From the NCBI RefSeq assembly GCF_900461555.1, contig NZ_UGOX01000001.1, positions 350,001 to 414,000 of the forward strand: a stretch of 64,000 bases of DNA, written 5' to 3'. Every line of letters starts with the position of its first letter. Within the stretch, counting starts at the first letter, position 1. The position numbers and the translations under genes are program-made. Shown here one piece after another: positions 1 through 64,000 of the stretch. Source of the DNA: Legionella quinlivanii. GTDB taxonomy: Bacteria; Pseudomonadota; Gammaproteobacteria; Legionellales; Legionellaceae. The notes under the pieces were generated by a model that was given only the letters and a program-made list of their open reading frames with translations, was not told where the DNA came from and did not search any database.

Positions 1-548
<548 letters not shown>

Positions 549-695
549 ATATAACCTGAGTTGTCTTGGGTTGTATGGGACAACAAACAAATGAATGACT
601 GTGTGCAGAGATTATTATCTCGATTGTATTTCGACTCTTTACCGGCCGAGGCCGGCTTCGCCAAGACGAAGCTGTGTCCCACGGTCAACCCGTTT
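549..695 (+). other. 23S-5S internal transcribed spacer
   Basis: Spacer between the 23S and 5S genes. It holds no tRNA gene that I can see. A GC-rich segment around 643-656 (CCGGCCGAGGCCGGC) is self-complementary and could be an rRNA processing stem. Confidence 0.8.
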
Positions 696-814
696 TCCTG
701 GCGACTATAGCAGTCTGGAACCACCTGATCCCATCTCGAACTCAGAAGTGAAACAGACTCGCGCCGATGATAGTGTGGAGTTTCTCCATGTGAAAGTAGG
801 TCATCGCCAGGGCT
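696..814 (+). rRNA. 5S ribosomal RNA
   Basis: A 5S gene of about 118 nt. Its ends pair (CCTGGCGAC near 697-705 with GTCATCGCCAGG near 800-812). Internally it has the typical 5S segments CCACCTGATCCCATCTCGAACTC and GTGTGGAGTTTCTCCATGTGAAAGTAGG-like loops. It sits downstream of the 23S gene and before a strong terminator, so it closes the rRNA operon. Exact ends are uncertain by 1-3 bases. Confidence 0.95.
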
Positions 815-820
815 TTATTG

Positions 821-849
821 CAAAGCGGCCTTCGGGTCGCTTTTTTTTT
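821..849 (+). terminator. rRNA operon intrinsic terminator
   Basis: The stem AAAGCGGCC-TTCG-GGTCGCTTT is followed by a run of T residues (841-849). It has a stable UUCG-type tetraloop and lies directly behind the 5S gene. Confidence 0.9.
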
Positions 850-1233
850 GCCTGAAAAAACCATCCCAACCACCATGACCGCTGCAATTAAGACAATGCC
901 CCGCAGGGAGGCCAGCTTAATATACAATTGAGCTTAACTTAATGGCAGTGAGAGTTGAGCTGAGGGCAAATCAGGTCTCCCAAATATTTATGGATAGATT
1001 CTTCAATATAAACCAACTATATGTATTTAAATTTTCTTTTTTCTCACCGGGCAATACATGTGTCTCCCGCAATAATATAGTGTTCTGAATCAGCTGTATT
1101 CATCAATTTTAGTCCGTTCTGCTGATGATTTTTAAAGACGAATTGCTTTTTGTAGATAAAGAAAGCAGTAATTATTTGCATTAATATTTACCAGAACTAT
1201 GCTGAGAATAGGCCTATTCACCAGGAGTTAATT
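850..1233. other. Intergenic region, no gene recognised
   Basis: About 380 bases, AT-rich in the second half. I see no convincing coding region and no RNA gene. The only candidate signal is a weak sigma70-like promoter near its right end, upstream of the small double-glycine peptide gene. Confidence 0.6.
1176..1203 (+). promoter_or_regulatory. Candidate sigma70 promoter for the GG-leader peptide
   Basis: TTGCAT at 1176-1181 and TATGCT at 1198-1203 are separated by 16 bases, with a transcription start expected about 20 bases before the ATG at 1234. The match is moderate and found by eye only. Confidence 0.3.
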
Positions 1234-1413
1234 ATGGCTAAAAAGAGTAAACCGGCTGACAAAAGTGGAAATAGTGCAGCTAATGAAATATCGGATAACG
1301 AGCTGGAGAGTTTATCAGGAGGGAGGTTGTCTGGTGCTCAGTATACCCAGCAGCAACAAGCGAGAGCTGAGAAAGCGGGCTTGAAGAGACAGAAACAGCA
1401 ATCCAAGAAGTAA
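1234..1413 (+). CDS. Small peptide with double-glycine leader motif (bacteriocin/peptide precursor-like)
   Basis: A 59-residue gene with ATG at 1234 preceded by CAGGAG (1222-1227), a good ribosome-binding site. The first half is hydrophilic and ends in ISDNELESLSGG. This is the classic double-glycine leader pattern (acidic, E-L-x-x-L-S-G-G) cut by C39-peptidase ABC exporters and seen in class II bacteriocin and Nif11-type precursors. The remainder after GG is about 28 residues, rich in Gln and Lys and very basic (GLKRQKQQSKK at the end). No exporter with a C39 domain lies beside it; the HlyD/ABC set at 3499-6493 has no peptidase domain. It could be a secreted basic peptide, or a cytosolic protein with a chance match. 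Coding status rests on the ribosome-binding site, the open frame and the leader match. Confidence 0.6.
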   Translation: MAKKSKPADKSGNSAANEISDNELESLSGGRLSGAQYTQQQQARAEKAGLKRQKQQSKK

Positions 1414-1433
1414 AAACAATACACTTATCAGGA

Positions 1434-1476
1434 ATGCCCAGTTTCTGCTGGAATTCAGTTAGCTATTACTGGGCAT
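1434..1476. terminator. Inverted repeat between convergent genes (possible bidirectional terminator)
   Basis: ATGCCCAGT (1434-1442) is perfectly complementary to ACTGGGCAT (1468-1476). The repeat lies between the convergent small peptide gene and the carbonic anhydrase gene. The loop is long (25 bases) and the T-tract is weak, so termination is only likely. Confidence 0.45.
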
Positions 1477-1480
1477 AAAC

Positions 1481-2020
1481 TCAATTTGAAGATTTTTCTA
1501 AATACTTATCTTTCAATTTTACATAATGTCTTGCTGAATACTCCAGTTGCTCAATCTCCTGACTGGTTAGTGGGCGAATTTGTCGCGCAGGATTGCCAAG
1601 ATATAAGAAGCCTGATAAAAGACGTTTTCCCGGCGTTACCACACTGCCTGCGGCAATCATAACATGGTGCTCTACATGAACAGCGTCCAGTATTAATGCT
1701 CCCATACCAATCAGACAGTAATCTTCTATATGACAGGCATGCAGAACGGCTTGATGGCCTACGGTAATCCCATTTTCCAGTATTAGCTTCCTGCCTCCGG
1801 CAGTAAATGGGCCATCATGCGTTACATGTAAAACAGCACCATCCTGAATACTGCATGAATGGCCGATTTCAATGGAGTTCACATCGCCCCGGATCACCGC
1901 CATTGGCCAGACAGAACTGTCATTGCCAATATTTACATCGCCGATTACAGAGGCCGCCGGATCAATGTATACTCGCTCCCCCAGAGTGGGGGAAATGTTA
2001 TTAAATACTCTTAAATTCAT
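1481..2020 (-). CDS. Gamma-class carbonic anhydrase-like hexapeptide protein (YrdA family)
   Basis: A 179-residue left-handed beta-helix protein of the gamma-carbonic anhydrase / YrdA / PaaY family. Hexapeptide repeats run through residues ~20-145. The family's zinc ligands are represented by histidines in VLHVTHDG, ITVGHQAVLHAC and related turns, and the N-terminal DVNIGNDSSVWPMAVIRGDVN block is typical. Members bind Zn or Fe and may interconvert CO2 and bicarbonate, though many have no measured activity. The gene starts 16 bases after the glutathione reductase stop codon on the same strand, so the two are probably co-transcribed. Its length matches the family norm (~175-185). Assignment to the family is firm; the enzymatic role is inferred. 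Confidence 0.9.
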   Translation of the reverse strand: MNLRVFNNISPTLGERVYIDPAASVIGDVNIGNDSSVWPMAVIRGDVNSIEIGHSCSIQDGAVLHVTHDGPFTAGGRKLILENGITVGHQAVLHACHIEDYCLIGMGALILDAVHVEHHVMIAAGSVVTPGKRLLSGFLYLGNPARQIRPLTSQEIEQLEYSARHYVKLKDKYLEKSSN

Positions 2021-2036
2021 CAGGTTACTCTCGTAC

Positions 2037-3389
2037 CTAAACCATAGTTACCAATTCTTCGGCGCTTGTAGGGTGGATTGCGACTGTGTTGTCGAAATCT
2101 TTTTTGGTAGCCCCCATTTTTACAGCAACGCCAAATCCTTGCAGTATCTCATCGGCATAGTAACCAATCATATGTAAGCCAATGATCTTTTCTTCTTTAC
2201 CCAAGGTAACTAATTTCATGACGGTGGGCTTTTTATTCTCGCTAAACGCGTCAAACATCGGATTAAATCGGGTTTGATAGGTTTTAATTTGCTCTGTTCC
2301 ATATTTTGCGACCGCTTCCTCTTCACTCATGCCCACACTGCCTATCGGGGGGTGACTGAAGACAACTGAACATATATTGCTGTAATCGAGAAAGGCTTCA
2401 GGCTGGCCTCCAAAAAGACGATCACTCAGTCTTCTGCCGGCAGCGATGGCAACTGGTGTAAGCGCAGGCTCATCGATGACATCTCCAATAGCGTAAATAC
2501 CTTTAATATTGGTTTGCTGAAATTTATCGACTTCAATAAGCCCTCGCGGATCTCGTTTAACCCCAATCTCATCCAGATTCAGCTGATCTGTACGGGGAGA
2601 ACGGCCAACGGCTGCGATGACGACATCAAAATCTCTGAGAACAGAACCGCTCTGGCAGTGGATACTTCGTCTGCCATCGGTTTGTAACTCAATTTTTCGG
2701 GCACGATGATTCGTATGTACCTGTAAACCATCTTTTAGCATTATCTCCATAAGCGTTTCCCCCAGCATGGAATCGAATCGGCTAAGGGGAGCTTTACCTC
2801 GTAAAAACAGATGGGTTTCAGAGCCTAGAGCATTGAGTACTCCTGCGAGTTCAACTCCAATATATCCACTGCCAATGACCGCTACTTTCTGAGGAAGTTT
2901 TTCCAGGGCAAAAAAACCATCCGAGCTGATCGCGAGTTCAATTCCCTCAAGATCAGCCGGCATGGAGGGCTGACCTCCGGTAGCAATAATTATATGCGGT
3001 GCCTGATAAATCTTCCCGTTTACCTCAACCTGATCTGATCCGACAAAGCGCCCATGTCCATTAAGCCTGGTAATATTAAATTGCCTGAAGCGTGCAAGAT
3101 AATTTTCACGAAGCCGCTCAATGTAAGCTGTCCGTCTGGCGATTAATGTTGACCAATCCAGTTTAACTGAGCAGGGCTCAAAACCATATTCAGGGGCTTT
3201 TTCCATGATTTCGGCGATGCTTGAAGCATTAAACATTATTTTTTTAGGGACACAACCCAAATTAACACAGGTTCCTCCAAGATGCTGCTGTTCGATAACG
3301 GCGACTTTCGCCCCGTGTTTTGCAGCTCGAACCGCACTGGCTATCCCACCGCTGCCCCCACCAATAACGATTAAATCAAAATTCATCAT
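2037..3389 (-). CDS. gor: Glutathione-disulfide reductase
   Basis: A 450-residue class I pyridine nucleotide-disulfide oxidoreductase. It has an N-terminal FAD dinucleotide fold ([10 protein letters not shown], ~residues 9-18), the redox-active disulfide [13 protein letters not shown] (~38-50), a second NAD(P)H fold ([13 protein letters not shown], ~170-182), the ATG/IGDV FAD segment and the C-terminal HPTSAEE motif with the catalytic His-Glu pair. [13 protein letters not shown] together with HPTSAEE favours glutathione reductase over lipoamide dehydrogenase (GGTCLNVGCIPSK). It regenerates reduced glutathione in the cytosol using NADPH. Two adjacent ATG codons are possible starts (3389 or 3386), with AAAGG upstream. 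It probably forms an operon with the downstream carbonic anhydrase-like gene. Confidence 0.93.
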
Positions 3390-3498
3390 CTATGCGCCTT
3401 TTTGTTAAACTCAATTTAAGTATTTTAGTATAAATAGAATTTGCTCAAATAAAAAATTCAGGTCACTATAAAGCTATCATTTTTTTATCAAATCATTT

Positions 3499-4440
3499 AT
3501 GCGGAAATTTTTCCTGATTTTATTGACAATAAGTAGTTTGATAGCTTGCCGTCAATCACAAGAACGCCAGATACAAGGTTATGTGGAAGGTGAAAATATT
3601 TATCTGGCATCGCCTTATTCGGGGATTCTGGAGACTCTTGCTGTGCAGCGCGGACAAATGGTGAAAAAAGGTGATCTACTTTTCCAGCTGGATAAAAATC
3701 CTGAATTCCTGCAAATTAAACAGTTTGAAGCCGATTTACAGCAAGCAAAAAATCTATTAAAGGATTTGGAAAATCCACGACGAAAGCCTGAAATAGCGGC
3801 TATTCAGGCTCAAATTGAACAAACCGAAGCGCAGATTAAACTGGCTGAGGTGCGAGTCAGACGCTATCAGGAATTATATCGCAAGCAGGCGGCATCAAAG
3901 GATGTCCTTGATGAGGCAGTTGCTGTCTATCAGGAGCAGGTCAAGCTGAAAGAGCAATATGAATCCAATCTTCGGCTGGCGAGACTTGGGAGTCGAGAAG
4001 AGCAGATCAATGCGCAAAAAGCCCAGATTGCTTCATTCGCAGAAAGATTGTCAGTTGCCAAATGGCAGCTGGAGCAAAAGCGGTTGTATGCGCCAGCGGA
4101 TGGTTTAATTTTTGATACCTATTATCGCGAGGGTGAGTTTGTAGGCAGCCAGAAAGCGGTTCTATCCCTGTTAACGCCTGCCAATGTTCGCATTGAATTT
4201 TTTGTTCCAGTCGAACTGCTGGCTAAGCTGAAAGTAGGGCAGCAAATTGAATTTCTCTGTGATGGCTGCGAGACACCTGCAAACGCCCTGATTAGCTATA
4301 TATCACCAGAAGCTCAGTATATCCCCCCTCTGGTATATAGCCGAGAGAACACCGATAAGCTTGTTTTCCGAATCAAGGCCGATCTGCGGGAGTTTAATAA
4401 ATTTAAGCCGGGTCAGCCGGTGACGGTGTTTATACCATGA
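3499..4440 (+). CDS. HlyD-family periplasmic adaptor lipoprotein of an ABC exporter (YbhG-like)
   Basis: A 313-residue membrane fusion protein. The N-terminus has a hydrophobic signal ending in a lipobox (SLIAC, Cys17), so it is probably a lipoprotein facing the periplasm. A biotinyl-lipoyl-like half (GILETLAVQRGQMVKKGDLLFQLD, ~residues 40-65) is followed by a long coiled-coil hairpin (~70-185) and a second lipoyl half (APADGLIFDTYYREGEFVG). The ATG of the ATPase gene overlaps its stop (ATGA at 4437-4440). This order matches the E. coli ybhG-ybhF-ybhS and Pseudomonas-type tripartite exporters. The substrate is unknown. Confidence 0.9.
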   Translation: MRKFFLILLTISSLIACRQSQERQIQGYVEGENIYLASPYSGILETLAVQRGQMVKKGDLLFQLDKNPEFLQIKQFEADLQQAKNLLKDLENPRRKPEIAAIQAQIEQTEAQIKLAEVRVRRYQELYRKQAASKDVLDEAVAVYQEQVKLKEQYESNLRLARLGSREEQINAQKAQIASFAERLSVAKWQLEQKRLYAPADGLIFDTYYREGEFVGSQKAVLSLLTPANVRIEFFVPVELLAKLKVGQQIEFLCDGCETPANALISYISPEAQYIPPLVYSRENTDKLVFRIKADLREFNKFKPGQPVTVFIP

Positions 4441-5363
4441 CTGTTGAAGCCATTATTGACGTCCATGATTTATGCAAAAGTTTCAATGGCAAAGTGGTGG
4501 TCAACGGTGTCGATATGTATGTTAAAAAGGGAGAAGTGTTCGGCTTTCTTGGCCCTAATGGCAGTGGGAAGACCACAACCATCCGTATGCTTTGCGGGCT
4601 GCTAACACCGGATTCTGGCAGCGGAACTTGTCTTGGCTATGATATTTTACGCGAGTCGGCCAAAATCAAAGAGCATGTTGGCTATATGACTCAGAAATTC
4701 AGTTATTACACTGATCTGAGTATCGAAGAAAATCTTAATTTTGTCGCTCGTGTTTATAATCTGGATAATCGAAAACAACGGGTTGAAAGGGCCTTAGAGG
4801 ACTTAGGGCTTACTCACCGGCGAAAGCAGTTAACCGGTGAATTGTCGGGGGGCTGGAAACAGCGTGTAGCCTTGGCAGCCTGTCTCTTGCATGAGCCGGA
4901 ATTACTGCTACTCGATGAACCTACAGCCGGAGTCGATCCTTTGGCACGCCGCGAATTCTGGGATAAAATTCACTCACTAAGCCAGCAAGGCATAACCACC
5001 TTAGTTTCAACACATTATATGGATGAAGCCGAGCGCTGTACTCGTCTGGCATATCTGGCCTATGGCGATTTGCTGATTACTGGAACGGTGAGTGAAGTCA
5101 TTGCATCTACACAGTTGCTAACCTGGAAGATCACGGGTGATGTAACGACCAGCTTATTACAGGAAGCCAAAGAAATGAAAGGAGTGATGCAGGCGGCTTT
5201 GTTTGGCAATCAAATTCATGTAAGCGGGTATCAGGCAAAAGAGATTGAAACCGAATTGCAGAAGCTTGCCGAACGCCATAGGGTAAAATGGCAGCCAATA
5301 GACTCCACACTGGAAGACGCTTTTATCAGTCTGGTTAAAAAATCAAAAGGAGGCAGCGATTGA
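4437..5363 (+). CDS. ABC exporter ATP-binding subunit (YbhF-like)
   Basis: A 308-residue ATPase with one nucleotide-binding domain. Walker A is GPNGSGKTT (~residues 40-48), the ABC signature is LSGGWKQRVALA (~137-148, W in place of the usual M/Q), Walker B is LLLLDEPTAGVD, and the H-loop is VSTHYMDEAE. The C-terminal part (~220-308) matches the extension common in DrrA/CcmA-type exporters. E. coli YbhF has two such domains; this one has a single domain. Translationally coupled to the adaptor upstream (ATGA) and the permease downstream (TTGA). Confidence 0.93.
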   Translation: MTVEAIIDVHDLCKSFNGKVVVNGVDMYVKKGEVFGFLGPNGSGKTTTIRMLCGLLTPDSGSGTCLGYDILRESAKIKEHVGYMTQKFSYYTDLSIEENLNFVARVYNLDNRKQRVERALEDLGLTHRRKQLTGELSGGWKQRVALAACLLHEPELLLLDEPTAGVDPLARREFWDKIHSLSQQGITTLVSTHYMDEAERCTRLAYLAYGDLLITGTVSEVIASTQLLTWKITGDVTTSLLQEAKEMKGVMQAALFGNQIHVSGYQAKEIETELQKLAERHRVKWQPIDSTLEDAFISLVKKSKGGSD

Positions 5364-6493
5364 TTCATCAGGGGTTTTCTCGTTTGCTGGGTATTATGGT
5401 CAAAGAATTCATTGAAATGAGGCGCGATAAGGCTACGTTCGGAATGATTCTGGCCATTCCTCTTATGCAATTGATTTTGTTTGGTTATGCGATTAACACT
5501 AATCCCCGTCATCTGCCTACGGCCGTTGTCAATCCCGAACCTTCCCAGTTTACACGGCGTATTCTTCTGAGTATGCAAAACTCAACCTATTTTCAGTTTA
5601 TCAGTCCATCTTCTTCAGAAGAAGAAGCACGGCGGCTGATTAAAAGAGGGGAAGTGCAATTCGTAGTGAATTTTCCTCCTGATTTCTCGGAACAATTGGT
5701 CAAAGGGCTCAAACCTGGGGTTCTACTGGAAGCGGACGCGACTGATCCTGCGGCGACCAGCCGCGCTGTGGATGTATTCACGCAGATGGCTTCTCTGGCA
5801 TTAACTGAAGAGCTTAAAGGGCCTCTGGAAGCATTAGCTGATCAGGGCCCCCCCTATGAACCTCTTGTTCATACCATATACAACCCTTTGGCGATTACCG
5901 CCTATAATATTGTGCCGGGACTTTTAGGTGTTGTTTTAACAATGACAATGGTCATTGTAACGGCTCTTGTAATTACCCGTGAGTATGAAAGGGGTACAAT
6001 GGAAAATCTGCTCGCAACCCCCTTAAAGCCGCTGGAAGTGATGGTCGGTAAACTGCTGCCCTATATTATAGTCGGTTACGTCCAGGCTTTATTGATTTTA
6101 TTGATGGCCAGGTTTTTATTCCATGTGCCAATGGAAGGAAATATCTTTCTTCTTCTTTTCTTAAGTTTGCCATTTATTGCTGCAAATCTTGCAATGGGTC
6201 TGACCTTTTCTACTGTTGCTACCAACCAGTTGCAGGCAGTACAAAGTGCCATGTTTTTCTTTCTGCCTTCCATCCTCTTATCCGGATTTATGTTCCCTTT
6301 CCGTGGCATGCCTGTTTGGGCGCAATGGGTAGGGAGCGCTTTACCCCTGACGCATTATCTGATCATTGTTCGGGGGATATTACTCAAGGGCAATGGTTTC
6401 CTGGATGTATGGCGCGAAACGATCCCTATTATGATTTTTACTGTGGTTATTCTGCTTATTGCATTTAAGCGATACAGGCAAACCCTGGATTAA
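5360..6493 (+). CDS. ABC-2 type exporter permease (YbhS/YhhJ-like)
   Basis: A 377-residue ABC-2 permease. It has an N-terminal transmembrane segment (~residues 24-42), a large periplasmic domain (~45-175), then about five membrane segments (~180-370) with the ABC-2 signature region VITREYERGTMENLLATPLKPLEVMVGKLLPY (abridged: REYERGTMENLLATP). The likely start is TTG at 5360, overlapping the ATPase stop as TTGA, with AAAAGGAGG directly upstream. Together with the preceding two genes it forms a complete inner-membrane pump and adaptor; an outer-membrane TolC partner is not encoded here. Confidence 0.92.
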   Translation: MIHQGFSRLLGIMVKEFIEMRRDKATFGMILAIPLMQLILFGYAINTNPRHLPTAVVNPEPSQFTRRILLSMQNSTYFQFISPSSSEEEARRLIKRGEVQFVVNFPPDFSEQLVKGLKPGVLLEADATDPAATSRAVDVFTQMASLALTEELKGPLEALADQGPPYEPLVHTIYNPLAITAYNIVPGLLGVVLTMTMVIVTALVITREYERGTMENLLATPLKPLEVMVGKLLPYIIVGYVQALLILLMARFLFHVPMEGNIFLLLFLSLPFIAANLAMGLTFSTVATNQLQAVQSAMFFFLPSILLSGFMFPFRGMPVWAQWVGSALPLTHYLIIVRGILLKGNGFLDVWRETIPIMIFTVVILLIAFKRYRQTLD

Positions 6494-6506
6494 CATGGGT
6501 TCTTAT

Positions 6507-7373
6507 TTAATCTGATTCGAGATATTGGATAACCCGTGTTTCCACTCGCGAATCAATCAAAACGCCCACGTGATCCACTCCAGGCAGTAAAGTCAGGCTT
6601 GCAAAGGGATATCTGCGACAAAAAATAATAGACTCCTGAGGACTAACCGAGTCATCTTCTTTCCCATGAATACATAAAATAGGAATTTCACAGCTGTTAA
6701 TCATTCGCCGATAATTTAAATGATCAATGCTGGTTTTGGAGTTTTGCCGAATTACATTTCGCAATTGCAAAAAAGCAGAGCCGTTTAACCCCAAACGTCT
6801 TGCTAATTTACTTACTGGCGTTCTCATCTGGGTGGGTGAGGCAATGAGAATGGCCTTGTCAGGCATGTGTTCTATTTCCCATTCGGGTAATTGATGCGCC
6901 AGATTTAAAGTGTTTAGCAACATGGATCCGCCAAAGGAGTGCCCCAATACCGCATAAAAAGGCCCTAACTCATTAAGCGTTTCTTTTAAAATACTTACCG
7001 CATCCAGCCAGGTTAACTGCCATCCGCGGGCTTCGCCATGCGCAGGAAAATCAATTGCATAGACATCATAACCCTGCTGATGGAGCGCCCGAATTACTCG
7101 AACCATATAGGCCGCTCTGGACATCCAGCCATGGGTTACCAATACTTTTTTCGCTTGCGGATTGCGTGGCTGCTCAAAGCGATGTATTACATGATGGCGG
7201 GGTTTGTCTCTCTGTATCACGGCGGTTCGTTTAGAAGCTACAAACTCACAGGCACGAGCTGCAAAATCCCGGTATTCTTTCTCGAGCGGCAGAGGTAAGG
7301 GGGTAATAAAAAAATGATAGCAGAACTGTGCTTGTAAGAAATCTTTCACTTCAGTTAAAGTATTGACTATCAT
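6507..7373 (-). CDS. Alpha/beta hydrolase
   Basis: A 288-residue alpha/beta hydrolase. The nucleophile elbow is LGHSFGGS (Ser in GHSFG), the oxyanion region is VLVTHGWMSRAAY, and the acid/base region is CIHGKEDDSVSP with a C-terminal GVDHVGV histidine. The predicted reaction is ester or lipid hydrolysis, substrate unknown. I chose ATG at 7373: an AGGA box lies about 8 bases upstream, whereas the alternative GTG at 7379 is too close to it. It is convergent with the ABC permease gene (13-base gap). Confidence 0.88.
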   Translation of the reverse strand: MIVNTLTEVKDFLQAQFCYHFFITPLPLPLEKEYRDFAARACEFVASKRTAVIQRDKPRHHVIHRFEQPRNPQAKKVLVTHGWMSRAAYMVRVIRALHQQGYDVYAIDFPAHGEARGWQLTWLDAVSILKETLNELGPFYAVLGHSFGGSMLLNTLNLAHQLPEWEIEHMPDKAILIASPTQMRTPVSKLARRLGLNGSAFLQLRNVIRQNSKTSIDHLNYRRMINSCEIPILCIHGKEDDSVSPQESIIFCRRYPFASLTLLPGVDHVGVLIDSRVETRVIQYLESD

Positions 7374-7704
7374 GATCACTGTCCTGTCAGTAATTAACGT
7401 TTAATTAGCGCGCGGAACCGAGATTTTCCGCTAGCAGGTTAATTCATTCAGATGATATAAGACGTCTTTTTTTATCATTCTAATTCTCTAATTTAAAGTT
7501 TAGCACTTTGTTTTATGACTAGCCAAACCGATTGATAGTTGAAAACTCCAAGGGTCTGTCTCAAATCGTTGTTTGCTGGGAATTATGAGAACTATGAGGT
7601 TATTTTTATTTCAAATTCATAGGATTATCTTAAGAATGGGATTGGACTTTTAGCCAGTCTCAATTTAGACTTTAGCAATACCTAATGCTTCAAAGGAAAA
7701 TTTC
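7374..7704. other. Intergenic region between divergent hydrolase genes
   Basis: About 330 bases with no coding region I can support. It must carry the promoters of both flanking genes. A short hairpin GCGGAA...TTCCGC lies at 7412-7431, and the right half is AT-rich. Nothing else is recognisable by eye. Confidence 0.6.
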
Positions 7705-8421
7705 ATGCACAGCTCAAATTATCTCTATCATCATGGTGAACAGGAGTTACATGGTTTTCTTGCTTATGATGATTCCATTGACCAGCCTCGTCCTGCGGTG
7801 ATTATTGCTCATGACTGGAGCGGGCGAAACGAATTTGCCTGCCATAAAGCGGAGATGCTGGCGAAAGAGTTAGGCTATGTTGGTTTTGCCCTGGATATGT
7901 ATGGGCATGGACGTATTGGCTACACGACCGATGAAAAAATCGCTTTGATGCAGCCATTGGCGGGGGACCGCCGTTTGTTGCGTGATCGTATCCGCGCGGG
8001 TTTTGATGCAGTGATAGCGATGTCTGAGGTGGATAGTGCCCGGGTTGCAGCGATTGGTTTCTGCTTTGGTGGTTTATGTGTGCTGGATTTGGCTCGTAGC
8101 GGTGCGGAACTGGCTGGTGTGGTCAGTTTTCACGGATTACTCGATAAACCAAAACACATTCCCAATCAAAAGATTCAGGCTAAAGTTCTTGCTCTGCACG
8201 GCTATGACGATCCAATGGTGCCCCCGCAACAGCTTAATGATTTTTGTCAGGAAATGACGGAAGCAAAGGTTGACTGGCAAGTTCATCAGTATGGTTTGAC
8301 CAAACATGCGTTCACAAACCCGGACGCTCATGATCCTGATTTGGGAACAATTTATAATCCGATAGCGGCCAAACGATCCATGCAAGCCATGAAAAATTTT
8401 CTTCAAGAAATTTTTAAATAG
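7705..8421 (+). CDS. Dienelactone hydrolase family protein
   Basis: A 238-residue alpha/beta hydrolase of the dienelactone hydrolase family. The cysteine nucleophile elbow GFCFGG (Cys in G-F-C-F-G-G) is the family hallmark. The acid appears in LHGYDDPMVPP and the histidine in TKHAFTNPDA near the C-terminus. N-terminal VIIAHDWSGRNEFA is the usual oxyanion segment. Likely a cytosolic hydrolase; the substrate is unknown, and most proteobacterial members have no role in aromatic degradation. Start ATG 7705 is preceded by AAAGGAAAA. The DUF2490-like gene begins 9 bases after its stop. Confidence 0.92.
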   Translation: MHSSNYLYHHGEQELHGFLAYDDSIDQPRPAVIIAHDWSGRNEFACHKAEMLAKELGYVGFALDMYGHGRIGYTTDEKIALMQPLAGDRRLLRDRIRAGFDAVIAMSEVDSARVAAIGFCFGGLCVLDLARSGAELAGVVSFHGLLDKPKHIPNQKIQAKVLALHGYDDPMVPPQQLNDFCQEMTEAKVDWQVHQYGLTKHAFTNPDAHDPDLGTIYNPIAAKRSMQAMKNFLQEIFK

Positions 8422-8430
8422 ATCAGTACT

Positions 8431-9135
8431 ATGCGTAAATTTGCAGGTTTTATTTTAAAAAGTGTACTTTGTATCTGTCTGAGTGCAGAAGCTGCTTTTG
8501 CGGCGGATACAGTCAAGGATTTTCAAAGCTGGCTGACAGTGCTTGGCATGGGATCTTTAGGCAAAGGACAACTTGAACCGTTTAAACTCTGGCTGGAAGC
8601 GCAAGAGCGCGCAGGGGATAATGTGGAGCGGGCAACGCAAACCTTGCTAAGGACTGGCCTGGGCTATGCGGTAAATCAGGAGACCACTCTCTGGCTTGGA
8701 TATGCCTGGGTGTACACGGAAGAACCTTTAACGAGACACCCGTTTCATGAGAACCGTATCTGGCAACAGCTATTTTGGACGAAGAAATTCCAGGAGCTTA
8801 GTTTTTCAATACGTTGCCGCCTTGAAGAGCGTTATCTGGAACCCAGTGATAATACCGCTTATCGTTACCGACAGTATTTTAAACTGATGGTCCCTCTGGT
8901 ACCCACGGCAAAACTTAATCTTGCCAGCACCGAAGAGGTGTTCTGGCATTTGAATAATTTCAATGGGCTGAACAATCGTGGTTTTGATCAGAACCGCTTT
9001 TTTATTGGTTTTAATTACAAGCTAAACTCCGCGCTCACAACGGAGATCGGTTACCTGAATCAATACATCAGACGTGTGAATACGAATAATTTCCAAGCCA
9101 ATGTGTTAGCCATGAATCTTTTTTTGAATTGGTAA
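8431..9135 (+). CDS. DUF2490-like secreted/outer-membrane protein
   Basis: A 234-residue protein with a cleavable signal peptide (cut after about residue 24, EAAFA-AD). The rest alternates polar and aromatic residues as in an outer-membrane beta-barrel: FQSWLTVLGMG, LGYAWVYTEEP, FSIRCRLEERYLE, YRYRQYFKLMVPL, NRFFIGFNYKLN, and a C-terminal strand ending ...LAMNLFLNW. This layout (F.W..., R.R.E.R, R.R.......P) fits the DUF2490 family, whose role is unknown. It lies 9 bases downstream of the dienelactone hydrolase gene and probably shares its transcript. Confidence 0.85.
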   Translation: MRKFAGFILKSVLCICLSAEAAFAADTVKDFQSWLTVLGMGSLGKGQLEPFKLWLEAQERAGDNVERATQTLLRTGLGYAVNQETTLWLGYAWVYTEEPLTRHPFHENRIWQQLFWTKKFQELSFSIRCRLEERYLEPSDNTAYRYRQYFKLMVPLVPTAKLNLASTEEVFWHLNNFNGLNNRGFDQNRFFIGFNYKLNSALTTEIGYLNQYIRRVNTNNFQANVLAMNLFLNW

Positions 9136-9392
9136 ATGGATGTTTAATTACCGCTAGTCAAGTGCTCTCCCAGGTGTCCAATTGAGAATGTTTACAGACT
9201 TATTCATTCGTGAAAGCCAGGAACGTTTCTTTCTGCTAACGAATGATACAGTTGTAGAAACAATTACTCCAATTTGTTCATTTACAAACTAATAGAAAAA
9301 TGTTACTCAGTTAATGTTTAGATAATACTAGGCGTATAAACTAGGAACATAAAAATGCGTCAGAATCCTTGCTCAAAATTTAGGAGTATTGA
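9136..9392. other. AT-rich intergenic region upstream of the GT-B-like gene
   Basis: About 257 bases without a supported gene. The right part is AT-rich, with TAATACT near 9325 that could serve as a -10 element, and AGGAG immediately before ATG 9393. No clear PmrA- or CpxR-type box was found by eye. Confidence 0.4.
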
Positions 9393-12017
9393 ATGAGTGT
9401 TGTTAGGGCTAGCTATATCAGCCTTGAGCGTGAAGGCAAGAGACGACCTTATCTGTTAGGTTGCAGCGGCGGCGGTGGACACATCTCAGCGATTAAAGGG
9501 ATTCATAAGTATTTAGAAAAAGAATATGCTAAAGCGGGAATTGATTTTGAGTTTCCCGAGTATGAGCCAGTATTACTGGAACACAAAGGCAACAACCCGT
9601 CTCGCGATTTGATCCTCAGAGGCCAGGGGCTGCTATATGATTATCGAATATCTCCTCTGCTAAAAAAAATCAGCGCGCTCACGCCTATTCCCATTATTCC
9701 CTCCAAGGAAAGCTTGGAGGATGAAACCAAGCGTTTAAACGATGCTGAAAAGAAGCTCAATCGATACTATCGCGATATGCTGCTGGATTATTATGATGCC
9801 GGATATGAAAGTGCAGGGATATGGAACATATTACAGCGTGAGGATGCGGTTACTGAGCTTAAAAAACTAATCGACTTACAAAAAAGCAACGATGATCAAA
9901 ATTATTCTACAGTTAAGGAACGATTATTAGCTGATTTAAAAGCGGCAGCAATTAAAGGAGAGCCTTACACTGAAATAATAAGCACGCAGGCAATGGGGTT
10001 GCCGGCACTTTGTGATGCGGTGATAGAATATAACGAATGGACTAAGCAGTATTACAAGAGCTACAACCAGCTAGTAATTCAGCAATATTTTACTGATTTA
10101 CCTACAGAGGGAGCGGTTCATTTTTTTAATCCCCTGACGCGCCTGAATAAAAAGCAGCAGCAGCAAATGCGTTTGTATGGCGTTGGAATGACGGACGATA
10201 TAATTCGTTTTCATTTCCCCAAGGGAGAGCATTTTGCCGGCATTTATGATGTGCCTGCGAAGGACAATCCGATGGTTCGCCCGGGATTTAAAAATCCTGA
10301 CCTGGATTACAGTCGATATTTTCATGAGCCTTGCAAAATAAGTCTCAAAAATCCGGATGATAGCGAATCAGATTATTCTGTCGCTGCCGACGAGCAGATA
10401 GCGACTATTCTTCTCGGCAGCCAGGCGGGTAATGACACAGTTAAATACATTGAAACCCTTTTAACAAATGGCTACGAGAAAATCTTTGTCCTGGGTGGTC
10501 ATAAATTTAAAAAAGAAATAGATGAAATCGGGGCGCGTTATCCGCATTTGAGTAATCGCATCATTCCTGTATCAACAAATCAGGATGATATTAGTTTAAC
10601 GCCATTACTGACCCGAAGTAATTTGGTCATTCAGCGGGGCGGCGGAGTTAGTGTGATGGAGGCCATGGCCCTGCCCCACAATCCAGAGCAGACCCTTTTA
10701 GTTCATCATGCGGATAATGGCAGCCTGGATGAATCAAGGCTTACGTCTGGCATTCGCTGGGAAGACTGTAATGTTGACCGCCTGCTAAAAGCATTATCTC
10801 AGCAAGGTATTCAGTGTAAAAAAACCTCGCCTAAGCTTGCAAAATCACAAATCCCCAGAGCGAGGCTTCATGCCGCGCTTAATCGGATAGAAAATAATTT
10901 TAAAGCGCAATGGAGGGACGCTCAGCCCGTGCTGTCCACCCATAACCGCAAGCAGTTACTTGAAAAAAATGAGTATCTCGAGAAAGCCATTAAATTTTCA
11001 GCCAGTTTCCGTCAATCGTTAACCTACCTTAATCAATTTATCCTTGAAGATTTTGTGGCCCTTTTATCTCATCCCTTGATCAGGGAAGAGCCAAAACGCC
11101 TGCTGCAAATCATGTCAGGGTATAAGCGCTGTACTACCAAACAAAGCCGTGCAAATTGGGAAATTGTGCTGAATAATTTATTGAGTGAGGATCGACTGAC
11201 CCATTCCTGGCTAAATAAGTTAAGCCATCCTGAAGTCGCTGAGCCTTTTATCACCAAAGAGGTGCTGCGAAGTATCATTTTAAGAATGGTGGAATTACAG
11301 CAAAGTCTTTCAGATAAAGAGCTGCATATTGCGAACAAATTATCAGTTAGTATCATTGAGCGGGCCAGCCTGAATGATTTAAAGGGCTTAAAACAATTAT
11401 TATCCTCCGCCGTTCCACCGAAAGGCACGACTAATGATAATCTAAAGAAATATTACGCTCTTTGTAAGAGTCTCGCCGAACGCCTGCAAACCAGTTCGGA
11501 TGTGCAGGAGTTAAATTATCTTCTTTTAAATCCGAAACCCGGAACTAAAAGTCGGGGAAGTCTGATTGGTGAGCATGGAGAACCTCAGTCCAGATTATTA
11601 TCTTCAGCCGGGCAACTGGAAGATGCTTTAAAAGGTTATATTCAAGGTATGCAGTCTGATTTGAAGAATTATAAAAAAAATCAGTTTCGCTTTTTCAGTC
11701 CCCGATATATGGTTCATTATAATCTTATGCATGAAAAGCTGAATATTGCTGAAACATTACTCACCAACTTAACCCGACTCAAGCAAAAAGAACTCCCTGA
11801 GCAGACGCGGGCAAAATTGATGGCTAAAATGCTGGTGACTGCGCAGAAAGTGAACGAGAAAGTAGTTGATCGGGCGATTTTTGCTTCAAGCGGCAGGTTA
11901 GGCGAGTTGTTAAATTCGCATGTCGGTTTTCTGAAAAACAATTATTCAATTGCCTATCAACAGGGATGCGTCGACTTGCATTCCAAAACGTTTACGGCGA
12001 ACAGCGGGCTTCACTAG
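9393..12017 (+). CDS. Large protein with GT-B glycosyltransferase-like domain (candidate effector)
   Basis: An 874-residue protein. The N-terminal half carries two motifs of GT-B enzymes related to MGDG synthase and MurG: a glycine-rich loop CSGGGGHISA (residues 24-33) that resembles the GGGH loop of those enzymes, and RGGGVSVMEAMALP (~416-429), which matches the nucleotide-sugar binding segment GGxxxxEAxxxGxP. Between them, AQAMGLP-like and LLGSQAGNDTVKYIETLL / KIFVLGGH blocks fit the second Rossmann domain. Residues ~480-874 are alpha-helical, Lys/Leu rich, with no domain I recognise. There is no signal peptide or membrane segment. The large size, standalone gene and helical C-terminal region fit a Legionella translocated effector, but that is inference. 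ATG 9393 has AGGAG just upstream. A sugar-transfer substrate cannot be named. Confidence 0.7.
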   Translation: MSVVRASYISLEREGKRRPYLLGCSGGGGHISAIKGIHKYLEKEYAKAGIDFEFPEYEPVLLEHKGNNPSRDLILRGQGLLYDYRISPLLKKISALTPIPIIPSKESLEDETKRLNDAEKKLNRYYRDMLLDYYDAGYESAGIWNILQREDAVTELKKLIDLQKSNDDQNYSTVKERLLADLKAAAIKGEPYTEIISTQAMGLPALCDAVIEYNEWTKQYYKSYNQLVIQQYFTDLPTEGAVHFFNPLTRLNKKQQQQMRLYGVGMTDDIIRFHFPKGEHFAGIYDVPAKDNPMVRPGFKNPDLDYSRYFHEPCKISLKNPDDSESDYSVAADEQIATILLGSQAGNDTVKYIETLLTNGYEKIFVLGGHKFKKEIDEIGARYPHLSNRIIPVSTNQDDISLTPLLTRSNLVIQRGGGVSVMEAMALPHNPEQTLLVHHADNGSLDESRLTSGIRWEDCNVDRLLKALSQQGIQCKKTSPKLAKSQIPRARLHAALNRIENNFKAQWRDAQPVLSTHNRKQLLEKNEYLEKAIKFSASFRQSLTYLNQFILEDFVALLSHPLIREEPKRLLQIMSGYKRCTTKQSRANWEIVLNNLLSEDRLTHSWLNKLSHPEVAEPFITKEVLRSIILRMVELQQSLSDKELHIANKLSVSIIERASLNDLKGLKQLLSSAVPPKGTTNDNLKKYYALCKSLAERLQTSSDVQELNYLLLNPKPGTKSRGSLIGEHGEPQSRLLSSAGQLEDALKGYIQGMQSDLKNYKKNQFRFFSPRYMVHYNLMHEKLNIAETLLTNLTRLKQKELPEQTRAKLMAKMLVTAQKVNEKVVDRAIFASSGRLGELLNSHVGFLKNNYSIAYQQGCVDLHSKTFTANSGLH

Positions 12018-12132
12018 CCTGCTGGCAGCATCGCAATTTTCTCTTTTTATAGCTTTTCAGCAAGCTGTATTTGTCGACGGGTTGCTGCCCATGATATAAA
12101 TCAGAAGGGTAATCATTTAACAGGAGAATTTT

Positions 12133-12471
12133 GTGTCAAAATTTAATGACGTAACTAAAGGAATCAGCACTCAACTCGCAAAAATGCGCAAGGAAATGCC
12201 TGACGTTATGGCCGGATTTTCTTCTTTAGCTCAGGCTGCTACCAAAGACGGCGCGCTGGATAAAAAAACGAAAGAGCTCATCGCAATGGCTCTGGCCGTC
12301 GCCAATCATTGCCCTGGTTGTATCGGGTTCCATTCACAAGCCCTGGTTAAATTGCAAACTTCGCGTGAAGAGTTGATGGAAACTTTAGCGATGGCTATTT
12401 ATATGGGCGGCGGGCCTTCTTTAATGTATGCGGCAGAAGCGCTTGAAGCCTTTGAAGAGTTTAGTGCCTAG
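12133..12471 (+). CDS. Carboxymuconolactone decarboxylase / AhpD-like protein
   Basis: A 112-residue protein of the AhpD-like carboxymuconolactone decarboxylase superfamily. The CxxC plus downstream His motif CPGCIGFH (Cys60, Cys63, His67) is characteristic of alkylhydroperoxidase-type members, which use the cysteine pair in thiol-dependent redox chemistry. The surrounding helices (TKELIAMALAVANHC and REELMETLAMAIYMGGG) match the family core. Start is GTG at 12133 with CAGGAGAA upstream. The gene appears monocistronic. Confidence 0.92.
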   Translation: MSKFNDVTKGISTQLAKMRKEMPDVMAGFSSLAQAATKDGALDKKTKELIAMALAVANHCPGCIGFHSQALVKLQTSREELMETLAMAIYMGGGPSLMYAAEALEAFEEFSA

Positions 12472-12491
12472 GTTCAGGCTATTAGAAAAAA

Positions 12492-12577
12492 TCCCCTCTT
12501 CCAAGCAGGGAGAGGGCTAGGGTGAGGGTTGATTTTAAATCCCTCTCTCTAACTCTCTCCCAGAGGGAGAGAGAATT
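12492..12577. repeat. Palindromic intergenic repeat (CCCTCTCCC-type)
   Basis: The left arm, around 12492-12528 (CCCCTCTTCC...AGGGAGAGGGCTAGGGTGAGGG), is imperfectly complementary to the right arm around 12540-12573 (CCCTCTCTCTAACTCTCTCCCAGAGGGAGAGAG). Such elements occur in many proteobacterial intergenic regions. It lies between convergent genes and could fold into a long hairpin in RNA, acting as a terminator for both. Confidence 0.75.
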
Positions 12578-12610
12578 TTGGCAGAATCTTATATAAGAAT
12601 TGAAATCAGT

Positions 12611-13096
12611 TTAGGAAGGCAAGCCCAAAACTGAACTCATATGTTGCATGCGCGCTGTTTTTCCTGGAGCTGAATTGGATGAAGCAGCTGGAGCGGCTGC
12701 ATTCCCCTGGCAGGGAAAACTTTTCATTACACCAAGCCAGGCGACCTGAGACACGGTCATTTTACTTTTGTCGCTTTCCTGACTTGAGATACTGTTATAG
12801 GTTTGAACAATGATGTTATTCATCGTCATTGCATCCAGTTTTTTTCCTTCGGGCAGGCAGAATAACTGACGTCCCTGACTTTTTGCTAAATCATTAGCCT
12901 GAGTCAGTGTTTCGGCAATACTTTCTGCAGTGATAATCAGAACATTCCGGGCTGAGCGTGCCCAGGCCTGGGATTGGGCGTCGGCTTTCATTTCCATCTG
13001 CGGGATATTATTTGAAATGTTGATATAATGATCAATAGTGTCTGCTTTGACCAGGAAAGACAAGATAGATAACATTAGAAATAAATAGGTCCGCAT
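12611..13096 (-). CDS. Rap1a/Tai-like small secreted protein
   Basis: A 161-residue exported protein with a signal peptide (cut near SFLVKA-DT, residue ~18). The C-terminal half has the pattern of the Rap1a/Tai family: FCLPEGKKLD, a helix with TMNNIIVQTYNSI, and a closing AWLGVMKSFPC. The paired cysteines (FCLP and FPC) probably form a disulfide. Founding members neutralise type VI secretion amidases, but the family is broad and many members are not immunity proteins; no cognate toxin is adjacent. I chose ATG at 13096 (AGGA about 7-9 bases upstream) over TTG at 13099. Confidence 0.75.
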   Translation of the reverse strand: MRTYLFLMLSILSFLVKADTIDHYINISNNIPQMEMKADAQSQAWARSARNVLIITAESIAETLTQANDLAKSQGRQLFCLPEGKKLDAMTMNNIIVQTYNSISSQESDKSKMTVSQVAWLGVMKSFPCQGNAAAPAASSNSAPGKTARMQHMSSVLGLPS

Positions 13097-13159
13097 CAAT
13101 AGTTCCTGTTAGCAGTTCGATAGAACAGACTCTACAAACTCTTCCGGAAATAATCAAGA

Positions 13160-13456
13160 TTAATGAGGATAAACGGGCAGGTAGTTGAAATAACTTTGCA
13201 GACATTCAGAACCGCATTCATCGTGAGTATTATCCAGACAAAGAAAAAAAGATTTGGCCCCCCGCTTTCTGGCTTCCCGCATTGCATCATCCAGCGTTGA
13301 GAATGAAGCCAGGTCAGCTCCCTTGTGCAAATAATCTGTCTTATGGTTTGCAATTAACTCAACCAGGTATTGATGTAATTCAGTTGGTGAATAAATGAGC
13401 CCTACCGGATTGTCTTCCGATAACTCCAATATTCCCTCTCGTGATAAATTATCCAT
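13160..13456 (-). CDS. Hypothetical small protein
   Basis: A 98-residue soluble protein I do not recognise. It has the segments LIYSPTELHQYLVELI and MREARKRGAKSFFLCLDNTHDECGSECLQSYF (abridged), with three cysteines in the last third. There is no signal peptide or membrane segment. The ribosome-binding site is weak. It lies between the Rap1a/Tai-like gene and radC on the same strand, with gaps of about 60-80 bases on each side. Confidence 0.6.
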   Translation of the reverse strand: MDNLSREGILELSEDNPVGLIYSPTELHQYLVELIANHKTDYLHKGADLASFSTLDDAMREARKRGAKSFFLCLDNTHDECGSECLQSYFNYLPVYPH

Positions 13457-13535
13457 AGTCGCTTTAGATAGAAAATAACCATGTTATAAATTATAGCAAA
13501 TTGGTTTTGAATTTGACAAAAGCCCGGTTTTTAGG

Positions 13536-14219
13536 CTAATGACAAGCCTGTTTTCTCTGCTCCAGAATGGAGAACACTTCATTATCACCAATCACCAGAT
13601 GATCGAGCAGCTGAACATCAATCAGCTTAAGCGCCTGACTCAGGCATTCGGTAACCCGATAGTCTTGCTGGCTTGCTTCACATAATCCTGAAGGGTGATT
13701 ATGGGCAATGATGACCGCGGCAGCATTCAGTTTGAGTGCGCGCTCCACCAGGGGTCGCGGGTGAACAGTAGCCGCATTGATAGTGCCGCGAAATAATTCT
13801 TCATAGCAGATAACCCGGTACTGACTATCCAGAAATAAAACTGCAAAAATCTCATTTTTCTTGTCGCGTAACTGACGTTTGATATAGCGATAAGTTTGCT
13901 CTGTATTGCCAAGCTGCTGGTCTTTTTTCAACGTGATAAATTCGCTGCGCAGGCAAATCTCACGCGCCGCCTGTAGCTGCAGGTATTTCACCTGCCCAAG
14001 ACCTGGAATGCACTTGAACCCTTGTATATCTGCATTAAGAATCGCACGCAAATCACCAAATGTTTTAAGTAAATCCTGAGCTAACTGCAGACAAGAGCGT
14101 TTGCCGTTACCAGAGCTGATAAAAATTGCAAGCAACTCCGTATCAGACAGCTTTTCGGCGCCAATAGTTGCCAGTTTTTCGCGCAAATCCAGGGATTGCG
14201 CGTTAAACAAATTTGTCAT
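13536..14219 (-). CDS. radC: RadC/JAB-domain family protein
   Basis: A 227-residue RadC-family protein. The N-terminal part (~1-75) has helix-hairpin-helix features (GLGQVKYLQLQAAREICLR). The C-terminal JAB/MPN-like metalloprotease fold carries HNHPSG (AHNHPSGLCEASQQD) with the conserved Asp downstream (HxHxxG...D). Once thought to act in DNA repair; the true function is unsettled. I start it at ATG 14219 (MTNLFNAQSLDLREKL), where AAGGAATAAG provides a ribosome-binding site, rather than TTG 14282, which would run through the coaBC promoter region. Divergent from coaBC. Confidence 0.92.
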   Translation of the reverse strand: MTNLFNAQSLDLREKLATIGAEKLSDTELLAIFISSGNGKRSCLQLAQDLLKTFGDLRAILNADIQGFKCIPGLGQVKYLQLQAAREICLRSEFITLKKDQQLGNTEQTYRYIKRQLRDKKNEIFAVLFLDSQYRVICYEELFRGTINAATVHPRPLVERALKLNAAAVIIAHNHPSGLCEASQQDYRVTECLSQALKLIDVQLLDHLVIGDNEVFSILEQRKQACH

Positions 14220-14284
14220 TCTTATTCCTTTATAGCGAGGTTTGTGTTTTGATCGGGGATTATTCTTATCAAAACTGTTCAAGC

Positions 14285-15511
14285 ATGCAAGATTTTGAAG
14301 ATAAAAAAATACTGTTAGGTGTTTGCGGGGGTATTGCCGCCTATAAATCTGCTTATTTAGTTCGTGAACTGACCCGACTGGGTGCAGAGGTGCAGGTGGT
14401 GATGACCAGAGCCGCCACAGAATTTATTTCTCCCATGACCTTTCAAGCCCTAAGCGGCAAAGAAGTACGCATGGATTTATTCGATCCACAAGCTGAACGT
14501 TCAATGGGACACATTGAATTGGCACGTTGGGCCGATTATTTAGTCATTGCACCGGCGACCGCGAATTGTTTGGCCAGGATGGCTCAGGGGCTGGCTGATG
14601 ATTTACTTTCGACGCTGTATCTGGTGGCCAATATTCCTGTCCTTGTATGCCCGGCAATGAATCACAGTATGTGGGATCATCCGGCGACTCGTGATAACTG
14701 CGAGCTGTTGAGGCAGCGTGGCGTGGTTTTTGTCGGACCCGATGAAGGAGAGCAGGCCTGTGGAGAGTTTGGCCCGGGAAGAATGGCAGAGGCAACGGCT
14801 GTAATCAGCAGTTTACGCCTGCTGAAAGTTCGCCGGCTCCTGGCAGGGCAACATGTCCTTATCACCGCGGGTCCCACCCGGGAAGCCCTGGATCCGGTAC
14901 GATACATCAGTAATCACAGTTCTGGACGTATGGGCTATGCGCTGGCTGAAGCGGCCTGCATGGCAGGAGCTCAGGTCGTATTGATCAGCGGACCTACTGA
15001 TTTGCCGCGTCCATCCAATATCGAATGCCATCGGGTCATTTCTGCCAAAGAAATGTTTGACAAGGTAATGGAGCATTTAAAACCAGGAACTTTATTTATT
15101 GGATGCGCTGCAGTGGCTGATTATTCCCCTGTAACTGCGGCTTCGCAAAAAATCAAGAAGCAGCAGGGCCAAAAGCCAGTTATTGAATTAGAGCTTAATC
15201 CGGATATTTTAAGCCGTGTTGCGCAGTCTAAAAAGGCGGGGTTGGTGATGGGCTTTGCCGCTGAAACTAATAACCTGATCGAAAACGCCAGGCAAAAGCT
15301 GAAAAATAAGCAACTTGACTTAATTGTGGCAAATCAGGTGGGGAACGGCTTAGGGTTTGATCGTCTGGAAAATGAAGTAGTGGTTATCTCGCAAAAAGAA
15401 GAAATCCATTTGCCCTTGAATAATAAACAGCGATTGGCTGCTGATCTTATTGCAATACTGGCTTCAACTCTTCAAAATGTCGCCTCATCTGAAGTTTCTG
15501 GAGATAACTGA
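14285..15511 (+). CDS. coaBC: Bifunctional phosphopantothenoylcysteine decarboxylase / phosphopantothenate-cysteine ligase
   Basis: A 408-residue CoaBC, covering two steps of coenzyme A synthesis. The N-terminal flavoprotein half (CoaC) begins [20 protein letters not shown] and contains [16 protein letters not shown] (the PxMNxxMW motif) and the active-site Cys of [11 protein letters not shown]. The CoaB half starts near residue 190 with [29 protein letters not shown] and includes KIKKQ and NPDIL. ATG 14285 is chosen because the family begins just before the flavin loop; an upstream in-frame TTG at 14213 would overlap radC. Its stop overlaps the dut start by one base (TGATG). Confidence 0.95.
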
Positions 15512-15969
15512 TGGAACACGCAATTCAACTTAAAATCCTGGATCCCCGTCTTGGGAACAGTATCCCGTTGCCATCGTATGCCACTGAAGGGTCTGCTGGT
15601 CTTGATTTACGGGTCTGTATCGATGAACCTATGCAAATTGCTGGCGGTGAGACGGTTCTTTTGCCAACCGGCCTGGCTATTTACATCGCAAATCCGCAAT
15701 TGGCAGCTGTTATTCTGCCTCGTTCTGGTTTAGGACATAAACACGGTATTGTGCTGGGTAATCTCGTAGGGCTTATTGATTCTGATTATCAGGGGGAATT
15801 AAAAATTTCTTGCTGGAACCGTAATCAGGAGCATTTTACTGTGAATCCTGGCGAACGTATTGCACAATTGGTTTTCTTGCCAGTTGTTCAGTGCCAGTTT
15901 AAATTGGTGGATGCTTTTATCGAAACCCCACGCGGTGAGGGCGGTTTTGGCAGCTCAGGGAGAGGCTGA
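15511..15969 (+). CDS. dut: Deoxyuridine 5'-triphosphate nucleotidohydrolase (dUTPase)
   Basis: A 152-residue trimeric dUTPase that hydrolyses dUTP to dUMP and PPi. The family motifs are in order: AGLDLRVC (motif 1), [12 protein letters not shown] (2), [16 protein letters not shown] (3), [14 protein letters not shown] (4) and the C-terminal [10 protein letters not shown] (5), the flexible P-loop-like tail. All five motifs are intact and the length is standard. It is translationally coupled to coaBC upstream and algC downstream (TGATG overlaps at both ends). Confidence 0.97.
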
Positions 15970-17357
15970 TGCCTTATGTTGAAAAAGAAGTAAGCCCGCT
16001 GGTATTTCGTGCTTACGATATTCGCGGCGTGATTGATGAAAATTTTAATGAGGATGCTTTTTATAGCATTGGAAAAGCACTCAGCGTACGCATGAAAGCT
16101 TTGAATCGCAGCAGTATTTTTCTTGCTCGTGATGGACGCCTGACCAGTGAGCGTCTGGCAGAAGCATTAAAATGCGGTCTGCTTGGCAGCGGAATCGATG
16201 TGATTGAACTCGGGGCGGTATCCAGCCCTGTGCTGTACTATGCCACTCATCTGCCGCAAGCGGATTCGGGCCTCATTGTGACTGCAAGTCATAATCCAGC
16301 CGAATATAATGGGATTAAAATGGTCCTGGCGGGTAAAACGCTGACCAAATCTGAAATCATGGATTTATACCAAATCATCCAGAATGGCCAATACATAGAG
16401 GGACAGGGGAAAAGCTCTTTCCTGAATATTCTGGATGCCTATGCCGATCTGGTTGTTTCAAATGTGCATGTCGCTCGGCCATTCAAAATAGTTGTGGATT
16501 GTGGCAATGGTATCGCAGGCCCGCTTGTCCCCAAAGTTTTGGAACGCCTGGGTTGTGAGGTGATTCCTCTGCATTGTGAGGTAGATGGCCATTTTCCCAA
16601 TCATCACCCCGATCCCACTATTGAAGAAAATTTAACAGAGTTAAAGGATACGATCAGAAAGCATCAGGCTGATATTGGGCTGGCCTTTGATGGGGATGCG
16701 GATCGTCTGGGGGTAATTACCGAAACAGGGGAAATGATCTGGCCCGATCGTCTGATGATGTTTTACGCTCGCGATCTATTGAAGAAAACGAAAAATGCGA
16801 CCATCGTTTTTGATGTGAAATGTTCTTCGTTTTTAACCCGGATTATCGAACAGGGTGACGGTGTGGCGCAAATGTGTCCGACTGGCCATTCAATCGTTAA
16901 GTCAGTGATGGAAGAAAAAGGGGCTATTCTGGCTGGCGAGATGAGCGGGCATTTGTTCTTCAAAGATCGCTGGTTTGGCTTTGATGATGCTTTATACAGC
17001 GCCTGCCGCTTGCTGGAGCTCTTAAGTCAAAGCCCGCTAAGTCCCAGTCAGCAGTTTGCGCAAATCCCGATAAGTGTCAATACGCCGGAAATTAAAATCC
17101 CAATGGCAGAAAAAGACAAATTTCTGTTTATGCAGGAGTTTGAAAAGAAAGCAGAATTTCCGAAAGGGCGCGTTATAGGAATCGATGGCCTACGAGTGGA
17201 GTTTTCAAATGGATGGGGTTTATTAAGAGCTTCCAATACCACCCCTTGTCTGATTGCAAGATTCGAGGCGGAGGATGAAAATGCTCTGGAACTAATTAAA
17301 ACGCTGTTTCGTAAACAGATTAATCAGATTAATCCGGGATTGGAGTTACCTTTTTAA
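15969..17357 (+). CDS. algC: Phosphomannomutase/phosphoglucomutase
   Basis: A 462-residue alpha-D-phosphohexomutase. Catalytic phosphoserine loop: TASHNPAEYNG (~residues 106-116). Metal loop: FDGDADRLG (~239-247). Sugar-binding loop: GEMSGHLFF (~324-332). Phosphate-binding C-terminal loop: RASNTTPCL. It interconverts mannose- or glucose-1- and 6-phosphates for LPS and other surface polysaccharides. The neighbours coaBC-dut-algC are in the same order as in Pseudomonas, supporting the AlgC-type assignment. Confidence 0.93.
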   Translation: MPYVEKEVSPLVFRAYDIRGVIDENFNEDAFYSIGKALSVRMKALNRSSIFLARDGRLTSERLAEALKCGLLGSGIDVIELGAVSSPVLYYATHLPQADSGLIVTASHNPAEYNGIKMVLAGKTLTKSEIMDLYQIIQNGQYIEGQGKSSFLNILDAYADLVVSNVHVARPFKIVVDCGNGIAGPLVPKVLERLGCEVIPLHCEVDGHFPNHHPDPTIEENLTELKDTIRKHQADIGLAFDGDADRLGVITETGEMIWPDRLMMFYARDLLKKTKNATIVFDVKCSSFLTRIIEQGDGVAQMCPTGHSIVKSVMEEKGAILAGEMSGHLFFKDRWFGFDDALYSACRLLELLSQSPLSPSQQFAQIPISVNTPEIKIPMAEKDKFLFMQEFEKKAEFPKGRVIGIDGLRVEFSNGWGLLRASNTTPCLIARFEAEDENALELIKTLFRKQINQINPGLELPF

Positions 17358-17388
17358 TTGTTGTTTATTCGTAGAGCGCATCAAGATA

Positions 17389-17592
17389 ACTGGATTCTGC
17401 GGATAAACCGGCGTCGTTGCTTAAATAAAATAGCTGTCTAAAAGGCAGTCTTTGCGAGCATCAGCGAAGCAATCCAGCTCATAGCCCTGCTTAAGGTTTG
17501 AACTGGTTGCTTCACTCCGTTCGCAAAGACAACAGCTTAATTGCCTGGTTCTATTACGCAACAACGTCGGCTTGTCCGAGGGGTCCAGGAGT
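17389..17592. repeat. Nested inverted-repeat element (copy 1)
   Basis: Outer imperfect arms (about 17390-17420, CTGGATTCTGCGG...GTCGTTGC; and about 17558-17589, GCAACAACGTCGG...TCCAGG) enclose an inner palindrome at 17448-17530 that begins GTCTTTGCGAGCATCAGCG and ends CCGTTCGCAAAGAC. The element has no coding capacity. A related copy in the opposite orientation lies at 62155-62330. It fills most of the 287-base gap between algC and amtB. Confidence 0.85.
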
Positions 17593-17644
17593 CTAGTAAG
17601 CCAGATTAGAATAGACAGTAAGTCTTCATGAATAAGGATATATT

Positions 17645-18871
17645 ATGGATCATGGAAATATAGCCTGGATGCTAATATCCTGTGCTCTGGTAATGTTGAT
17701 GACGCCTGGCCTTGCCTTTTTTTACTCTGGTTTAAGTCCAGTACGAAACACTTTGAATACAATCAAAATGAGTTTTATTTGTCTGGCAATCATCCCGCTT
17801 ATCTGGGCGGTTTTTGGGTATTCTTTAGTTTATGGCGGGAGTAGTCAATGGCTGGGAAATTTTGATTACCTGGGGCTCGCGGGTTTATTTTCTGCGGAAA
17901 ATAAGAGTCTGCCTATTCCCATCCCGCTGTTTATGTTATTTCAAATGATGTTCGCAGTCGTTTCTCCGGCCATTATTTCCGGTGCGCTGGTGGGGCGGAT
18001 GAAATTCAGCAGCTACATTTTATTTGTGCTTTTTTGGACCATTCTTGTTTATATTCCCTTGGCGCACTGGGTTTGGGGTGTTAATGGGTGGTTAGCCCAG
18101 ATAGGCGCCATCGATTTTGCCGGAGGGATTGTAGTTCATATCAGTGCCGGATTTTCTGCATTGATTGCCGCTATTATTCTTGGGCCAAGAATAGGTCTAT
18201 CGCAGCAAAAAAATCGCCCTCATAATATCCCTTTTGTGGTTCTTGGTGCTTCAATGTTATGGTTTGGCTGGTTTGGATTTAACGCAGGCTCTGCCTCCGC
18301 TGCCAATGATTTAGCTATTTGCGCAGCCATTACCACAATGCTGGCTGCAAGCTCCGCGGTTACTACCTGGACGTTGCTATTATGGGCGCGCGGAAAAAGG
18401 CCTTCTGCAGTGGGTGCATCGGCTGCCGCGGTGATTGGCCTCGTGGCTGTCACGCCTGCATCAGGCTTCGTTACCCCTATGGGGGCCATCGTTATTGGCA
18501 GTATTACGGCAATCATTGCGCAGTTTTGCCTGGATTTCCTCAATCGTTTCGAAAAGGTCGATGATGCGGCGGATGTTTTTGTCTGTCATGGCATCTCGGG
18601 TGTAATTGGTTCTGTTTTGACAGGCGTATTTGCCACGGTAACTATGAACTCCGCTGGTAAGAACGGTTTGCTGGCGGGAAACACTATGCTGATAGTCTAC
18701 CAGTTGATAGCAGTCATTGTTGCGATTGTCATCTCAATACTTGGCACGGCATTAATTCTTTTTACTTTAAAAAGGCTGATTAACATCCGATCAACCCCCG
18801 AGGAAGAAATTCAAGGAGTAGATATCATTGAGCACGGCGAAAAGGCTTATGATCATACGCTTTCACCCTGA
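17645..18871 (+). CDS. amtB: Ammonium transporter
   Basis: A 408-residue Amt/MEP/Rh channel with about 11 membrane segments starting near the N-terminus (MDHGNIAWMLISCALVMLMTPGLAFFYSG, abridged). Family marks: GLAFFYSGL, FWTILVYIPLAHWVWG (with the pore histidine region), GGIVVHISAGFSALIAA with one of the twin pore histidines (VHIS), and FVCHGISGVIGSVLTG with the second (CHG). It conducts ammonium across the inner membrane. No glnK (PII) gene is adjacent. AATAAGGATATATT precedes the start. Confidence 0.95.
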   Translation: MDHGNIAWMLISCALVMLMTPGLAFFYSGLSPVRNTLNTIKMSFICLAIIPLIWAVFGYSLVYGGSSQWLGNFDYLGLAGLFSAENKSLPIPIPLFMLFQMMFAVVSPAIISGALVGRMKFSSYILFVLFWTILVYIPLAHWVWGVNGWLAQIGAIDFAGGIVVHISAGFSALIAAIILGPRIGLSQQKNRPHNIPFVVLGASMLWFGWFGFNAGSASAANDLAICAAITTMLAASSAVTTWTLLLWARGKRPSAVGASAAAVIGLVAVTPASGFVTPMGAIVIGSITAIIAQFCLDFLNRFEKVDDAADVFVCHGISGVIGSVLTGVFATVTMNSAGKNGLLAGNTMLIVYQLIAVIVAIVISILGTALILFTLKRLINIRSTPEEEIQGVDIIEHGEKAYDHTLSP

Positions 18872-18875
18872 AATA

Positions 18876-20627
18876 TTACATGGTTTTATTTGAGTGCCCG
18901 TATGAGAGGCCTTGCTCAGCAGCCTGATTTTTTAAGTGGTTCAAATTTTCTTTCATACTCAAACTGGCCGGCGCTGTGGTCGGTTTCATTACTGCCGGCA
19001 AATCGTCTGCGTTTTGTGACTGTTGAACAAGAGAAATCTGCTTTAAGCGACTCATAAAATCATCAACTCCGGGTCGTACTTCCGGGTTGGCCTGCAAGCT
19101 CATTTGAATAAGCTCTCTGGCCGCTTTACCTTGCGCGGTTTGGAATATTTCAGCTGAAAAATCAAGAGCATCCGCTGTATTGCTGACAGTTGCGTCACAG
19201 CCTGCAAGCTGCAGTTTTGAGGCCCAGGACAACTTGTCATCGCCTTGCTGCATGGTCAGCAAGTCGTATAACATGACTGCCAGCTGATAGCTGGAAAATT
19301 TATCCATGTTTATATGCACATTGCTTGATAGATTCCCAAGATATTCGGGTGCGGCAAAAGAATAAGTAGTATTTACTTCCTGATATTTTTCCAATGTCCC
19401 ATCTACTTTCAAAGGACGAATAAACTTTATGTCAGAAACCGCCAGTTGCAATTGGTCATTGACCAGAAAATTTTCTGCCTTGATGTCCGGATGGCCATAG
19501 CCTTTCCTCGCCAATAGAGCAACAAACTCTGCAACTTCCAGCGTTCTTTGTAAAGCCATGCTCGCTGAAAGCTCGGGTTCCGCTTTGGCTTTTTGGGATT
19601 GATAACGTAAAATATCGCCATTCTGGCAAAACTCAGATACGGTGATCAGATTATTGTTTCCCATTGCTGATAAAGGCGTGACCGCGCGTAAGTAATCCTG
19701 TGTAAGAAACTTGCAAATCTCTGGATCCCGGCGTAGTTGGTTAATCACTCCGGGTTTGTAATCATTCCCGTCAGCCATGCGGATTAAATAAGATTGCCCT
19801 GTTTCCAGATTGGTGGTCACCCAGTTTTTGTTATTGCCGCCCCCTTGAGGCCCCAATCGCCTAGTCTCAAAACCAGGTATAATATCCATTTGGTTGCTGG
19901 ATAATTGTTTTGATAGCTCCAGCAGTGCTCCATTCTTGGGAGAGCGGGAGCCCAATAGTTCGGCTGCCACATGCCTCTGATGCTCAAGTTCAGTTTTTTT
20001 ATCTTCCAGGGTTTCAAAAATATAGTTCATTTCAAAAAGAACGGCACTCAATAAAGTACGCAGCCGATGCTGGGCAACTGGCTTTCTAGTGGTTTCAGTA
20101 GGGTGGTTTAGCTGAAGCAGTAGATGACTTTTCAGTTGTTCAAGGGCATTGTAGTAACTGATCTTCGCTTGCTCACTCTCATGCTGCCCTGTACGTTGCT
20201 GATGAACCGCCAGCAGTAAGGGGTCTATTTTTTCATATAATTCATTCCTTGCAGCTAAAAAATTCCGGGGCGTTGTTTGCTTCGTCCACTCTTTAACTGT
20301 AGGAAGAGGTATAGGATGCTTCGCCAATTCCAGAACGCTCTTCTCGCCAGAAGTTCCAGGGAAAACGCTAGTTTCAAACGTTGAGAGTTCCTGCATCACC
20401 AGGTTATTTGAATACCAGTTGAGATAATTATCGATATCTTTGTCCACAAAATTGGGATCATGTTTCGTTTGCATCTCTATAAAAACTGTTTCAGATAAAG
20501 TATGTATTTGCGCCAGAAGCATAGCCTGTTCCCGCCTGTCTGATTTTTTTTGATCATACAAACGGATAAGCGAGTTCAGTGTATTTATTTCAGCCTGTTT
20601 ACCGGACGTTTGGATTGGTGTGAGCAT
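18876..20627 (-). CDS. Atypical protein kinase-like protein (candidate effector)
   Basis: A 583-residue protein. The N-terminal ~200 residues are helical and unrecognised. Residues ~235-530 resemble a eukaryotic-type Ser/Thr kinase: catalytic loop HPDIKAENFL (~377-386; HRDxKxxN with Pro for Arg), a DIK in place of DFG (SDIKFI), an activation segment ending AAPEYLG (APE, ~425), and SSYQLAVMLYDLLT for the DxxSxG helix region. The usual VAIK lysine appears to be replaced (SYLIRMADG). The N-lobe glycine loop may be RLGPQGGGNNKNW. No membrane segment. It follows an ankyrin gene by 56 bases on the same strand. It may be an active noncanonical kinase or a pseudokinase; translocation is inference. 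Confidence 0.72.
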   Translation of the reverse strand: MLTPIQTSGKQAEINTLNSLIRLYDQKKSDRREQAMLLAQIHTLSETVFIEMQTKHDPNFVDKDIDNYLNWYSNNLVMQELSTFETSVFPGTSGEKSVLELAKHPIPLPTVKEWTKQTTPRNFLAARNELYEKIDPLLLAVHQQRTGQHESEQAKISYYNALEQLKSHLLLQLNHPTETTRKPVAQHRLRTLLSAVLFEMNYIFETLEDKKTELEHQRHVAAELLGSRSPKNGALLELSKQLSSNQMDIIPGFETRRLGPQGGGNNKNWVTTNLETGQSYLIRMADGNDYKPGVINQLRRDPEICKFLTQDYLRAVTPLSAMGNNNLITVSEFCQNGDILRYQSQKAKAEPELSASMALQRTLEVAEFVALLARKGYGHPDIKAENFLVNDQLQLAVSDIKFIRPLKVDGTLEKYQEVNTTYSFAAPEYLGNLSSNVHINMDKFSSYQLAVMLYDLLTMQQGDDKLSWASKLQLAGCDATVSNTADALDFSAEIFQTAQGKAARELIQMSLQANPEVRPGVDDFMSRLKQISLVQQSQNADDLPAVMKPTTAPASLSMKENLNHLKNQAAEQGLSYGHSNKTM

Positions 20628-20683
20628 ACATACTCCGATTCATTCCCTTAACTACAGTGTAGAATACGGATTCATGTTTGCTA

Positions 20684-21727
20684 TTAATGAATACTCATCC
20701 CGGGTGTTCTGTTTTGTAACAACTGTTGATAGTCATGGGGTGCAAGATCGGCCGCCAGCTGATTATGCTCATTGCATAGATCGGTTCTTGCTCCATATTC
20801 AAGAAGTAATTCAATTAGTTTTCCATTGCTTTGCACGGCAGCTAAATGAAGAGCGGTATTGAATTTCCTGTCTTGCTTATTAACTAAATCGAAATTACCT
20901 GCCAATACCGCCCTGACTGCTTCGACATAACCTCCTGCCACGGCATAATGCAGAATAGTTTGATTGTGGAGCGTTCGATGCTCAATCATCGCCTTATTTC
21001 TTAACAAGGGCTGATATATTTTTTTTAATCCAAATAACAGGGCCAGATGCAGCAATGATTCGCCTTCTCCATTGATTGTTTGTAATGCCGACGGACTTCG
21101 CTGGAGCGCCTCCAATGCTTCATCTTCCATTTGGGCTCGCAGCAAATAAAACAGGATATTTTCACCTGCGGCATCTAATCGCTTATCAATTTCGGGCAAG
21201 GTATGGAATAACTCTCGGTAACACTCTTTTCGCATAGCTATATTGTGGCATTGTAAAGCCAGCATGATAGGCAGTTTACCTGCCATATTCGCTTGCGTGC
21301 CTGACATATTCAGTTGCAGCAGAAACCGTATAACCCGCGGATGACCATTGATTGAAGCCAGATGCAGCGCTGAATTATTAAAGCTATTCACATGTTCCAG
21401 GCATTTTTTTTTGACCTCGTTATTACTGTGCGGCCAGGCCTGCATCAGAAATCGGTCCATCCCATTTTTGGCGGCATAGCTGAATACTATCAGGGATGAG
21501 TCGAAATCAAGGGTTTCATCCAAAGCATTTTTGTTTTTTATTCGCTCATAACTTTCATACAAATGTTTAAGCGCGGTGATAGTCTGTTGGGGTTGTAAAT
21601 CACTTTTAATATTTCTGCGAAAATAATTAATAATTGTTTCCAGATCACGTTCATTGATTTCATCAGGATTGATCTGCAATTGTCGAAGGCGTGTTTCCCA
21701 GCTCGCTGGTCCGAAAAAACCTTTCAT
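20684..21727 (-). CDS. Ankyrin-repeat protein (candidate effector)
   Basis: A 347-residue protein with a helical N-terminal part (~1-110) and about six ankyrin repeats (~112-340). Well-formed units include NNSALHLASINGHPRVIRFLLQL, GESLLHLALLFGLKKIYQPLL, NQTILHYAVAGGYVEAVRAVL and NTALHLAAVQSNGKLIELLL (each about 20 residues shown in part). Ankyrin repeats mediate protein-protein contacts and are common in Dot/Icm effectors. Start ATG 21727, with AGGACAGGACAG upstream. The kinase-like gene follows on the same strand. Confidence 0.85.
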   Translation of the reverse strand: MKGFFGPASWETRLRQLQINPDEINERDLETIINYFRRNIKSDLQPQQTITALKHLYESYERIKNKNALDETLDFDSSLIVFSYAAKNGMDRFLMQAWPHSNNEVKKKCLEHVNSFNNSALHLASINGHPRVIRFLLQLNMSGTQANMAGKLPIMLALQCHNIAMRKECYRELFHTLPEIDKRLDAAGENILFYLLRAQMEDEALEALQRSPSALQTINGEGESLLHLALLFGLKKIYQPLLRNKAMIEHRTLHNQTILHYAVAGGYVEAVRAVLAGNFDLVNKQDRKFNTALHLAAVQSNGKLIELLLEYGARTDLCNEHNQLAADLAPHDYQQLLQNRTPGMSIH

Positions 21728-21996
21728 AACTGTCCTGTCCTTATTGTTTAAACGAAGTATAGTCCGAAATTAGCCGCAGCGAATCATGGATAACCGAGTT
21801 GATCTTCTACGCTTCTGTCTGGTCCTTGTGGGCTCGATATTCCTTATTTCAATGAGGAAGGATAATTCATGGAATGGAGCCAGTTGCAAGTAATGCCGAA
21901 TTTTTTTACAAATCCATTGTGGCAAGGTACTATTGCTGCTCACACAGGTCATTATAATGTCATTCCCGGAGACAGGGAGGCAAGTCAGGAGTGCGT

Positions 21997-24174
21997 ATGC
22001 GAATTGTGCAATGGGTCAAATCGTTTGTTAATAAGCTGGGCGGCCGCTCTAATCTCATTGATGAACTGGATGACGACATTGAAAATAATTTAGAGAAAAA
22101 TAAGCCGCCTCAAGTTGAGGGTGCAGGAGAATCCAATCCTATTCTGGATGGAGCAAAGTCTGCGCCCGGACCAGAAAAAAAGGCATCACTCTGGAGTGCA
22201 TTTTCCTATTTCATTTCTTATATTTGTACTGGAAAAAATCTTCCGGACATAAGCCTTGCGCAAGTCATGAATCTGATTCAGGCGCTTGCAAATGGTTCCA
22301 GTTCTTTTTTGTTCGCCAAAATTGCCGAAGCATCGTTCACGGATGAAAAATCAATTGAAATAATGGGTGTTGAGTACTCAGTTGAGTCCCTTGTTGCAGC
22401 ACTTACCTGCATCTATGCTTTAGGAGGACTTGCAAAAACACAGGCGCAAATACTTCTCACAGGGCCCCGTGCCGATACCTTTGAACGAGTGGTCACCGAA
22501 GCAACTGAAAGACAGGTAGGACTTACTCTTGAAGAGAGTATTCGGCTCGGGTCATATCCTCAGATACAGCTTATTCAAAAAAGTATGGGTATTGAGGAGC
22601 TGATCGAAGCCTTATTCGGCGAAACGCTCAGTGCCGCTGATATCGCTATTTTGGGGAGCGCGCTAATGGCAGTATTGACCCACTCTGCTGCTTTGGGAAT
22701 CAGTGCCGTGTCCATTTTTACTGCCTGTGGGCTGTTTGCTGCAACCAGGGTGAATACTATAGTCGAGGCAAAATCAGAATATATACAGAAAAATAATAAA
22801 GTATGGGAATCATTTCTTGGCGCGCTGGCCAACAAGGGAATAATAGACAATTTTGATAAGAAAGCTGCCACGAGAGCGCTAGTTTCAGGGGTAAATAAAA
22901 ACTTCGGTGAAACATTAGTTAAAATGGACAAAATAAAGCATAGAACCAGCCAGGGATATACCACAATCTCGAGAACAGGTATGCTCCTGGGTGCTGTTTA
23001 TGCTGCCTATCAACTAAGAGAAGGAGCGCTTAGCCCTCAAAGCTTTATCTTCATCCTCGGCTATCTGAATCAATTATGCCAAATGGCCCCCGATTTTGGA
23101 GCGGCTTTCACACGTCTATTGTCTTTAATGCCAGACTTACAAACGGTCTATAGTCAATTTATAGATAACAGCAAACAGATAATAGACAAACATCCTGATG
23201 TAAAAATGGACTTAACTGAAAATGAGCATCCCGCCATTGAGTTTAAAGACATTCGCTTCAGATATCCCCAAAGTGAGGATAATGAGCAAGAGCGCAAAAT
23301 ATTAAGAGGGATTTCAACCAGGATCCAAAAGGGAGAGTGGGTTGCGGTTGTTAGTGCCAGTGGAGGGGGTAAAAGTACCCTTTTCAATTTGTTATTTGGC
23401 CATTCTACACCAAGTGGAGGTTCTATTTTTATTAATGGGCAGGATGTCGATGGTATAAGCCTCAGAGAGCGTCAGGCTTTCATCACGTTATTTTCTCAAA
23501 AGCCGGGATTATTTAAAGGATCAGTCAGAGAGAACATCCTGTTTGGTGCTCAGGCGCCGGTGGAAGATGTGGATACTGTAATCTTTAAGCTGGCAGAATT
23601 ATTGGGTATTGATGAGCTTTTAAATCGCCTATCCAGTAAACTGGATACGGATGTGGGTGACCAGGGGCAGGGCTTATCAGGTGGCGAGCAACAAAAGATT
23701 GCTATCCTTCGCGGCTTAATGAAAAATAGGGACGGTATTTTTCTCCTGGATGAAATTACATCCGCCCTGGATGCTACCTCAGCAAGAAAAGTGATGGAAG
23801 CCTTTAAGCAATATTTCAAGCCCTATGCGGCTTTGATGATTACACACGAATTAAGCGAAGCCAGAGACTTTGCCGATCGGATTATTGTAATCGACGGCGG
23901 AAGGGTCATAGCTGAGGGAACCCATGATGAGTTAATAGGAAATTGTCAATTTTACCGTGAGTTATGGAAGGCGGCCAATAAAGAGGATGCTGCCTCAGGC
24001 TCTTATAAAAAGATGACTGCAAAATTGGGAGTGGGTGCTAAAAGGGAACCCGAGGATATTGAAATTGAGATCGATGTGCATAGGGGAAGCCCTTTACAGA
24101 CTCTTCGCAAACAGAGGAAGATAGTGAAGGAAGAGCATACTGCCAGCAGTTCAAGCACCATTACCCCCTCTTAA
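21997..24174 (+). CDS. ABC transporter-like protein, fused permease and ATPase, unusual termini
   Basis: A 725-residue half-transporter. The membrane part (~residues 60-390) has several hydrophobic stretches, some quite polar for an exporter. The nucleotide-binding domain (~400-650) has Walker A VSASGGGKST, Q-loop FSQKP, signature LSGGEQQKIAIL, Walker B IFLLDEITSALD and H-loop MITHELSEA. DEITS rather than DEPTS is notable. The C-terminus has a ~75-residue tail rich in Lys, Glu and Ser (EDIEIEIDVHRGSP...ASSSSTITPS). Start: ATG 21997 with AGGAG 5 bases upstream; the in-frame GTG at 21991 overlaps that site. It lies among candidate effectors and has no partner gene. The substrate is unknown. Confidence 0.85.
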   Translation: MRIVQWVKSFVNKLGGRSNLIDELDDDIENNLEKNKPPQVEGAGESNPILDGAKSAPGPEKKASLWSAFSYFISYICTGKNLPDISLAQVMNLIQALANGSSSFLFAKIAEASFTDEKSIEIMGVEYSVESLVAALTCIYALGGLAKTQAQILLTGPRADTFERVVTEATERQVGLTLEESIRLGSYPQIQLIQKSMGIEELIEALFGETLSAADIAILGSALMAVLTHSAALGISAVSIFTACGLFAATRVNTIVEAKSEYIQKNNKVWESFLGALANKGIIDNFDKKAATRALVSGVNKNFGETLVKMDKIKHRTSQGYTTISRTGMLLGAVYAAYQLREGALSPQSFIFILGYLNQLCQMAPDFGAAFTRLLSLMPDLQTVYSQFIDNSKQIIDKHPDVKMDLTENEHPAIEFKDIRFRYPQSEDNEQERKILRGISTRIQKGEWVAVVSASGGGKSTLFNLLFGHSTPSGGSIFINGQDVDGISLRERQAFITLFSQKPGLFKGSVRENILFGAQAPVEDVDTVIFKLAELLGIDELLNRLSSKLDTDVGDQGQGLSGGEQQKIAILRGLMKNRDGIFLLDEITSALDATSARKVMEAFKQYFKPYAALMITHELSEARDFADRIIVIDGGRVIAEGTHDELIGNCQFYRELWKAANKEDAASGSYKKMTAKLGVGAKREPEDIEIEIDVHRGSPLQTLRKQRKIVKEEHTASSSSTITPS

Positions 24175-24220
24175 GGCCCAGGTATCAACACATCTCTGAA
24201 AACAGAGTCAGCTCCTCGCT

Positions 24221-24362
24221 TCTACGTACCCCTAAGAGCCTATGTACCCCGCTTTATGCGGGGTATCCATAACAAGGGTAGTGAATTTTAAAATGCTTTT
24301 GCCATCAGAGGCATTACCTGGATCGCGCATAAAGCGCGGTACGTAGGGGGATGTAGAAAGCT
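24221..24362. repeat. Imperfect palindromic repeat (GTACCCCGCTTTATGC-type)
   Basis: The left arm, GCCTATGTACCCCGCTTTATGCG (24238-24260), is imperfectly complementary to GCGCATAAAGCGCGGTACGTAGG near 24325-24348. There is also a partial extra copy, CTACGTACCCCTA, at 24222-24234. It lies in the 216-base gap between the convergent ABC and poly-glycine genes and may act as a terminator. Confidence 0.7.
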
Positions 24363-24390
24363 ATGCTCTTTAGCGGCTGTAAATCCTGGA

Positions 24391-25254
24391 TTACCAGGGC
24401 TTACAGTCGATTGAAAAAGGTGAGGGATTAAAGTTTGTCAGCTTCTCCTCTGCCCGTTCTTCGCCTTGCTCAAGATCGTTGTTCTTCAAATCAGGCTTGG
24501 GTTCCATTGCCAATGGCGATGAAACTAACCCCTTCTTTTCCTCGCGCGACTTCTCATTGATTGCTGCCGGTCTCGGGGTCGGTAAGAGATTGTTCGCCAA
24601 CTGCTGAATAAATGCATCGTATAAAGAACGAGTAGGGAGATTGATACGCAGGGAGAGTATATTTTTCTTCGTGTCTTCAACCAGATGGATGCAATCGCCG
24701 CCCAAATGCTGTTGATTTTTAAATGAATTGAACTCTTTAACAATTGCGACCATAAATTTTTTTAATTCGTTTCTTTGCTTTTCAGATAGAGTATCCGGGT
24801 CGCATTGCAGCTTGATAGTCAGCGTCATCGATTCAGGATCATTATTGACCAGCAATAAGCCTTGCTCGATCAACTCAGCAATGATCTCGGGATCAAATAA
24901 TTCGTCATCTGATTCAGATTCGTCGATATTCTCTATTGGATTAAACTCAACCAGGAAATCTTCATCATCGGCTAAGGGAGATAAGTTTGTCAGGGATAAC
25001 TCAAGGCTTTGGCTGCTGGCATTCTCTGATGACTCTTCAGCCCCACCGCCACCACCACCGCCTCCGCCATGGCCAAAACAACGGGGAGTTGGCGCAATTT
25101 CTTTAAAACAGGTCTTGCAGCGTACTTTGGCTGACTCCGCAGCCGCTTCTTTATCTTCTTCACTTTTCCTGAATCGTTGTAAAATCATGGTAATGGAGGA
25201 GCTTGAGGCGTTTTCGCTCAGGTTAGCTGTCGTCTTTTGTTGGGCTTCTGGCAT
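24391..25254 (-). CDS. Acidic protein with short Cys/His cluster and poly-glycine run
   Basis: A 287-residue protein I do not recognise. Near residues 45-62 is a Cys/His cluster (CKTCFKEIAPTPRCFGH; C-x2-C-x8-C-x2-H) that could bind zinc. It is followed directly by about nine glycines and then an acidic, serine-rich stretch (AEESSENASS ... ESESDDELFDPEI). A middle segment (~125-210) reads like an alpha/beta domain (MTLTIKLQCDPDTLSEKQRNELKKFM, abridged). The C-terminal tail is charged with glutamates (EQGEERAEEKLTNF), similar in style to Dot/Icm signals. No membrane segment. The glycine run is long enough to vary by strand slippage. Confidence 0.65.
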   Translation of the reverse strand: MPEAQQKTTANLSENASSSSITMILQRFRKSEEDKEAAAESAKVRCKTCFKEIAPTPRCFGHGGGGGGGGGAEESSENASSQSLELSLTNLSPLADDEDFLVEFNPIENIDESESDDELFDPEIIAELIEQGLLLVNNDPESMTLTIKLQCDPDTLSEKQRNELKKFMVAIVKEFNSFKNQQHLGGDCIHLVEDTKKNILSLRINLPTRSLYDAFIQQLANNLLPTPRPAAINEKSREEKKGLVSSPLAMEPKPDLKNNDLEQGEERAEEKLTNFNPSPFSIDCKPW

Positions 25255-25360
25255 AGGGCATCCTGAATGAAATTAATGGGCAATGTTTGAAATTATATTT
25301 AAAAAGCCAATGCAACTTCAGAGGAGCCGTAGAATTTTACAATATCTTTACGTGACCAGG

Positions 25361-27061
25361 TTAGTTTGTACTCTCCTCTTTTTGAAGAATAACCAGACGG
25401 GTCAACAGTGGTTTACCGTCCTGCTTTCTGCTGGCTATTTCTTCTTGTTTGATCCAGCGAAAATGAGATCTTGAGGCTAATTGCTTTAAATAGTCCAGAT
25501 GGTGGCTAAAACGTGCGCTCACCTGTAATTGCCAGGGCGATTCGAAGCTTATTTCTGTATTGAAAATGAAATAAGCTCCTGCCAGTAAATGCTGGCTAAT
25601 CAGCCCGAACAATTCCGAAAGATCGCCGAAATAAGGCAGTACATCCGCTGCAATAATCAAATCATAGGAGGCGGTATCTTTTTTTAGAAAATGAATAATT
25701 TCATCTTCAATCAACTGATCATAAATCCCTTTATCCCGCGCCTGAGCGAGCATTTTTGCAGCGATATCCACGCCGATAAGTTCCTGGCAAACTGAACGAA
25801 TACTGGCCCCGGAAAGTCCGGTTCCACAGCCCAAATCCAATACTCGTTCAACAATCTGTGTATTGGTCTCTTTCAGGAATTTTCGAATTCGTTCTGGTAA
25901 GGAATAGCCAAGATAATCCTTCAGGTGCTGATCGTAATAAAGCGCATAATTATTGAATAAATTGGCCGCATATTCCGGCGATGTTTCCGCTTGTTGATTA
26001 TTCATCAAGGCATTCAACATATGCCGGCTTGATTTATCGTCGGGCTTGGCAAGCAAGGCCTGCTGCAGTAATTTTTTGGCCCGTTCTTTGTCTTCAAGAC
26101 GAAGATAAATAGCGGCGAGATTATTGAGAGCAGCAAAGTGACGAGGATCTGTTTCGAGAATTTTATCAAAATGAGCAATGGCCTCGTTTAAATGACCCAA
26201 AGCCATTTGCGCAACGCCAGAGTTGTATAAATATTCACTGTTATCAGGAAACTGTTGCAGCAAAACATCATAATGCATTAATGCATTTTCAAAGCGGTCA
26301 TGATGAATAAATGTGGCGGCAAGATTATTGCGTGCTTCAATGTGATCATTATCAATAGTCAGTGCACGCGTGAAATAATCAACCGCTAACTGTCCATTAT
26401 TCTGCTTCAATGCGACCACCCCTAAATTAGTCAGCGCCTGCACATGATTTTCATTTTCCTGTAAAACAGTTTGAAAAGCATGTTCTGCTTCTTTCAGTCG
26501 ATTGGCTTCGAGCTCCAGTACTCCCAGGTAAAATTGCGCCTCAACATGAGAAGGATCTAATGCCAGGACATTTTTAAATTGAATTTTTGCAGGGGTTAGC
26601 TGATTATTTTTTAGTAATAACAAGCCTAAATTAAAATGAGCCAGTATAAAATCAGGCTCGGCATGAACGGCCTGGCGATAATGCTCCAGCGCCTGAAAAT
26701 AATTCCCCTGAATCGCATAGACACCTGCCAGATTACAGTGGGCCTGGGCATATTCTTTATTATAATGAAGTGCTTCCTTGTAATGGGAAATGGCTTGATC
26801 AAAATCATGTATATTTTTATAGGCATTGCCCAGATTATTGAGAAGCACCGGATTATCAGGTTTTAATTGCAGGGATTGCTTCATGAAAAGTACCGCATTG
26901 GCCATATCGCCCAGCTGTGCATAGGCTAAGCCTAAATACTGCAGGGCGCGTTCATTCCGTGGATTGGTATTGAGCAGCTGCTCATAGAGGGTAATCGCTT
27001 GCGGCAATTGTCCCCCATAATGAAGCGAGTAAGCTTTCTCAAATAGTTCATCATCATTCAT
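25361..27061 (-). CDS. TPR-repeat protein with C-terminal SAM methyltransferase domain
   Basis: A 566-residue protein. Residues ~1-345 are about ten consecutive tetratricopeptide repeats (for example ALQYLGLAYAQLGDMANAV, PVLLNNLGNAYKNIHDFDQAI). Residues ~375-560 form a class I methyltransferase domain with motif I VLDLGCGTGLSG and motif II LIGVDIAAKML, and an ADVLPYF motif. Similar TPR-methyltransferase fusions are known in proteobacteria, but their substrates are not established. Its ATG overlaps the stop of the GNAT gene (ATGA), so it is the third gene of a rdgB-GNAT-TPR/MTase operon. Confidence 0.9.
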   Translation of the reverse strand: MNDDELFEKAYSLHYGGQLPQAITLYEQLLNTNPRNERALQYLGLAYAQLGDMANAVLFMKQSLQLKPDNPVLLNNLGNAYKNIHDFDQAISHYKEALHYNKEYAQAHCNLAGVYAIQGNYFQALEHYRQAVHAEPDFILAHFNLGLLLLKNNQLTPAKIQFKNVLALDPSHVEAQFYLGVLELEANRLKEAEHAFQTVLQENENHVQALTNLGVVALKQNNGQLAVDYFTRALTIDNDHIEARNNLAATFIHHDRFENALMHYDVLLQQFPDNSEYLYNSGVAQMALGHLNEAIAHFDKILETDPRHFAALNNLAAIYLRLEDKERAKKLLQQALLAKPDDKSSRHMLNALMNNQQAETSPEYAANLFNNYALYYDQHLKDYLGYSLPERIRKFLKETNTQIVERVLDLGCGTGLSGASIRSVCQELIGVDIAAKMLAQARDKGIYDQLIEDEIIHFLKKDTASYDLIIAADVLPYFGDLSELFGLISQHLLAGAYFIFNTEISFESPWQLQVSARFSHHLDYLKQLASRSHFRWIKQEEIASRKQDGKPLLTRLVILQKEESTN

Positions 27062-27498
27062 AGTGATCTGACCATTAAAATATGCGGGATTCCATCCTCA
27101 TCGAAAGGTTCTCCCTCACTCCAAAATCCATAAGATTCATAAAAGCGTTTTAAATAAAACTGGGCATGAATATGAACCATTTTGCCGGCAAAATGAGTTT
27201 GCAGATAATCCATGACATTGCTCAGCAATTGTTTACCCAATCCCTGGCCTCGCGCTACTGTGGCAGTAACAATACGGCCAAAACTTAAGGTATCGGCTTC
27301 ATAGTCGGGAAGAATTCGCGCATAGGCTAATAAAGTATCTTCTTCGCGGATACACAGGTGTAAGGCTTGCTGATCTTTATAGTCGAGATCCTGATAGGGA
27401 CATTGTTGCTCCACTATAAATATAGCATTTCTCAATTGCAGAATGTCATATAAATCCTGAGTGGAAAGTTCATTGAATGATTGGATGCTGGTAATCAT
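27058..27498 (-). CDS. GNAT-family N-acetyltransferase (ElaA-like)
   Basis: A 146-residue acetyltransferase. It begins [35 protein letters not shown] (abridged), which matches the ElaA subfamily start (LR..VFVVEQ.CPY.e.D..D). The acetyl-CoA loop is [10 protein letters not shown] (R/QxxGxG/A), followed by [15 protein letters not shown]. Substrate unknown. The start overlaps the rdgB stop by 4 bases and the stop overlaps the TPR/MTase start by 4 bases. Confidence 0.92.
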
Positions 27499-28085
27499 AA
27501 TAACTCCTTCAGCTGATCCCGAAGCTGAGATAAGGCGCGTGCCCGATGGCTGATTCTGTTTTTAATTTCAGGCGACAATTCAGCGGCGGTGCAGTGTTGA
27601 TCTGGAATATAAAATATTGGATCATAACCAAACCCCTTGTTTCCTCTGGGCTCAAAAATGATCTGCCCCTCTATTTTGCCATAAGCTAAAAGAGGTACGG
27701 GATCGTCTGCGAAGCGAAGGATAGCAATGGCGCAAAAGAAATAGGCATGCCGTTGCTCTTCCTTTAAATCCTTCATATTGTGCAAAAGTTGCTGGATATT
27801 ATCCCCATCCGTTGCGTCTTCTCCCGCATAGCGGGAGGAATAAATTCCTGGAGCGCCATTGAGTGCTGGAACTACAAGACCTGAATCATCCGCCAGCGCT
27901 GCTTTGCCTGATTGTGCGCTGGTATGACGAGCTTTTATCAAGGCGTTTTCAATAAAGCTTAAACCGTTTTCCTCAGGGCTTTCAATTTCAAAATCAGCCA
28001 TGCTTAAGCACTGAATGGGTGAAAGGATAGCCTCGATTTCTTTAATTTTTCCTTGGTTGGCAGTGGCCAGAACGATTTCTTTCAT
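27495..28085 (-). CDS. rdgB: Non-canonical purine NTP pyrophosphatase (RdgB/HAM1)
   Basis: A 196-residue Ham1-family enzyme that hydrolyses dITP and XTP and keeps deaminated purines out of DNA. Family motifs: [11 protein letters not shown] (substrate loop), [43 protein letters not shown] (abridged, active-site region with DDSGL), [11 protein letters not shown] (hallmark) and SHRARAL near the end. The start is placed at ATG 28085, where the family begins; an in-frame ATG at 28100 adds five residues and neither has a strong ribosome-binding site. First gene of a three-gene coupled operon. Confidence 0.93.
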
Positions 28086-28195
28086 AGATGAACCGAACAT
28101 TGGAAGCGTATTCTGAAGTATATCAATGCCTAAATCTTACCGCCTCATGCATTTGGAAATATTTTATATTTCGCGAATATTGAATGGTTAAAATT

Positions 28196-28204
28196 TGGTA
28201 TAAT
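28196..28204 (+). promoter_or_regulatory. Extended -10 promoter for the PP2C-like gene
   Basis: TGGTATAAT (TG at 28196-28197, TATAAT at 28199-28204) is a consensus extended -10 element. No good -35 is visible at the right spacing, which is usual for extended -10 promoters. It lies 30 bases upstream of the start codon at 28235. Confidence 0.55.
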
Positions 28205-28234
28205 ATATTAAATAACGGACACTGAGATAGCTAA

Positions 28235-29437
28235 ATGCATGACTTGGATAAAAAAAGGATTGTTTCAAGGCCTGTAACCAATAGCCAAGGTGAAAGTATA
28301 CTCTATGGCTTTGGATTTGACGAAATAAAGGGGCGTAGAAAAGAGCAGGAAGATGCTTTAGCCTGGGAAGTTTACGAGCCATCTATATTTGAAGATCTGA
28401 CACCGCTTCAAATAGCTCAACGCTTATGGACGTCTTATCGTCTGATTAACTCGGAAATTTTAAACGTAATCGATCAAAGCGGCACTACCGCTGTAACCAC
28501 CATTTTTAACCAGGAATATCTGATTAGCGCTTTAGTCGCTGATGCGGCAGTTTTTGTCGCTATCTATGATGAACACGGCGAGCTTGTTGGTGTTAGCAGG
28601 CTTAACCAACGCGTGCATAAACCGGAGTTGCAGTCTGAGCGAGACAGGATCTACGCAGCCGGCTCATCTATTGAAGGTGACGAAGGACGGGTACAGGGCC
28701 GGCTAGCTATCTCGCGAGCTTTTGGCGATAAGGACGTTAAAGGGATCATTCCCGATCCTGATCTAATGATTACCTACATGGGTGATATTCCCAAGGAATA
28801 CAGTGTACATCTTATTAGCAGCTGTGATGGATTTACCGATGCTGCAAAAAAAGACACACAAAGGAGCCATGAAAAATTATTGCATTCTTGCTTAACTGCT
28901 TTGAACAAAGGTAAACCGGGACGATGCCATCCAATAGAAATTGCCAGCTATCTGACCCGGCAAGCGCTTGCCCGGGGTTCACGAGATAATATATCCGTGT
29001 CTGTTCAAATTGTTAAACATAGCGGTAAATACGCCTCTTTTTGCGGGATGTCTGGTATTTACGATGGTCACGGCGGCTATCAGGCTTCGCATTACACCGC
29101 AGATCACATTGGGGATATTATCAAGAAGCAATTGCTTCTCTCTGAAGCAGAATATGCCGTGCAGGAGCAAAGTGCTATCCAACAGGAGGCTGATTTTCTG
29201 CGTGATAATCAGGATGTTAACGATGGATTCATTCTGAGTTTTTTCTCGCCTTCAGATGATGATACTTTAACGGATGATTCTAAAGAGGCTGCTGAACCAG
29301 TGATGGAGGAATCAGAAGAAGTGGTCAATGCCAAGGCAAGTGAAATATCCTCTGTCATCAATGTGACATTCTGGAGTTCAGAGGAAAAAAATATAACCCG
29401 AATACTTCCTGGAAATAAACCTCCGGAATTACCTTAA
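28235..29437 (+). CDS. PP2C-type protein phosphatase with relocated DGHGG segment
   Basis: A 400-residue PP2C-family protein with a rearranged order. N-terminal RRKEQEDA (residues 34-41) is the PP2C RxxxED motif. In ordinary members the DGHGG metal motif follows within ~30 residues; here it is absent and the chain goes on to SGTTA (82-86), RLAISRAFGDKDVKG, SSCDGFTD (Asp198) and SRDNIS (249-254), the normal last strand. Only then comes SGIYDGHGGYQASHYTADHI (277-281 = DGHGG), which looks like the missing strand and helix 1. An acidic tail (~310-400) follows. All metal-binding aspartates are present, so activity is plausible. Probably a manganese/magnesium Ser/Thr phosphatase, possibly a translocated effector. 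Confidence 0.8.
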   Translation: MHDLDKKRIVSRPVTNSQGESILYGFGFDEIKGRRKEQEDALAWEVYEPSIFEDLTPLQIAQRLWTSYRLINSEILNVIDQSGTTAVTTIFNQEYLISALVADAAVFVAIYDEHGELVGVSRLNQRVHKPELQSERDRIYAAGSSIEGDEGRVQGRLAISRAFGDKDVKGIIPDPDLMITYMGDIPKEYSVHLISSCDGFTDAAKKDTQRSHEKLLHSCLTALNKGKPGRCHPIEIASYLTRQALARGSRDNISVSVQIVKHSGKYASFCGMSGIYDGHGGYQASHYTADHIGDIIKKQLLLSEAEYAVQEQSAIQQEADFLRDNQDVNDGFILSFFSPSDDDTLTDDSKEAAEPVMEESEEVVNAKASEISSVINVTFWSSEEKNITRILPGNKPPELP

Positions 29438-29800
29438 ATCGGCTAAATCTGCGCTTAAAATAATCACTAAATAGCTGCCATGTGCACAGTGATATTTTAT
29501 ATCCTTATTGGACATTTTTTCAGAATTGATTTCCAAAAATACTTTCATTATCATGCCGTTGGTTACCGGATATGTTTATGGAAATTAGGAACAATCATGA
29601 GCTTTGCAAGTCCTCTTTATCACGTTTTTCTATTCAATTTCATCTCTTCGTTTATAAAAAATAGTACCTCCCTGTATTGTTAGCTCAGTTTGGAAAATCC
29701 AGTCCTTTTTAACGGTTTGGTATTCTGATGCTGGTGATGTCCGATAAGTCTGGAAGGCAAATCTTACATCACAAACAATTTGTAGACAAAAGGAAGAGAA
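29438..29800. other. Intergenic region upstream of the giant YD-repeat gene
   Basis: About 360 AT-rich bases. I see no coding region with a credible ribosome-binding site and family match. The last 15 bases contain AAGGAAGAGAA, the ribosome-binding site for the gene at 29801. A promoter presumably lies here but I cannot place it with confidence. Confidence 0.5.
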
Positions 29801-32800
29801 ATGTCGCAGATTTTTACAGGTACAGGCTTGGGCCTTCAAGGCTCCTCTTTCAGCCAATTAGGTGCTTACGGCCCCCAGGGTAACGCTATTTTTGGTCAGA
29901 ATGGCCTCTCGTTGTATATCAATGCAGCCAATGGCAATCTGATACTAAAACAATCCGATGGTTTCCTGGCGAATCAGGGAATCGGTTTCAACTTATTTTC
30001 AACCTATAACGCTCAAGGAAAAAAAGCAGATCGCTGGCTGTTTAATACCCAAACTCATCTGATTATCGATGGCGAGCCCAACAGTGCGGGGGCGAGTCTG
30101 ACCCGAATCGGTGAGGATGGCCATTACAGCCGCTTTGTTTTTGATTCGGCGAGCAAGTCCTATCTGCCAGAGGACGGTGGTATTGAAAGGATACAATGGA
30201 CGGGCAGTGGATGGTCATATTCTCAAGGCGCATCGGCAGTCAATTGCGAATACAATCCAGAAGGCTTGCTGACAGCCTGGAGCGACCGGGATGGGCATCG
30301 CTTGAATTATGTGTATAAGGATGGCCAGCTAAGCGATGTGTTTGATTGCACTGGCCAGCAAAATATCCATTGGCAATTCCAGCAGGGCTTGCTGCAGGAT
30401 ATCAGCTTTTATGATCAGGGTTTACTTGTCCATCACCTCCACTATAACTATGACGATTCTGGCCGTCTTCGATTAGTTATCCAGGATCAGGACGATGGCA
30501 AGAGTTCGTGGGTAGCTTACGATTACCAGGATGATTCCGATCTCATCGAATCAATCCGCCAGAGCGATGGCTGTGCGCTGCATTTCAGCTATGACGAGCA
30601 GAACCGGATAAGCAGTATGTCTGATGGAGAGGGCAGGATAACTCAATTTAATTATGAGCCGGGCTGCACAAGAGTAAGCAATCAATTAGGGGAAACCTGG
30701 TGCTATTCATTTGATGATAAGGATCGTCTCACAGAAATCAGAGGTCCGGACAATAATACAATCAGTTATCAATACCAGGGCAATTATCTCAGTCGCATTG
30801 TGAAAGGCGGACTGGTATGGAATTTTATTTATAATGAAGCCGGAGACTGTATACGTACTGAGGAACCTGATGGTCAGATCATTCAAAGAACCTTTGACGC
30901 CGAACATCGCCTCTTGTCTGAAAGCAAATCTTCCGTGTTTAATGGAAATAATCATCCTGGGCAAACAGCGGCAGCCCATTATATCTATGATTCAAAGGGG
31001 CATTTGCGCTTTGCAATTTCTGATAATGGAACGGTTACTGAATATCGCTATAACGAGGCAGGGGCATGCCTCAATCGCCGCGTCTATTTAAAATCAGCTT
31101 TTGATTTAAGTCCTTCGGATTCAGGACAACCCAGCTTAAGTGATCTGGAGTCCTGGAGCAAACGCCAGCCTGCCGCGCAAATCAGTCTGGTCGCATATCA
31201 GTATGACTGGCGCGGACAACTGCAGCAGGAAATCCACTATCAATCAGTGGACGCTGCGGGAAACGGTTTGGAGCAAAACGCGTTAAGAACTTACTATCAA
31301 TATGATGCGCGCGGACGTTTGATTGAAAAAACAGTGCCCACTGAATGGGGTGATAACAAAACCTATTTTTTTTATGATGATTTGGGTCGGCTCACCTGTA
31401 CCAGAGATAATTTGGGTGTTATCAATCAATATGAATATGACGACAGTCATCAACGAATAATTCAAACGGACAGCAGGGGCTTGAAGACCCTTTATCTTTA
31501 TGATCGAAGCGGGCTTCTGTTGTCAAAGCAGCAGCTGGGTAACAATAACCGTGATTTCGGAGTAGAGCGGTTTGAGTATGATAGTGCAGGACGTCTGATT
31601 TCAGAAACCGACTGGGAGGGACGGAAAAGTTGGTATTTGTATGACAAGGCAGGGTTGCTTTGCGCCAAAGTCGATAACAAGGGTCATCTGAAGGAATACC
31701 GCTACGATGCCGAGGGCCGACTGATTCAGTCCATTGAATACGCCCAAAAAGTAGATGAACAGCAGCTTGGCGGTCTTGATCTGGAACTAATTCGTCCAAC
31801 TCACTCAAGTAAAGATCGCTACAACTGGACGTTTTATAATCAATACAATCAAATTGCTTATCAGGTCGATGCCACAGGGGCAATTATTGGTTATCGATAC
31901 GATGCACAAGGCCAATTGACTGAAAAAATCGCCTATGCAGAGCGTATAGCAATAACTAATTTGTTTGATGCCATAAAATCGGGAACGATAACCCCGGCTG
32001 AAAATGCTAATGACCGGCACTACCGTTACTATTATGATATTGCCGGGCGTTTGCAGGCCGAAATTAATGCTGAGGGAGCGGCAATCGGCTATCAGTATGA
32101 TCGCTTGGGAAACTGTATTGAAGTCCGTAAATTTTACAATAAGGCAATCCCTGGCGATCTGAAATCATGGGGGGAGATTGAGCCGGCTGCTTCTGACAAA
32201 GATATTGTTAATTACTCATTTTATAATTCGGCTGGTTTAAAGGAAGCGGATATTGATGGCGAAGGGTTTGCCACCAGCTATTACTACAATAACGCGGGTA
32301 TGTTGATCCAAAAAAGACAATATTTTACCGCTTTATCAAAGCCATTGCGTTTGTGTTTGGACAAAGCCTGGGACGATCAAAAACCCAACTGTCATTCCAA
32401 AGACAGGATAACCAGTTATCGCTATGACGAAAGGCAGTTATTAATCGAGGAAAATCAGTCAGGTGGTTTGACCTTGAATTACTTCTACGACAATAGCGGC
32501 TTAATGCTCGAAAAAAGAGCTTTCGATCGTTTCCGGGAGCAAAGCCGCGGTGCACGCTATCAATACGATGAACGCGGCCGACTGATAGCAAACCTCAGTG
32601 CAGAAGGCGAACAGTTATTGCGCAATATCGCGCTTTCAAAAGAGGAAATTGCCGCTATTTGGCAGCAGCATGCTATCCATTATAGTTACAGTAATAATGA
32701 TTCCTTACTGACTAAAACCAATGCGCTTGGGCAAACAGAACGCTATGTTTATGATGAGCAGGGTCGGCTGGTCTTTATTCTCAATGCCGATGGGGAAATC

Positions 32801-35800
32801 AGGGAACAGCAATACGATGACTTTGGGAATCTGACCCGTTACATTCAATACAGCAAACATTTTAAAAACCTGTCTCCTGAAATGAATGCTGGCAATTTAC
32901 ACGATTACCTGACACTGCACAAAGATCCCGCAGATGAAGTAACCGAGTATGAATACAACCATCTCGGGCAAGTCATCAGAACCTGTAAAGGTTCTCGCCT
33001 GGAAACAGCGACCCGCTACAATGCTTTTGGCGAAGTGGAGCAACTGACTCAGGATGCCCAGGGAAAATCCCCACTCACAATCAATTATTTCTATGATAAG
33101 CGGGGGCTTCTGGTTTTGCAGCAGGACAGTGCCACAGGAATTTTTCAGCCGCAATCCTGGAGTTACGATCGTTTTGGACGACTGATGATTGCAGTTGACG
33201 CCAATCAAAATAAGACCAGTTACAAATACAACCAGCGAGGGGAATGTACTGCTGTCATCAATGCGAAAGGTAAAGAGAAAACCATACGCTATGACGCGTT
33301 TGCAAGAGTAGTGTATGAGTTTGATCAGCTGCGGACCATTTATGAATATGATGACAGCAACAACAGTGTGACCATCAGACAGCCGGATAAAGGCAGGGAA
33401 GTCAAGACAGAATTTAATGCCTTTGGCGACAAGATTAGCTTCACTGACTTCAATGGTGCGGTTACCTCTTTCACATACGATGTGAATGGGCAATTAATCG
33501 GAAAAAATGAACCATTGGGTCTTCAGTCTTTTTATACTTATGACCGCGCCGGGCAATTAATCAAGGAATCAAAAGACGGCCGTATTACCCAATACACTTA
33601 TGATGCGGCGGGAAGAGTATTGATTAAAACCATCGATCCTGAGGGTTTGAACCTCACCACGCAGTATCATTTTGATGGAGTAGGTCGTCAACTGGAGGTT
33701 ATTGGCCCTGATCAGATTGTTAAACAGTTCAGCTACGACAGTGCTGGAAATTGTATTCGCAGTTGTATTAATCCATCGGGATTGAATTTAATTACAGAGT
33801 ATGAATATGACAATAAGAATCAGCTGACAAGACAAATAGTTCTTAATCCCGGCGGCAAAAACCAGGTTACTGCCTATAAATGGGATGCTTTAGGACGCTG
33901 TACCCAGAAAATAATTGATCCTGAAGGCCTGTCCCTGGTGACGCAATATACCTATGACGCCAAGGGCAATCTCTGCAGTGAAACTGATCCTCGGGGCAAT
34001 ACCCGGTATTGGATCTATGATGCCATGGATGAATGCCGGTTCCAGATTGATGCGCGGGGCTGTGTTACTGAGTTTAAATATGATTTGCATGGCCGCAATA
34101 TTTGCACTATTCAATATGCCAATGAAGTGCGCCTAAATGCAGTGGCTACAGAAAATGACATGAAACTGCTGCTTAAAAGCAGTAGCGCGGATCGCTACAG
34201 TTTCAAGCAATTTGATTCCGATGGACATGTGCTATTAAGCTTTGATCCAATGGGTTATGCCACTGCATACACCTATGATGTGCAAGGCAATGTCACTCGA
34301 ATAATACGCTATGCAAAACCGGCATCACTTGAGGATTTAAAGAACGGTATCATTCCGGTTTTTGGAAAAACGGAAGCCGGCCGGGTACAGCATCTGGCCT
34401 ATGACAGTTTAAACCGCCTGCGTTATCAGCTGGATGACGAACACCATCTAACTGAGTTTAGATATAATCAAGCTGGCGAAGTGGTTTCCAAAACCCGATT
34501 TGCCAACCGCTTTCTCTTCGATTTAACTCAATTCAATCAGGCTGAGATTGAAAAGTCGATATCCAGAAATCTGCAGTCTGATCAAACCAGCCGTTATAGC
34601 TATGATCAGGCAGGCCGATTGCTTGCTGAGTTAAATGCCGAAGGCTTTGCCGTTAAATATCAATATGATCGCCTGGGTAATCTTATTGCCACGCAGGGTT
34701 TTGCAATACCAGTAAGCGCATCTGATGAAAACTGGTTGTCTGCGCTTAAATCAGATAGTCATGATCGCATTACTCGTTCGGTGTTTGACGCGGCTGGACG
34801 GGAAATCTATCGAATCAGCGCCGAAGGACGTGTGATTGGCCGGCAATATGATGCAGTTGGAAATATTGTCTCTGAAACCAGTTATGCCGTCAGGTTCAAT
34901 CTATCAGAATACTCTGAGGAGAGCTTAGCGTTGGCGCTGCAAAACATCTTGGGAAGAACCACTGCTTATCAATATGACAGCAATGGGCGCCTGACGAATA
35001 AAACAGATGCCGAACATCAGCAGACAGTGTATGACTATGATGTGAATGGCAATCTCATCTCCAAAACAGAAGCGAATAAAGCGATCTGGCGTTATGATTA
35101 TGATGCGTCCAATCAATTAATTACTACCATATCCCCCGAAGTTGATATCGCCTTGGGTTATCAATCGCAACGTCGTTCGATCATTACTAGAAACCTGTAT
35201 GATAACTTCGGAAATATGATTAAAACGGTCAAGGATGCAGAAGGACTCTGCCAAATTCGTGAATATACTTTTGATGCAAACAATCATTGTATACAAATCA
35301 GTTATCCTGATGTTGCCGTCAATAATGCCGACTTAAGCGCCTCAATGAACCGGCAGGAAATAAAGAAAACGCTGAAGGAACTATTTCGATACAATGCTTT
35401 CGGTGAGGTCGAGGCGCAGTCTGATCGGGCCGGTAACTGGCAATATTTTACCTATGATCGCGAGGGGCATTTACGGTTTTCACTGAATCAGCTGGGCGCT
35501 TTAACGGAGTATGAATACAATGATTTGGGCCAGCTAGCTGGAAAAACCAGTTACGCCACCGGTATTTACCTCAAGGCCGGTAGTGAGGTAAACGGCGCAG
35601 AGCTTGCCGATGCCCGTAAAACCAATGGCCTGGATCGTCACGAGTTTTATCAATACGATCGACTGAATCGGCTAATTAAAACAGAAAAAGACAGCATGCG
35701 TTCATTCAACGCGTCCAGCCGCAGTTATGAGTTCTCTACACCCACAACTCGTTATCAATACAATGCCTTCGGAGAAGTCATCAGGACCGATGTCTTGCTG

Positions 35801-38800
35801 CATGAGGGAGTCTATGCTTCCAGCCGTCGATACTATGATAAAGATGGATTGCTCACTGGAGAACTTAATGCTGAAAATTATTTAACCCAGTATCAATACA
35901 ATGCCTTTGGTGAATTAAGCCAGCAAACCGAGTACGCCGAGCGAGCCAGCTGCTTTGATGACTTTGATGTTAAACCACCTGCAAGCGCCAGTCTGGATCG
36001 AGTGTTTCTTTATCAATACGATGCTTTGGGAAGGGTTCAGAAAAAAATACAGCGTCAGGTGACTTATCAGCAATTGAATAGCAATGGACAACTAGTGAAT
36101 TTAACCGCTGATATTGTTAATTCCTACGAATACGACGGCATGGGTAACCTGGTAAAAATGACCGATGCCGAGGGGCAGAGCAGTTATTTCAGCTATGATG
36201 CGCTTGGACAGTTAAAAGCCAAAATGGGCCCGCAAACACAGTCTGGGCGCGCTGCCGTATCGTATACCTACGATGGCCTTGGGCATCTCATAGAAACTAT
36301 TCAATATGCGAATGGAGCTACACTCGACAGAGAGGGATTTATTCTTCCGGCAGCATCAGCCAATGACCTTCACACGCTTGATTTTTATGACAGCAATGAT
36401 CAATTGCTCCTGCAGCAGGATGCGATGGGACATTTCAAATTTTATAGTTATGACGAACAAGGCAACATGGCCCGTGCCTGGGAGCTACTTTCCCAGATTG
36501 ACGGAAGCCAGCGGCTTATAGACAAGCGTTATTTTTATGATGCCGGCGGTCATTTGCTGCGAGCGGCTACTCGAAAAGCCAATGGCGACTGGGCCTGTGA
36601 GGATAGCCAATATAATGTGTTCGGCGAAGTGGCTCATAAGGGAATTAATGGACAACTTAATATCCATTATGACTACGATCAGGCGGGGCGTTTATGGCGC
36701 TCTAACTCCGAGGGCTATTATCAATTGTTCATCTATGATTTGAGCGACAAAGTCACGCAAATCATAACCTCTACTAATGCCTTTCGTCCGGCTGCCGGGG
36801 AAGATGGCGTGGATCTGTCGGATAAACAATTTGAAACTGCGCGATCTTTTCAAACGGAATCCTGGGAGTTCGATCTTCAGCGTCAGAATAATCTCTATGA
36901 CAATCTGGGCAATTTGCTGGCGCAAAGCCGCGAGTCGACAGAAAATCCACTGACGATTAACGATAGTGTCCATCTGAAAACAATCAATCAGACGTACAGC
37001 TATGATCGCTGGGGAAATGTGTTGAGCCATCGTAATGCCAATGGCTATGAAACAAACTATCAGTATAACGGCTTAAACCAGATCACTGAACAGGAGCTTC
37101 CCCAGGTAATGGCTTATGATGAACATGGTGTCGGCCGATTAATCAATCCTCGGCTGTTGTATGCCTACGACCGCCTGGGTCGATTAATAGGTTTTACGGA
37201 TGCTAATGGACATACGGTAACAAAAGTATTGGATGCCTCAGGGAATGTAATACAGGAGCGAGATGCGAAAGGTGGGCTGAGGCAGAAATACTATGATATT
37301 TTAGGCCGGCTGAAAGAAAGCATCAATGAGTTGGGCGGTTCTACGGTTTATCTTTACGACAAAGCAAATCGTTTGACCGGCATTCAGACCTCGGCTAGTA
37401 AACAGCAATATTTCTACGATGAGGCTGGCCAGCTTCTGCAGCAAATAGATGGTGAAAACAATACTTCTCTGTTTGTGTACGATGAGTTGGGAAATTTAAT
37501 CGGCAAGCGAAATACTTTTGGATATTGGCGATCAATGGTTTATGACGATGCCGGTCATAAACTTGCCGAAACGGATGAGTTAGGCCATGTACAAAGCTGG
37601 AGCTATCAGGATGGACGACTGGTTTCGCACACTGATCTTGGCCAGCATCAGACCATTTATCGATATAACCGAAACGGTTTGCTGCTTTCAGAATCAGGCT
37701 CTGGGCGCTCAATAGACTATCATTACCAGGGCGATGGCAGTCTTAGACAATACGTGGATAACACACGCGGCGAGGTGCTGAATTATCAGTATGACAATGA
37801 GGGAAATGTCAGCAGCAAACAAAGTTCTCGCATCAATCCTGGAAAAGACGGCTGGCTGCTTGAGTCTGATCACTATGAATATGACAGTCTCGGACGATTA
37901 ACCTCTGTCAGGCGAGCCCATCCCGATGATGTGGATAGCCGTTTCCCGCAGCAGGATAAAAGTCTGTTATCAATCGATTATCAATACGATGCGGCGAGTA
38001 ATTTAAGGCATAGTCTTATCACCGCAAACTATGGCGGATATGAAAAAGCCAGTAGTGATGAATACTACAGTTATGATGAAAACAACCGCGTTAAAGTCAG
38101 TAAAGGAAAATTGCTCGATGGCAATATACAAATTGATAAAGATCAGGGAAGTCTTCTTGCTTATGATGCCGCTGGTAATTTAACCGGGGCGGATAAATAT
38201 GAGGAAGAGATCCTTCATCATTATTTATATGGGTACAATAAGAATAATCAACTGGAGTGGACGCAGAAAGATAATATAACCCTGGAGTCACGAAAGTATA
38301 ATCAGGCGGGGCAGGTCATAGAGGAGCGTCTCTTTGATGCGAGGGGAAATGTCGCTCAGATTAATCGCTCAAGTTATAAAAACGGCTTTTTGGATTATGT
38401 AACTACCACCCGCCCGGTAGGAAATCTTGAGCATCTGGTGAGCCAAAACACGTTTTACTACGATGTTGCAGAAAATCTGACGGCGGAAAGGCTGCGGGTG
38501 GAAAAACAAGGGCAAAACGCGGGATATACACTGACGCATGAATATCGTTTTGCCTGGTGGGATGATTATCGCCGCTCAGAAGATTACGCTACATTGAGTA
38601 TTGACTATCAGGCCTCAACCTATGGTTTGAGCATGCGAATTTATGATGTGAATGGTCAATTACAAGACGCGATTGATCAACAGCCCGACTCCAGCGGCAC
38701 CAACAGCGCGCATTATTCCAGCAGCGCTGTGGACGGCATCCGCTCGCGAGAGGATCAAGCCGGTAAAACCAGCTATCTCAGTGTGAATGGGAAACATATT

Positions 38801-41035
38801 GCGGATATAAAACTGGATGCCGCCACCGGCAAGCAAACGTTGACAGTCTACGGCGGTTTTACTCCGGAAGGCAGCGCCCATCCTTCACAAAAAACCAACC
38901 CATGGATATGGAATCCCAGCGTCGGTCATGGCAATTTCAACGTCTTTTTTCAGAACGGCAGAACGACTGCGGAATCCATGCAATCCCGAAACGAGCCGAA
39001 TGATGCAATAAGCCCCAATAGCCCGCAGGATAATTTAGGAAGCTACACCGTCAGTGCAGGGGATACTTTGGAGTCAATCGCCCTGCAGGTCTATGGCGAT
39101 AGCAGCTTATGGTATTTAATTGCAGATGCCAATGGCATCACCAGTCGTGAGGAGAGGGCGGGAAGTTCTTCACAAATGCATACAGGACAGCGGCTGGTTT
39201 TGCCTCCTGTTTTCTCAAATCAGCATAATAGCTCCGATACGAACAACGTGCTCAGAGAAGATTATTTTATAGGCAACACCAGTGCGACTGCACCCATGCC
39301 CAAACCGCTATCAACGGACTCATCCCCTGTTCAACGAAAGCATCATAAATTGCTCGGCAAAGTACTGACTGCAGTAGTCGGTACCATTATTACCGTTTTG
39401 GCTGCAGCAGCAGCTGCGAGTATCCTTGCTCCTTCTGCCCTTGCGATTAACGGCTTGGGGGGTATCTTTAAATTGGGATTATCCACTCTGTGGGGCGGAT
39501 CTTCTCTAGGTATTAGTTTAGGAGCAAGCTTAAGTGCCGGTTTTATTGGCAATATGGCCAGCCAGGGTGTTGCCAGTATGGCCGGCTTACAAGAAGGAAT
39601 GCATTGGGGTGCTGCATTGACCACCGCATTAGCCACTATGGCAAGTGCCGGTTTAATGCGCGGCATGAAAATAGATGGATTTGCAAAAGATGCTCTAGGC
39701 TTTTTAAACGACAAGTCGCCTACTCTATTCAATTTTTCTTCTGCAGCAGAAATGATGAGTCAAAATGCACTCAGCCAGGGAATAACACTCGCTGCCAACC
39801 AGCAAAAGCATTTCGACTGGCAAAGACTGGCCGCCAGTGGTGTAACAGCAGGTCTGATGGGAGGAGAGGCAGGGGGAAGAGTCAGTAATGCCTTAAGAGC
39901 AATCGATAAAACTGAAATGATTAATACTCAGCTTAATTCATTACTAAATCAAGGCAGCCACGCCCTTCTAACCGGCCAAAGCATCAACACTTTGCAGATA
40001 CTGGAAGACAATCTGGGAGATAGCATAGGTCAGGGCATTATGAAATCAGCAATTCAAGATTCTGAAACTAATGAGCCAGACACCGACAATTCCAGCTCAA
40101 GCCCGGAAGACAGCATCGAATCCCTCTATCTCGACAATGACGAGAGTATTGTTCTGAACCTCAACGAAAATTCAACCGCCCAATCTATCCTTCCCCCGAC
40201 AGATCCTTTATCCTTGGCAACAAGCAACGAATTAGACTTAAGAAACACCCTCACGGATCTATACAATTATGGAAAGAACTCAGTAATGGATAGATACAAC
40301 AGCTTAACCCAAGGTTTAAATGACCTTGAAAAAGAATACAACGTCAGATCCCACTTCTATGACATATTAAGAGATCTGAAACCAGAACCGATTGACAATA
40401 CCCCCAGCTGGCTCGAAGATGTCGGCTCGTTTGGAATTGATCTCATACCCGTAGTAGGCCAAATTAAAGGAGGCATGGAGTTTTATACCGGCCGAGACAT
40501 GGTAAGTCTCCAGGAAATGAACGGCAGTATGGCCCTTCTATCCCTAATTCCCCTCGCCAAACCACTCATCAAAACAGTTAAGTTTTTGAGTAAAACTAAG
40601 GCTGGAAAAGTGATTTCAACATATAAAGCAACTATCATAAGACACTCAGCAAATGCAGCTATAGCTGGTGGGAGTTCTTATGGTGCAGCTGTGTCAACGG
40701 GGGATGAGCATCCCATACAAACGGCTATACTGGCAACATTTGCGGGAATGATTGTCGGGTGCAAAGTAAATCCTAGTAGAGCAACTGCCGCTAAAATTAA
40801 TTTTCTTGCAGGTGGGAGCATAAGCTACGCTAATCAAGGAGTTGATTGGTATAAGACTGGGAAACCTGTAAGTTTAGGAAAAGTTTTCATAAACGCTACT
40901 TTTACAAGCCTAGGGGCTGCTTGGACTTGGGGCATGCCTGCAATTACAGCGGCAATGCTGAGATTTCAAACTGAAACGCCATCCATAAAAATAGGGGAAG
41001 AGCTCTATGACAAAATTTACCAAACAAAATCTTAA
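29801..41035 (+). CDS. Giant YD-repeat (RHS-type) protein with LysM and pre-toxin domains
   Basis: A 3744-residue protein. From about residue 100 to 3000 it is built of dozens of YD repeats (YxxDxxGRL; for example YQYDARGRLIE, YRYDAEGRLIQ, YTYDAAGRVLI), the beta-shell of RHS and Tc-C toxins. A LysM domain follows (YTVSAGDTLESIALQVYG..., ~3081-3130), then an Ala/Gly-rich hydrophobic segment (~3180-3300). A pre-toxin TG-like module (IDLIPVVGQIKGGMEFYTGRD, ~3545-3565) precedes a hydrophobic C-terminal region (~3620-3744), the expected toxin tip. The canonical DPxGL self-cleavage motif was not found. There is no signal peptide. The stop codon lies inside the next gene (29-base overlap), the arrangement expected of a toxin and its immunity gene. 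AT content rises near 40600, suggesting an exchanged tip. Confidence 0.9.
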   Translation: MSQIFTGTGLGLQGSSFSQLGAYGPQGNAIFGQNGLSLYINAANGNLILKQSDGFLANQGIGFNLFSTYNAQGKKADRWLFNTQTHLIIDGEPNSAGASLTRIGEDGHYSRFVFDSASKSYLPEDGGIERIQWTGSGWSYSQGASAVNCEYNPEGLLTAWSDRDGHRLNYVYKDGQLSDVFDCTGQQNIHWQFQQGLLQDISFYDQGLLVHHLHYNYDDSGRLRLVIQDQDDGKSSWVAYDYQDDSDLIESIRQSDGCALHFSYDEQNRISSMSDGEGRITQFNYEPGCTRVSNQLGETWCYSFDDKDRLTEIRGPDNNTISYQYQGNYLSRIVKGGLVWNFIYNEAGDCIRTEEPDGQIIQRTFDAEHRLLSESKSSVFNGNNHPGQTAAAHYIYDSKGHLRFAISDNGTVTEYRYNEAGACLNRRVYLKSAFDLSPSDSGQPSLSDLESWSKRQPAAQISLVAYQYDWRGQLQQEIHYQSVDAAGNGLEQNALRTYYQYDARGRLIEKTVPTEWGDNKTYFFYDDLGRLTCTRDNLGVINQYEYDDSHQRIIQTDSRGLKTLYLYDRSGLLLSKQQLGNNNRDFGVERFEYDSAGRLISETDWEGRKSWYLYDKAGLLCAKVDNKGHLKEYRYDAEGRLIQSIEYAQKVDEQQLGGLDLELIRPTHSSKDRYNWTFYNQYNQIAYQVDATGAIIGYRYDAQGQLTEKIAYAERIAITNLFDAIKSGTITPAENANDRHYRYYYDIAGRLQAEINAEGAAIGYQYDRLGNCIEVRKFYNKAIPGDLKSWGEIEPAASDKDIVNYSFYNSAGLKEADIDGEGFATSYYYNNAGMLIQKRQYFTALSKPLRLCLDKAWDDQKPNCHSKDRITSYRYDERQLLIEENQSGGLTLNYFYDNSGLMLEKRAFDRFREQSRGARYQYDERGRLIANLSAEGEQLLRNIALSKEEIAAIWQQHAIHYSYSNNDSLLTKTNALGQTERYVYDEQGRLVFILNADGEIREQQYDDFGNLTRYIQYSKHFKNLSPEMNAGNLHDYLTLHKDPADEVTEYEYNHLGQVIRTCKGSRLETATRYNAFGEVEQLTQDAQGKSPLTINYFYDKRGLLVLQQDSATGIFQPQSWSYDRFGRLMIAVDANQNKTSYKYNQRGECTAVINAKGKEKTIRYDAFARVVYEFDQLRTIYEYDDSNNSVTIRQPDKGREVKTEFNAFGDKISFTDFNGAVTSFTYDVNGQLIGKNEPLGLQSFYTYDRAGQLIKESKDGRITQYTYDAAGRVLIKTIDPEGLNLTTQYHFDGVGRQLEVIGPDQIVKQFSYDSAGNCIRSCINPSGLNLITEYEYDNKNQLTRQIVLNPGGKNQVTAYKWDALGRCTQKIIDPEGLSLVTQYTYDAKGNLCSETDPRGNTRYWIYDAMDECRFQIDARGCVTEFKYDLHGRNICTIQYANEVRLNAVATENDMKLLLKSSSADRYSFKQFDSDGHVLLSFDPMGYATAYTYDVQGNVTRIIRYAKPASLEDLKNGIIPVFGKTEAGRVQHLAYDSLNRLRYQLDDEHHLTEFRYNQAGEVVSKTRFANRFLFDLTQFNQAEIEKSISRNLQSDQTSRYSYDQAGRLLAELNAEGFAVKYQYDRLGNLIATQGFAIPVSASDENWLSALKSDSHDRITRSVFDAAGREIYRISAEGRVIGRQYDAVGNIVSETSYAVRFNLSEYSEESLALALQNILGRTTAYQYDSNGRLTNKTDAEHQQTVYDYDVNGNLISKTEANKAIWRYDYDASNQLITTISPEVDIALGYQSQRRSIITRNLYDNFGNMIKTVKDAEGLCQIREYTFDANNHCIQISYPDVAVNNADLSASMNRQEIKKTLKELFRYNAFGEVEAQSDRAGNWQYFTYDREGHLRFSLNQLGALTEYEYNDLGQLAGKTSYATGIYLKAGSEVNGAELADARKTNGLDRHEFYQYDRLNRLIKTEKDSMRSFNASSRSYEFSTPTTRYQYNAFGEVIRTDVLLHEGVYASSRRYYDKDGLLTGELNAENYLTQYQYNAFGELSQQTEYAERASCFDDFDVKPPASASLDRVFLYQYDALGRVQKKIQRQVTYQQLNSNGQLVNLTADIVNSYEYDGMGNLVKMTDAEGQSSYFSYDALGQLKAKMGPQTQSGRAAVSYTYDGLGHLIETIQYANGATLDREGFILPAASANDLHTLDFYDSNDQLLLQQDAMGHFKFYSYDEQGNMARAWELLSQIDGSQRLIDKRYFYDAGGHLLRAATRKANGDWACEDSQYNVFGEVAHKGINGQLNIHYDYDQAGRLWRSNSEGYYQLFIYDLSDKVTQIITSTNAFRPAAGEDGVDLSDKQFETARSFQTESWEFDLQRQNNLYDNLGNLLAQSRESTENPLTINDSVHLKTINQTYSYDRWGNVLSHRNANGYETNYQYNGLNQITEQELPQVMAYDEHGVGRLINPRLLYAYDRLGRLIGFTDANGHTVTKVLDASGNVIQERDAKGGLRQKYYDILGRLKESINELGGSTVYLYDKANRLTGIQTSASKQQYFYDEAGQLLQQIDGENNTSLFVYDELGNLIGKRNTFGYWRSMVYDDAGHKLAETDELGHVQSWSYQDGRLVSHTDLGQHQTIYRYNRNGLLLSESGSGRSIDYHYQGDGSLRQYVDNTRGEVLNYQYDNEGNVSSKQSSRINPGKDGWLLESDHYEYDSLGRLTSVRRAHPDDVDSRFPQQDKSLLSIDYQYDAASNLRHSLITANYGGYEKASSDEYYSYDENNRVKVSKGKLLDGNIQIDKDQGSLLAYDAAGNLTGADKYEEEILHHYLYGYNKNNQLEWTQKDNITLESRKYNQAGQVIEERLFDARGNVAQINRSSYKNGFLDYVTTTRPVGNLEHLVSQNTFYYDVAENLTAERLRVEKQGQNAGYTLTHEYRFAWWDDYRRSEDYATLSIDYQASTYGLSMRIYDVNGQLQDAIDQQPDSSGTNSAHYSSSAVDGIRSREDQAGKTSYLSVNGKHIADIKLDAATGKQTLTVYGGFTPEGSAHPSQKTNPWIWNPSVGHGNFNVFFQNGRTTAESMQSRNEPNDAISPNSPQDNLGSYTVSAGDTLESIALQVYGDSSLWYLIADANGITSREERAGSSSQMHTGQRLVLPPVFSNQHNSSDTNNVLREDYFIGNTSATAPMPKPLSTDSSPVQRKHHKLLGKVLTAVVGTIITVLAAAAAASILAPSALAINGLGGIFKLGLSTLWGGSSLGISLGASLSAGFIGNMASQGVASMAGLQEGMHWGAALTTALATMASAGLMRGMKIDGFAKDALGFLNDKSPTLFNFSSAAEMMSQNALSQGITLAANQQKHFDWQRLAASGVTAGLMGGEAGGRVSNALRAIDKTEMINTQLNSLLNQGSHALLTGQSINTLQILEDNLGDSIGQGIMKSAIQDSETNEPDTDNSSSSPEDSIESLYLDNDESIVLNLNENSTAQSILPPTDPLSLATSNELDLRNTLTDLYNYGKNSVMDRYNSLTQGLNDLEKEYNVRSHFYDILRDLKPEPIDNTPSWLEDVGSFGIDLIPVVGQIKGGMEFYTGRDMVSLQEMNGSMALLSLIPLAKPLIKTVKFLSKTKAGKVISTYKATIIRHSANAAIAGGSSYGAAVSTGDEHPIQTAILATFAGMIVGCKVNPSRATAAKINFLAGGSISYANQGVDWYKTGKPVSLGKVFINATFTSLGAAWTWGMPAITAAMLRFQTETPSIKIGEELYDKIYQTKS

Positions 41036-42011
41036 GTTTGTTGATGTAAGTCTAGGACCAAAAGGCTTCTTGATATGGATGTTTTTTCCTGCATTGTTTT
41101 TTATTCTTTTTTTAATGACAATATGCATTGATGCATTACTACACATTTCTGAAGCCCAAGACGCCTTGGTTCATTTGATAGGTGGTTCAATGGTTTCTTG
41201 GTTCCTTTTCCGAGTGAGCTGTACATTGTTATTCGCTTTGAAAAGTGTCCAAGAAATAATAGTAGACGGAGATTACCTCTGTCTAAGATCATTTTTGGGA
41301 AGGAAGGACCGATTCCACATTGATACACTATTGGACGTAACCTATTTAAAAAATAATTGGTTCTTTACAGAATCACCTATTTTTAAGGTTGGCGGTGAAC
41401 ACATAGAATTATTATTCAAGACTAAATCGAAAGTTTACATAGGGGATAACGTAGATGGATACAGTGAGCTGAAAGCTATTTTAGGTAAAAAAATTAATCA
41501 GAGGTTGAAACTAGACAATCAGGAATTAAACTTTGTTGACCATATTTATGGTTCAAAAGGAAGACAAATTTGGCTGGCCCTCCCCTCTTGTGTATTTTTT
41601 ATTCTCGTCTTTTTTTGCGGAATCGTATGCTTTTCTAATAGCAGCTTGAATGCTGTTGAACGTATTGTGATTATTTTGGGTATTCTATTGGCGATGGCTT
41701 TTGTTGTACTAAGTATGCGCACAATATTTCTTGCAACTAAAACGGCACAGAATGTGAGCATTGATAATAACTCAATAAAAATTAGATTTTTTTCGGGATG
41801 TACTAAAAAGTATTTTTTTTCCGAAATTATCTCAATCCAGGAAGTAAAAAATACTAGGTTTTTCACGGAAGACTCAAATCTGTTTATGCAGGACAAGAAT
41901 CATTTATTGATTAAACTTCAAAATAAGAAAAAAATCTATATGAGCGAAAACTTTGAGTATTATGATAAATTGAAGTTAGCATTATTAGAAAGATTTGATC
42001 AGCCTTGCTAG
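41007..42011 (+). CDS. Tandem-duplicated membrane protein, probable immunity protein of the YD-repeat toxin
   Basis: A 334-residue protein made of two similar halves (~8-165 and ~166-330). Each has a start block (NLKFVDVSLGPKG / ELNFVDHIYGSKG), two membrane helices, a cytosolic-looking beta-rich part resembling a PH-like fold (VQEIIVDGDYLCLRSFLG / AQNVSIDNNSIKIRFFSG), the paired segment YLKNNWFFTES / EVKNTRFFTED and a final KVYIGDNVDGYSELK / KIYMSENFEYYDKLK. The gene starts at 41007 with GGGGAAG upstream, 29 bases before the toxin gene stops, so the two are translationally coupled. Family unrecognised. Immunity is inferred from position, overlap, membrane location and low GC. Confidence 0.8.
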   Translation: MTKFTKQNLKFVDVSLGPKGFLIWMFFPALFFILFLMTICIDALLHISEAQDALVHLIGGSMVSWFLFRVSCTLLFALKSVQEIIVDGDYLCLRSFLGRKDRFHIDTLLDVTYLKNNWFFTESPIFKVGGEHIELLFKTKSKVYIGDNVDGYSELKAILGKKINQRLKLDNQELNFVDHIYGSKGRQIWLALPSCVFFILVFFCGIVCFSNSSLNAVERIVIILGILLAMAFVVLSMRTIFLATKTAQNVSIDNNSIKIRFFSGCTKKYFFSEIISIQEVKNTRFFTEDSNLFMQDKNHLLIKLQNKKKIYMSENFEYYDKLKLALLERFDQPC

Positions 42012-42307
42012 ATTGTACTTGCTGAAGTGCGATTAAAGTTTATCGCAAACATCCTGCACAGGGTTGTCTCATATAAAATTATTTTTAATATAAATTGATG
42101 CTCACTTCAGTAAAAGAATGAAAAATAGTAACTAAGAACGGGTTGCTTTAATTGCATTAAAAAATGATGAAAGAATATATGATTAGCATAAAGATTGAAA
42201 AAAATACGATCTAAATATCTCGGCCCGGGATTATTTTTCTCGTGTTTGTTGAAAATTCATTTCTTTGAATTTATGATTGCGCTAGCTGTAGTAAATGGAT
42301 GTAGTTC
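42012..42307. other. AT-rich intergenic region
   Basis: About 296 bases, strongly AT-rich, between the immunity-like gene and the methyltransferase gene. I see no gene. GCTGTAGTAAATGGATGTAGTTC lies before ATG 42308, without a clear ribosome-binding site. Confidence 0.5.
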
Positions 42308-43513
42308 ATGACATTGTATGAGTTAAAATACATTATAGAAGAAATCATATCAGCCTATCATCAGAATAAGTACAATCTTTTAATGGATTCAATTAATCGG
42401 ATTCTGGACTGTAATTTGACTAGTTCCATTGAAAAAATGACAAGTCTTACTATTTTACTGGAGGGATTATATAAACATTCTTGGACTTTATTTTCTCCTG
42501 AACAATTAAAAAATCTTAGAATGATGAGATGGTCTAATCATTATGGAACGCCAACAGTCCCGTTTCTTCTTACATTTAGCTCTCAGATTAATCAAGTTTG
42601 CAACTCTCTCAGGTCAGGAGGTTCAACACTTGTCAATTTAGAGGCTCTCAAAGCCTCCCCCTTATATATCATAGATCATATAAATCAGGTGTTGGTAAAA
42701 CCTAATTCAATATTTGAAATCGCTATACCACAGCTTTTACAGTCAAACGAAGCTTTTATCAAAACCCATAATCCGCAGGGCGGTTTTGTTGTAAAACCCT
42801 GTGACATTATTTCAGAGCAATTCCTTTTACATGCTGGACAATGCTATCAAAACAATGGAGCTGTATTGGAAATTGGAGCTGGTTTTGGAGCTGCATCACT
42901 TTTAGCGGGTTCAAAGGGTGTTAAAGTTTTTTGCAATGATATTTCTGCAGAAAATCTTGCTGTAGTTAAGCAACTTCATCTAAACCAGACAAAAGAAGGC
43001 ATCACTGCCTCTGGAGATGCTTCTGAGTTCATATTAATACCAGGTGATTTTCCAGATGAATTATTCAGCCTACCCAAGAACTATTTCGATGCAATATTAA
43101 TTAGTCGAGTCTTACATTTTTTTAAAGGAGAAAAAATAGATAAGGCGGTTTCATTTGCGGCCAAATTATTAAAGCCGGGTGGAAAGTTATATATTACTTG
43201 TGAAACTCCATATTTGAAAAATTGGCAGAGCTTTTTGTCTGAGTATGAGAAAAGATTAAAGGATAATATCGAATGGCCTGGGGAAATTACTAATCCGGCC
43301 GATTATGAATGCAGTGGTAGAGTAAGCTCCTTGCCATCTTTTGTGCATTGGATGACTAAAGAAGTTCTTGAGCGAACATTAGGGCGAGCAGATTTAATTT
43401 TAGATTATTCAACTTACATTAACAGGAAGGAGCAATTTCCAGATGACTTGATATTATCAGAATATGGTAAAGAGAGTGTAGGAATTATAGGAGCAAGGAA
43501 AAGTCCATGTTGA
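42308..43513 (+). CDS. Class I SAM-dependent methyltransferase
   Basis: A 401-residue protein. The N-terminal ~175 residues are helical and unrecognised. The C-terminal ~180-370 carry a Rossmann methyltransferase domain: motif I AVLEIGAGFGAAS, motif II VFCNDIS, motif IV FDAILISRVLHFF and motif V LLKPGGKLYIT. The substrate is unknown. It lies in an AT-rich island; its last seven bases overlap the start of the next gene. The N-terminal half could recruit a substrate. Confidence 0.85.
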   Translation: MTLYELKYIIEEIISAYHQNKYNLLMDSINRILDCNLTSSIEKMTSLTILLEGLYKHSWTLFSPEQLKNLRMMRWSNHYGTPTVPFLLTFSSQINQVCNSLRSGGSTLVNLEALKASPLYIIDHINQVLVKPNSIFEIAIPQLLQSNEAFIKTHNPQGGFVVKPCDIISEQFLLHAGQCYQNNGAVLEIGAGFGAASLLAGSKGVKVFCNDISAENLAVVKQLHLNQTKEGITASGDASEFILIPGDFPDELFSLPKNYFDAILISRVLHFFKGEKIDKAVSFAAKLLKPGGKLYITCETPYLKNWQSFLSEYEKRLKDNIEWPGEITNPADYECSGRVSSLPSFVHWMTKEVLERTLGRADLILDYSTYINRKEQFPDDLILSEYGKESVGIIGARKSPC

Positions 43514-44010
43514 GTAGTACATTAGCCTGGTGGAATATTATCGTTCTTACTATTAAAGAATTTTTTAGTGAACGTGCTGATAAACCTCAATTTGAAATTG
43601 TTGATTTGTATGAGTGTAGTAAAACTAAATATACAAAAGCAGTCATTAAACTATCTCAAAGGCATATAATTGAAAAAAATATTAGCGACATAGTTGTTGA
43701 TAACAATTTTATTGAGTGTTTAGACAAAAAAACAGTTCGCACTTTAACTTATATAGCCACCGTTGAAAGATTGAAACCAGACTACACGATTATCACCCAA
43801 CAAATGAGGGATGAGGTGGAAGGGTATATGCTTGAATTAAAATCAAAAAATGGAAGGGAAACTATCACAGGAACCCCTACAGAAATTTCTAAGGATAAAG
43901 ATCTGATTTCTAAGCTTAATCCAATTGATGCTAACCGAGTAGGATATATGGCAGGAGTATCTGACACTGTAAAAGACTATAAAAATACAAAAGCTCATTT
44001 GGAGAAATAA
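43507..44010 (+). CDS. Hypothetical protein in the AT-rich island
   Basis: A 167-residue protein I do not recognise. It starts at ATG 43507, overlapping the methyltransferase stop (ATGTTGA). The first 20 residues include a hydrophobic stretch (TLAWWNIIVLTI) that may be a membrane anchor. The rest is charged, with a helical centre and a Lys-rich end. The VUT-family gene begins 1-10 bases after its stop, so the three genes are probably one operon. Confidence 0.65.
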   Translation: MLSSTLAWWNIIVLTIKEFFSERADKPQFEIVDLYECSKTKYTKAVIKLSQRHIIEKNISDIVVDNNFIECLDKKTVRTLTYIATVERLKPDYTIITQQMRDEVEGYMLELKSKNGRETITGTPTEISKDKDLISKLNPIDANRVGYMAGVSDTVKDYKNTKAHLEK

Positions 44011-44011
44011 T

Positions 44012-44734
44012 TTGCAAAGCATGCTCTTAGATAAATTAAGTTCTAAAAGGCAATATAAGTATCCACTACTCCTCTTGGGACTGTATCTTACAGCCTTACT
44101 CGCCACTGTCTGTCTGGCTAGTAGAATTACTCAGATTGGCCCTATGCTTGAGCCAGGGGGAATTTTTATCTTTCCATTTACTTTTTGCATATGTGATATT
44201 GTGGGTGAGGTTTATGGGTATACTTATCCACGGTTATTCATTTGGATTGGAATCATTTCCGAGGTTTTGTTCTCACTGATTGTTATCGGCGTTTCTCATT
44301 TGCCTGCTCCTGAGTTTTTAACCGAAGTGGATGCTTATAAAATTGTTTTTGATCCAACGCTGAGATATGTTTGTTCAGGGCTTCTTGGGTTATTCGTTGG
44401 TGAATTCGCAAATATTTACATCTTAGCGAAATGGAAAATTCACTTAAAGGGGCGGCTTTATCTTTTAAGAAGTTTATTATCAACAGTTTTTGGTCAAGCT
44501 ATATTAACAGTAATTGTTGATTTACTTAATTACTCTGGAGTTATTAAAGGAAGTGATTTATTTTGGATGATGTTATGCGGTTTTTTTTGGAAATTTTGTT
44601 GTGCACTAATTATGGTCTTCCCATCTTGGATTTTAGTTAAATATTTAAAAAAAATTGAAAATGTAGATCATTACGATATTCACACCAATTTTAATCCATT
44701 TGTTTTAGAAATGAAGGAGGTTAGGTTGATTTAA
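44012..44734 (+). CDS. VUT/YhhQ-like queuosine-precursor transporter family protein
   Basis: A 240-residue inner-membrane protein with about six helices. It shows the VUT (DUF165) pattern: an N-terminal helix with ATVCLASRI, then GGIFIFPFTFCICDIVGEVYGY (abridged; the F-P-x-T-x-x-x-x-D-x-x-x-E-x-Y-G signature), and later GEFANIYILAK. Members import queuosine precursors. The start is uncertain: TTG at 44012 has GGAG seven bases upstream; ATG at 44021 is further from it. It is convergent with, and overlaps by four bases, the repressor gene. A typical E. coli YhhQ is ~220 residues. Confidence 0.82.
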   Translation: MQSMLLDKLSSKRQYKYPLLLLGLYLTALLATVCLASRITQIGPMLEPGGIFIFPFTFCICDIVGEVYGYTYPRLFIWIGIISEVLFSLIVIGVSHLPAPEFLTEVDAYKIVFDPTLRYVCSGLLGLFVGEFANIYILAKWKIHLKGRLYLLRSLLSTVFGQAILTVIVDLLNYSGVIKGSDLFWMMLCGFFWKFCCALIMVFPSWILVKYLKKIENVDHYDIHTNFNPFVLEMKEVRLI

Positions 44735-45366
44735 TACTGGATTCTTACCTCTATCAATATTCCAATAATCTTATCATCTTTATTGTCAAGCTTAACCAAG
44801 CTCATGTTTTCACTAGTTTCTTGCATTTTGATGAAATTGTTCTGTTGCTCAATAAATAGTCTATTAAACAGAATTTGATCGCTTCCCTTTCTATAAACAA
44901 TTACAAAATCTCTATCTTTTGGGATTTTTGCTACATCAAATATTAAAAAGGAGTTTAAAGGAAACAATGGCTCCATTGAGCTGTTATTCATAATCAGAGC
45001 AAACGAGCCTTGTGAGACATGTTGGTTAATCCATAATGTTTCATCTTCTTCAGAAAAACATGAGGGCCATGATTTTAATAATTCCCAATCTATGATCGGA
45101 ACAGTTTGTATCTTTAAATCAGATTTTAATTCCTCTGATATTTTTATTGTCATTGGCGTAAAGCCTAATAGCTCCTCTTGAGTAATGGAGAAATAATTAG
45201 CTATGGCCGATAATGCTTTCTTTCGTGGCTTTTTTGTTGAGCCCGCTAAAATGTGGTGAATGGTTGGTTGAGGTATTTGAGTTAATCTGGCTAACTCACT
45301 AACCGTCAAATTCCCATGAATACGCATTAAATGAGTCAGATTAGTAATTAGGTCATTTTCTTTCAT
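44731..45366 (-). CDS. Phage-type XRE/S24 repressor lacking catalytic lysine
   Basis: A 211-residue CI/LexA-like regulator. The N-terminal helix-turn-helix (~18-45, LTVSELARLTQIPQPTIHHIL) is of the XRE type. The C-terminal S24-like domain (~85-211) keeps the serine of the self-cleavage dyad (NNSSMEP, Ser130), but the lysine expected ~38 residues later is asparagine (ILFNRLF, Asn168). It therefore probably cannot autoproteolyse and would not respond to RecA as LexA does. It is divergent from the small peptide and ATP-grasp genes, separated by a region with a perfect palindrome. The likely role is repression of that operon and of itself. Confidence 0.85.
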   Translation of the reverse strand: MKENDLITNLTHLMRIHGNLTVSELARLTQIPQPTIHHILAGSTKKPRKKALSAIANYFSITQEELLGFTPMTIKISEELKSDLKIQTVPIIDWELLKSWPSCFSEEDETLWINQHVSQGSFALIMNNSSMEPLFPLNSFLIFDVAKIPKDRDFVIVYRKGSDQILFNRLFIEQQNNFIKMQETSENMSLVKLDNKDDKIIGILIEVRIQY

Positions 45367-45396
45367 GAATTATTTAATAAATTTATTCTATTGCGA

Positions 45397-45426
45397 TTGA
45401 CAAGTAGTATTGCATACTTGTAAATT
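45397..45426 (+). promoter_or_regulatory. Sigma70 promoter of the peptide/ATP-grasp operon
   Basis: TTGACA (45397-45402), a perfect -35, is 18 bases before TAAATT (45421-45426). A small inverted repeat AGTAT-TGC-ATACT (45406-45418) lies in the spacer. Transcription would start near 45433, inside the operator palindrome. Confidence 0.65.
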
Positions 45427-45431
45427 ATGTC

Positions 45432-45455
45432 AATTTGAATAATGTTATTCAAATT
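45432..45455. promoter_or_regulatory. Candidate operator palindrome of the S24-type repressor
   Basis: AATTTGAATAA-TG-TTATTCAAATT is a perfect inverted repeat (11-base arms, 2-base centre). It is centred over the predicted transcription start of the rightward promoter. A further half-site TTATTCAAAA follows at ~45456-45465, and GAAT...ATTC-like half-sites lie near the repressor start at 45367-45388. The placement is that of a repressor operator. Binding is inferred. Confidence 0.65.
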
Positions 45456-45485
45456 TATTCAAAACGTATTTAATAAGGAGCAAAT

Positions 45486-45677
45486 ATGGATGATCAACCA
45501 GAGCGTGTTTTGGCGTACCAGTTGGCTTTAACGATTGATGATGAAGCGTTGATGAAGGTGGCTCGGCGTTGTGATCGGCGTAGTTTTCGTCATTTGTTGG
45601 AAGCTCGGGTCAGGGATAATCAGAAGAAGATGTTGACTATGATTTTTCCTCCCTCCAGTCATTTTTATTTTATATAA
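45486..45677 (+). CDS. Small peptide gene upstream of ATP-grasp ligase (candidate RiPP precursor)
   Basis: A 63-residue product, ATG 45486 preceded by AAGGAG (45475-45480). The N-terminal half is acidic and helical (MDDQPERVLAYQLALTIDDEALMKVA). The middle RSFRHLLEARVRDNQKK loosely resembles the PFFARFLE recognition helix of microviridin leaders. The tail MLTMIFPPSSHFYFI is hydrophobic with two prolines and two serines. It lies 35 bases upstream of an MvdD-like ligase and shares its transcript. A caution: no Asp or Glu follows residue ~43, whereas graspetide cores normally need acidic acceptors. It may be a precursor of another type, or a small regulator of the operon. Confidence 0.6.
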   Translation: MDDQPERVLAYQLALTIDDEALMKVARRCDRRSFRHLLEARVRDNQKKMLTMIFPPSSHFYFI

Positions 45678-45712
45678 GAACATTTGTCACAAATAGCTTT
45701 AAGGAAGAAGTA

Positions 45713-46870
45713 ATGAAGTTTTTAATTCCTACCGATTTGAATGATACCCATACCTTATTCGTGAAGTTTGCTCTTGAGCGTATTAATCATGAGGTGAGAT
45801 TGCTCTATCCTGCAGATTATCCCACTCGCCAGACTAATTCAGTGTATATCAAAAAAGGGGAATATGAGTGGCGTTGTTCGGATTCCTATGAGTCGGTCCT
45901 CAATAATCACTATGATGTGGTATGGTGGCGCGGAATTAGAACATTCATTCCGCGGGAGGCTTTGCATGCGGATGATTATGAATTCACTCTCAAAGAAAAT
46001 GCCTTATTTTATGATTCTTTGTTTGAAAATTTGAATGACGATGCCTGGTGGGTGAATAGTAAAGAAGCCTCTAATCGAGCACGTTCCAAATTATTACAAT
46101 TGAAATTAGCTCAGGAATGCGGGCTGTTGGTACCTTACACCTTATGCTCCAATGATCCTTTGGAGATTCGCCATTTTGTTATTCACAACGAAGATAAGAC
46201 CGGAGTCATTTATAAGCCCTTGACTACCTCTTGCTGGCATGAAGAAAAACAAATCAAAATGACTAATCCATCACAAGTCCGATTTTTGGGATTACCTCAG
46301 AATAAGGTTTTGCAATTGAATCCCGGGATTTATCAGATGGAAGTTAAAAAGGATTATGAAATTGTAGTCAATTGCTACGGCGATTTTATGGTTGCCGCGA
46401 AACTTGTAGATCGCTCTCCTGAAGAGGCGGCGTTAAGCTGGCAGACTATTGCGCAAGGGCGAGTTGACGCTGAGCCTTATGAAGCCCCTGCAGAGTTACA
46501 AAAGAAATTACGTTTGCTGATGTCAAGATTAGGCTTGGTTTATGGCTCTTTCAGCTTTATCCGCGATAATGAAGGACAGTATATTTTTAATGAAGTGCAT
46601 GATGACAGACAAATTCTCTGGCTTGAGGAATGTAATCCGGAGTTCAGAATATTGGATATTTTTGTGCAGTTTTTGCAGGCGAAAACTACAAAATTCAAAT
46701 GGCAGCCGAAAAAATTTCAGCATAGCCTGGAGCGTTATAGAGGGCAAGTTAGCAGCGCATTTACCGAAAACAGAGATTATCGATTGGATTTGAACAATTT
46801 GCCCTTCGAGTCAATGGATTATGTTATGAAAATTACCTATGACAAAGATTGGTGGCGTCCATACGAATAG
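45713..46870 (+). CDS. MvdD-like ATP-grasp peptide ligase
   Basis: A 385-residue ATP-grasp protein. Residues ~1-115 look like the pre-ATP-grasp domain of the MvdD/graspetide ligases (DVVWWRGIRTFIPRE and ENALFYDSLF, then WWVNSKEASNRARSKLLQLKLAQECGLLVPYTL in part). The ATP-grasp core (~116-330) includes GVIYKPLTT, QMEVKKDYEIVVNCYGDFMVAAKLVD and the metal-binding IFNEVHDDRQILWLEE, where N-E-V-H-D-D replaces the usual N-x-N/G-Q pattern. Length is somewhat over MvdD (~325) owing to a C-terminal ~50-residue extension rich in Trp, Tyr and Lys. It would form ester or amide bonds in a peptide substrate. AAGGAAGAAGTA precedes the start. Confidence 0.82.
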   Translation: MKFLIPTDLNDTHTLFVKFALERINHEVRLLYPADYPTRQTNSVYIKKGEYEWRCSDSYESVLNNHYDVVWWRGIRTFIPREALHADDYEFTLKENALFYDSLFENLNDDAWWVNSKEASNRARSKLLQLKLAQECGLLVPYTLCSNDPLEIRHFVIHNEDKTGVIYKPLTTSCWHEEKQIKMTNPSQVRFLGLPQNKVLQLNPGIYQMEVKKDYEIVVNCYGDFMVAAKLVDRSPEEAALSWQTIAQGRVDAEPYEAPAELQKKLRLLMSRLGLVYGSFSFIRDNEGQYIFNEVHDDRQILWLEECNPEFRILDIFVQFLQAKTTKFKWQPKKFQHSLERYRGQVSSAFTENRDYRLDLNNLPFESMDYVMKITYDKDWWRPYE

Positions 46871-47060
46871 CGCTGGAGATTAAAGATTGGAATCAAGTGG
46901 CGCCTGAAATTTGTCAAACCTCTTCGCAGCATGTTTCTGATGAAAGCAATAAAATCGAAAGATCTGCTTGAAATCATGTATGAACGGGAATTTGTTAACT
47001 ATCTGCAAGAATGGTGGCATTTTTCATAGGGTGATAGATTATCGGCTTCTCGTTCATGGA
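46871..47060 (+). pseudogene. Decayed C-terminal fragment of a D-Ala-D-Ala dipeptidase (VanX/DdpX-like)
   Basis: In the frame through 46940 the sequence reads LLEIMYEREFVNYLQEWWHFS, then a TAG codon, then GDRLSA. This matches the VanX/DdpX C-terminus (LL..M...GFVNYp.EWWHFSYGDRYWA), with the tyrosine codon turned into TAG and Tyr-Trp changed after GDR. The preceding segment SDESNKIERS is in a different frame, so at least one frameshift is also present. VanX-type enzymes cleave D-Ala-D-Ala dipeptides. Most of the gene is missing, so it is a relic. Confidence 0.7.
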
Positions 47061-47189
47061 AAGTTGCTTCATTACCTCATTTTTCCAATCTTTGTATACT
47101 GTTCTGATAGCAAGTGATGAGCTACTCCTGTACCCAGGACAATAATTCAAAGGCCGAACAGCTAATAATCGGCCAGAGGTCAACAGGTC

Positions 47190-48197
47190 CTAATTATCCA
47201 AAACAATACGATATCGTGCTTTACCTGAGCGTAGATGATCCAGGGCTTTATTTACGTCTTTCATTGCAAAGTGTTCAGTCATGGGCATGATGTTGTGTCG
47301 TGCGCAGAATTGCAGCATGTCTTCAATGGTAGCGGGGCTGCCGAGAGGTGAGCCTGAGATACTGCGCTGAGCCATAATCAGTTGCATTGATTGTGCAGGA
47401 ATAGGCGCAGAGGTTACACCCACTGTATGAAAGCGTCCATGTGGAGCAAGCGCATTAATGTAGGCTGACCAATCCAGATTAGCATTAGTGGTGTTCATAA
47501 TAAAGTCAAGCTGTCCTGCAAGTGCTTCAATTGCTTTTGGATCTTTTGAATTAACGACATGATGCGCGCCCATTTCTCTGGCTTCTGCTTCTTTGCCAGG
47601 GGAAGAGGAAAAGGCTGTAACTTCACATCCCCATTTGTTAAGAAACTGTAATGCTAAATGACCTAACCCGCCAATACCAATAACGCCTACGCGATGAGTA
47701 GGGGAGACTTCAAATTGCACAATAGGATTGAATACAGTAATTCCACCGCAGAATAATGGACCGGCATTTTTAGCGTCAATCGTATCGGGTAATGCGATTG
47801 CCCATTCTGAGTTACAACGCACTGTATCTGCAAATCCACCGTGTCGCCCGATTATCGTTTGTTCTGCGGTTCCACAAAGATTATGATTACCGCTGAGACA
47901 ACGATGGCAATGCATGCAGCTTCCACTAAACCAACCCAGGCCTACCCGCTGTCCGATTTTCAAATTTTTAACATGCTCTCCGACAGCCTTAACCGTGCCT
48001 ATGACTTCATGACCAGGAACAATCGGATAATTACTGAACCCCCATTCATTATCAATCATAGCCAAATCTGAATGGCAAATGCCGCATGATTCTACTTTAA
48101 TATCAACTTGATCTGCACCAATTTCACCTAAATCATATTCAAAAGGAGAAAGTTGACTGGATTTTTCGCTGGTTGCATAGGCATGGACTTTGGTCAT
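47190..48197 (-). CDS. Zinc-dependent NAD(P)-dependent alcohol dehydrogenase (YahK-like)
   Basis: A 335-residue medium-chain dehydrogenase. The catalytic zinc site is CGICHSDLA plus GHEVIG; the structural zinc site is CMHCHRCLSGNHNLC. The cofactor fold is GIGGLGHLALQFL. It matches the YahK/AdhA cinnamyl-alcohol-dehydrogenase-like group that reduces aldehydes with NADPH. ATG 48197 is preferred (AAAGGGAAT 5-9 bases upstream) to the earlier in-frame codon at 48233. Not in an operon. Confidence 0.93.
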   Translation of the reverse strand: MTKVHAYATSEKSSQLSPFEYDLGEIGADQVDIKVESCGICHSDLAMIDNEWGFSNYPIVPGHEVIGTVKAVGEHVKNLKIGQRVGLGWFSGSCMHCHRCLSGNHNLCGTAEQTIIGRHGGFADTVRCNSEWAIALPDTIDAKNAGPLFCGGITVFNPIVQFEVSPTHRVGVIGIGGLGHLALQFLNKWGCEVTAFSSSPGKEAEAREMGAHHVVNSKDPKAIEALAGQLDFIMNTTNANLDWSAYINALAPHGRFHTVGVTSAPIPAQSMQLIMAQRSISGSPLGSPATIEDMLQFCARHNIMPMTEHFAMKDVNKALDHLRSGKARYRIVLDN

Positions 48198-48501
48198 GAT
48201 AATTCCCTTTGAGGTTGGTATTTTTAAAGCCATAGAATTTATTAGAAATAAGATTGGCAGAGCATTGGCTGCTTGTCAAATTAGGGGAAACGCATTTACA
48301 AGCACATTTTCGCATCGAAAATGCCTAAGTACGCCCTTATACAGCACAGCCTAATGAAAAGGAAATTAATAATATTCCCATTTTTGAAAATAATGTCCGC
48401 CTATCGATTCAAAAGAACAAAGTGAATTGGCTTATTGTCCTTTCCTCATTGCCATTCCAACTATTTCAAAAGATAATGAAATTTTATAGTTAAGGATATC
48501 T
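48198..48501. other. Intergenic region between divergent genes, with a small perfect inverted repeat
   Basis: About 300 bases and no gene seen. CATTTTCG-CAT-CGAAAATG (48305-48323) is a perfect 8-base inverted repeat that could be a regulator site or an RNA hairpin. The right end is AT-rich and carries AAGGATATCT before ATG 48502. Confidence 0.5.
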
Positions 48502-50259
48502 ATGTTTAGTATGTTTCGGAAAGCACCTGCGGCTCCGCAAGCTGCAGTCACGTCTGTTAATGATAAAAATCCCAAAGGAGAAAATGCACTTCATCGCGCA
48601 GCGAGGGTGGGGAATAGTAAACTTATGGATGAGCTGCTAAAGGACGCGGCCTTTATTGATGCTAAGACAGAGCTTGGGGATACTGCATTACTTATTGCAG
48701 CGCGCGGGCATCATTACGAAACTACCAAGATCCTGGTCAATAATAAGGCCTCCGTGACAATAGCGAATAAACGGGGAGAATTGCCGATTCACTTTGCGGC
48801 AACTGCGGCTGATGTGGATTTAAATGTTTTGATCTGGAGCAAAGAAACCTTAAACGCATTAAACATCCAGGGTGAAACTCCCTTGCATTATGCGGTTGCC
48901 GCAGGCAGTCTGGCCAATGTCAAGATGCTTTTGGCAAATAGTGCAAATACTAATCAGGCTACTATAAAAGCCTCTTCTTTTGCAACAAAAGGAGTCCATA
49001 CTTTTCCGGGATTAAGTACTCCTGTGCACTATGCTCTACACCGAGACGATTTAGGTATTTTGCGGGAGTTGATGCGATACGAATATAACAGGAATTTGCA
49101 GAATGAACGGGGAGAAACCGCCGCATTTTTGGCTGTAAGTCACAAAGAGGCTGGCAGCTTGACGGATGAGGAGCTTAGTAGTCTGCTAAAAGGTCTTCAT
49201 CTGGAAAAATTAACGGGGAAAAAGGAGACAGTGCTTCATGCTGCTGCAAACAATACGAAGATCACTGCTTCCCAATTATCGACTATTTTATCCATAGTTA
49301 ACCCTGAGGCTGAGGATAAGAGGCGGGAGATCAATCACACTTTAATGGATGCAAAAAATCATTCAGGAAAAACGGCTTTAATTCAGGCGGTTATCCAGAA
49401 ACAATTGGACAAAGCAGAGCTTTTGTTAAGTCATGGAGCCAATCCGGATATCGCAGACGCATCAGGATTTGCAGCTATCGTCTATGCCGCTCAGAATGGC
49501 GATAATGCAATGCTTGAAAAACTGAAAGCAGGAGGTGCTGATTTTACCGGACATGCAGGTGAGCTTGCTATAAAACAGGCGTTGCTCAATAATCATGTCC
49601 CCACTGCAACCTTGCTTATTAAATCGGGGGCAAAGGCCCAAACCCCTGTTTATCCAAGCGTTAGAATAGAAACGTATTCTAGTATCAGCTCATTCAGTTC
49701 AATTACTGAAACTCAAAAAGTCAATGACGGAAAAGATCGCATGGGCTGTATTAAAGCAGGGGATACTGCATTACATATCACAGCCAGACGAAGCAGCCTG
49801 AATGAGACTGAAAAAGCGGAAAACCTGGCATTGGCAACTGCTTGTCTGGAGCAAAATAAGGGGCTGGTGAATGTGGGTAATGCTAAAGGAAAAACGCCCC
49901 CCTTTTATGCCTTAAAAACTCTTAACGAAGATATTGCACCTCAATTATTCTCTAAAGGAGCGCAATTTACAGAAAGCACCAAAGAGCCATCCAGTAACCC
50001 GCGCGATCCTCGTTATTACTCTTTAGACATGGCGACAGCTGACTCATTATTTACCAGAGAAACCAGAGCCCTCTTTTTTAAGGGAAATTACGTATTAACC
50101 CCAGAGCAGTTATCGATTAAACAAAAAGTGGCCGAAAAATACCATTTGTCTGGAAAAGATGTACCTCCGCCAGCCAAAGGGGCTGAGTTTGCAACTGATG
50201 AGGTGATGATTTATGAGGGTGAAGAGGCAAGTCAGGGACCGAGCGCGCTGCGAAACTAA
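48502..50259 (+). CDS. Ankyrin-repeat protein (candidate effector)
   Basis: A 585-residue protein with about ten ankyrin repeats across residues ~25-480, such as GENALHRAARVGNSKLMDEL, GDTALLIAARGHHYETTKIL, GETPLHYAVAAGSLANVKML, GKTALIQAVIQKQLDKAELL and GDTALHITARRSSL. The final ~35 residues are acidic (FATDEVMIYEGEEASQGPSA), in the style of the E-block found in Dot/Icm signals. No membrane segment. Convergent with the giant SecA-like gene. Translocation is inferred only. Confidence 0.85.
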   Translation: MFSMFRKAPAAPQAAVTSVNDKNPKGENALHRAARVGNSKLMDELLKDAAFIDAKTELGDTALLIAARGHHYETTKILVNNKASVTIANKRGELPIHFAATAADVDLNVLIWSKETLNALNIQGETPLHYAVAAGSLANVKMLLANSANTNQATIKASSFATKGVHTFPGLSTPVHYALHRDDLGILRELMRYEYNRNLQNERGETAAFLAVSHKEAGSLTDEELSSLLKGLHLEKLTGKKETVLHAAANNTKITASQLSTILSIVNPEAEDKRREINHTLMDAKNHSGKTALIQAVIQKQLDKAELLLSHGANPDIADASGFAAIVYAAQNGDNAMLEKLKAGGADFTGHAGELAIKQALLNNHVPTATLLIKSGAKAQTPVYPSVRIETYSSISSFSSITETQKVNDGKDRMGCIKAGDTALHITARRSSLNETEKAENLALATACLEQNKGLVNVGNAKGKTPPFYALKTLNEDIAPQLFSKGAQFTESTKEPSSNPRDPRYYSLDMATADSLFTRETRALFFKGNYVLTPEQLSIKQKVAEKYHLSGKDVPPPAKGAEFATDEVMIYEGEEASQGPSALRN

Positions 50260-50303
50260 GAGACAGATATAACGCCAAGATTTTTCAAGCAACCAGTCAA
50301 GTA

Positions 50304-50334
50304 ATGCCTGCCCTTGTCTCGCAAGGACGGGCAT
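50304..50334. terminator. Hairpin between convergent genes
   Basis: TGCCTGCCCTTG-TCTCG-CAAGGACGGGCA is a near-perfect stem of about 12 pairs between the ankyrin gene and the giant gene. It has no strong T-tract on either side, so its role as a two-way terminator is likely but not certain. Confidence 0.45.
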
Positions 50335-50364
50335 ATAGATAGTTAGTTGTATTTCTGCCTAACC

Positions 50365-53300
50365 TTAACCAGCGTAACCTCTATCCAGTTCCTGAGCCGG
50401 GTGTGGCTGTTCTTTTCTTTGTATGAGATAGGCGCTTAAAGATTCAGCCCGGCTTAATATTTCCTGACCTATAGTTTGCAAATGGCCAGAAAACTTCTCT
50501 TCTTTTACTATTTGAATTAAGCCGGCTAATTCTTCCCCGCCCATATCATTTAAGTTCCCTTCATGGGTTCGGATAAATTGATTAAGTTTGTTCTTAAGGT
50601 TTGATACATTGAGATTTTCCTTTTGATTGGCTGTTTTCCAAAAGGTTCTGTCCATAAAGCTGTTTCTTGAAAAAATATCATCGAGATAATCTTTAGCCAT
50701 CGTCTCAAGTCTAGCTGTTAACTCCATGATGTCTTCTTTGCAACGGGTTTCATAAGCCTGAAAATCCTGTAGCACGGTTGTATCCTGTACCCAGTGTCGT
50801 ACAATCTGATCTTCCATCTGGTTGATGGTACTTAACAAGCGGCTGTGGCCACTTTGATTGAGTTTACGCCCGCTTCGTGCCTGATTTTTCTGGATATCGT
50901 CATCGAGTATGTTATTTCGGGTTTCACGAAGAACATTCAGAAGTTCAATATAGCGATTGGGACTTGCTGCTTCTTTATTATTAAGTCTCACTAGTAAAGA
51001 ATTGATTTGTTGATTACGCGCTTCCGATTTAAACCAGGCCCCTTTGTATTGTTGGCCCAGCCGAGTCAGGTTCTTTTCGAGATCAGTTAACAAAGCCTTA
51101 CTCTCTTTTTCGCCATGAAGAGCATTTAAATCAAGATTGGGTTTGCCGATAATTGCTAATTCATTGGCTATCTGGAATAAGCCTTGCTGTTGAACTATGC
51201 TCAGGTCGCGCACCAGACGCAAGTTGCTCGAGGGCTTCTGCGCTAAAATTCGCCTGCTTTCCTGAGTATAGTGTTTAAGGCCATCTTCCAAAAGCAGTTC
51301 ATTTTTCTTGTCGGACCAATTAATGCGGCGGGTGTCATCCTGTTTAGCATTGACAAAGGCCTGATGATTTAACATATGCAGCCACATCACGCGGTTACGG
51401 GTCTGATTGACAGTTTTGTTATCAAATCGATACCAGCTTTCCTGTCGAATATTTTCTTTCATCAGCTCCACGTCACCGCGGCAATCAGAAGCTTTTTTGT
51501 AAAACCACTCAGCCATATCCTTTACTGCGTCTTGATGCGCATCGGGAGTATCGCTCAGATAGACCGCCAGATTATCGTGCAAATACTGTTCTTGCGGCAG
51601 TTTATTGGTGCTTTGCTGAATAGCATTCAGTTTTCCAATTTCGGCGGAGTTGTTTTGTTGAAAACGATCAATTCCTTCAAAAATGTAAGCCAATTCCTGC
51701 GGGCTGGATTTAGGTTCGCTGCCCACTGCCATAAATAATGCCGTTAAAAGAGGCTCTAATTCCCTGTCTTTAATGTTTCTGTTTTCAGCATAACGCAGCG
51801 ATTGCATCAGACTGGCTGGATTGGCCAGTATATTAACCTGGAAGCCGCTCCATACTTTAAGCAAAATTGCTAAAGAACTGGCAGGTAATAATTTTAAGCT
51901 CTGATCAAAGGCTTTTTTATCGGCAAGGTTGAGAAGAGCGTTTTCTTCAACAATTTTTCTGATGCTGTTTATTGATTGACAGCAAGCCGAGAATTCGTTG
52001 AGATTTTGATTTAATAAACGAGCGACCCTCAAGAGGGCGCTGATATCCGTCTGGGTTACTGAGAGATCTCCCATTGCGGTTTGCCAATCTTCGAGGCTGA
52101 ATAAACAATGGGCTGCATGCGCTTGTAATTCTTTACTCAAAGCAGGCATTTTATAAAATAGGGAGACAAACCATTGAGCGCCTTTTACCAAATCACTATG
52201 TCTTTCATGCCTTGCTCTTTGCAGGAATTGGTCTAATCCCTGCAAGAACTCTTTGAGTTGCTCGCTGGATTCCTGCTGTAATGACCAGTTGGCAGAGCCA
52301 AGGATCAGGCAATAAGTATTGAACAGCTCGGCAGTCATATGTTGTTGATTAGCCAAGAGCAACAGATGTCTTATGCCCGCATCAGTAAATGAATGCTGTG
52401 CAAGGATTTGCTGTAATGTTTCCAGGCTGAAAGGAGGATTATTCGTAAAGCGTATTAACTCTTGACTAGATAATGGCATTTTTTCAAGCATTGACAGATA
52501 CCACTGCGAACCTTCGGCCAAATTGGAATGACCCTGAACTTTCGCGGATTGCAAAAATTGAGTATAGGTTCGCAGATCTTGTCTTAGCTTTTCTTTAGTT
52601 TCTCCTTGTTTAGACCAGCGGATTTCAGCCAAAGATTGACAGCATAGGCTAAAGTCTTCGAGACTCATCAATTGCTCATTTGCTTTGTGAAGTAAAATCT
52701 CGATTCCAGCTTCGTCAAAGGAGTGTTTCTCAAACTGCGCCTGCAAATCCTGCAGTTTAAATGGCGGCCTGAGAACAAAGCGCTCCAACTCTTGCCGGAT
52801 AGAGGGCATTTTTTGCAGGCTGGATAAATACCAGAGCGAGGCATTGCCTAATTCGGTATTGCCTTGCTGCTCTGCGGCCTCCAGGAATTGCTGGTAGCTC
52901 TTAAGCATCGGCCCCGCCTGTTCTCTGGCATTTGCTTCCGATTTCCAGGTGCTCAGCATCTGATTTATCACACTAGCCGATTGTTTCTGTTGTTCTGGAG
53001 AGAAATGGTATTTGCTTACCCACAACTGGTTTAATACCTTCAAGTGAGAAACTTGCAAATTGGCAGTCATTTCGGGTGAGATCACCGCAAGTTGCAATCC
53101 CTGATACCAGCCTTTTCCTTGCTCGGTCAGCAGACTGCCAATCACTGGAAGTGCGGATTCTGTCATGCCTTCGGCAAGAGCAGTCCACATCGCTCGCAGT
53201 TCGGACCGATAATGACCTCCATTAAGATTCCACCAACGCTCGGTTTTCTTCACCAGGCTGTCGAAGGAATCCCAATTAATGCCTTCAGAAAATTGTTGCA

Positions 53301-56300
53301 TGACCTTGGCAAACTGCTGCAGAAATAATTCGCGATCTTCTTCAGGCAGCTGACTCATCAAGTCTTCACAGCGACGGAGCATTCGAATGCGCTGAACATA
53401 GTTATTTTGGGTCGCTTCTTTCAGTTGAGTAAACAATTTTCCTTCATCATTGGGGAAGCTATGGGCCAAGTGCCAGAGGCTTTCATTGTCTTCATAACTC
53501 ATTGCTCTACCGGAAAAGCGGCGTGACATCTCTGCCATCGGAGTATCATGAAGCAGATTATCAATATTTTCCAAATAGTGCTTAGCCCAGCGTAGTTGTT
53601 CATATTCTGAAAACTGCCCCAAATAATTGAGCAGAGGCAGGATCTGGCTTACCCGGTCTTTATCTTCCAGAAGACCCGGGCCTGTCATCCACTGGCTCAG
53701 TATCTGTTGTAGCGAGGGGTGTAATTTTCCACTGGAGCGTATAAATGACTGGCGGATTTCGGATGACACCGCTTTTAAAATATCATCCGCATTGGGAGTA
53801 AGCATGCCGCCAGCTTTGATTTGGCCATGTATAGGTGAGGCCTTGGTTATTTGCTGTACACGGATTTTCAATTGTTCACTGAACTGCTCAATACTCAAGA
53901 ATTCCTGGGCGTCATGAGTGAAACTTTCTAAAATGTCCGCTTGAGTTGCCAGGGTTGCCAGCTGTTCGGGAATGCTGTCCAGAAGCTCATGGCTCTTTGT
54001 GCCAAGAGGCAGGGCCGAGAGGATTGCACCCAGATTAGCCATGTTATAGGTACTCTTGTCAGCGGGCTGGAATTGCTCCAGCTGAATTAGCAAAGTCATT
54101 TCCGCAGCCGGTGTGAAGTTGAAGGGAGTGCTGTTCACTTTGCCCATTAACTCCTCATAATTCGCCTGTAAATCCTTCGCCGCTTCAGCAATTCGCTCTT
54201 CGATAAGGCGAACCTTTTCTAAAGAAGTTAAGTGATTCAAGGCGGAAATACTCAGCCATTTTTTCTCAAGACTATTGAGATGGCGAGTCAGCATGCTGGT
54301 AAATTCGGAGGCTTGTCCCGGATCAAGGAAGGTTGAAATCAGGCGCATTCCCCAAGCGGAAAATTGAGCGATCCCGGTACGAAAACCTTGAGTGGCTGCA
54401 TTTTGCAAGCTAAATACATATTCACGCAAAAGCATAACCTGCTCAAACAGTTTTTCATTTTCAGAATTACCAGGAACTTCCTGTAAACTCGCTTTGATCT
54501 TGTCGTGTTCGAGCCCTGGTGTGGTCTCAATAATTCGCAATAATTGCTCGCGTTCCTGTTGTAACTCGTCTTCGAGATAAAACTGAAACACTTGTCCTTC
54601 TTCGCCGTTTCGAGCGGTACGACCACCGGTTTGTAATAAATCATTGACATCACCGGTATCGAAAATAAATACGGCTTCAACGCCGACGTTATCACCGCGT
54701 CCAAAACCTGATGCTACCAGAGCGATCCCTTTTTGCTTTTTACCCCCCTTCCATTCTTCCATCCTTTGTTTTTTTGCAAGGACTTCGCTGCTGGTTTCTT
54801 TATCTTCATTGGTATAAAAAAGGAGGTTTTCCAATTCTTCCTTGCTTAATCGCTCGCTAAGAATGGTTTGGATTTCAAGAACCTTCTTATCGTTTTTACA
54901 AGCAAAAAGCACTGATTTATTTTCTGCCATGCAAAGCTTAAGCTGTTGCAGCATAGCCTCAATCCGCTGCTCCTGATTTCGATAAAATTTGGCATTATGC
55001 CAGTATCGCAAATCGCTTTGATTGGTTGATACATGCAATACCTGCGTTCCATGTTCCTTATTCAGTGCCTGCGCTTGTGAAGTGGAAATTGTCGCCGTGA
55101 AGCCTTCCCAGCGTTTCCATAAGCGGGGTATCAGTGTAGCGGCAACTTGTGAACTGATGATATGACTTTCTGGAAGCACATGATAGTTTTGAGCCTCATT
55201 CTGTTTTTTGGCTTCCTCGTTGAGGTTCGTTGCTACTAACTGATGAACTCCTGCGCTAAAGGTAGAGCCGGTCGCTTTATGATTGTTAGTTGTAAGAGGA
55301 ACAATTTCTTTTAAGAGATAAGAAGCACCGCCTATCGGCACATTGTCTTCCAGGACTGAATATTTTTCGCCTCGTTGCAGTGACATGGCTTCATGGGCAG
55401 ATTGGATCCAGCTGACCAATTGTAAGCCGTCACGCGCCAGTAAAACCAGGTATTTGGTTTTCTCCTCATCATCCTGCGCTTTTTCAATCAGAAATTCTAA
55501 TAATGCCTCAACACTTTCCCTGGTGATTTCTTCTATCTTAAAGCGGTCTTTATTCGCTTCATAGAAATCATTTAATGCCCGGTAAAACCAAATCATTTGT
55601 TTAGGAGTACGTCCAGTAGGGCGGGCATAGTTAAATGCCATTTTTCGGCCTTGACCAAAATAGGTGTCATCGAATTCATCGCCCAAGCCTTCCGATTTAT
55701 CAGGATCAATGTCAATCGGTTGACCCTGGAAGCTTTGTTCATCAAGGAACAGGGATAGATCTCCCAGTGTGGTATAATGAACCTGGGCCCCGGTATAACT
55801 TTCCCGACTCGATTTGGGAGTAATTGTCGAAGTGCTTATATTTAAGTAGTCATAAAAGGCCTGATAATCTTCCAAATCCCGCTCAGCCAAACTGCGTTTG
55901 GCGGTAAAGACGGTGGCAGTTTGACCTTGAGCCGCTTTTTTGGCGGCGCGCATGGCCACGAAATGGCTTTTTCCTTCACCAGTGCCCAGACGCAGCACCC
56001 GACTGGATGCGGTGACGGCCACATCATTGGCAATCAAGGCGAATTGCTGAGCCATATGCGGATATTTCCGGGTAGTTAAGCCAAGGGCGTGAAATTCCAG
56101 CGCCCAGATTTGCACCTGCCGGCTATCGCTCGCAGGGCTTTTACACAGGCGATGAAATGCTTCAGCTAATTCATCCCGGCCCAGATCTGCAATCGCTTTG
56201 TTGCAACCTTCGACAAAGGCCTCACCGGTTTCCAGCCGCTTCAATTCAGCAAACATCAGGCTGATTCTTGCAATTTCCGTTGCGGTCAAAGGACGATTTA

Positions 56301-59300
56301 CCTTCCCGTCAGTAACCCGGGTTGAAGTAAACATGCGCCGCAAATCCGCTGCGCGCGTTTTAGGCACATGACTATAGTCTGGCCGTATTTCTGGATGAGG
56401 ATTTTTAAGAAAGCCGGATAATTCCTTTTTAAAGTCATGGCTGGTAGCGGCTCGTTTGAGCAAACGTATTAAATCATCCGCACCTGGTGATGGCTGCTTG
56501 GGATAAGTAGCCGCCAGTGCGGTCAGTTCATCTAGGGACAATCGGCTTAAGCGCTCTATGAGTTTAGGGGCTTTGCGATCCAGTTCATATTCATAGGCTT
56601 CCTTGTCGCGCAAACCGGGTTGCAGGCAGCTCCAGGCGATAATGTGGAATACCAGGGCACGCTCTGCACTTCGTTCATCACCCAGTTTCGCCATGACCTG
56701 ATTGAAAAGGTTCTCTTCACGAGGATCTGCGGCGATTGCCTTTAACCAGAGGGCTGTAGATTTGTGCCAGGTCTCTTTTACAGAAGGGCTGGGCATAGGA
56801 TGGTTCAATAATTGCCGTAGTTTGGCAAAACGATTTTCCATGCTCACTTTATTGAGACTGCTATTCAATATTTGCAAAGCCGAGTCGCGACTGGCTGCAT
56901 GCTGCTCGGAGGATAAAAGATTAATGGCCTCAGTCAGCAGGCTGGTTGTGCGCGCGTACTGGTATTCATGCAATGCTAACTGGCATAGCGCGGTTTGCTG
57001 GGATCTGCTGAAAACGGTGTTCTTCAGAATGCCTTTTAAAGGGATAACCAAGTCCTGTGGGAAATCTTTTTCTGTATTATCAATAGGTTTTGCTTTCAAT
57101 AGCTCGTCGGCAAGAATAACTTGCAACATATCCAATGGAAAAGGGAGCTGTTCATCTTCAGGTTTTAATACATCCAGAATCTTACTGAAGTAACTGGCGC
57201 TCCATACCTGATCTTTCGCCGTTTTTTCAAGAATGGCCAGCAGTGGCTCCACCTCATTTAAATAGGTGCGGTTAAGCTGTAAGCTGGTAAAAAAAGCAAG
57301 CAGGGGTTGTAAAGCCTCTGCGGCATCACCTTGGGTGGGAATAACAATATGGTTTTTAAGAAAAGTCCACAAACGATGTTGATGGTCGACAAACAGGCCT
57401 AGTTTTGCAGGGCGCTCTTCTTCAACAAGATTGCGAAATTCTCCTGAACGCGAATATTTGAATACAATGTTTTGATCAGAAAGTCTGCTAATAAACTGCT
57501 TGCGGATCGCTGTGCGGTTGACCGGTTTATTGTTCATTTCTCCGATAGTTCTGAGAAAATCGTCCCAGTTTTTCGGCTGATGCAATGCCTGGGGATTACC
57601 CTGATTAAAATTAACGGAGAATAAATGGTTTAGTAACAAATCCAACTCATTCATTACAGCTAAAGTTAAACCGTCTGTCGCTTGTATAAAATCTCGTAAT
57701 TGCTTTTCGGTAAATGCGCCAAATAAGGTAGCCGCTTTGTAGGCCGCCAGTTGCAGGAATTGAGGATGACTGACTTTAAAGGCAAGTTTAATTTCAAAAA
57801 GGTTAAGGAAATCCGGCATTTTTAACTGATTGCCGCCTTCCATCAATAAATCCAGCGCTTCCAGGAAATTTCCATGAGGGTAAGCTGCGAGTAAAGCCTG
57901 TCCCCGCCGAGTTTGTAAAATATCCTTGGCTGCATCCAAAGTATTGAGTGTAATGCTGAGTTGAGCATGGCCCAAACGAAAAATAGCCTCATGTAAATGG
58001 CTGGCAATACTGGTCACTAATGGAACGGGAAGGCTTTGCACTCGATCAACTATGGCAGGCATCTGACGCGCGTCATATTGAGTATAGAGAAGCCAGAGCA
58101 GCTGATGGCGCGATAGTAAATCATTGTTGGCGAGTTTTTCACTAATCAGACTGTAATCTTCATGGCTGAATTGTGCGCGTGACGCTAATGTTCTGCGAAT
58201 ATTCAAGGCCGCTTCATTTGAAGTCCAGCTGAAGATTGAAGATAACTCCGGAGCGTAAGTGGGCTTGCCATGTTTAAAATGAGATAATGCAAGTTCCTCA
58301 TCAAAATATTTGAAGTGTTCTTGCTGAATAGCATAGTGCACGCCGCCATGCGTTAAATCCATTTTATGCAGCGATTTTAAAAAGCGCGTTTTCTCCTCCT
58401 GGGCAGGAAGACTGCGCAGGGAGTCGAGTATCCGATCGACTTCGACCAGCATATTTCGCGGTTCAAGCTCTGAAAACTCATCGCCAGATAAAGAAAGATC
58501 CATTTTAGCGAGTTCTTTGACCAGATAATCAAAGGCTTTCCATAGTACTTCAGTGTGTTCAGCAGGCACATGATTTAAATGTTTACTGCAAAAGCCTAGC
58601 CAGGCTTCTCTGTGCGGCTGGGCTCTGGCAGGAGCCAAATGCTCAATCATGCTGTCAATGGCACTGAAGAAAGCAGGACTAATATAGAAGTTATAGTTTT
58701 CAGCTTTACTTAATACCTCAGATTGAAACGCATCGAAAAACTGTATGCCTAACTGGTTTTCAATTTGGCGAAACTTGGCAATCAGTAACCCTAGCGTTTC
58801 CTCGCCATTACGATAATAAACCTGGCCAAGCGCTCGGAGGGTGCTGATATCCGCCTGCCCGCGTTTAGCCCACATTTTGGTCCAATCAGCCAACTCGGGT
58901 TGACGGGAAAGTAGAATGTCACAGGCGCGGGGAAGTTGTAGCAGCAGATCCTGCTCTTTCAGTTTGAAAAATGCATTGATAGCCTCACGCCCACCGTATT
59001 GCCAGGCTTGAATGAACACCTGCCAGTGTCGAAGCACACGAGGAACGTCTTTCACCATCGCTGCTATATCAGGATTTTTTCTCGAAAAGGTTTTCCATTC
59101 TTCGGAATAATCTTTTTCCGGTTGCAATACTTCAAAAAGAACGAGAGGCTGAAAATCGTCGGCAGTTTCCAACTTGGGCCTGTGCTCAAGATAATGGTCA
59201 ATGTTGAATTGACGAAAGTCGCCTTCCCAAAACTCCTGAACAGGTTTAGTCACTTGCAAGTCAACTGTCAGCGGTGTTGGAACCCCGCAGACATAGCCCA

Positions 59301-62070
59301 TTTCAATGTTGTAACAGAGAATCAACTGGCCATCTTTGGAGCGCTGAGTGTAGAGACCTTTCGGAGTGTTGTTTGTTTTGGGACCCGAAGAAAGGCGCAT
59401 ATGATGACGCAGCATTACCTTTGCCGCATCGAGGGTCATGGCCGATATTACATGCGGGGCTTTGACTCCTGGCTCTGCATTAATCCAGGTATGGAAAAAC
59501 GCTTGCAGAGGCGTTTCATCAGCTGTACCAAGTGGGGCATAACGTTTAACATCACATGGATTTTCTGCGATGTAGTCCTGATAATATTTCCCCAGTAAGC
59601 GGTCGATATTGTCATAGGTGACCAGTTCAGCAGTAATCACTTCTTCAACTACCTGAAGCCCCATCCGTTGTTGCTCTTGTTGTATCTGACGATTTTGCTG
59701 AATTTCCTGCTGTTGTTGCATTTGCAGTTGCACACCGCTGCCCCGCTGCAAAGGCCAGGGGCCTTTATCTGCCTCGTCAAAGTGCAGCTTAATTGATTCA
59801 GCTGTTGGGTGGAGGGCTTTGGGTTCTGTGGAGGCATGGTCTGATTTGGCGTGATCGAAGCGGCTGACCTCTTTGATCTGCAATGAAAGCATTGCTCCCT
59901 GTTTCAAGTGTCGATTGTTAAGGATCACATTGTTCAATTGACGATAAAGGGCACGCAACTCACGATATTCTTCAGTAGTCGTTTCTTCCCCTTCAAGTTC
60001 GGGAATGACTATCAGTCCAGTCCAGCGGCCTCTCTGGGCGGCTCTCGCCAATTCACTCAGAAAGATTGCGAATTCACGTTTATAACGCAGACATTCAGCC
60101 AGATTAATTTGTTCAAAACTATCTTTTTCATTAATGTGCTCAAGCAAGGCAATATAGGCTTTGTCATTGCCTGGCTGGTAGGCTGCACTGATTTGATTAA
60201 AGGGAAAAGAATAACCATTACGTAAATGATCCGATAATAAAACAAGATATTCCCTGACTTCATGCTGCTGGCAGGAGAGATAGAATAAAGGGCGGTTGCG
60301 GCCATAGATGCTTAGCAGATTTTCACTGAGATCTGAATCTCTCAAAAAAGACAGTACTTCGGATAATCCTTTGACGCCCATGTCTTCAATGCATTGCTTG
60401 AATATTTTATGCTCGTTTTTATTGGCAGCCAGATCATCTGCTTCATTCAGATGCAGTAACCAGAAACGGGCGACCCGTTGCCAGTAGTTGTCGACCATTG
60501 GGGGTAAGTATCCGGATTCCTTAAGCCAGCGGTTACGGCCAAGAACTGGTAATAGCTCATCTCGCAGTTGTCTCAGTGAGTGATTCGCTTCATTAATTAG
60601 CAACTCAGTGAGGTGTGCATTATCCTGCACTTGTTTTTTGATAAGTAATGATTCTTCCAGATTCAGATTAAACTTCGCGGGCAGGTGAATTTTAAGTTTT
60701 GGCTGCTTCGACTGGCCGCGAAAGGTATTGAGAACCATCGCAGTGGCGATATCTCTTTGAGGAATAATCTGAGAGCTTTTTTCCAGCGCCATATAATTAA
60801 AAAAGGCGCTATTGGTTTCAGTTTGGCGACAAGCTTTTGCATGTTCATGCTGAAAAGAGGATTGATCAATGTGGTCAGGTACAACCAAGGTAGTCAATTC
60901 GTTTTCAATTCTGAGAACAGGAGGATAGCCAAATCGAGTCATTGCAGGCACAAGACCCGGGATATTTGAGCGATAGGCAGGCTTCCAATGCGCATCAAAT
61001 ACATTTCTCTCATATTGATTTTCGCCAAAAATGCGAATGACATCCACCAGACTGTTAGGAGTGATAGGTTTTCCAGCGACATTGGGTAATGCGGAAATGG
61101 CCGCTAATTTTATGGGGAGGTAGCCCTGCCATTTTCCTTCAGGAATTTCTCTTTGAAGCGTTTTATTTAATCTCTTAAATTCTTCAGTACAAAAGTGCTC
61201 ATATTCCTGTTCATAACAGCTGTATTGCACGCCTTTTTCGTCATCATCTCCACGAAACTGGGCAAATACATAGCATCCTAATAAAAAATTAAAATCTGAG
61301 GATACATCAAAAAGCCAGGTCTTACTGATATTTTGATCCAGCCATGCAATTGCCGTGTAGCCCGTTGAAATGAGATTAATTGCTTTTCTCGCACTCACTT
61401 CCTGGAATTCAATGGTGAGTCGTTTTTCAAGCTCTTTCTTTTCTTCCTCGAGAAGAGGGGTTTCACAATAAATCGTAGGATTCATTTTATTACGCAGATC
61501 AACAACGCCCCATTTAGCCAGGCCTTTGGGATCGCGATTAAAATTGACAACGAGCGCATCATTGCGGGATTTGATTGATTGTGCGTTTTCGGACTGAATA
61601 TTCAAAAGATTGAATACACTGAACTCAAAATGCCTGCCTTTGTGAGCAGCTCGGTGTTTTATGTGTTCAGTCAGGCGCAGCATATCCAGGTAGGTGACTG
61701 GTTCGGCTGGTTTAAGTTGTCCTGTCGCGGTTTTCTCCAAAAAGCCTGGTTGAAGAGAGGCGTTTCCTTCAAAAGGAGGCACAAAAATCATTTTTTCCAG
61801 AAAACATTTTCTTACCGATTGATCTGTTTGAAGAATTTCTGAAATTTTTTGGCTGACCTCGCCAATAGTAAACAGTTTTCTGGAGTTGAGCTGAGAGATG
61901 ATTTTGTCAAAAAATTCTGTATAACTTCCTTTTCGTTTATGCTTTATTTCCACTTCCAAAACCGGGAGGTTGAAAAGCCCATGAAAATGGGTTTCGAGTG
62001 CCTCAAAGATTTCTTCAAAATTATCGAAATTATACTTTTGGCGAAGTTTAGGAAAAGAATCAGAATACAT
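50365..62070 (-). CDS. Giant protein with SecA-like ATPase motor
   Basis: A ~3901-residue protein. The central part (~2020-2510) has the motifs of the SecA preprotein translocase ATPase: LRLGTGEGKSHF (Walker A, ~2034), TAKRSLAERDLEDYQAFYDYL (matches SecA VNDYLAERDAEWMGPIYEFL), YTTLGDLSLF, GDEFDDT (DExD-type motif II), VASGFGRGDNVG (like AGRGTD) and QTGGRTARNGEEG (like QLRGRAGRQGDPG, ~2484). The N-terminal ~2000 residues are mostly helical, with a Gln-rich coil (~775-805). The C-terminal ~1400 are long helical repeats. No signal peptide or membrane segment. ATG 62070 is chosen, with GAGG 6-8 bases upstream; the in-frame TTG at 62082 is inferior. The function is unknown; it may be a translocated effector or a large remodelling ATPase. 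Confidence 0.85.
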   Translation of the reverse strand: MYSDSFPKLRQKYNFDNFEEIFEALETHFHGLFNLPVLEVEIKHKRKGSYTEFFDKIISQLNSRKLFTIGEVSQKISEILQTDQSVRKCFLEKMIFVPPFEGNASLQPGFLEKTATGQLKPAEPVTYLDMLRLTEHIKHRAAHKGRHFEFSVFNLLNIQSENAQSIKSRNDALVVNFNRDPKGLAKWGVVDLRNKMNPTIYCETPLLEEEKKELEKRLTIEFQEVSARKAINLISTGYTAIAWLDQNISKTWLFDVSSDFNFLLGCYVFAQFRGDDDEKGVQYSCYEQEYEHFCTEEFKRLNKTLQREIPEGKWQGYLPIKLAAISALPNVAGKPITPNSLVDVIRIFGENQYERNVFDAHWKPAYRSNIPGLVPAMTRFGYPPVLRIENELTTLVVPDHIDQSSFQHEHAKACRQTETNSAFFNYMALEKSSQIIPQRDIATAMVLNTFRGQSKQPKLKIHLPAKFNLNLEESLLIKKQVQDNAHLTELLINEANHSLRQLRDELLPVLGRNRWLKESGYLPPMVDNYWQRVARFWLLHLNEADDLAANKNEHKIFKQCIEDMGVKGLSEVLSFLRDSDLSENLLSIYGRNRPLFYLSCQQHEVREYLVLLSDHLRNGYSFPFNQISAAYQPGNDKAYIALLEHINEKDSFEQINLAECLRYKREFAIFLSELARAAQRGRWTGLIVIPELEGEETTTEEYRELRALYRQLNNVILNNRHLKQGAMLSLQIKEVSRFDHAKSDHASTEPKALHPTAESIKLHFDEADKGPWPLQRGSGVQLQMQQQQEIQQNRQIQQEQQRMGLQVVEEVITAELVTYDNIDRLLGKYYQDYIAENPCDVKRYAPLGTADETPLQAFFHTWINAEPGVKAPHVISAMTLDAAKVMLRHHMRLSSGPKTNNTPKGLYTQRSKDGQLILCYNIEMGYVCGVPTPLTVDLQVTKPVQEFWEGDFRQFNIDHYLEHRPKLETADDFQPLVLFEVLQPEKDYSEEWKTFSRKNPDIAAMVKDVPRVLRHWQVFIQAWQYGGREAINAFFKLKEQDLLLQLPRACDILLSRQPELADWTKMWAKRGQADISTLRALGQVYYRNGEETLGLLIAKFRQIENQLGIQFFDAFQSEVLSKAENYNFYISPAFFSAIDSMIEHLAPARAQPHREAWLGFCSKHLNHVPAEHTEVLWKAFDYLVKELAKMDLSLSGDEFSELEPRNMLVEVDRILDSLRSLPAQEEKTRFLKSLHKMDLTHGGVHYAIQQEHFKYFDEELALSHFKHGKPTYAPELSSIFSWTSNEAALNIRRTLASRAQFSHEDYSLISEKLANNDLLSRHQLLWLLYTQYDARQMPAIVDRVQSLPVPLVTSIASHLHEAIFRLGHAQLSITLNTLDAAKDILQTRRGQALLAAYPHGNFLEALDLLMEGGNQLKMPDFLNLFEIKLAFKVSHPQFLQLAAYKAATLFGAFTEKQLRDFIQATDGLTLAVMNELDLLLNHLFSVNFNQGNPQALHQPKNWDDFLRTIGEMNNKPVNRTAIRKQFISRLSDQNIVFKYSRSGEFRNLVEEERPAKLGLFVDHQHRLWTFLKNHIVIPTQGDAAEALQPLLAFFTSLQLNRTYLNEVEPLLAILEKTAKDQVWSASYFSKILDVLKPEDEQLPFPLDMLQVILADELLKAKPIDNTEKDFPQDLVIPLKGILKNTVFSRSQQTALCQLALHEYQYARTTSLLTEAINLLSSEQHAASRDSALQILNSSLNKVSMENRFAKLRQLLNHPMPSPSVKETWHKSTALWLKAIAADPREENLFNQVMAKLGDERSAERALVFHIIAWSCLQPGLRDKEAYEYELDRKAPKLIERLSRLSLDELTALAATYPKQPSPGADDLIRLLKRAATSHDFKKELSGFLKNPHPEIRPDYSHVPKTRAADLRRMFTSTRVTDGKVNRPLTATEIARISLMFAELKRLETGEAFVEGCNKAIADLGRDELAEAFHRLCKSPASDSRQVQIWALEFHALGLTTRKYPHMAQQFALIANDVAVTASSRVLRLGTGEGKSHFVAMRAAKKAAQGQTATVFTAKRSLAERDLEDYQAFYDYLNISTSTITPKSSRESYTGAQVHYTTLGDLSLFLDEQSFQGQPIDIDPDKSEGLGDEFDDTYFGQGRKMAFNYARPTGRTPKQMIWFYRALNDFYEANKDRFKIEEITRESVEALLEFLIEKAQDDEEKTKYLVLLARDGLQLVSWIQSAHEAMSLQRGEKYSVLEDNVPIGGASYLLKEIVPLTTNNHKATGSTFSAGVHQLVATNLNEEAKKQNEAQNYHVLPESHIISSQVAATLIPRLWKRWEGFTATISTSQAQALNKEHGTQVLHVSTNQSDLRYWHNAKFYRNQEQRIEAMLQQLKLCMAENKSVLFACKNDKKVLEIQTILSERLSKEELENLLFYTNEDKETSSEVLAKKQRMEEWKGGKKQKGIALVASGFGRGDNVGVEAVFIFDTGDVNDLLQTGGRTARNGEEGQVFQFYLEDELQQEREQLLRIIETTPGLEHDKIKASLQEVPGNSENEKLFEQVMLLREYVFSLQNAATQGFRTGIAQFSAWGMRLISTFLDPGQASEFTSMLTRHLNSLEKKWLSISALNHLTSLEKVRLIEERIAEAAKDLQANYEELMGKVNSTPFNFTPAAEMTLLIQLEQFQPADKSTYNMANLGAILSALPLGTKSHELLDSIPEQLATLATQADILESFTHDAQEFLSIEQFSEQLKIRVQQITKASPIHGQIKAGGMLTPNADDILKAVSSEIRQSFIRSSGKLHPSLQQILSQWMTGPGLLEDKDRVSQILPLLNYLGQFSEYEQLRWAKHYLENIDNLLHDTPMAEMSRRFSGRAMSYEDNESLWHLAHSFPNDEGKLFTQLKEATQNNYVQRIRMLRRCEDLMSQLPEEDRELFLQQFAKVMQQFSEGINWDSFDSLVKKTERWWNLNGGHYRSELRAMWTALAEGMTESALPVIGSLLTEQGKGWYQGLQLAVISPEMTANLQVSHLKVLNQLWVSKYHFSPEQQKQSASVINQMLSTWKSEANAREQAGPMLKSYQQFLEAAEQQGNTELGNASLWYLSSLQKMPSIRQELERFVLRPPFKLQDLQAQFEKHSFDEAGIEILLHKANEQLMSLEDFSLCCQSLAEIRWSKQGETKEKLRQDLRTYTQFLQSAKVQGHSNLAEGSQWYLSMLEKMPLSSQELIRFTNNPPFSLETLQQILAQHSFTDAGIRHLLLLANQQHMTAELFNTYCLILGSANWSLQQESSEQLKEFLQGLDQFLQRARHERHSDLVKGAQWFVSLFYKMPALSKELQAHAAHCLFSLEDWQTAMGDLSVTQTDISALLRVARLLNQNLNEFSACCQSINSIRKIVEENALLNLADKKAFDQSLKLLPASSLAILLKVWSGFQVNILANPASLMQSLRYAENRNIKDRELEPLLTALFMAVGSEPKSSPQELAYIFEGIDRFQQNNSAEIGKLNAIQQSTNKLPQEQYLHDNLAVYLSDTPDAHQDAVKDMAEWFYKKASDCRGDVELMKENIRQESWYRFDNKTVNQTRNRVMWLHMLNHQAFVNAKQDDTRRINWSDKKNELLLEDGLKHYTQESRRILAQKPSSNLRLVRDLSIVQQQGLFQIANELAIIGKPNLDLNALHGEKESKALLTDLEKNLTRLGQQYKGAWFKSEARNQQINSLLVRLNNKEAASPNRYIELLNVLRETRNNILDDDIQKNQARSGRKLNQSGHSRLLSTINQMEDQIVRHWVQDTTVLQDFQAYETRCKEDIMELTARLETMAKDYLDDIFSRNSFMDRTFWKTANQKENLNVSNLKNKLNQFIRTHEGNLNDMGGEELAGLIQIVKEEKFSGHLQTIGQEILSRAESLSAYLIQRKEQPHPAQELDRGYAG

Positions 62071-62154
62071 GAGACACCTCAAAGCATGGAAGTAGGCTAA
62101 GTTTAGAGAGATTTCCTTAAAGAAATATTAAGAACTCGGTGGGTATAGATGTCA

Positions 62155-62330
62155 GTCCCGCGCAGTATTGTTGGGTAAAAGAACCAGGCAACTAACTTGT
62201 TGTCTTTGCGAACAAAGTGAAGCAATCCAAATCGGAACTTGAACAAAGTAAGGAGCTGGATTGCTTCGCTAACGCTCGCAAAGACAGTTTTTGTGTTCTT
62301 ATCTTCGTCCCGCGTTAAGCGGGATTGGCG
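62155..62330. repeat. Nested inverted-repeat element (copy 2, opposite orientation to copy 1)
   Basis: The inner palindrome at 62202-62285 begins GTCTTTGCGAACAAAGTGAAGCAATCC and ends GCGCTCGCAAAGAC-like. Read on the plus strand it matches the reverse complement of the element at 17389-17592, including the flank AACCAGGCAA-TAA-TTGTT and part of the outer arm (TTGTTG-GTAA-AGAACCAGG). It occupies the gap between the giant gene and trhO. Confidence 0.82.
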
Positions 62331-62388
62331 GGAATAAGTAGTTAAGTTTGTGGAAATCCTTCAGGAGGATGTCGAAAAAAATGTAAAA

Positions 62389-63171
62389 TTACTCTTCCCC
62401 TTCCAATGCCTGTTGCCGGCATTTATTTTTCCATTCGAGATCTACGGTGCCTTCTTCCAAAGGTTCGAGGTTTGCATTGACAGCAACGCGATTGTCAAAC
62501 ACGAAGCAACTGCCTTCCCATAAGGAATTTTCCTGGATAGTTTCAAGATAATTGAGGATGCCGCCTTCCAGATGATAAACCTGTTCGAAGCCCAGCTTCT
62601 TAAGATAAGCGGTTGATTTTTCACAACGGATACCGCCAGTACAAAACATGGCTATTTTTTTGTGCTTGTCCTGCATCAGATTATTTTGCACGTATTCAGG
62701 AAAATCTCTGAAGTTTAAGGTCTTTGGATTAATTGCGCCTTTAAAACTGCCAAGACTGACTTCATAGTCATTTCGCGTATCAATAGTAAGCACCTCTGGA
62801 TCCTGAATCAGCTGATTCCATTCCTCAGGTTTTACATAAATACCCGCCTGAGTGGCCGCATCGATATCGTCAATTCCAAAGGATACAATTTCCTTGCGTA
62901 GTTTAACTTTGGATTTGTCGAAGGGATTAGTCTCATCATAGCTTTTTTTAAACTGAAGATCAGCAAAGCCGGAATAGCTTCTCAAATGTTCAATGAATGC
63001 ATCTACCTCATTCTCCAATCCTGCGAAAGTACCATTGATGCCTTCGTGGGCCAGAATGATTGTCCCTTTAATCCCATGCTCTACCATTTTATTCAACAAA
63101 GGTTCTCTTAGGGTTTCATGGTTGGGTATAGAAACAAATTTGTAAAATGCTGCGACTAAGTATGACTTCAT
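62389..63171 (-). CDS. trhO: tRNA uridine(34) hydroxylase / rhodanese-family protein
   Basis: A 260-residue TrhO (YceA) protein. The N-terminal ~90 residues are the acylphosphatase-like part ([20 protein letters not shown]). The rhodanese domain holds the catalytic Cys of [12 protein letters not shown] (~residue 177), and [21 protein letters not shown]. The C-terminus has the usual [14 protein letters not shown] block. It hydroxylates U34 in tRNA for the 5-hydroxyuridine family. Start ATG 63171 ([13 protein letters not shown]) fits the family; the upstream in-frame codons up to 63276 give a poor fit. Confidence 0.92.
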
Positions 63172-63372
63172 GACTGCTAACCTAAATGTACAATAACGCG
63201 TTAATGATGAGATTGTATCAAATTTAATCTTATCTGTGCTAATGAGGGGGTAATTATTATAAAAAATGCCTGACATGAAAAGGGTTTAATCAGCAGTTTC
63301 ACTTGTTTCCTAACTGGAAATCATTGGCATATGGCGTTATCATTTTGGAAGTTAAGTATAAAAGGAATCAGC

Positions 63373-63792
63373 ATGCCTTATGTGTTGTGGATATTATTAT
63401 TCACGGTTTGCCCAATAAGCTGGGCCCTCGAGGATTTCGATCGTCAGCAGATTGAGGACCGGATTAAGCCGGTAGGCAGTGTGGATATTGAGGAGGATGC
63501 GGGGAGTGCCTCAACTCAGAAAACGGCTCCTGCGGTAGAAAAAGCGGTTGCGAAAAAGCCAGGCCAGGAGACGTTTGAACAATTTTGCTCAGTATGTCAT
63601 CAGGCAGGGGTTGCCGGGGCTCCCAAACTGCATGACGCCGCCGATTGGAAACCGCGTTTAAGCAAAGGGATTGACGGCTTAACCGCTTCTGCTACCAAAG
63701 GTATTAATGCAATGCCGCCCAAGGGCACCTGCCAGTCCTGTACAGAGCAGGATTTGAAAGATGCCATCCAATATATGTTGCCGCCATCATGA
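63373..63792 (+). CDS. Class I cytochrome c5
   Basis: A 139-residue periplasmic monoheme c-type cytochrome. It has an N-terminal signal (cut near SWA-LE, residue ~18), a linker rich in Ala/Lys, the heme attachment motif CSVCH, the Met-ligand region NAMPPKG and the extra pair CQSC typical of cytochrome c5. ATG 63373 has AAAGGA 7 bases upstream; an in-frame ATG at 63331 lacks one. Stop and next start overlap (ATGA at 63789-63792), coupling it to dsbB. Confidence 0.9.
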   Translation: MPYVLWILLFTVCPISWALEDFDRQQIEDRIKPVGSVDIEEDAGSASTQKTAPAVEKAVAKKPGQETFEQFCSVCHQAGVAGAPKLHDAADWKPRLSKGIDGLTASATKGINAMPPKGTCQSCTEQDLKDAIQYMLPPS

Positions 63793-64000
63793 CGCTTATA
63801 AATCCTAAACGGCTGCAATATGTATTGGTATTAATTAGTCTGCTGGTTTTTGGCGCCTCGTTGTACTTTCAATATATAAAAGGTATGGAGCCTTGTCCGC
63901 TTTGTATTATGCAGCGGATTTGCGTGCTCATTATAGTTTGCATCGGTATTGCTATGTTATTTATCAAGGCCATTTTGCGAGTGCAAAAAATGCAATTGCT
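63789..64000 (+). CDS. dsbB: Disulfide bond formation protein B (partial)
   Basis: The first ~70 residues of a DsbB homolog, cut by the window end. An N-terminal membrane helix is followed by a periplasmic loop with the first redox pair (EPCPLCIMQRI, Cys-Pro-Leu-Cys), the standard DsbB signature. A second membrane helix follows. DsbB reoxidises DsbA using quinone. It is translationally coupled to the cytochrome c5 gene. Confidence 0.92.
   Translation, partial: MTLINPKRLQYVLVLISLLVFGASLYFQYIKGMEPCPLCIMQRICVLIIVCIGIAMLFIKAILRVQKMQL

What the first reader, a model, noticed from the sequence alone, without database searches (positions are those of the whole stretch)
28235..29437. PP2C phosphatase with its DGHGG motif moved to the C-terminus
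Ordinary PP2C order is RxxxED, DGHGG, SGTTA, SRAFGD, SDG, DN. Here the order is RxxxED (34-41), SGTTA (82-86), SRAFGD, CDG (198), DN (252), then DGHGG (277-281) followed by its usual helix. All metal-binding residues are present, so it looks like a functional transposition of one strand-helix segment rather than decay. It is not a simple circular permutation, because the RxxxED strand stays at the N-terminus.
Basis: partly seen in the sequence, partly recalled or inferred. Interest (0 to 1): 0.8.

Follow-up and report, generated by a model that had tools for sequence, protein, structure and literature searches.

The report
Segment-shuffled PP2C phosphatase family in Legionella
A Legionella gene encodes a eukaryote-like protein phosphatase whose metal-binding strand and helix sit near the end of the protein instead of near its start, an order shared by a whole family of such genes with the catalytic residues intact.

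Summary
It is no one-off. In the host family (Legionellaceae), 75 of 87 Pfam PP2C matches overlap a match collinear with the permuted profile; one is canonical, eleven are undecided by this test. Scattered members occur in other families of the class. E37, D38, D60, G61, H62, D146, D239 and D282 equivalents are identical in 41 of 41.
Best reading: an active metal-dependent phosphatase with a non-circular B/C interchange, probably exported by Dot/Icm (neither tested). Eight searches of open papers found no report of a permuted PP2C. Bench steps with the gene were referred.

The parts
28235..29437 (+). whole gene, 400-aa permuted PP2C (P0001)
   Evidence: ORF with ATG and stop; PF00481 E 2.4e-25
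28304..28372 (+). segment A, residues 24-46: strands around RxxxED
   Evidence: A2 profile positions 12-44 align to human PPM1B 13-45, weakly, 3.6 bits; strands 26-31 and 41-46 in the model
28337..28354 (+). RKEQED (PPM1A R33, E37, D38 equivalents)
   Evidence: E39 and D40 41/41, R35 39/41 in A2
28397..29020 (+). segment C, residues 55-262: from the helix before SGTTA to the last canonical strand
   Evidence: A2 profile 50-267 aligns to PPM1B 95-298, 72.5 bits; PF00481 96-255
28478..28492 (+). SGTTA motif (82-86)
   Evidence: sequence
28541..28543 (+). D103, counterpart of the third-metal aspartate (PPM1A D146; number recalled)
   Evidence: 41/41 in A2; aligned with the D of GDS in PPM1B
28712..28729 (+). 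SRAFGD motif (160-165)
   Evidence: sequence; D165 41/41
28823..28831 (+). CDG (197-199), PPM1A D239 equivalent
   Evidence: D198, G199 41/41
28985..28990 (+). DN (251-252), PPM1A D282 equivalent
   Evidence: 41/41
29030..29137 (+). segment B, residues 266-301: displaced strand plus helix
   Evidence: strand 271-279 and helix 283-301, pLDDT 97-98; A2 profile 273-299 aligns to PPM1B 56-82, 13.7 bits; B-only profile
29063..29077 (+). DGHGG (277-281), PPM1A D60-G61-H62 equivalents
   Evidence: D, G, H 41/41 in A2
29264..29434 (+). C-terminal tail, residues 344-400, mostly predicted disordered
   Evidence: pLDDT under 50 at 344-347 and 350-400

Best explanation
The gene encodes a metal-dependent Ser/Thr-type protein phosphatase of the eukaryote-like PP2C/PPM kind. 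Its chain order is a non-circular permutation: the DGHGG strand-helix unit (B) has changed places with the bulk of the domain (C), giving A-C-B. After the last canonical strand a short loop (residues 262-270 in the model; up to six residues shorter in relatives) leads straight into the DGHGG strand. That strand fills, in cis, the slot it would fill in a canonical PP2C and supplies the D60/G61/H62 equivalents to the metal site; catalysis runs as in other PP2Cs. The permutation is old: it is the usual state of eukaryote-like PP2Cs in Legionellaceae, probably after acquisition from a eukaryote. The protein is probably exported into the host by Dot/Icm. Shown: order, homology of B and C, conservation, predicted fold. 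Inferred: cis docking of B, activity, eukaryotic source, export.
Against: Distances between B and the metal site were not measured: the structural aligners follow chain order and leave B out. No assay. Segment A has no Pfam match on its own. In the family, 5 of 87 PF00481 rows span the profile in what looks like canonical fashion; four of them are A-C-B when read with separate segment profiles or motifs (L062, L073, L156, L004), one (L155) is truly canonical. 14 of the 139 control rows did not show the joined span and were not examined. Members outside Legionellaceae gave no IcmQ match (0 of 5 genomes). Some relatives are degenerate (DGFG in L094/L095; no DGH in L139, L140, L141).
Confidence: 0.8

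Rival explanations
1. Segment B works in trans: two subunits exchange it, each DGHGG completing the partner's metal site, as the strand 1-3 segment does in the domain-swapped SpoIIE crystal.
For: In SpoIIE the Asp628 ligand comes from the partner subunit in the crystal (PMC3517971, passages), so a PP2C core can accept this part from another chain. The C-B loop is short (9 residues in the model, about 3 at the shortest by the counts); short hinges can favour exchange (recalled).
Against: Monomer predictions are confident with B packed. Only monomers were modelled, so the dimer was never offered.
Confidence: 0.12
2. Pseudophosphatase: the shuffle destroyed activity and the protein serves as a phosphoprotein-binding or scaffold protein.
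For: Some relatives have lost metal residues (L094, L095, L139, L140, L141).
Against: In the window gene the metal residues are present, and these plus H279 are invariant in 41 of 41 aligned proteins, which is not the pattern of relaxed selection.
Confidence: 0.12
3. The original B segment was lost and a DGHGG-like strand arose independently at the C-terminus.
For: A four- or five-residue motif alone could recur.
Against: The B profile aligns to ABI1 over 26 positions, strand, motif and start of helix (31.5 bits for the sequence) and finds almost only PP2Cs.
Confidence: 0.03
4. Assembly or gene-calling artefact.
For: None found.
Against: Same order in single ORFs of many species and contigs; 8 kb around the gene is about 92% identical and collinear in L. 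quinlivanii.
Confidence: 0.01
5. A phosphatase acting inside the bacterium rather than an exported effector.
For: No translocation test; members occur in genomes where IcmQ was not detected.
Against: Eukaryote-like sequence, C-terminal extensions of varied length, patchy presence (72 of 140 family genomes have a PF00481 match), and the known PPM-fold Legionella effectors SidD and Lem3 (PMC3656104, PMC10115812).
Confidence: 0.3

Closest known systems
Eukaryotic PP2C/PPM phosphatases (human PPM1A/PPM1B/PPM1K, plant ABI1/HAB1)
   Same: Same motifs, same metal residues; A+C superpose at about 2.1-2.8 A over 215-235 residues in most rows
   Different: Segment B lies between A and C in them, after C here
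SidD (Legionella de-AMPylase) and Lem3 (dephosphocholinase)
   Same: PPM-fold Legionella effectors (PMC3656104 and PMC10115812, passages and one section each)
   Different: Their ligands run in canonical order (SidD D110-G111 before D326; Lem3 D82, D105-G106, D254, D394); SidD lacks the R33 equivalent and the M1/M3 aspartate, both present here. Neither is among the PDB sequence matches listed
Eukaryote-like PP2Cs of Legionella and Chlamydiae noted in PMC4524716 (passages)
   Same: Legionella sequence(s) placed inside the eukaryotic PP2C clade; probably this family (inference, accessions not compared)
   Different: The term 'permut' does not occur in that paper's main text
SpoIIE domain-swapped PP2C (PMC3517971, passages)
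   Same: Shows that strands 1-3 with the Asp628 ligand can detach and be supplied by another chain
   Different: The swap is between subunits in a crystal, not within the chain
BPP-1 major capsid protein, HK97-like fold (PMC3863775, passages)
   Same: Natural non-circular interchange of two elements of a fold, described there as rare in nature
   Different: A capsid protein without recognisable sequence similarity to the standard form; here B and C are still traceable by sequence and the protein is a likely enzyme

Membership tests
PP2C/PPM phosphatase family | Pfam PP2C (PF00481) over its curated cut-off | tested here: met
   90.1 bits against 20.3
PP2C/PPM phosphatase family | Metal and phosphate residues R33, E37, D38, D60, G61, D146, D239, D282 (PPM1A numbering) | tested here: met
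   All present in the window protein; 41/41 in A2 except R 39/41
PP2C/PPM phosphatase family | PP2C alpha-beta-beta-alpha sandwich | tested here: met
PP2C/PPM phosphatase family | Canonical motif order RxxxED, DGHGG, GTTA, RxxGD, DG, DN (recalled) | tested here: not met
   DGHGG is last; filed as a permuted variant, not as a standard member
PP2C/PPM phosphatase family | DGHGG strand placed in the metal site | tested here: inconclusive
   B predicted as strand plus helix at pLDDT 97-98 but coordinates could not be measured
PP2C/PPM phosphatase family | Mg/Mn-dependent phosphatase activity | not testable with these tools
   no assay
Circular permutant of PP2C | Segment order is a rotation of A-B-C | tested here: not met
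   A-C-B is no rotation of A-B-C
SidD-type PPM effector | Loss of the R33 equivalent and of the M1/M3 aspartate | tested here: not met
   R35 and D103 present; the SidD features are from PMC3656104 section 8
Dot/Icm effector | Genome encodes Dot/Icm | tested here: met
   One component only: IcmQ E 1.5e-76
Dot/Icm effector | Dot/Icm-dependent delivery into host cells | not testable with these tools
   no experiment

The most novel reading that the evidence does not exclude
A naturally occurring, catalytically active enzyme family whose fold is non-circularly permuted, with its segments still traceable by sequence, fixed early in Legionellaceae and diversified there as an exported phosphatase family. 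It would have arisen from a canonical eukaryotic PP2C through a tandem-duplicated or segment-swapped intermediate in which the DGHGG unit was supplied from the neighbouring copy.
Probability: 0.5. Interest if true: 0.78.

Novelty: new variant of a known kind. Interest (0 to 1): 0.68.

Why it matters
Circular permutations are well known; natural interchange of internal segments is described as rare (PMC3863775, passage), and the two cases in the papers read here (PMC3863775, PMC2096629; passages) rest on structure rather than on sequence. Here a signalling enzyme has been cut and rejoined across its active site, yet keeps its metal residues in a large family, so the step from A-B-C to A-C-B can be followed by sequence. 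It also means that a standard profile search sees most of these proteins as PP2Cs lacking the DGHGG part (81 of 87 PF00481 matches in the family start after profile position 50), so they can be taken for truncated or dead phosphatases. If exported, they are a host-directed phosphatase family in about half of the Legionellaceae genomes examined (72 of 140 by Pfam).

Tried and rejected
Rejected: simple circular permutation (order is no rotation); hidden DGHGG between A and C (7-16 residues); artefact; chance motif.

Led nowhere: no relative in viral contigs (91 pattern matches, none confirmed) or plasmids. The phylum search (6 of 398 genomes) gave, besides the own genome, five matches to the CDG-DN part of other bacterial PP2Cs. 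A regular expression failed to map profile positions to residues (it printed None); RxxxED (about 34-39) and DGHGG (279-283) were placed from the alignment printed. The threshold of <= 45 admits two matches that start at 37 and 38 (G088, G076). No tree against canonical PP2Cs was built. The structural aligners are sequential, so neither VIA nor Foldseek could place B; Foldseek's rmsd values are accordingly high (4.2-12.5 A). Three PPM1A rows extend to model residues 372-374, into the low-confidence tail. SidD and Lem3 were not in the rows shown by VIA, which does not exclude them.

Literature searches (open PubMed Central papers only, no bioRxiv; one search listed 5 of 72,572) gave no report of a permuted PP2C in the listings or in the passages read. 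In the effector atlas PMC11696984 and the L. longbeachae genome paper PMC2824747 'PP2C' and 'PPM' do not occur in the main text; in the bacterial PP2C survey PMC12088040 'permut' and 'Legionella' do not.

Full report
What was claimed.

The ORF runs from ATG to stop on the + strand with 400 codons. Motifs occur at RKEQED 35-40, SGTTA 82-86, SRAFGD 160-165, CDG 197-199, DN 251-252 and DGHGG 277-281. The canonical order of these motifs is recalled knowledge, borne out by the alignments to solved PP2Cs. Pfam PP2C scores 90.1 bits (cut-off 20.3) in two stretches, the better one starting only at profile position 95. Taken alone, the C-terminal piece matches PF00481 positions 36-70 (18.7 bits, just under the cut-off), the middle piece matches positions 96-255 (74.2 bits), and the N-terminal piece matches nothing. 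A profile of 41 aligned proteins (A2) aligns to human PPM1B in three pieces out of order: profile 12-44 to PPM1B 13-45 (A, 3.6 bits), profile 273-299 to PPM1B 56-82 (B, 13.7 bits), profile 50-267 to PPM1B 95-298 (C, 72.5 bits). A profile of B alone (A3, 30 sequences) finds 54 PDB sequences at E <= 1, 53 of them of the PP2C/PPM family (TAB1 and pyruvate dehydrogenase phosphatase included), best E 9.3e-7, and one designed protein at 0.81. So B is the canonical DGHGG unit by descent, and it is in the wrong place. A is weak by sequence alone; its identity rests on the invariant ED and on the model. A-C-B is not a rotation of A-B-C.

Nothing is hidden between A and C. In the 41 rows the stretch aligned with P0001 residues 46-55 measures 7-16 residues, and the stretch from N252 up to D277 measures 19-25. 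In the model the loop between the last strand of C and the B strand is residues 262-270; relatives have up to six residues fewer there.

What organism and how wide. Named relatives are Legionella species and a few unnamed Legionellaceae or gammaproteobacterial assemblies; the nearest is L. quinlivanii at 85% identity, where about 8 kb around the gene, including the start of the downstream RHS gene, is collinear at about 92%. In 53 related genomes, 16 had a match, 22 matches in all, 20 of them given as loci. Of those loci, 19 uninterrupted ORFs were read, and all 19 have the DGH.G motif after DN (18 DGHGG, 1 DGHVG); L006, interrupted by a stop, was left out. In GTDB genomes with names, 36 loci were confirmed; 33 gave an ORF with DGH.G after DN. 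The other three were L042 (frame not found by my script) and the fragments L055 and L056, of which L056 also shows DGHGG after DN. The sets overlap.

Family-wide count. Pfam PP2C has 87 matches in 72 of 140 genomes of the window's family (that this is Legionellaceae is read from the named relatives). The permuted profile A2 has 103 matches in 74 of 143 genomes of the order. Of these, 79 run collinearly from profile position 45 or earlier to 285 or later, that is from the RxxxED strand through DGHGG; two of the 79 start at 37 and 38. 75 of the 87 Pfam matches overlap such a collinear match. Of the other 12, one (G024, L155) is a canonical-order bacterial-type PP2C near a protein kinase. The remaining 11 are fragments, interrupted or diverged copies by the tables; of those I read, L135, L145 and L149 still have a DGHG- or DGVG-like motif after C, and L139, L140 and L141 have none.

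Control. Of 139 rows outside the genomes known to carry the permuted family, 125 span profile 41 or earlier to 130 or later, that is the DGxxG part joined to what follows; 14 do not and were not examined. Of 11 rows from carriers, 0 do. In the family itself 5 of 87 rows do: four of these proteins are A-C-B when read by segment profiles or motifs (L062 and L073; L156; L004), because the alignment joins A to C across a gap, and the fifth is L155. The effect is therefore not a weakness of the Pfam model at its N-terminal end.

Outside the family. In the class search with A2, 12 of 369 genomes matched. Three are of the window's family. G368 (family f115), G457 (f105) and G304 (f17) carry A-C-B proteins with DGH after C. 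G385 and G480 (f135) carry diverged ones with DGFG in place of DGHGG and no RxxxED match. G163 (f25) has a match to A and to part of C only. G342, G367 and G464 match only through the CDG-DN part of canonical-order bacterial PP2Cs. Within the orders of G457 and G368 only 1 of 14 and 1 of 10 genomes have it, which suggests transfer rather than inheritance. In the phylum sample 6 of 398 matched, five of them with the CDG-DN part only.

Active site. Equivalents of PPM1A E37, D38, D60, G61, H62, D146, D239, G240 and D282 are identical in 41 of 41 rows; R33 in 39 of 41 (H and S in the others); D243 is D in 24, E in 16, N in 1. The numbers D38, D60, D239, D282, E37 and G61 follow PMC10115812 section 7 and R33 PMC3656104 section 8; the role of the motif-5 aspartate is in PMC4524716 (passages); its number D146, and H62 and D243, are recalled. 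In 31 rows that include three other bacterial families, QED, D, DG, DN and DGH stay invariant.

How it most likely works. A PP2C metal site is assembled from A (ED), B (DGH) and C (D103, D198, D251), with R35 for phosphate binding. A water bridging the metals attacks the phosphate, as in other PP2Cs (established for the family; not tested here). The short C-B loop leads from the last canonical strand directly into the DGHGG strand.

How it may have arisen. A tandem duplication ABC-ABC followed by loss of the first B and of the second A and C gives A-C-B. Two facts make a route plausible without proving it. In SpoIIE the strand 1-3 segment, with the Asp628 ligand, is exchanged between subunits in the crystal (PMC3517971, passages). 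And one relative, L145, carries two C-B domains in tandem in one 1207-residue ORF.

Function. Closest solved relatives are eukaryotic PP2Cs, and PMC4524716 placed Legionella sequences inside the eukaryotic PP2C clade (passages). The own genome has IcmQ. Two other PPM-fold proteins of Legionella, SidD and Lem3, act on host Rab1, with canonical ligand order. I therefore favour an exported phosphatase, at about 0.6-0.7; the substrate is unknown.

Novelty. It belongs to the PP2C kind by sequence, residues and predicted fold, and departs from it in the order of the chain. I found no report of this in eight searches of open papers. The nearest precedent of the event is the BPP-1 capsid fold (PMC3863775, passages). 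I rate it a new variant of a known kind.

Noticed in passing
window 29801-41035 (+): A 3744-aa RHS-repeat protein (PF05593, E 1.9e-174) lies directly downstream of the phosphatase; the first part of it is conserved beside the gene in L. quinlivanii.
   Followed up: partly
window 50365-62082 (-): A 3905-aa ORF whose only Pfam match at E <= 0.001 is a SecA DEAD-like stretch at residues 1949-2106, E 6.3e-10.
   Followed up: no
L145 (G077:C34), 1207-aa ORF on the - strand: Two permuted PP2C domains in tandem in one protein, with DGHGH and DGHGP in place of DGHGG and no RxxxED profile match.
   Followed up: partly
L094, L095, L139, L140, L141: Relatives with degenerate B segments (DGFG, or no DGH at all), probable pseudophosphatases.
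   Followed up: partly
L155 (G024:C233): The one canonical-order PF00481 match read in the family: a bacterial-type PP2C near a Ser/Thr protein kinase reading frame.
   Followed up: partly
L160 (own genome C1:1700407-1701354): A second permuted PP2C in the same genome, about 47% identical to the window copy.
   Followed up: partly
L051 (Fluoribacter gormanii): A permuted PP2C at the start of an ORF of at least 1679 residues that runs off the locus.
   Followed up: no
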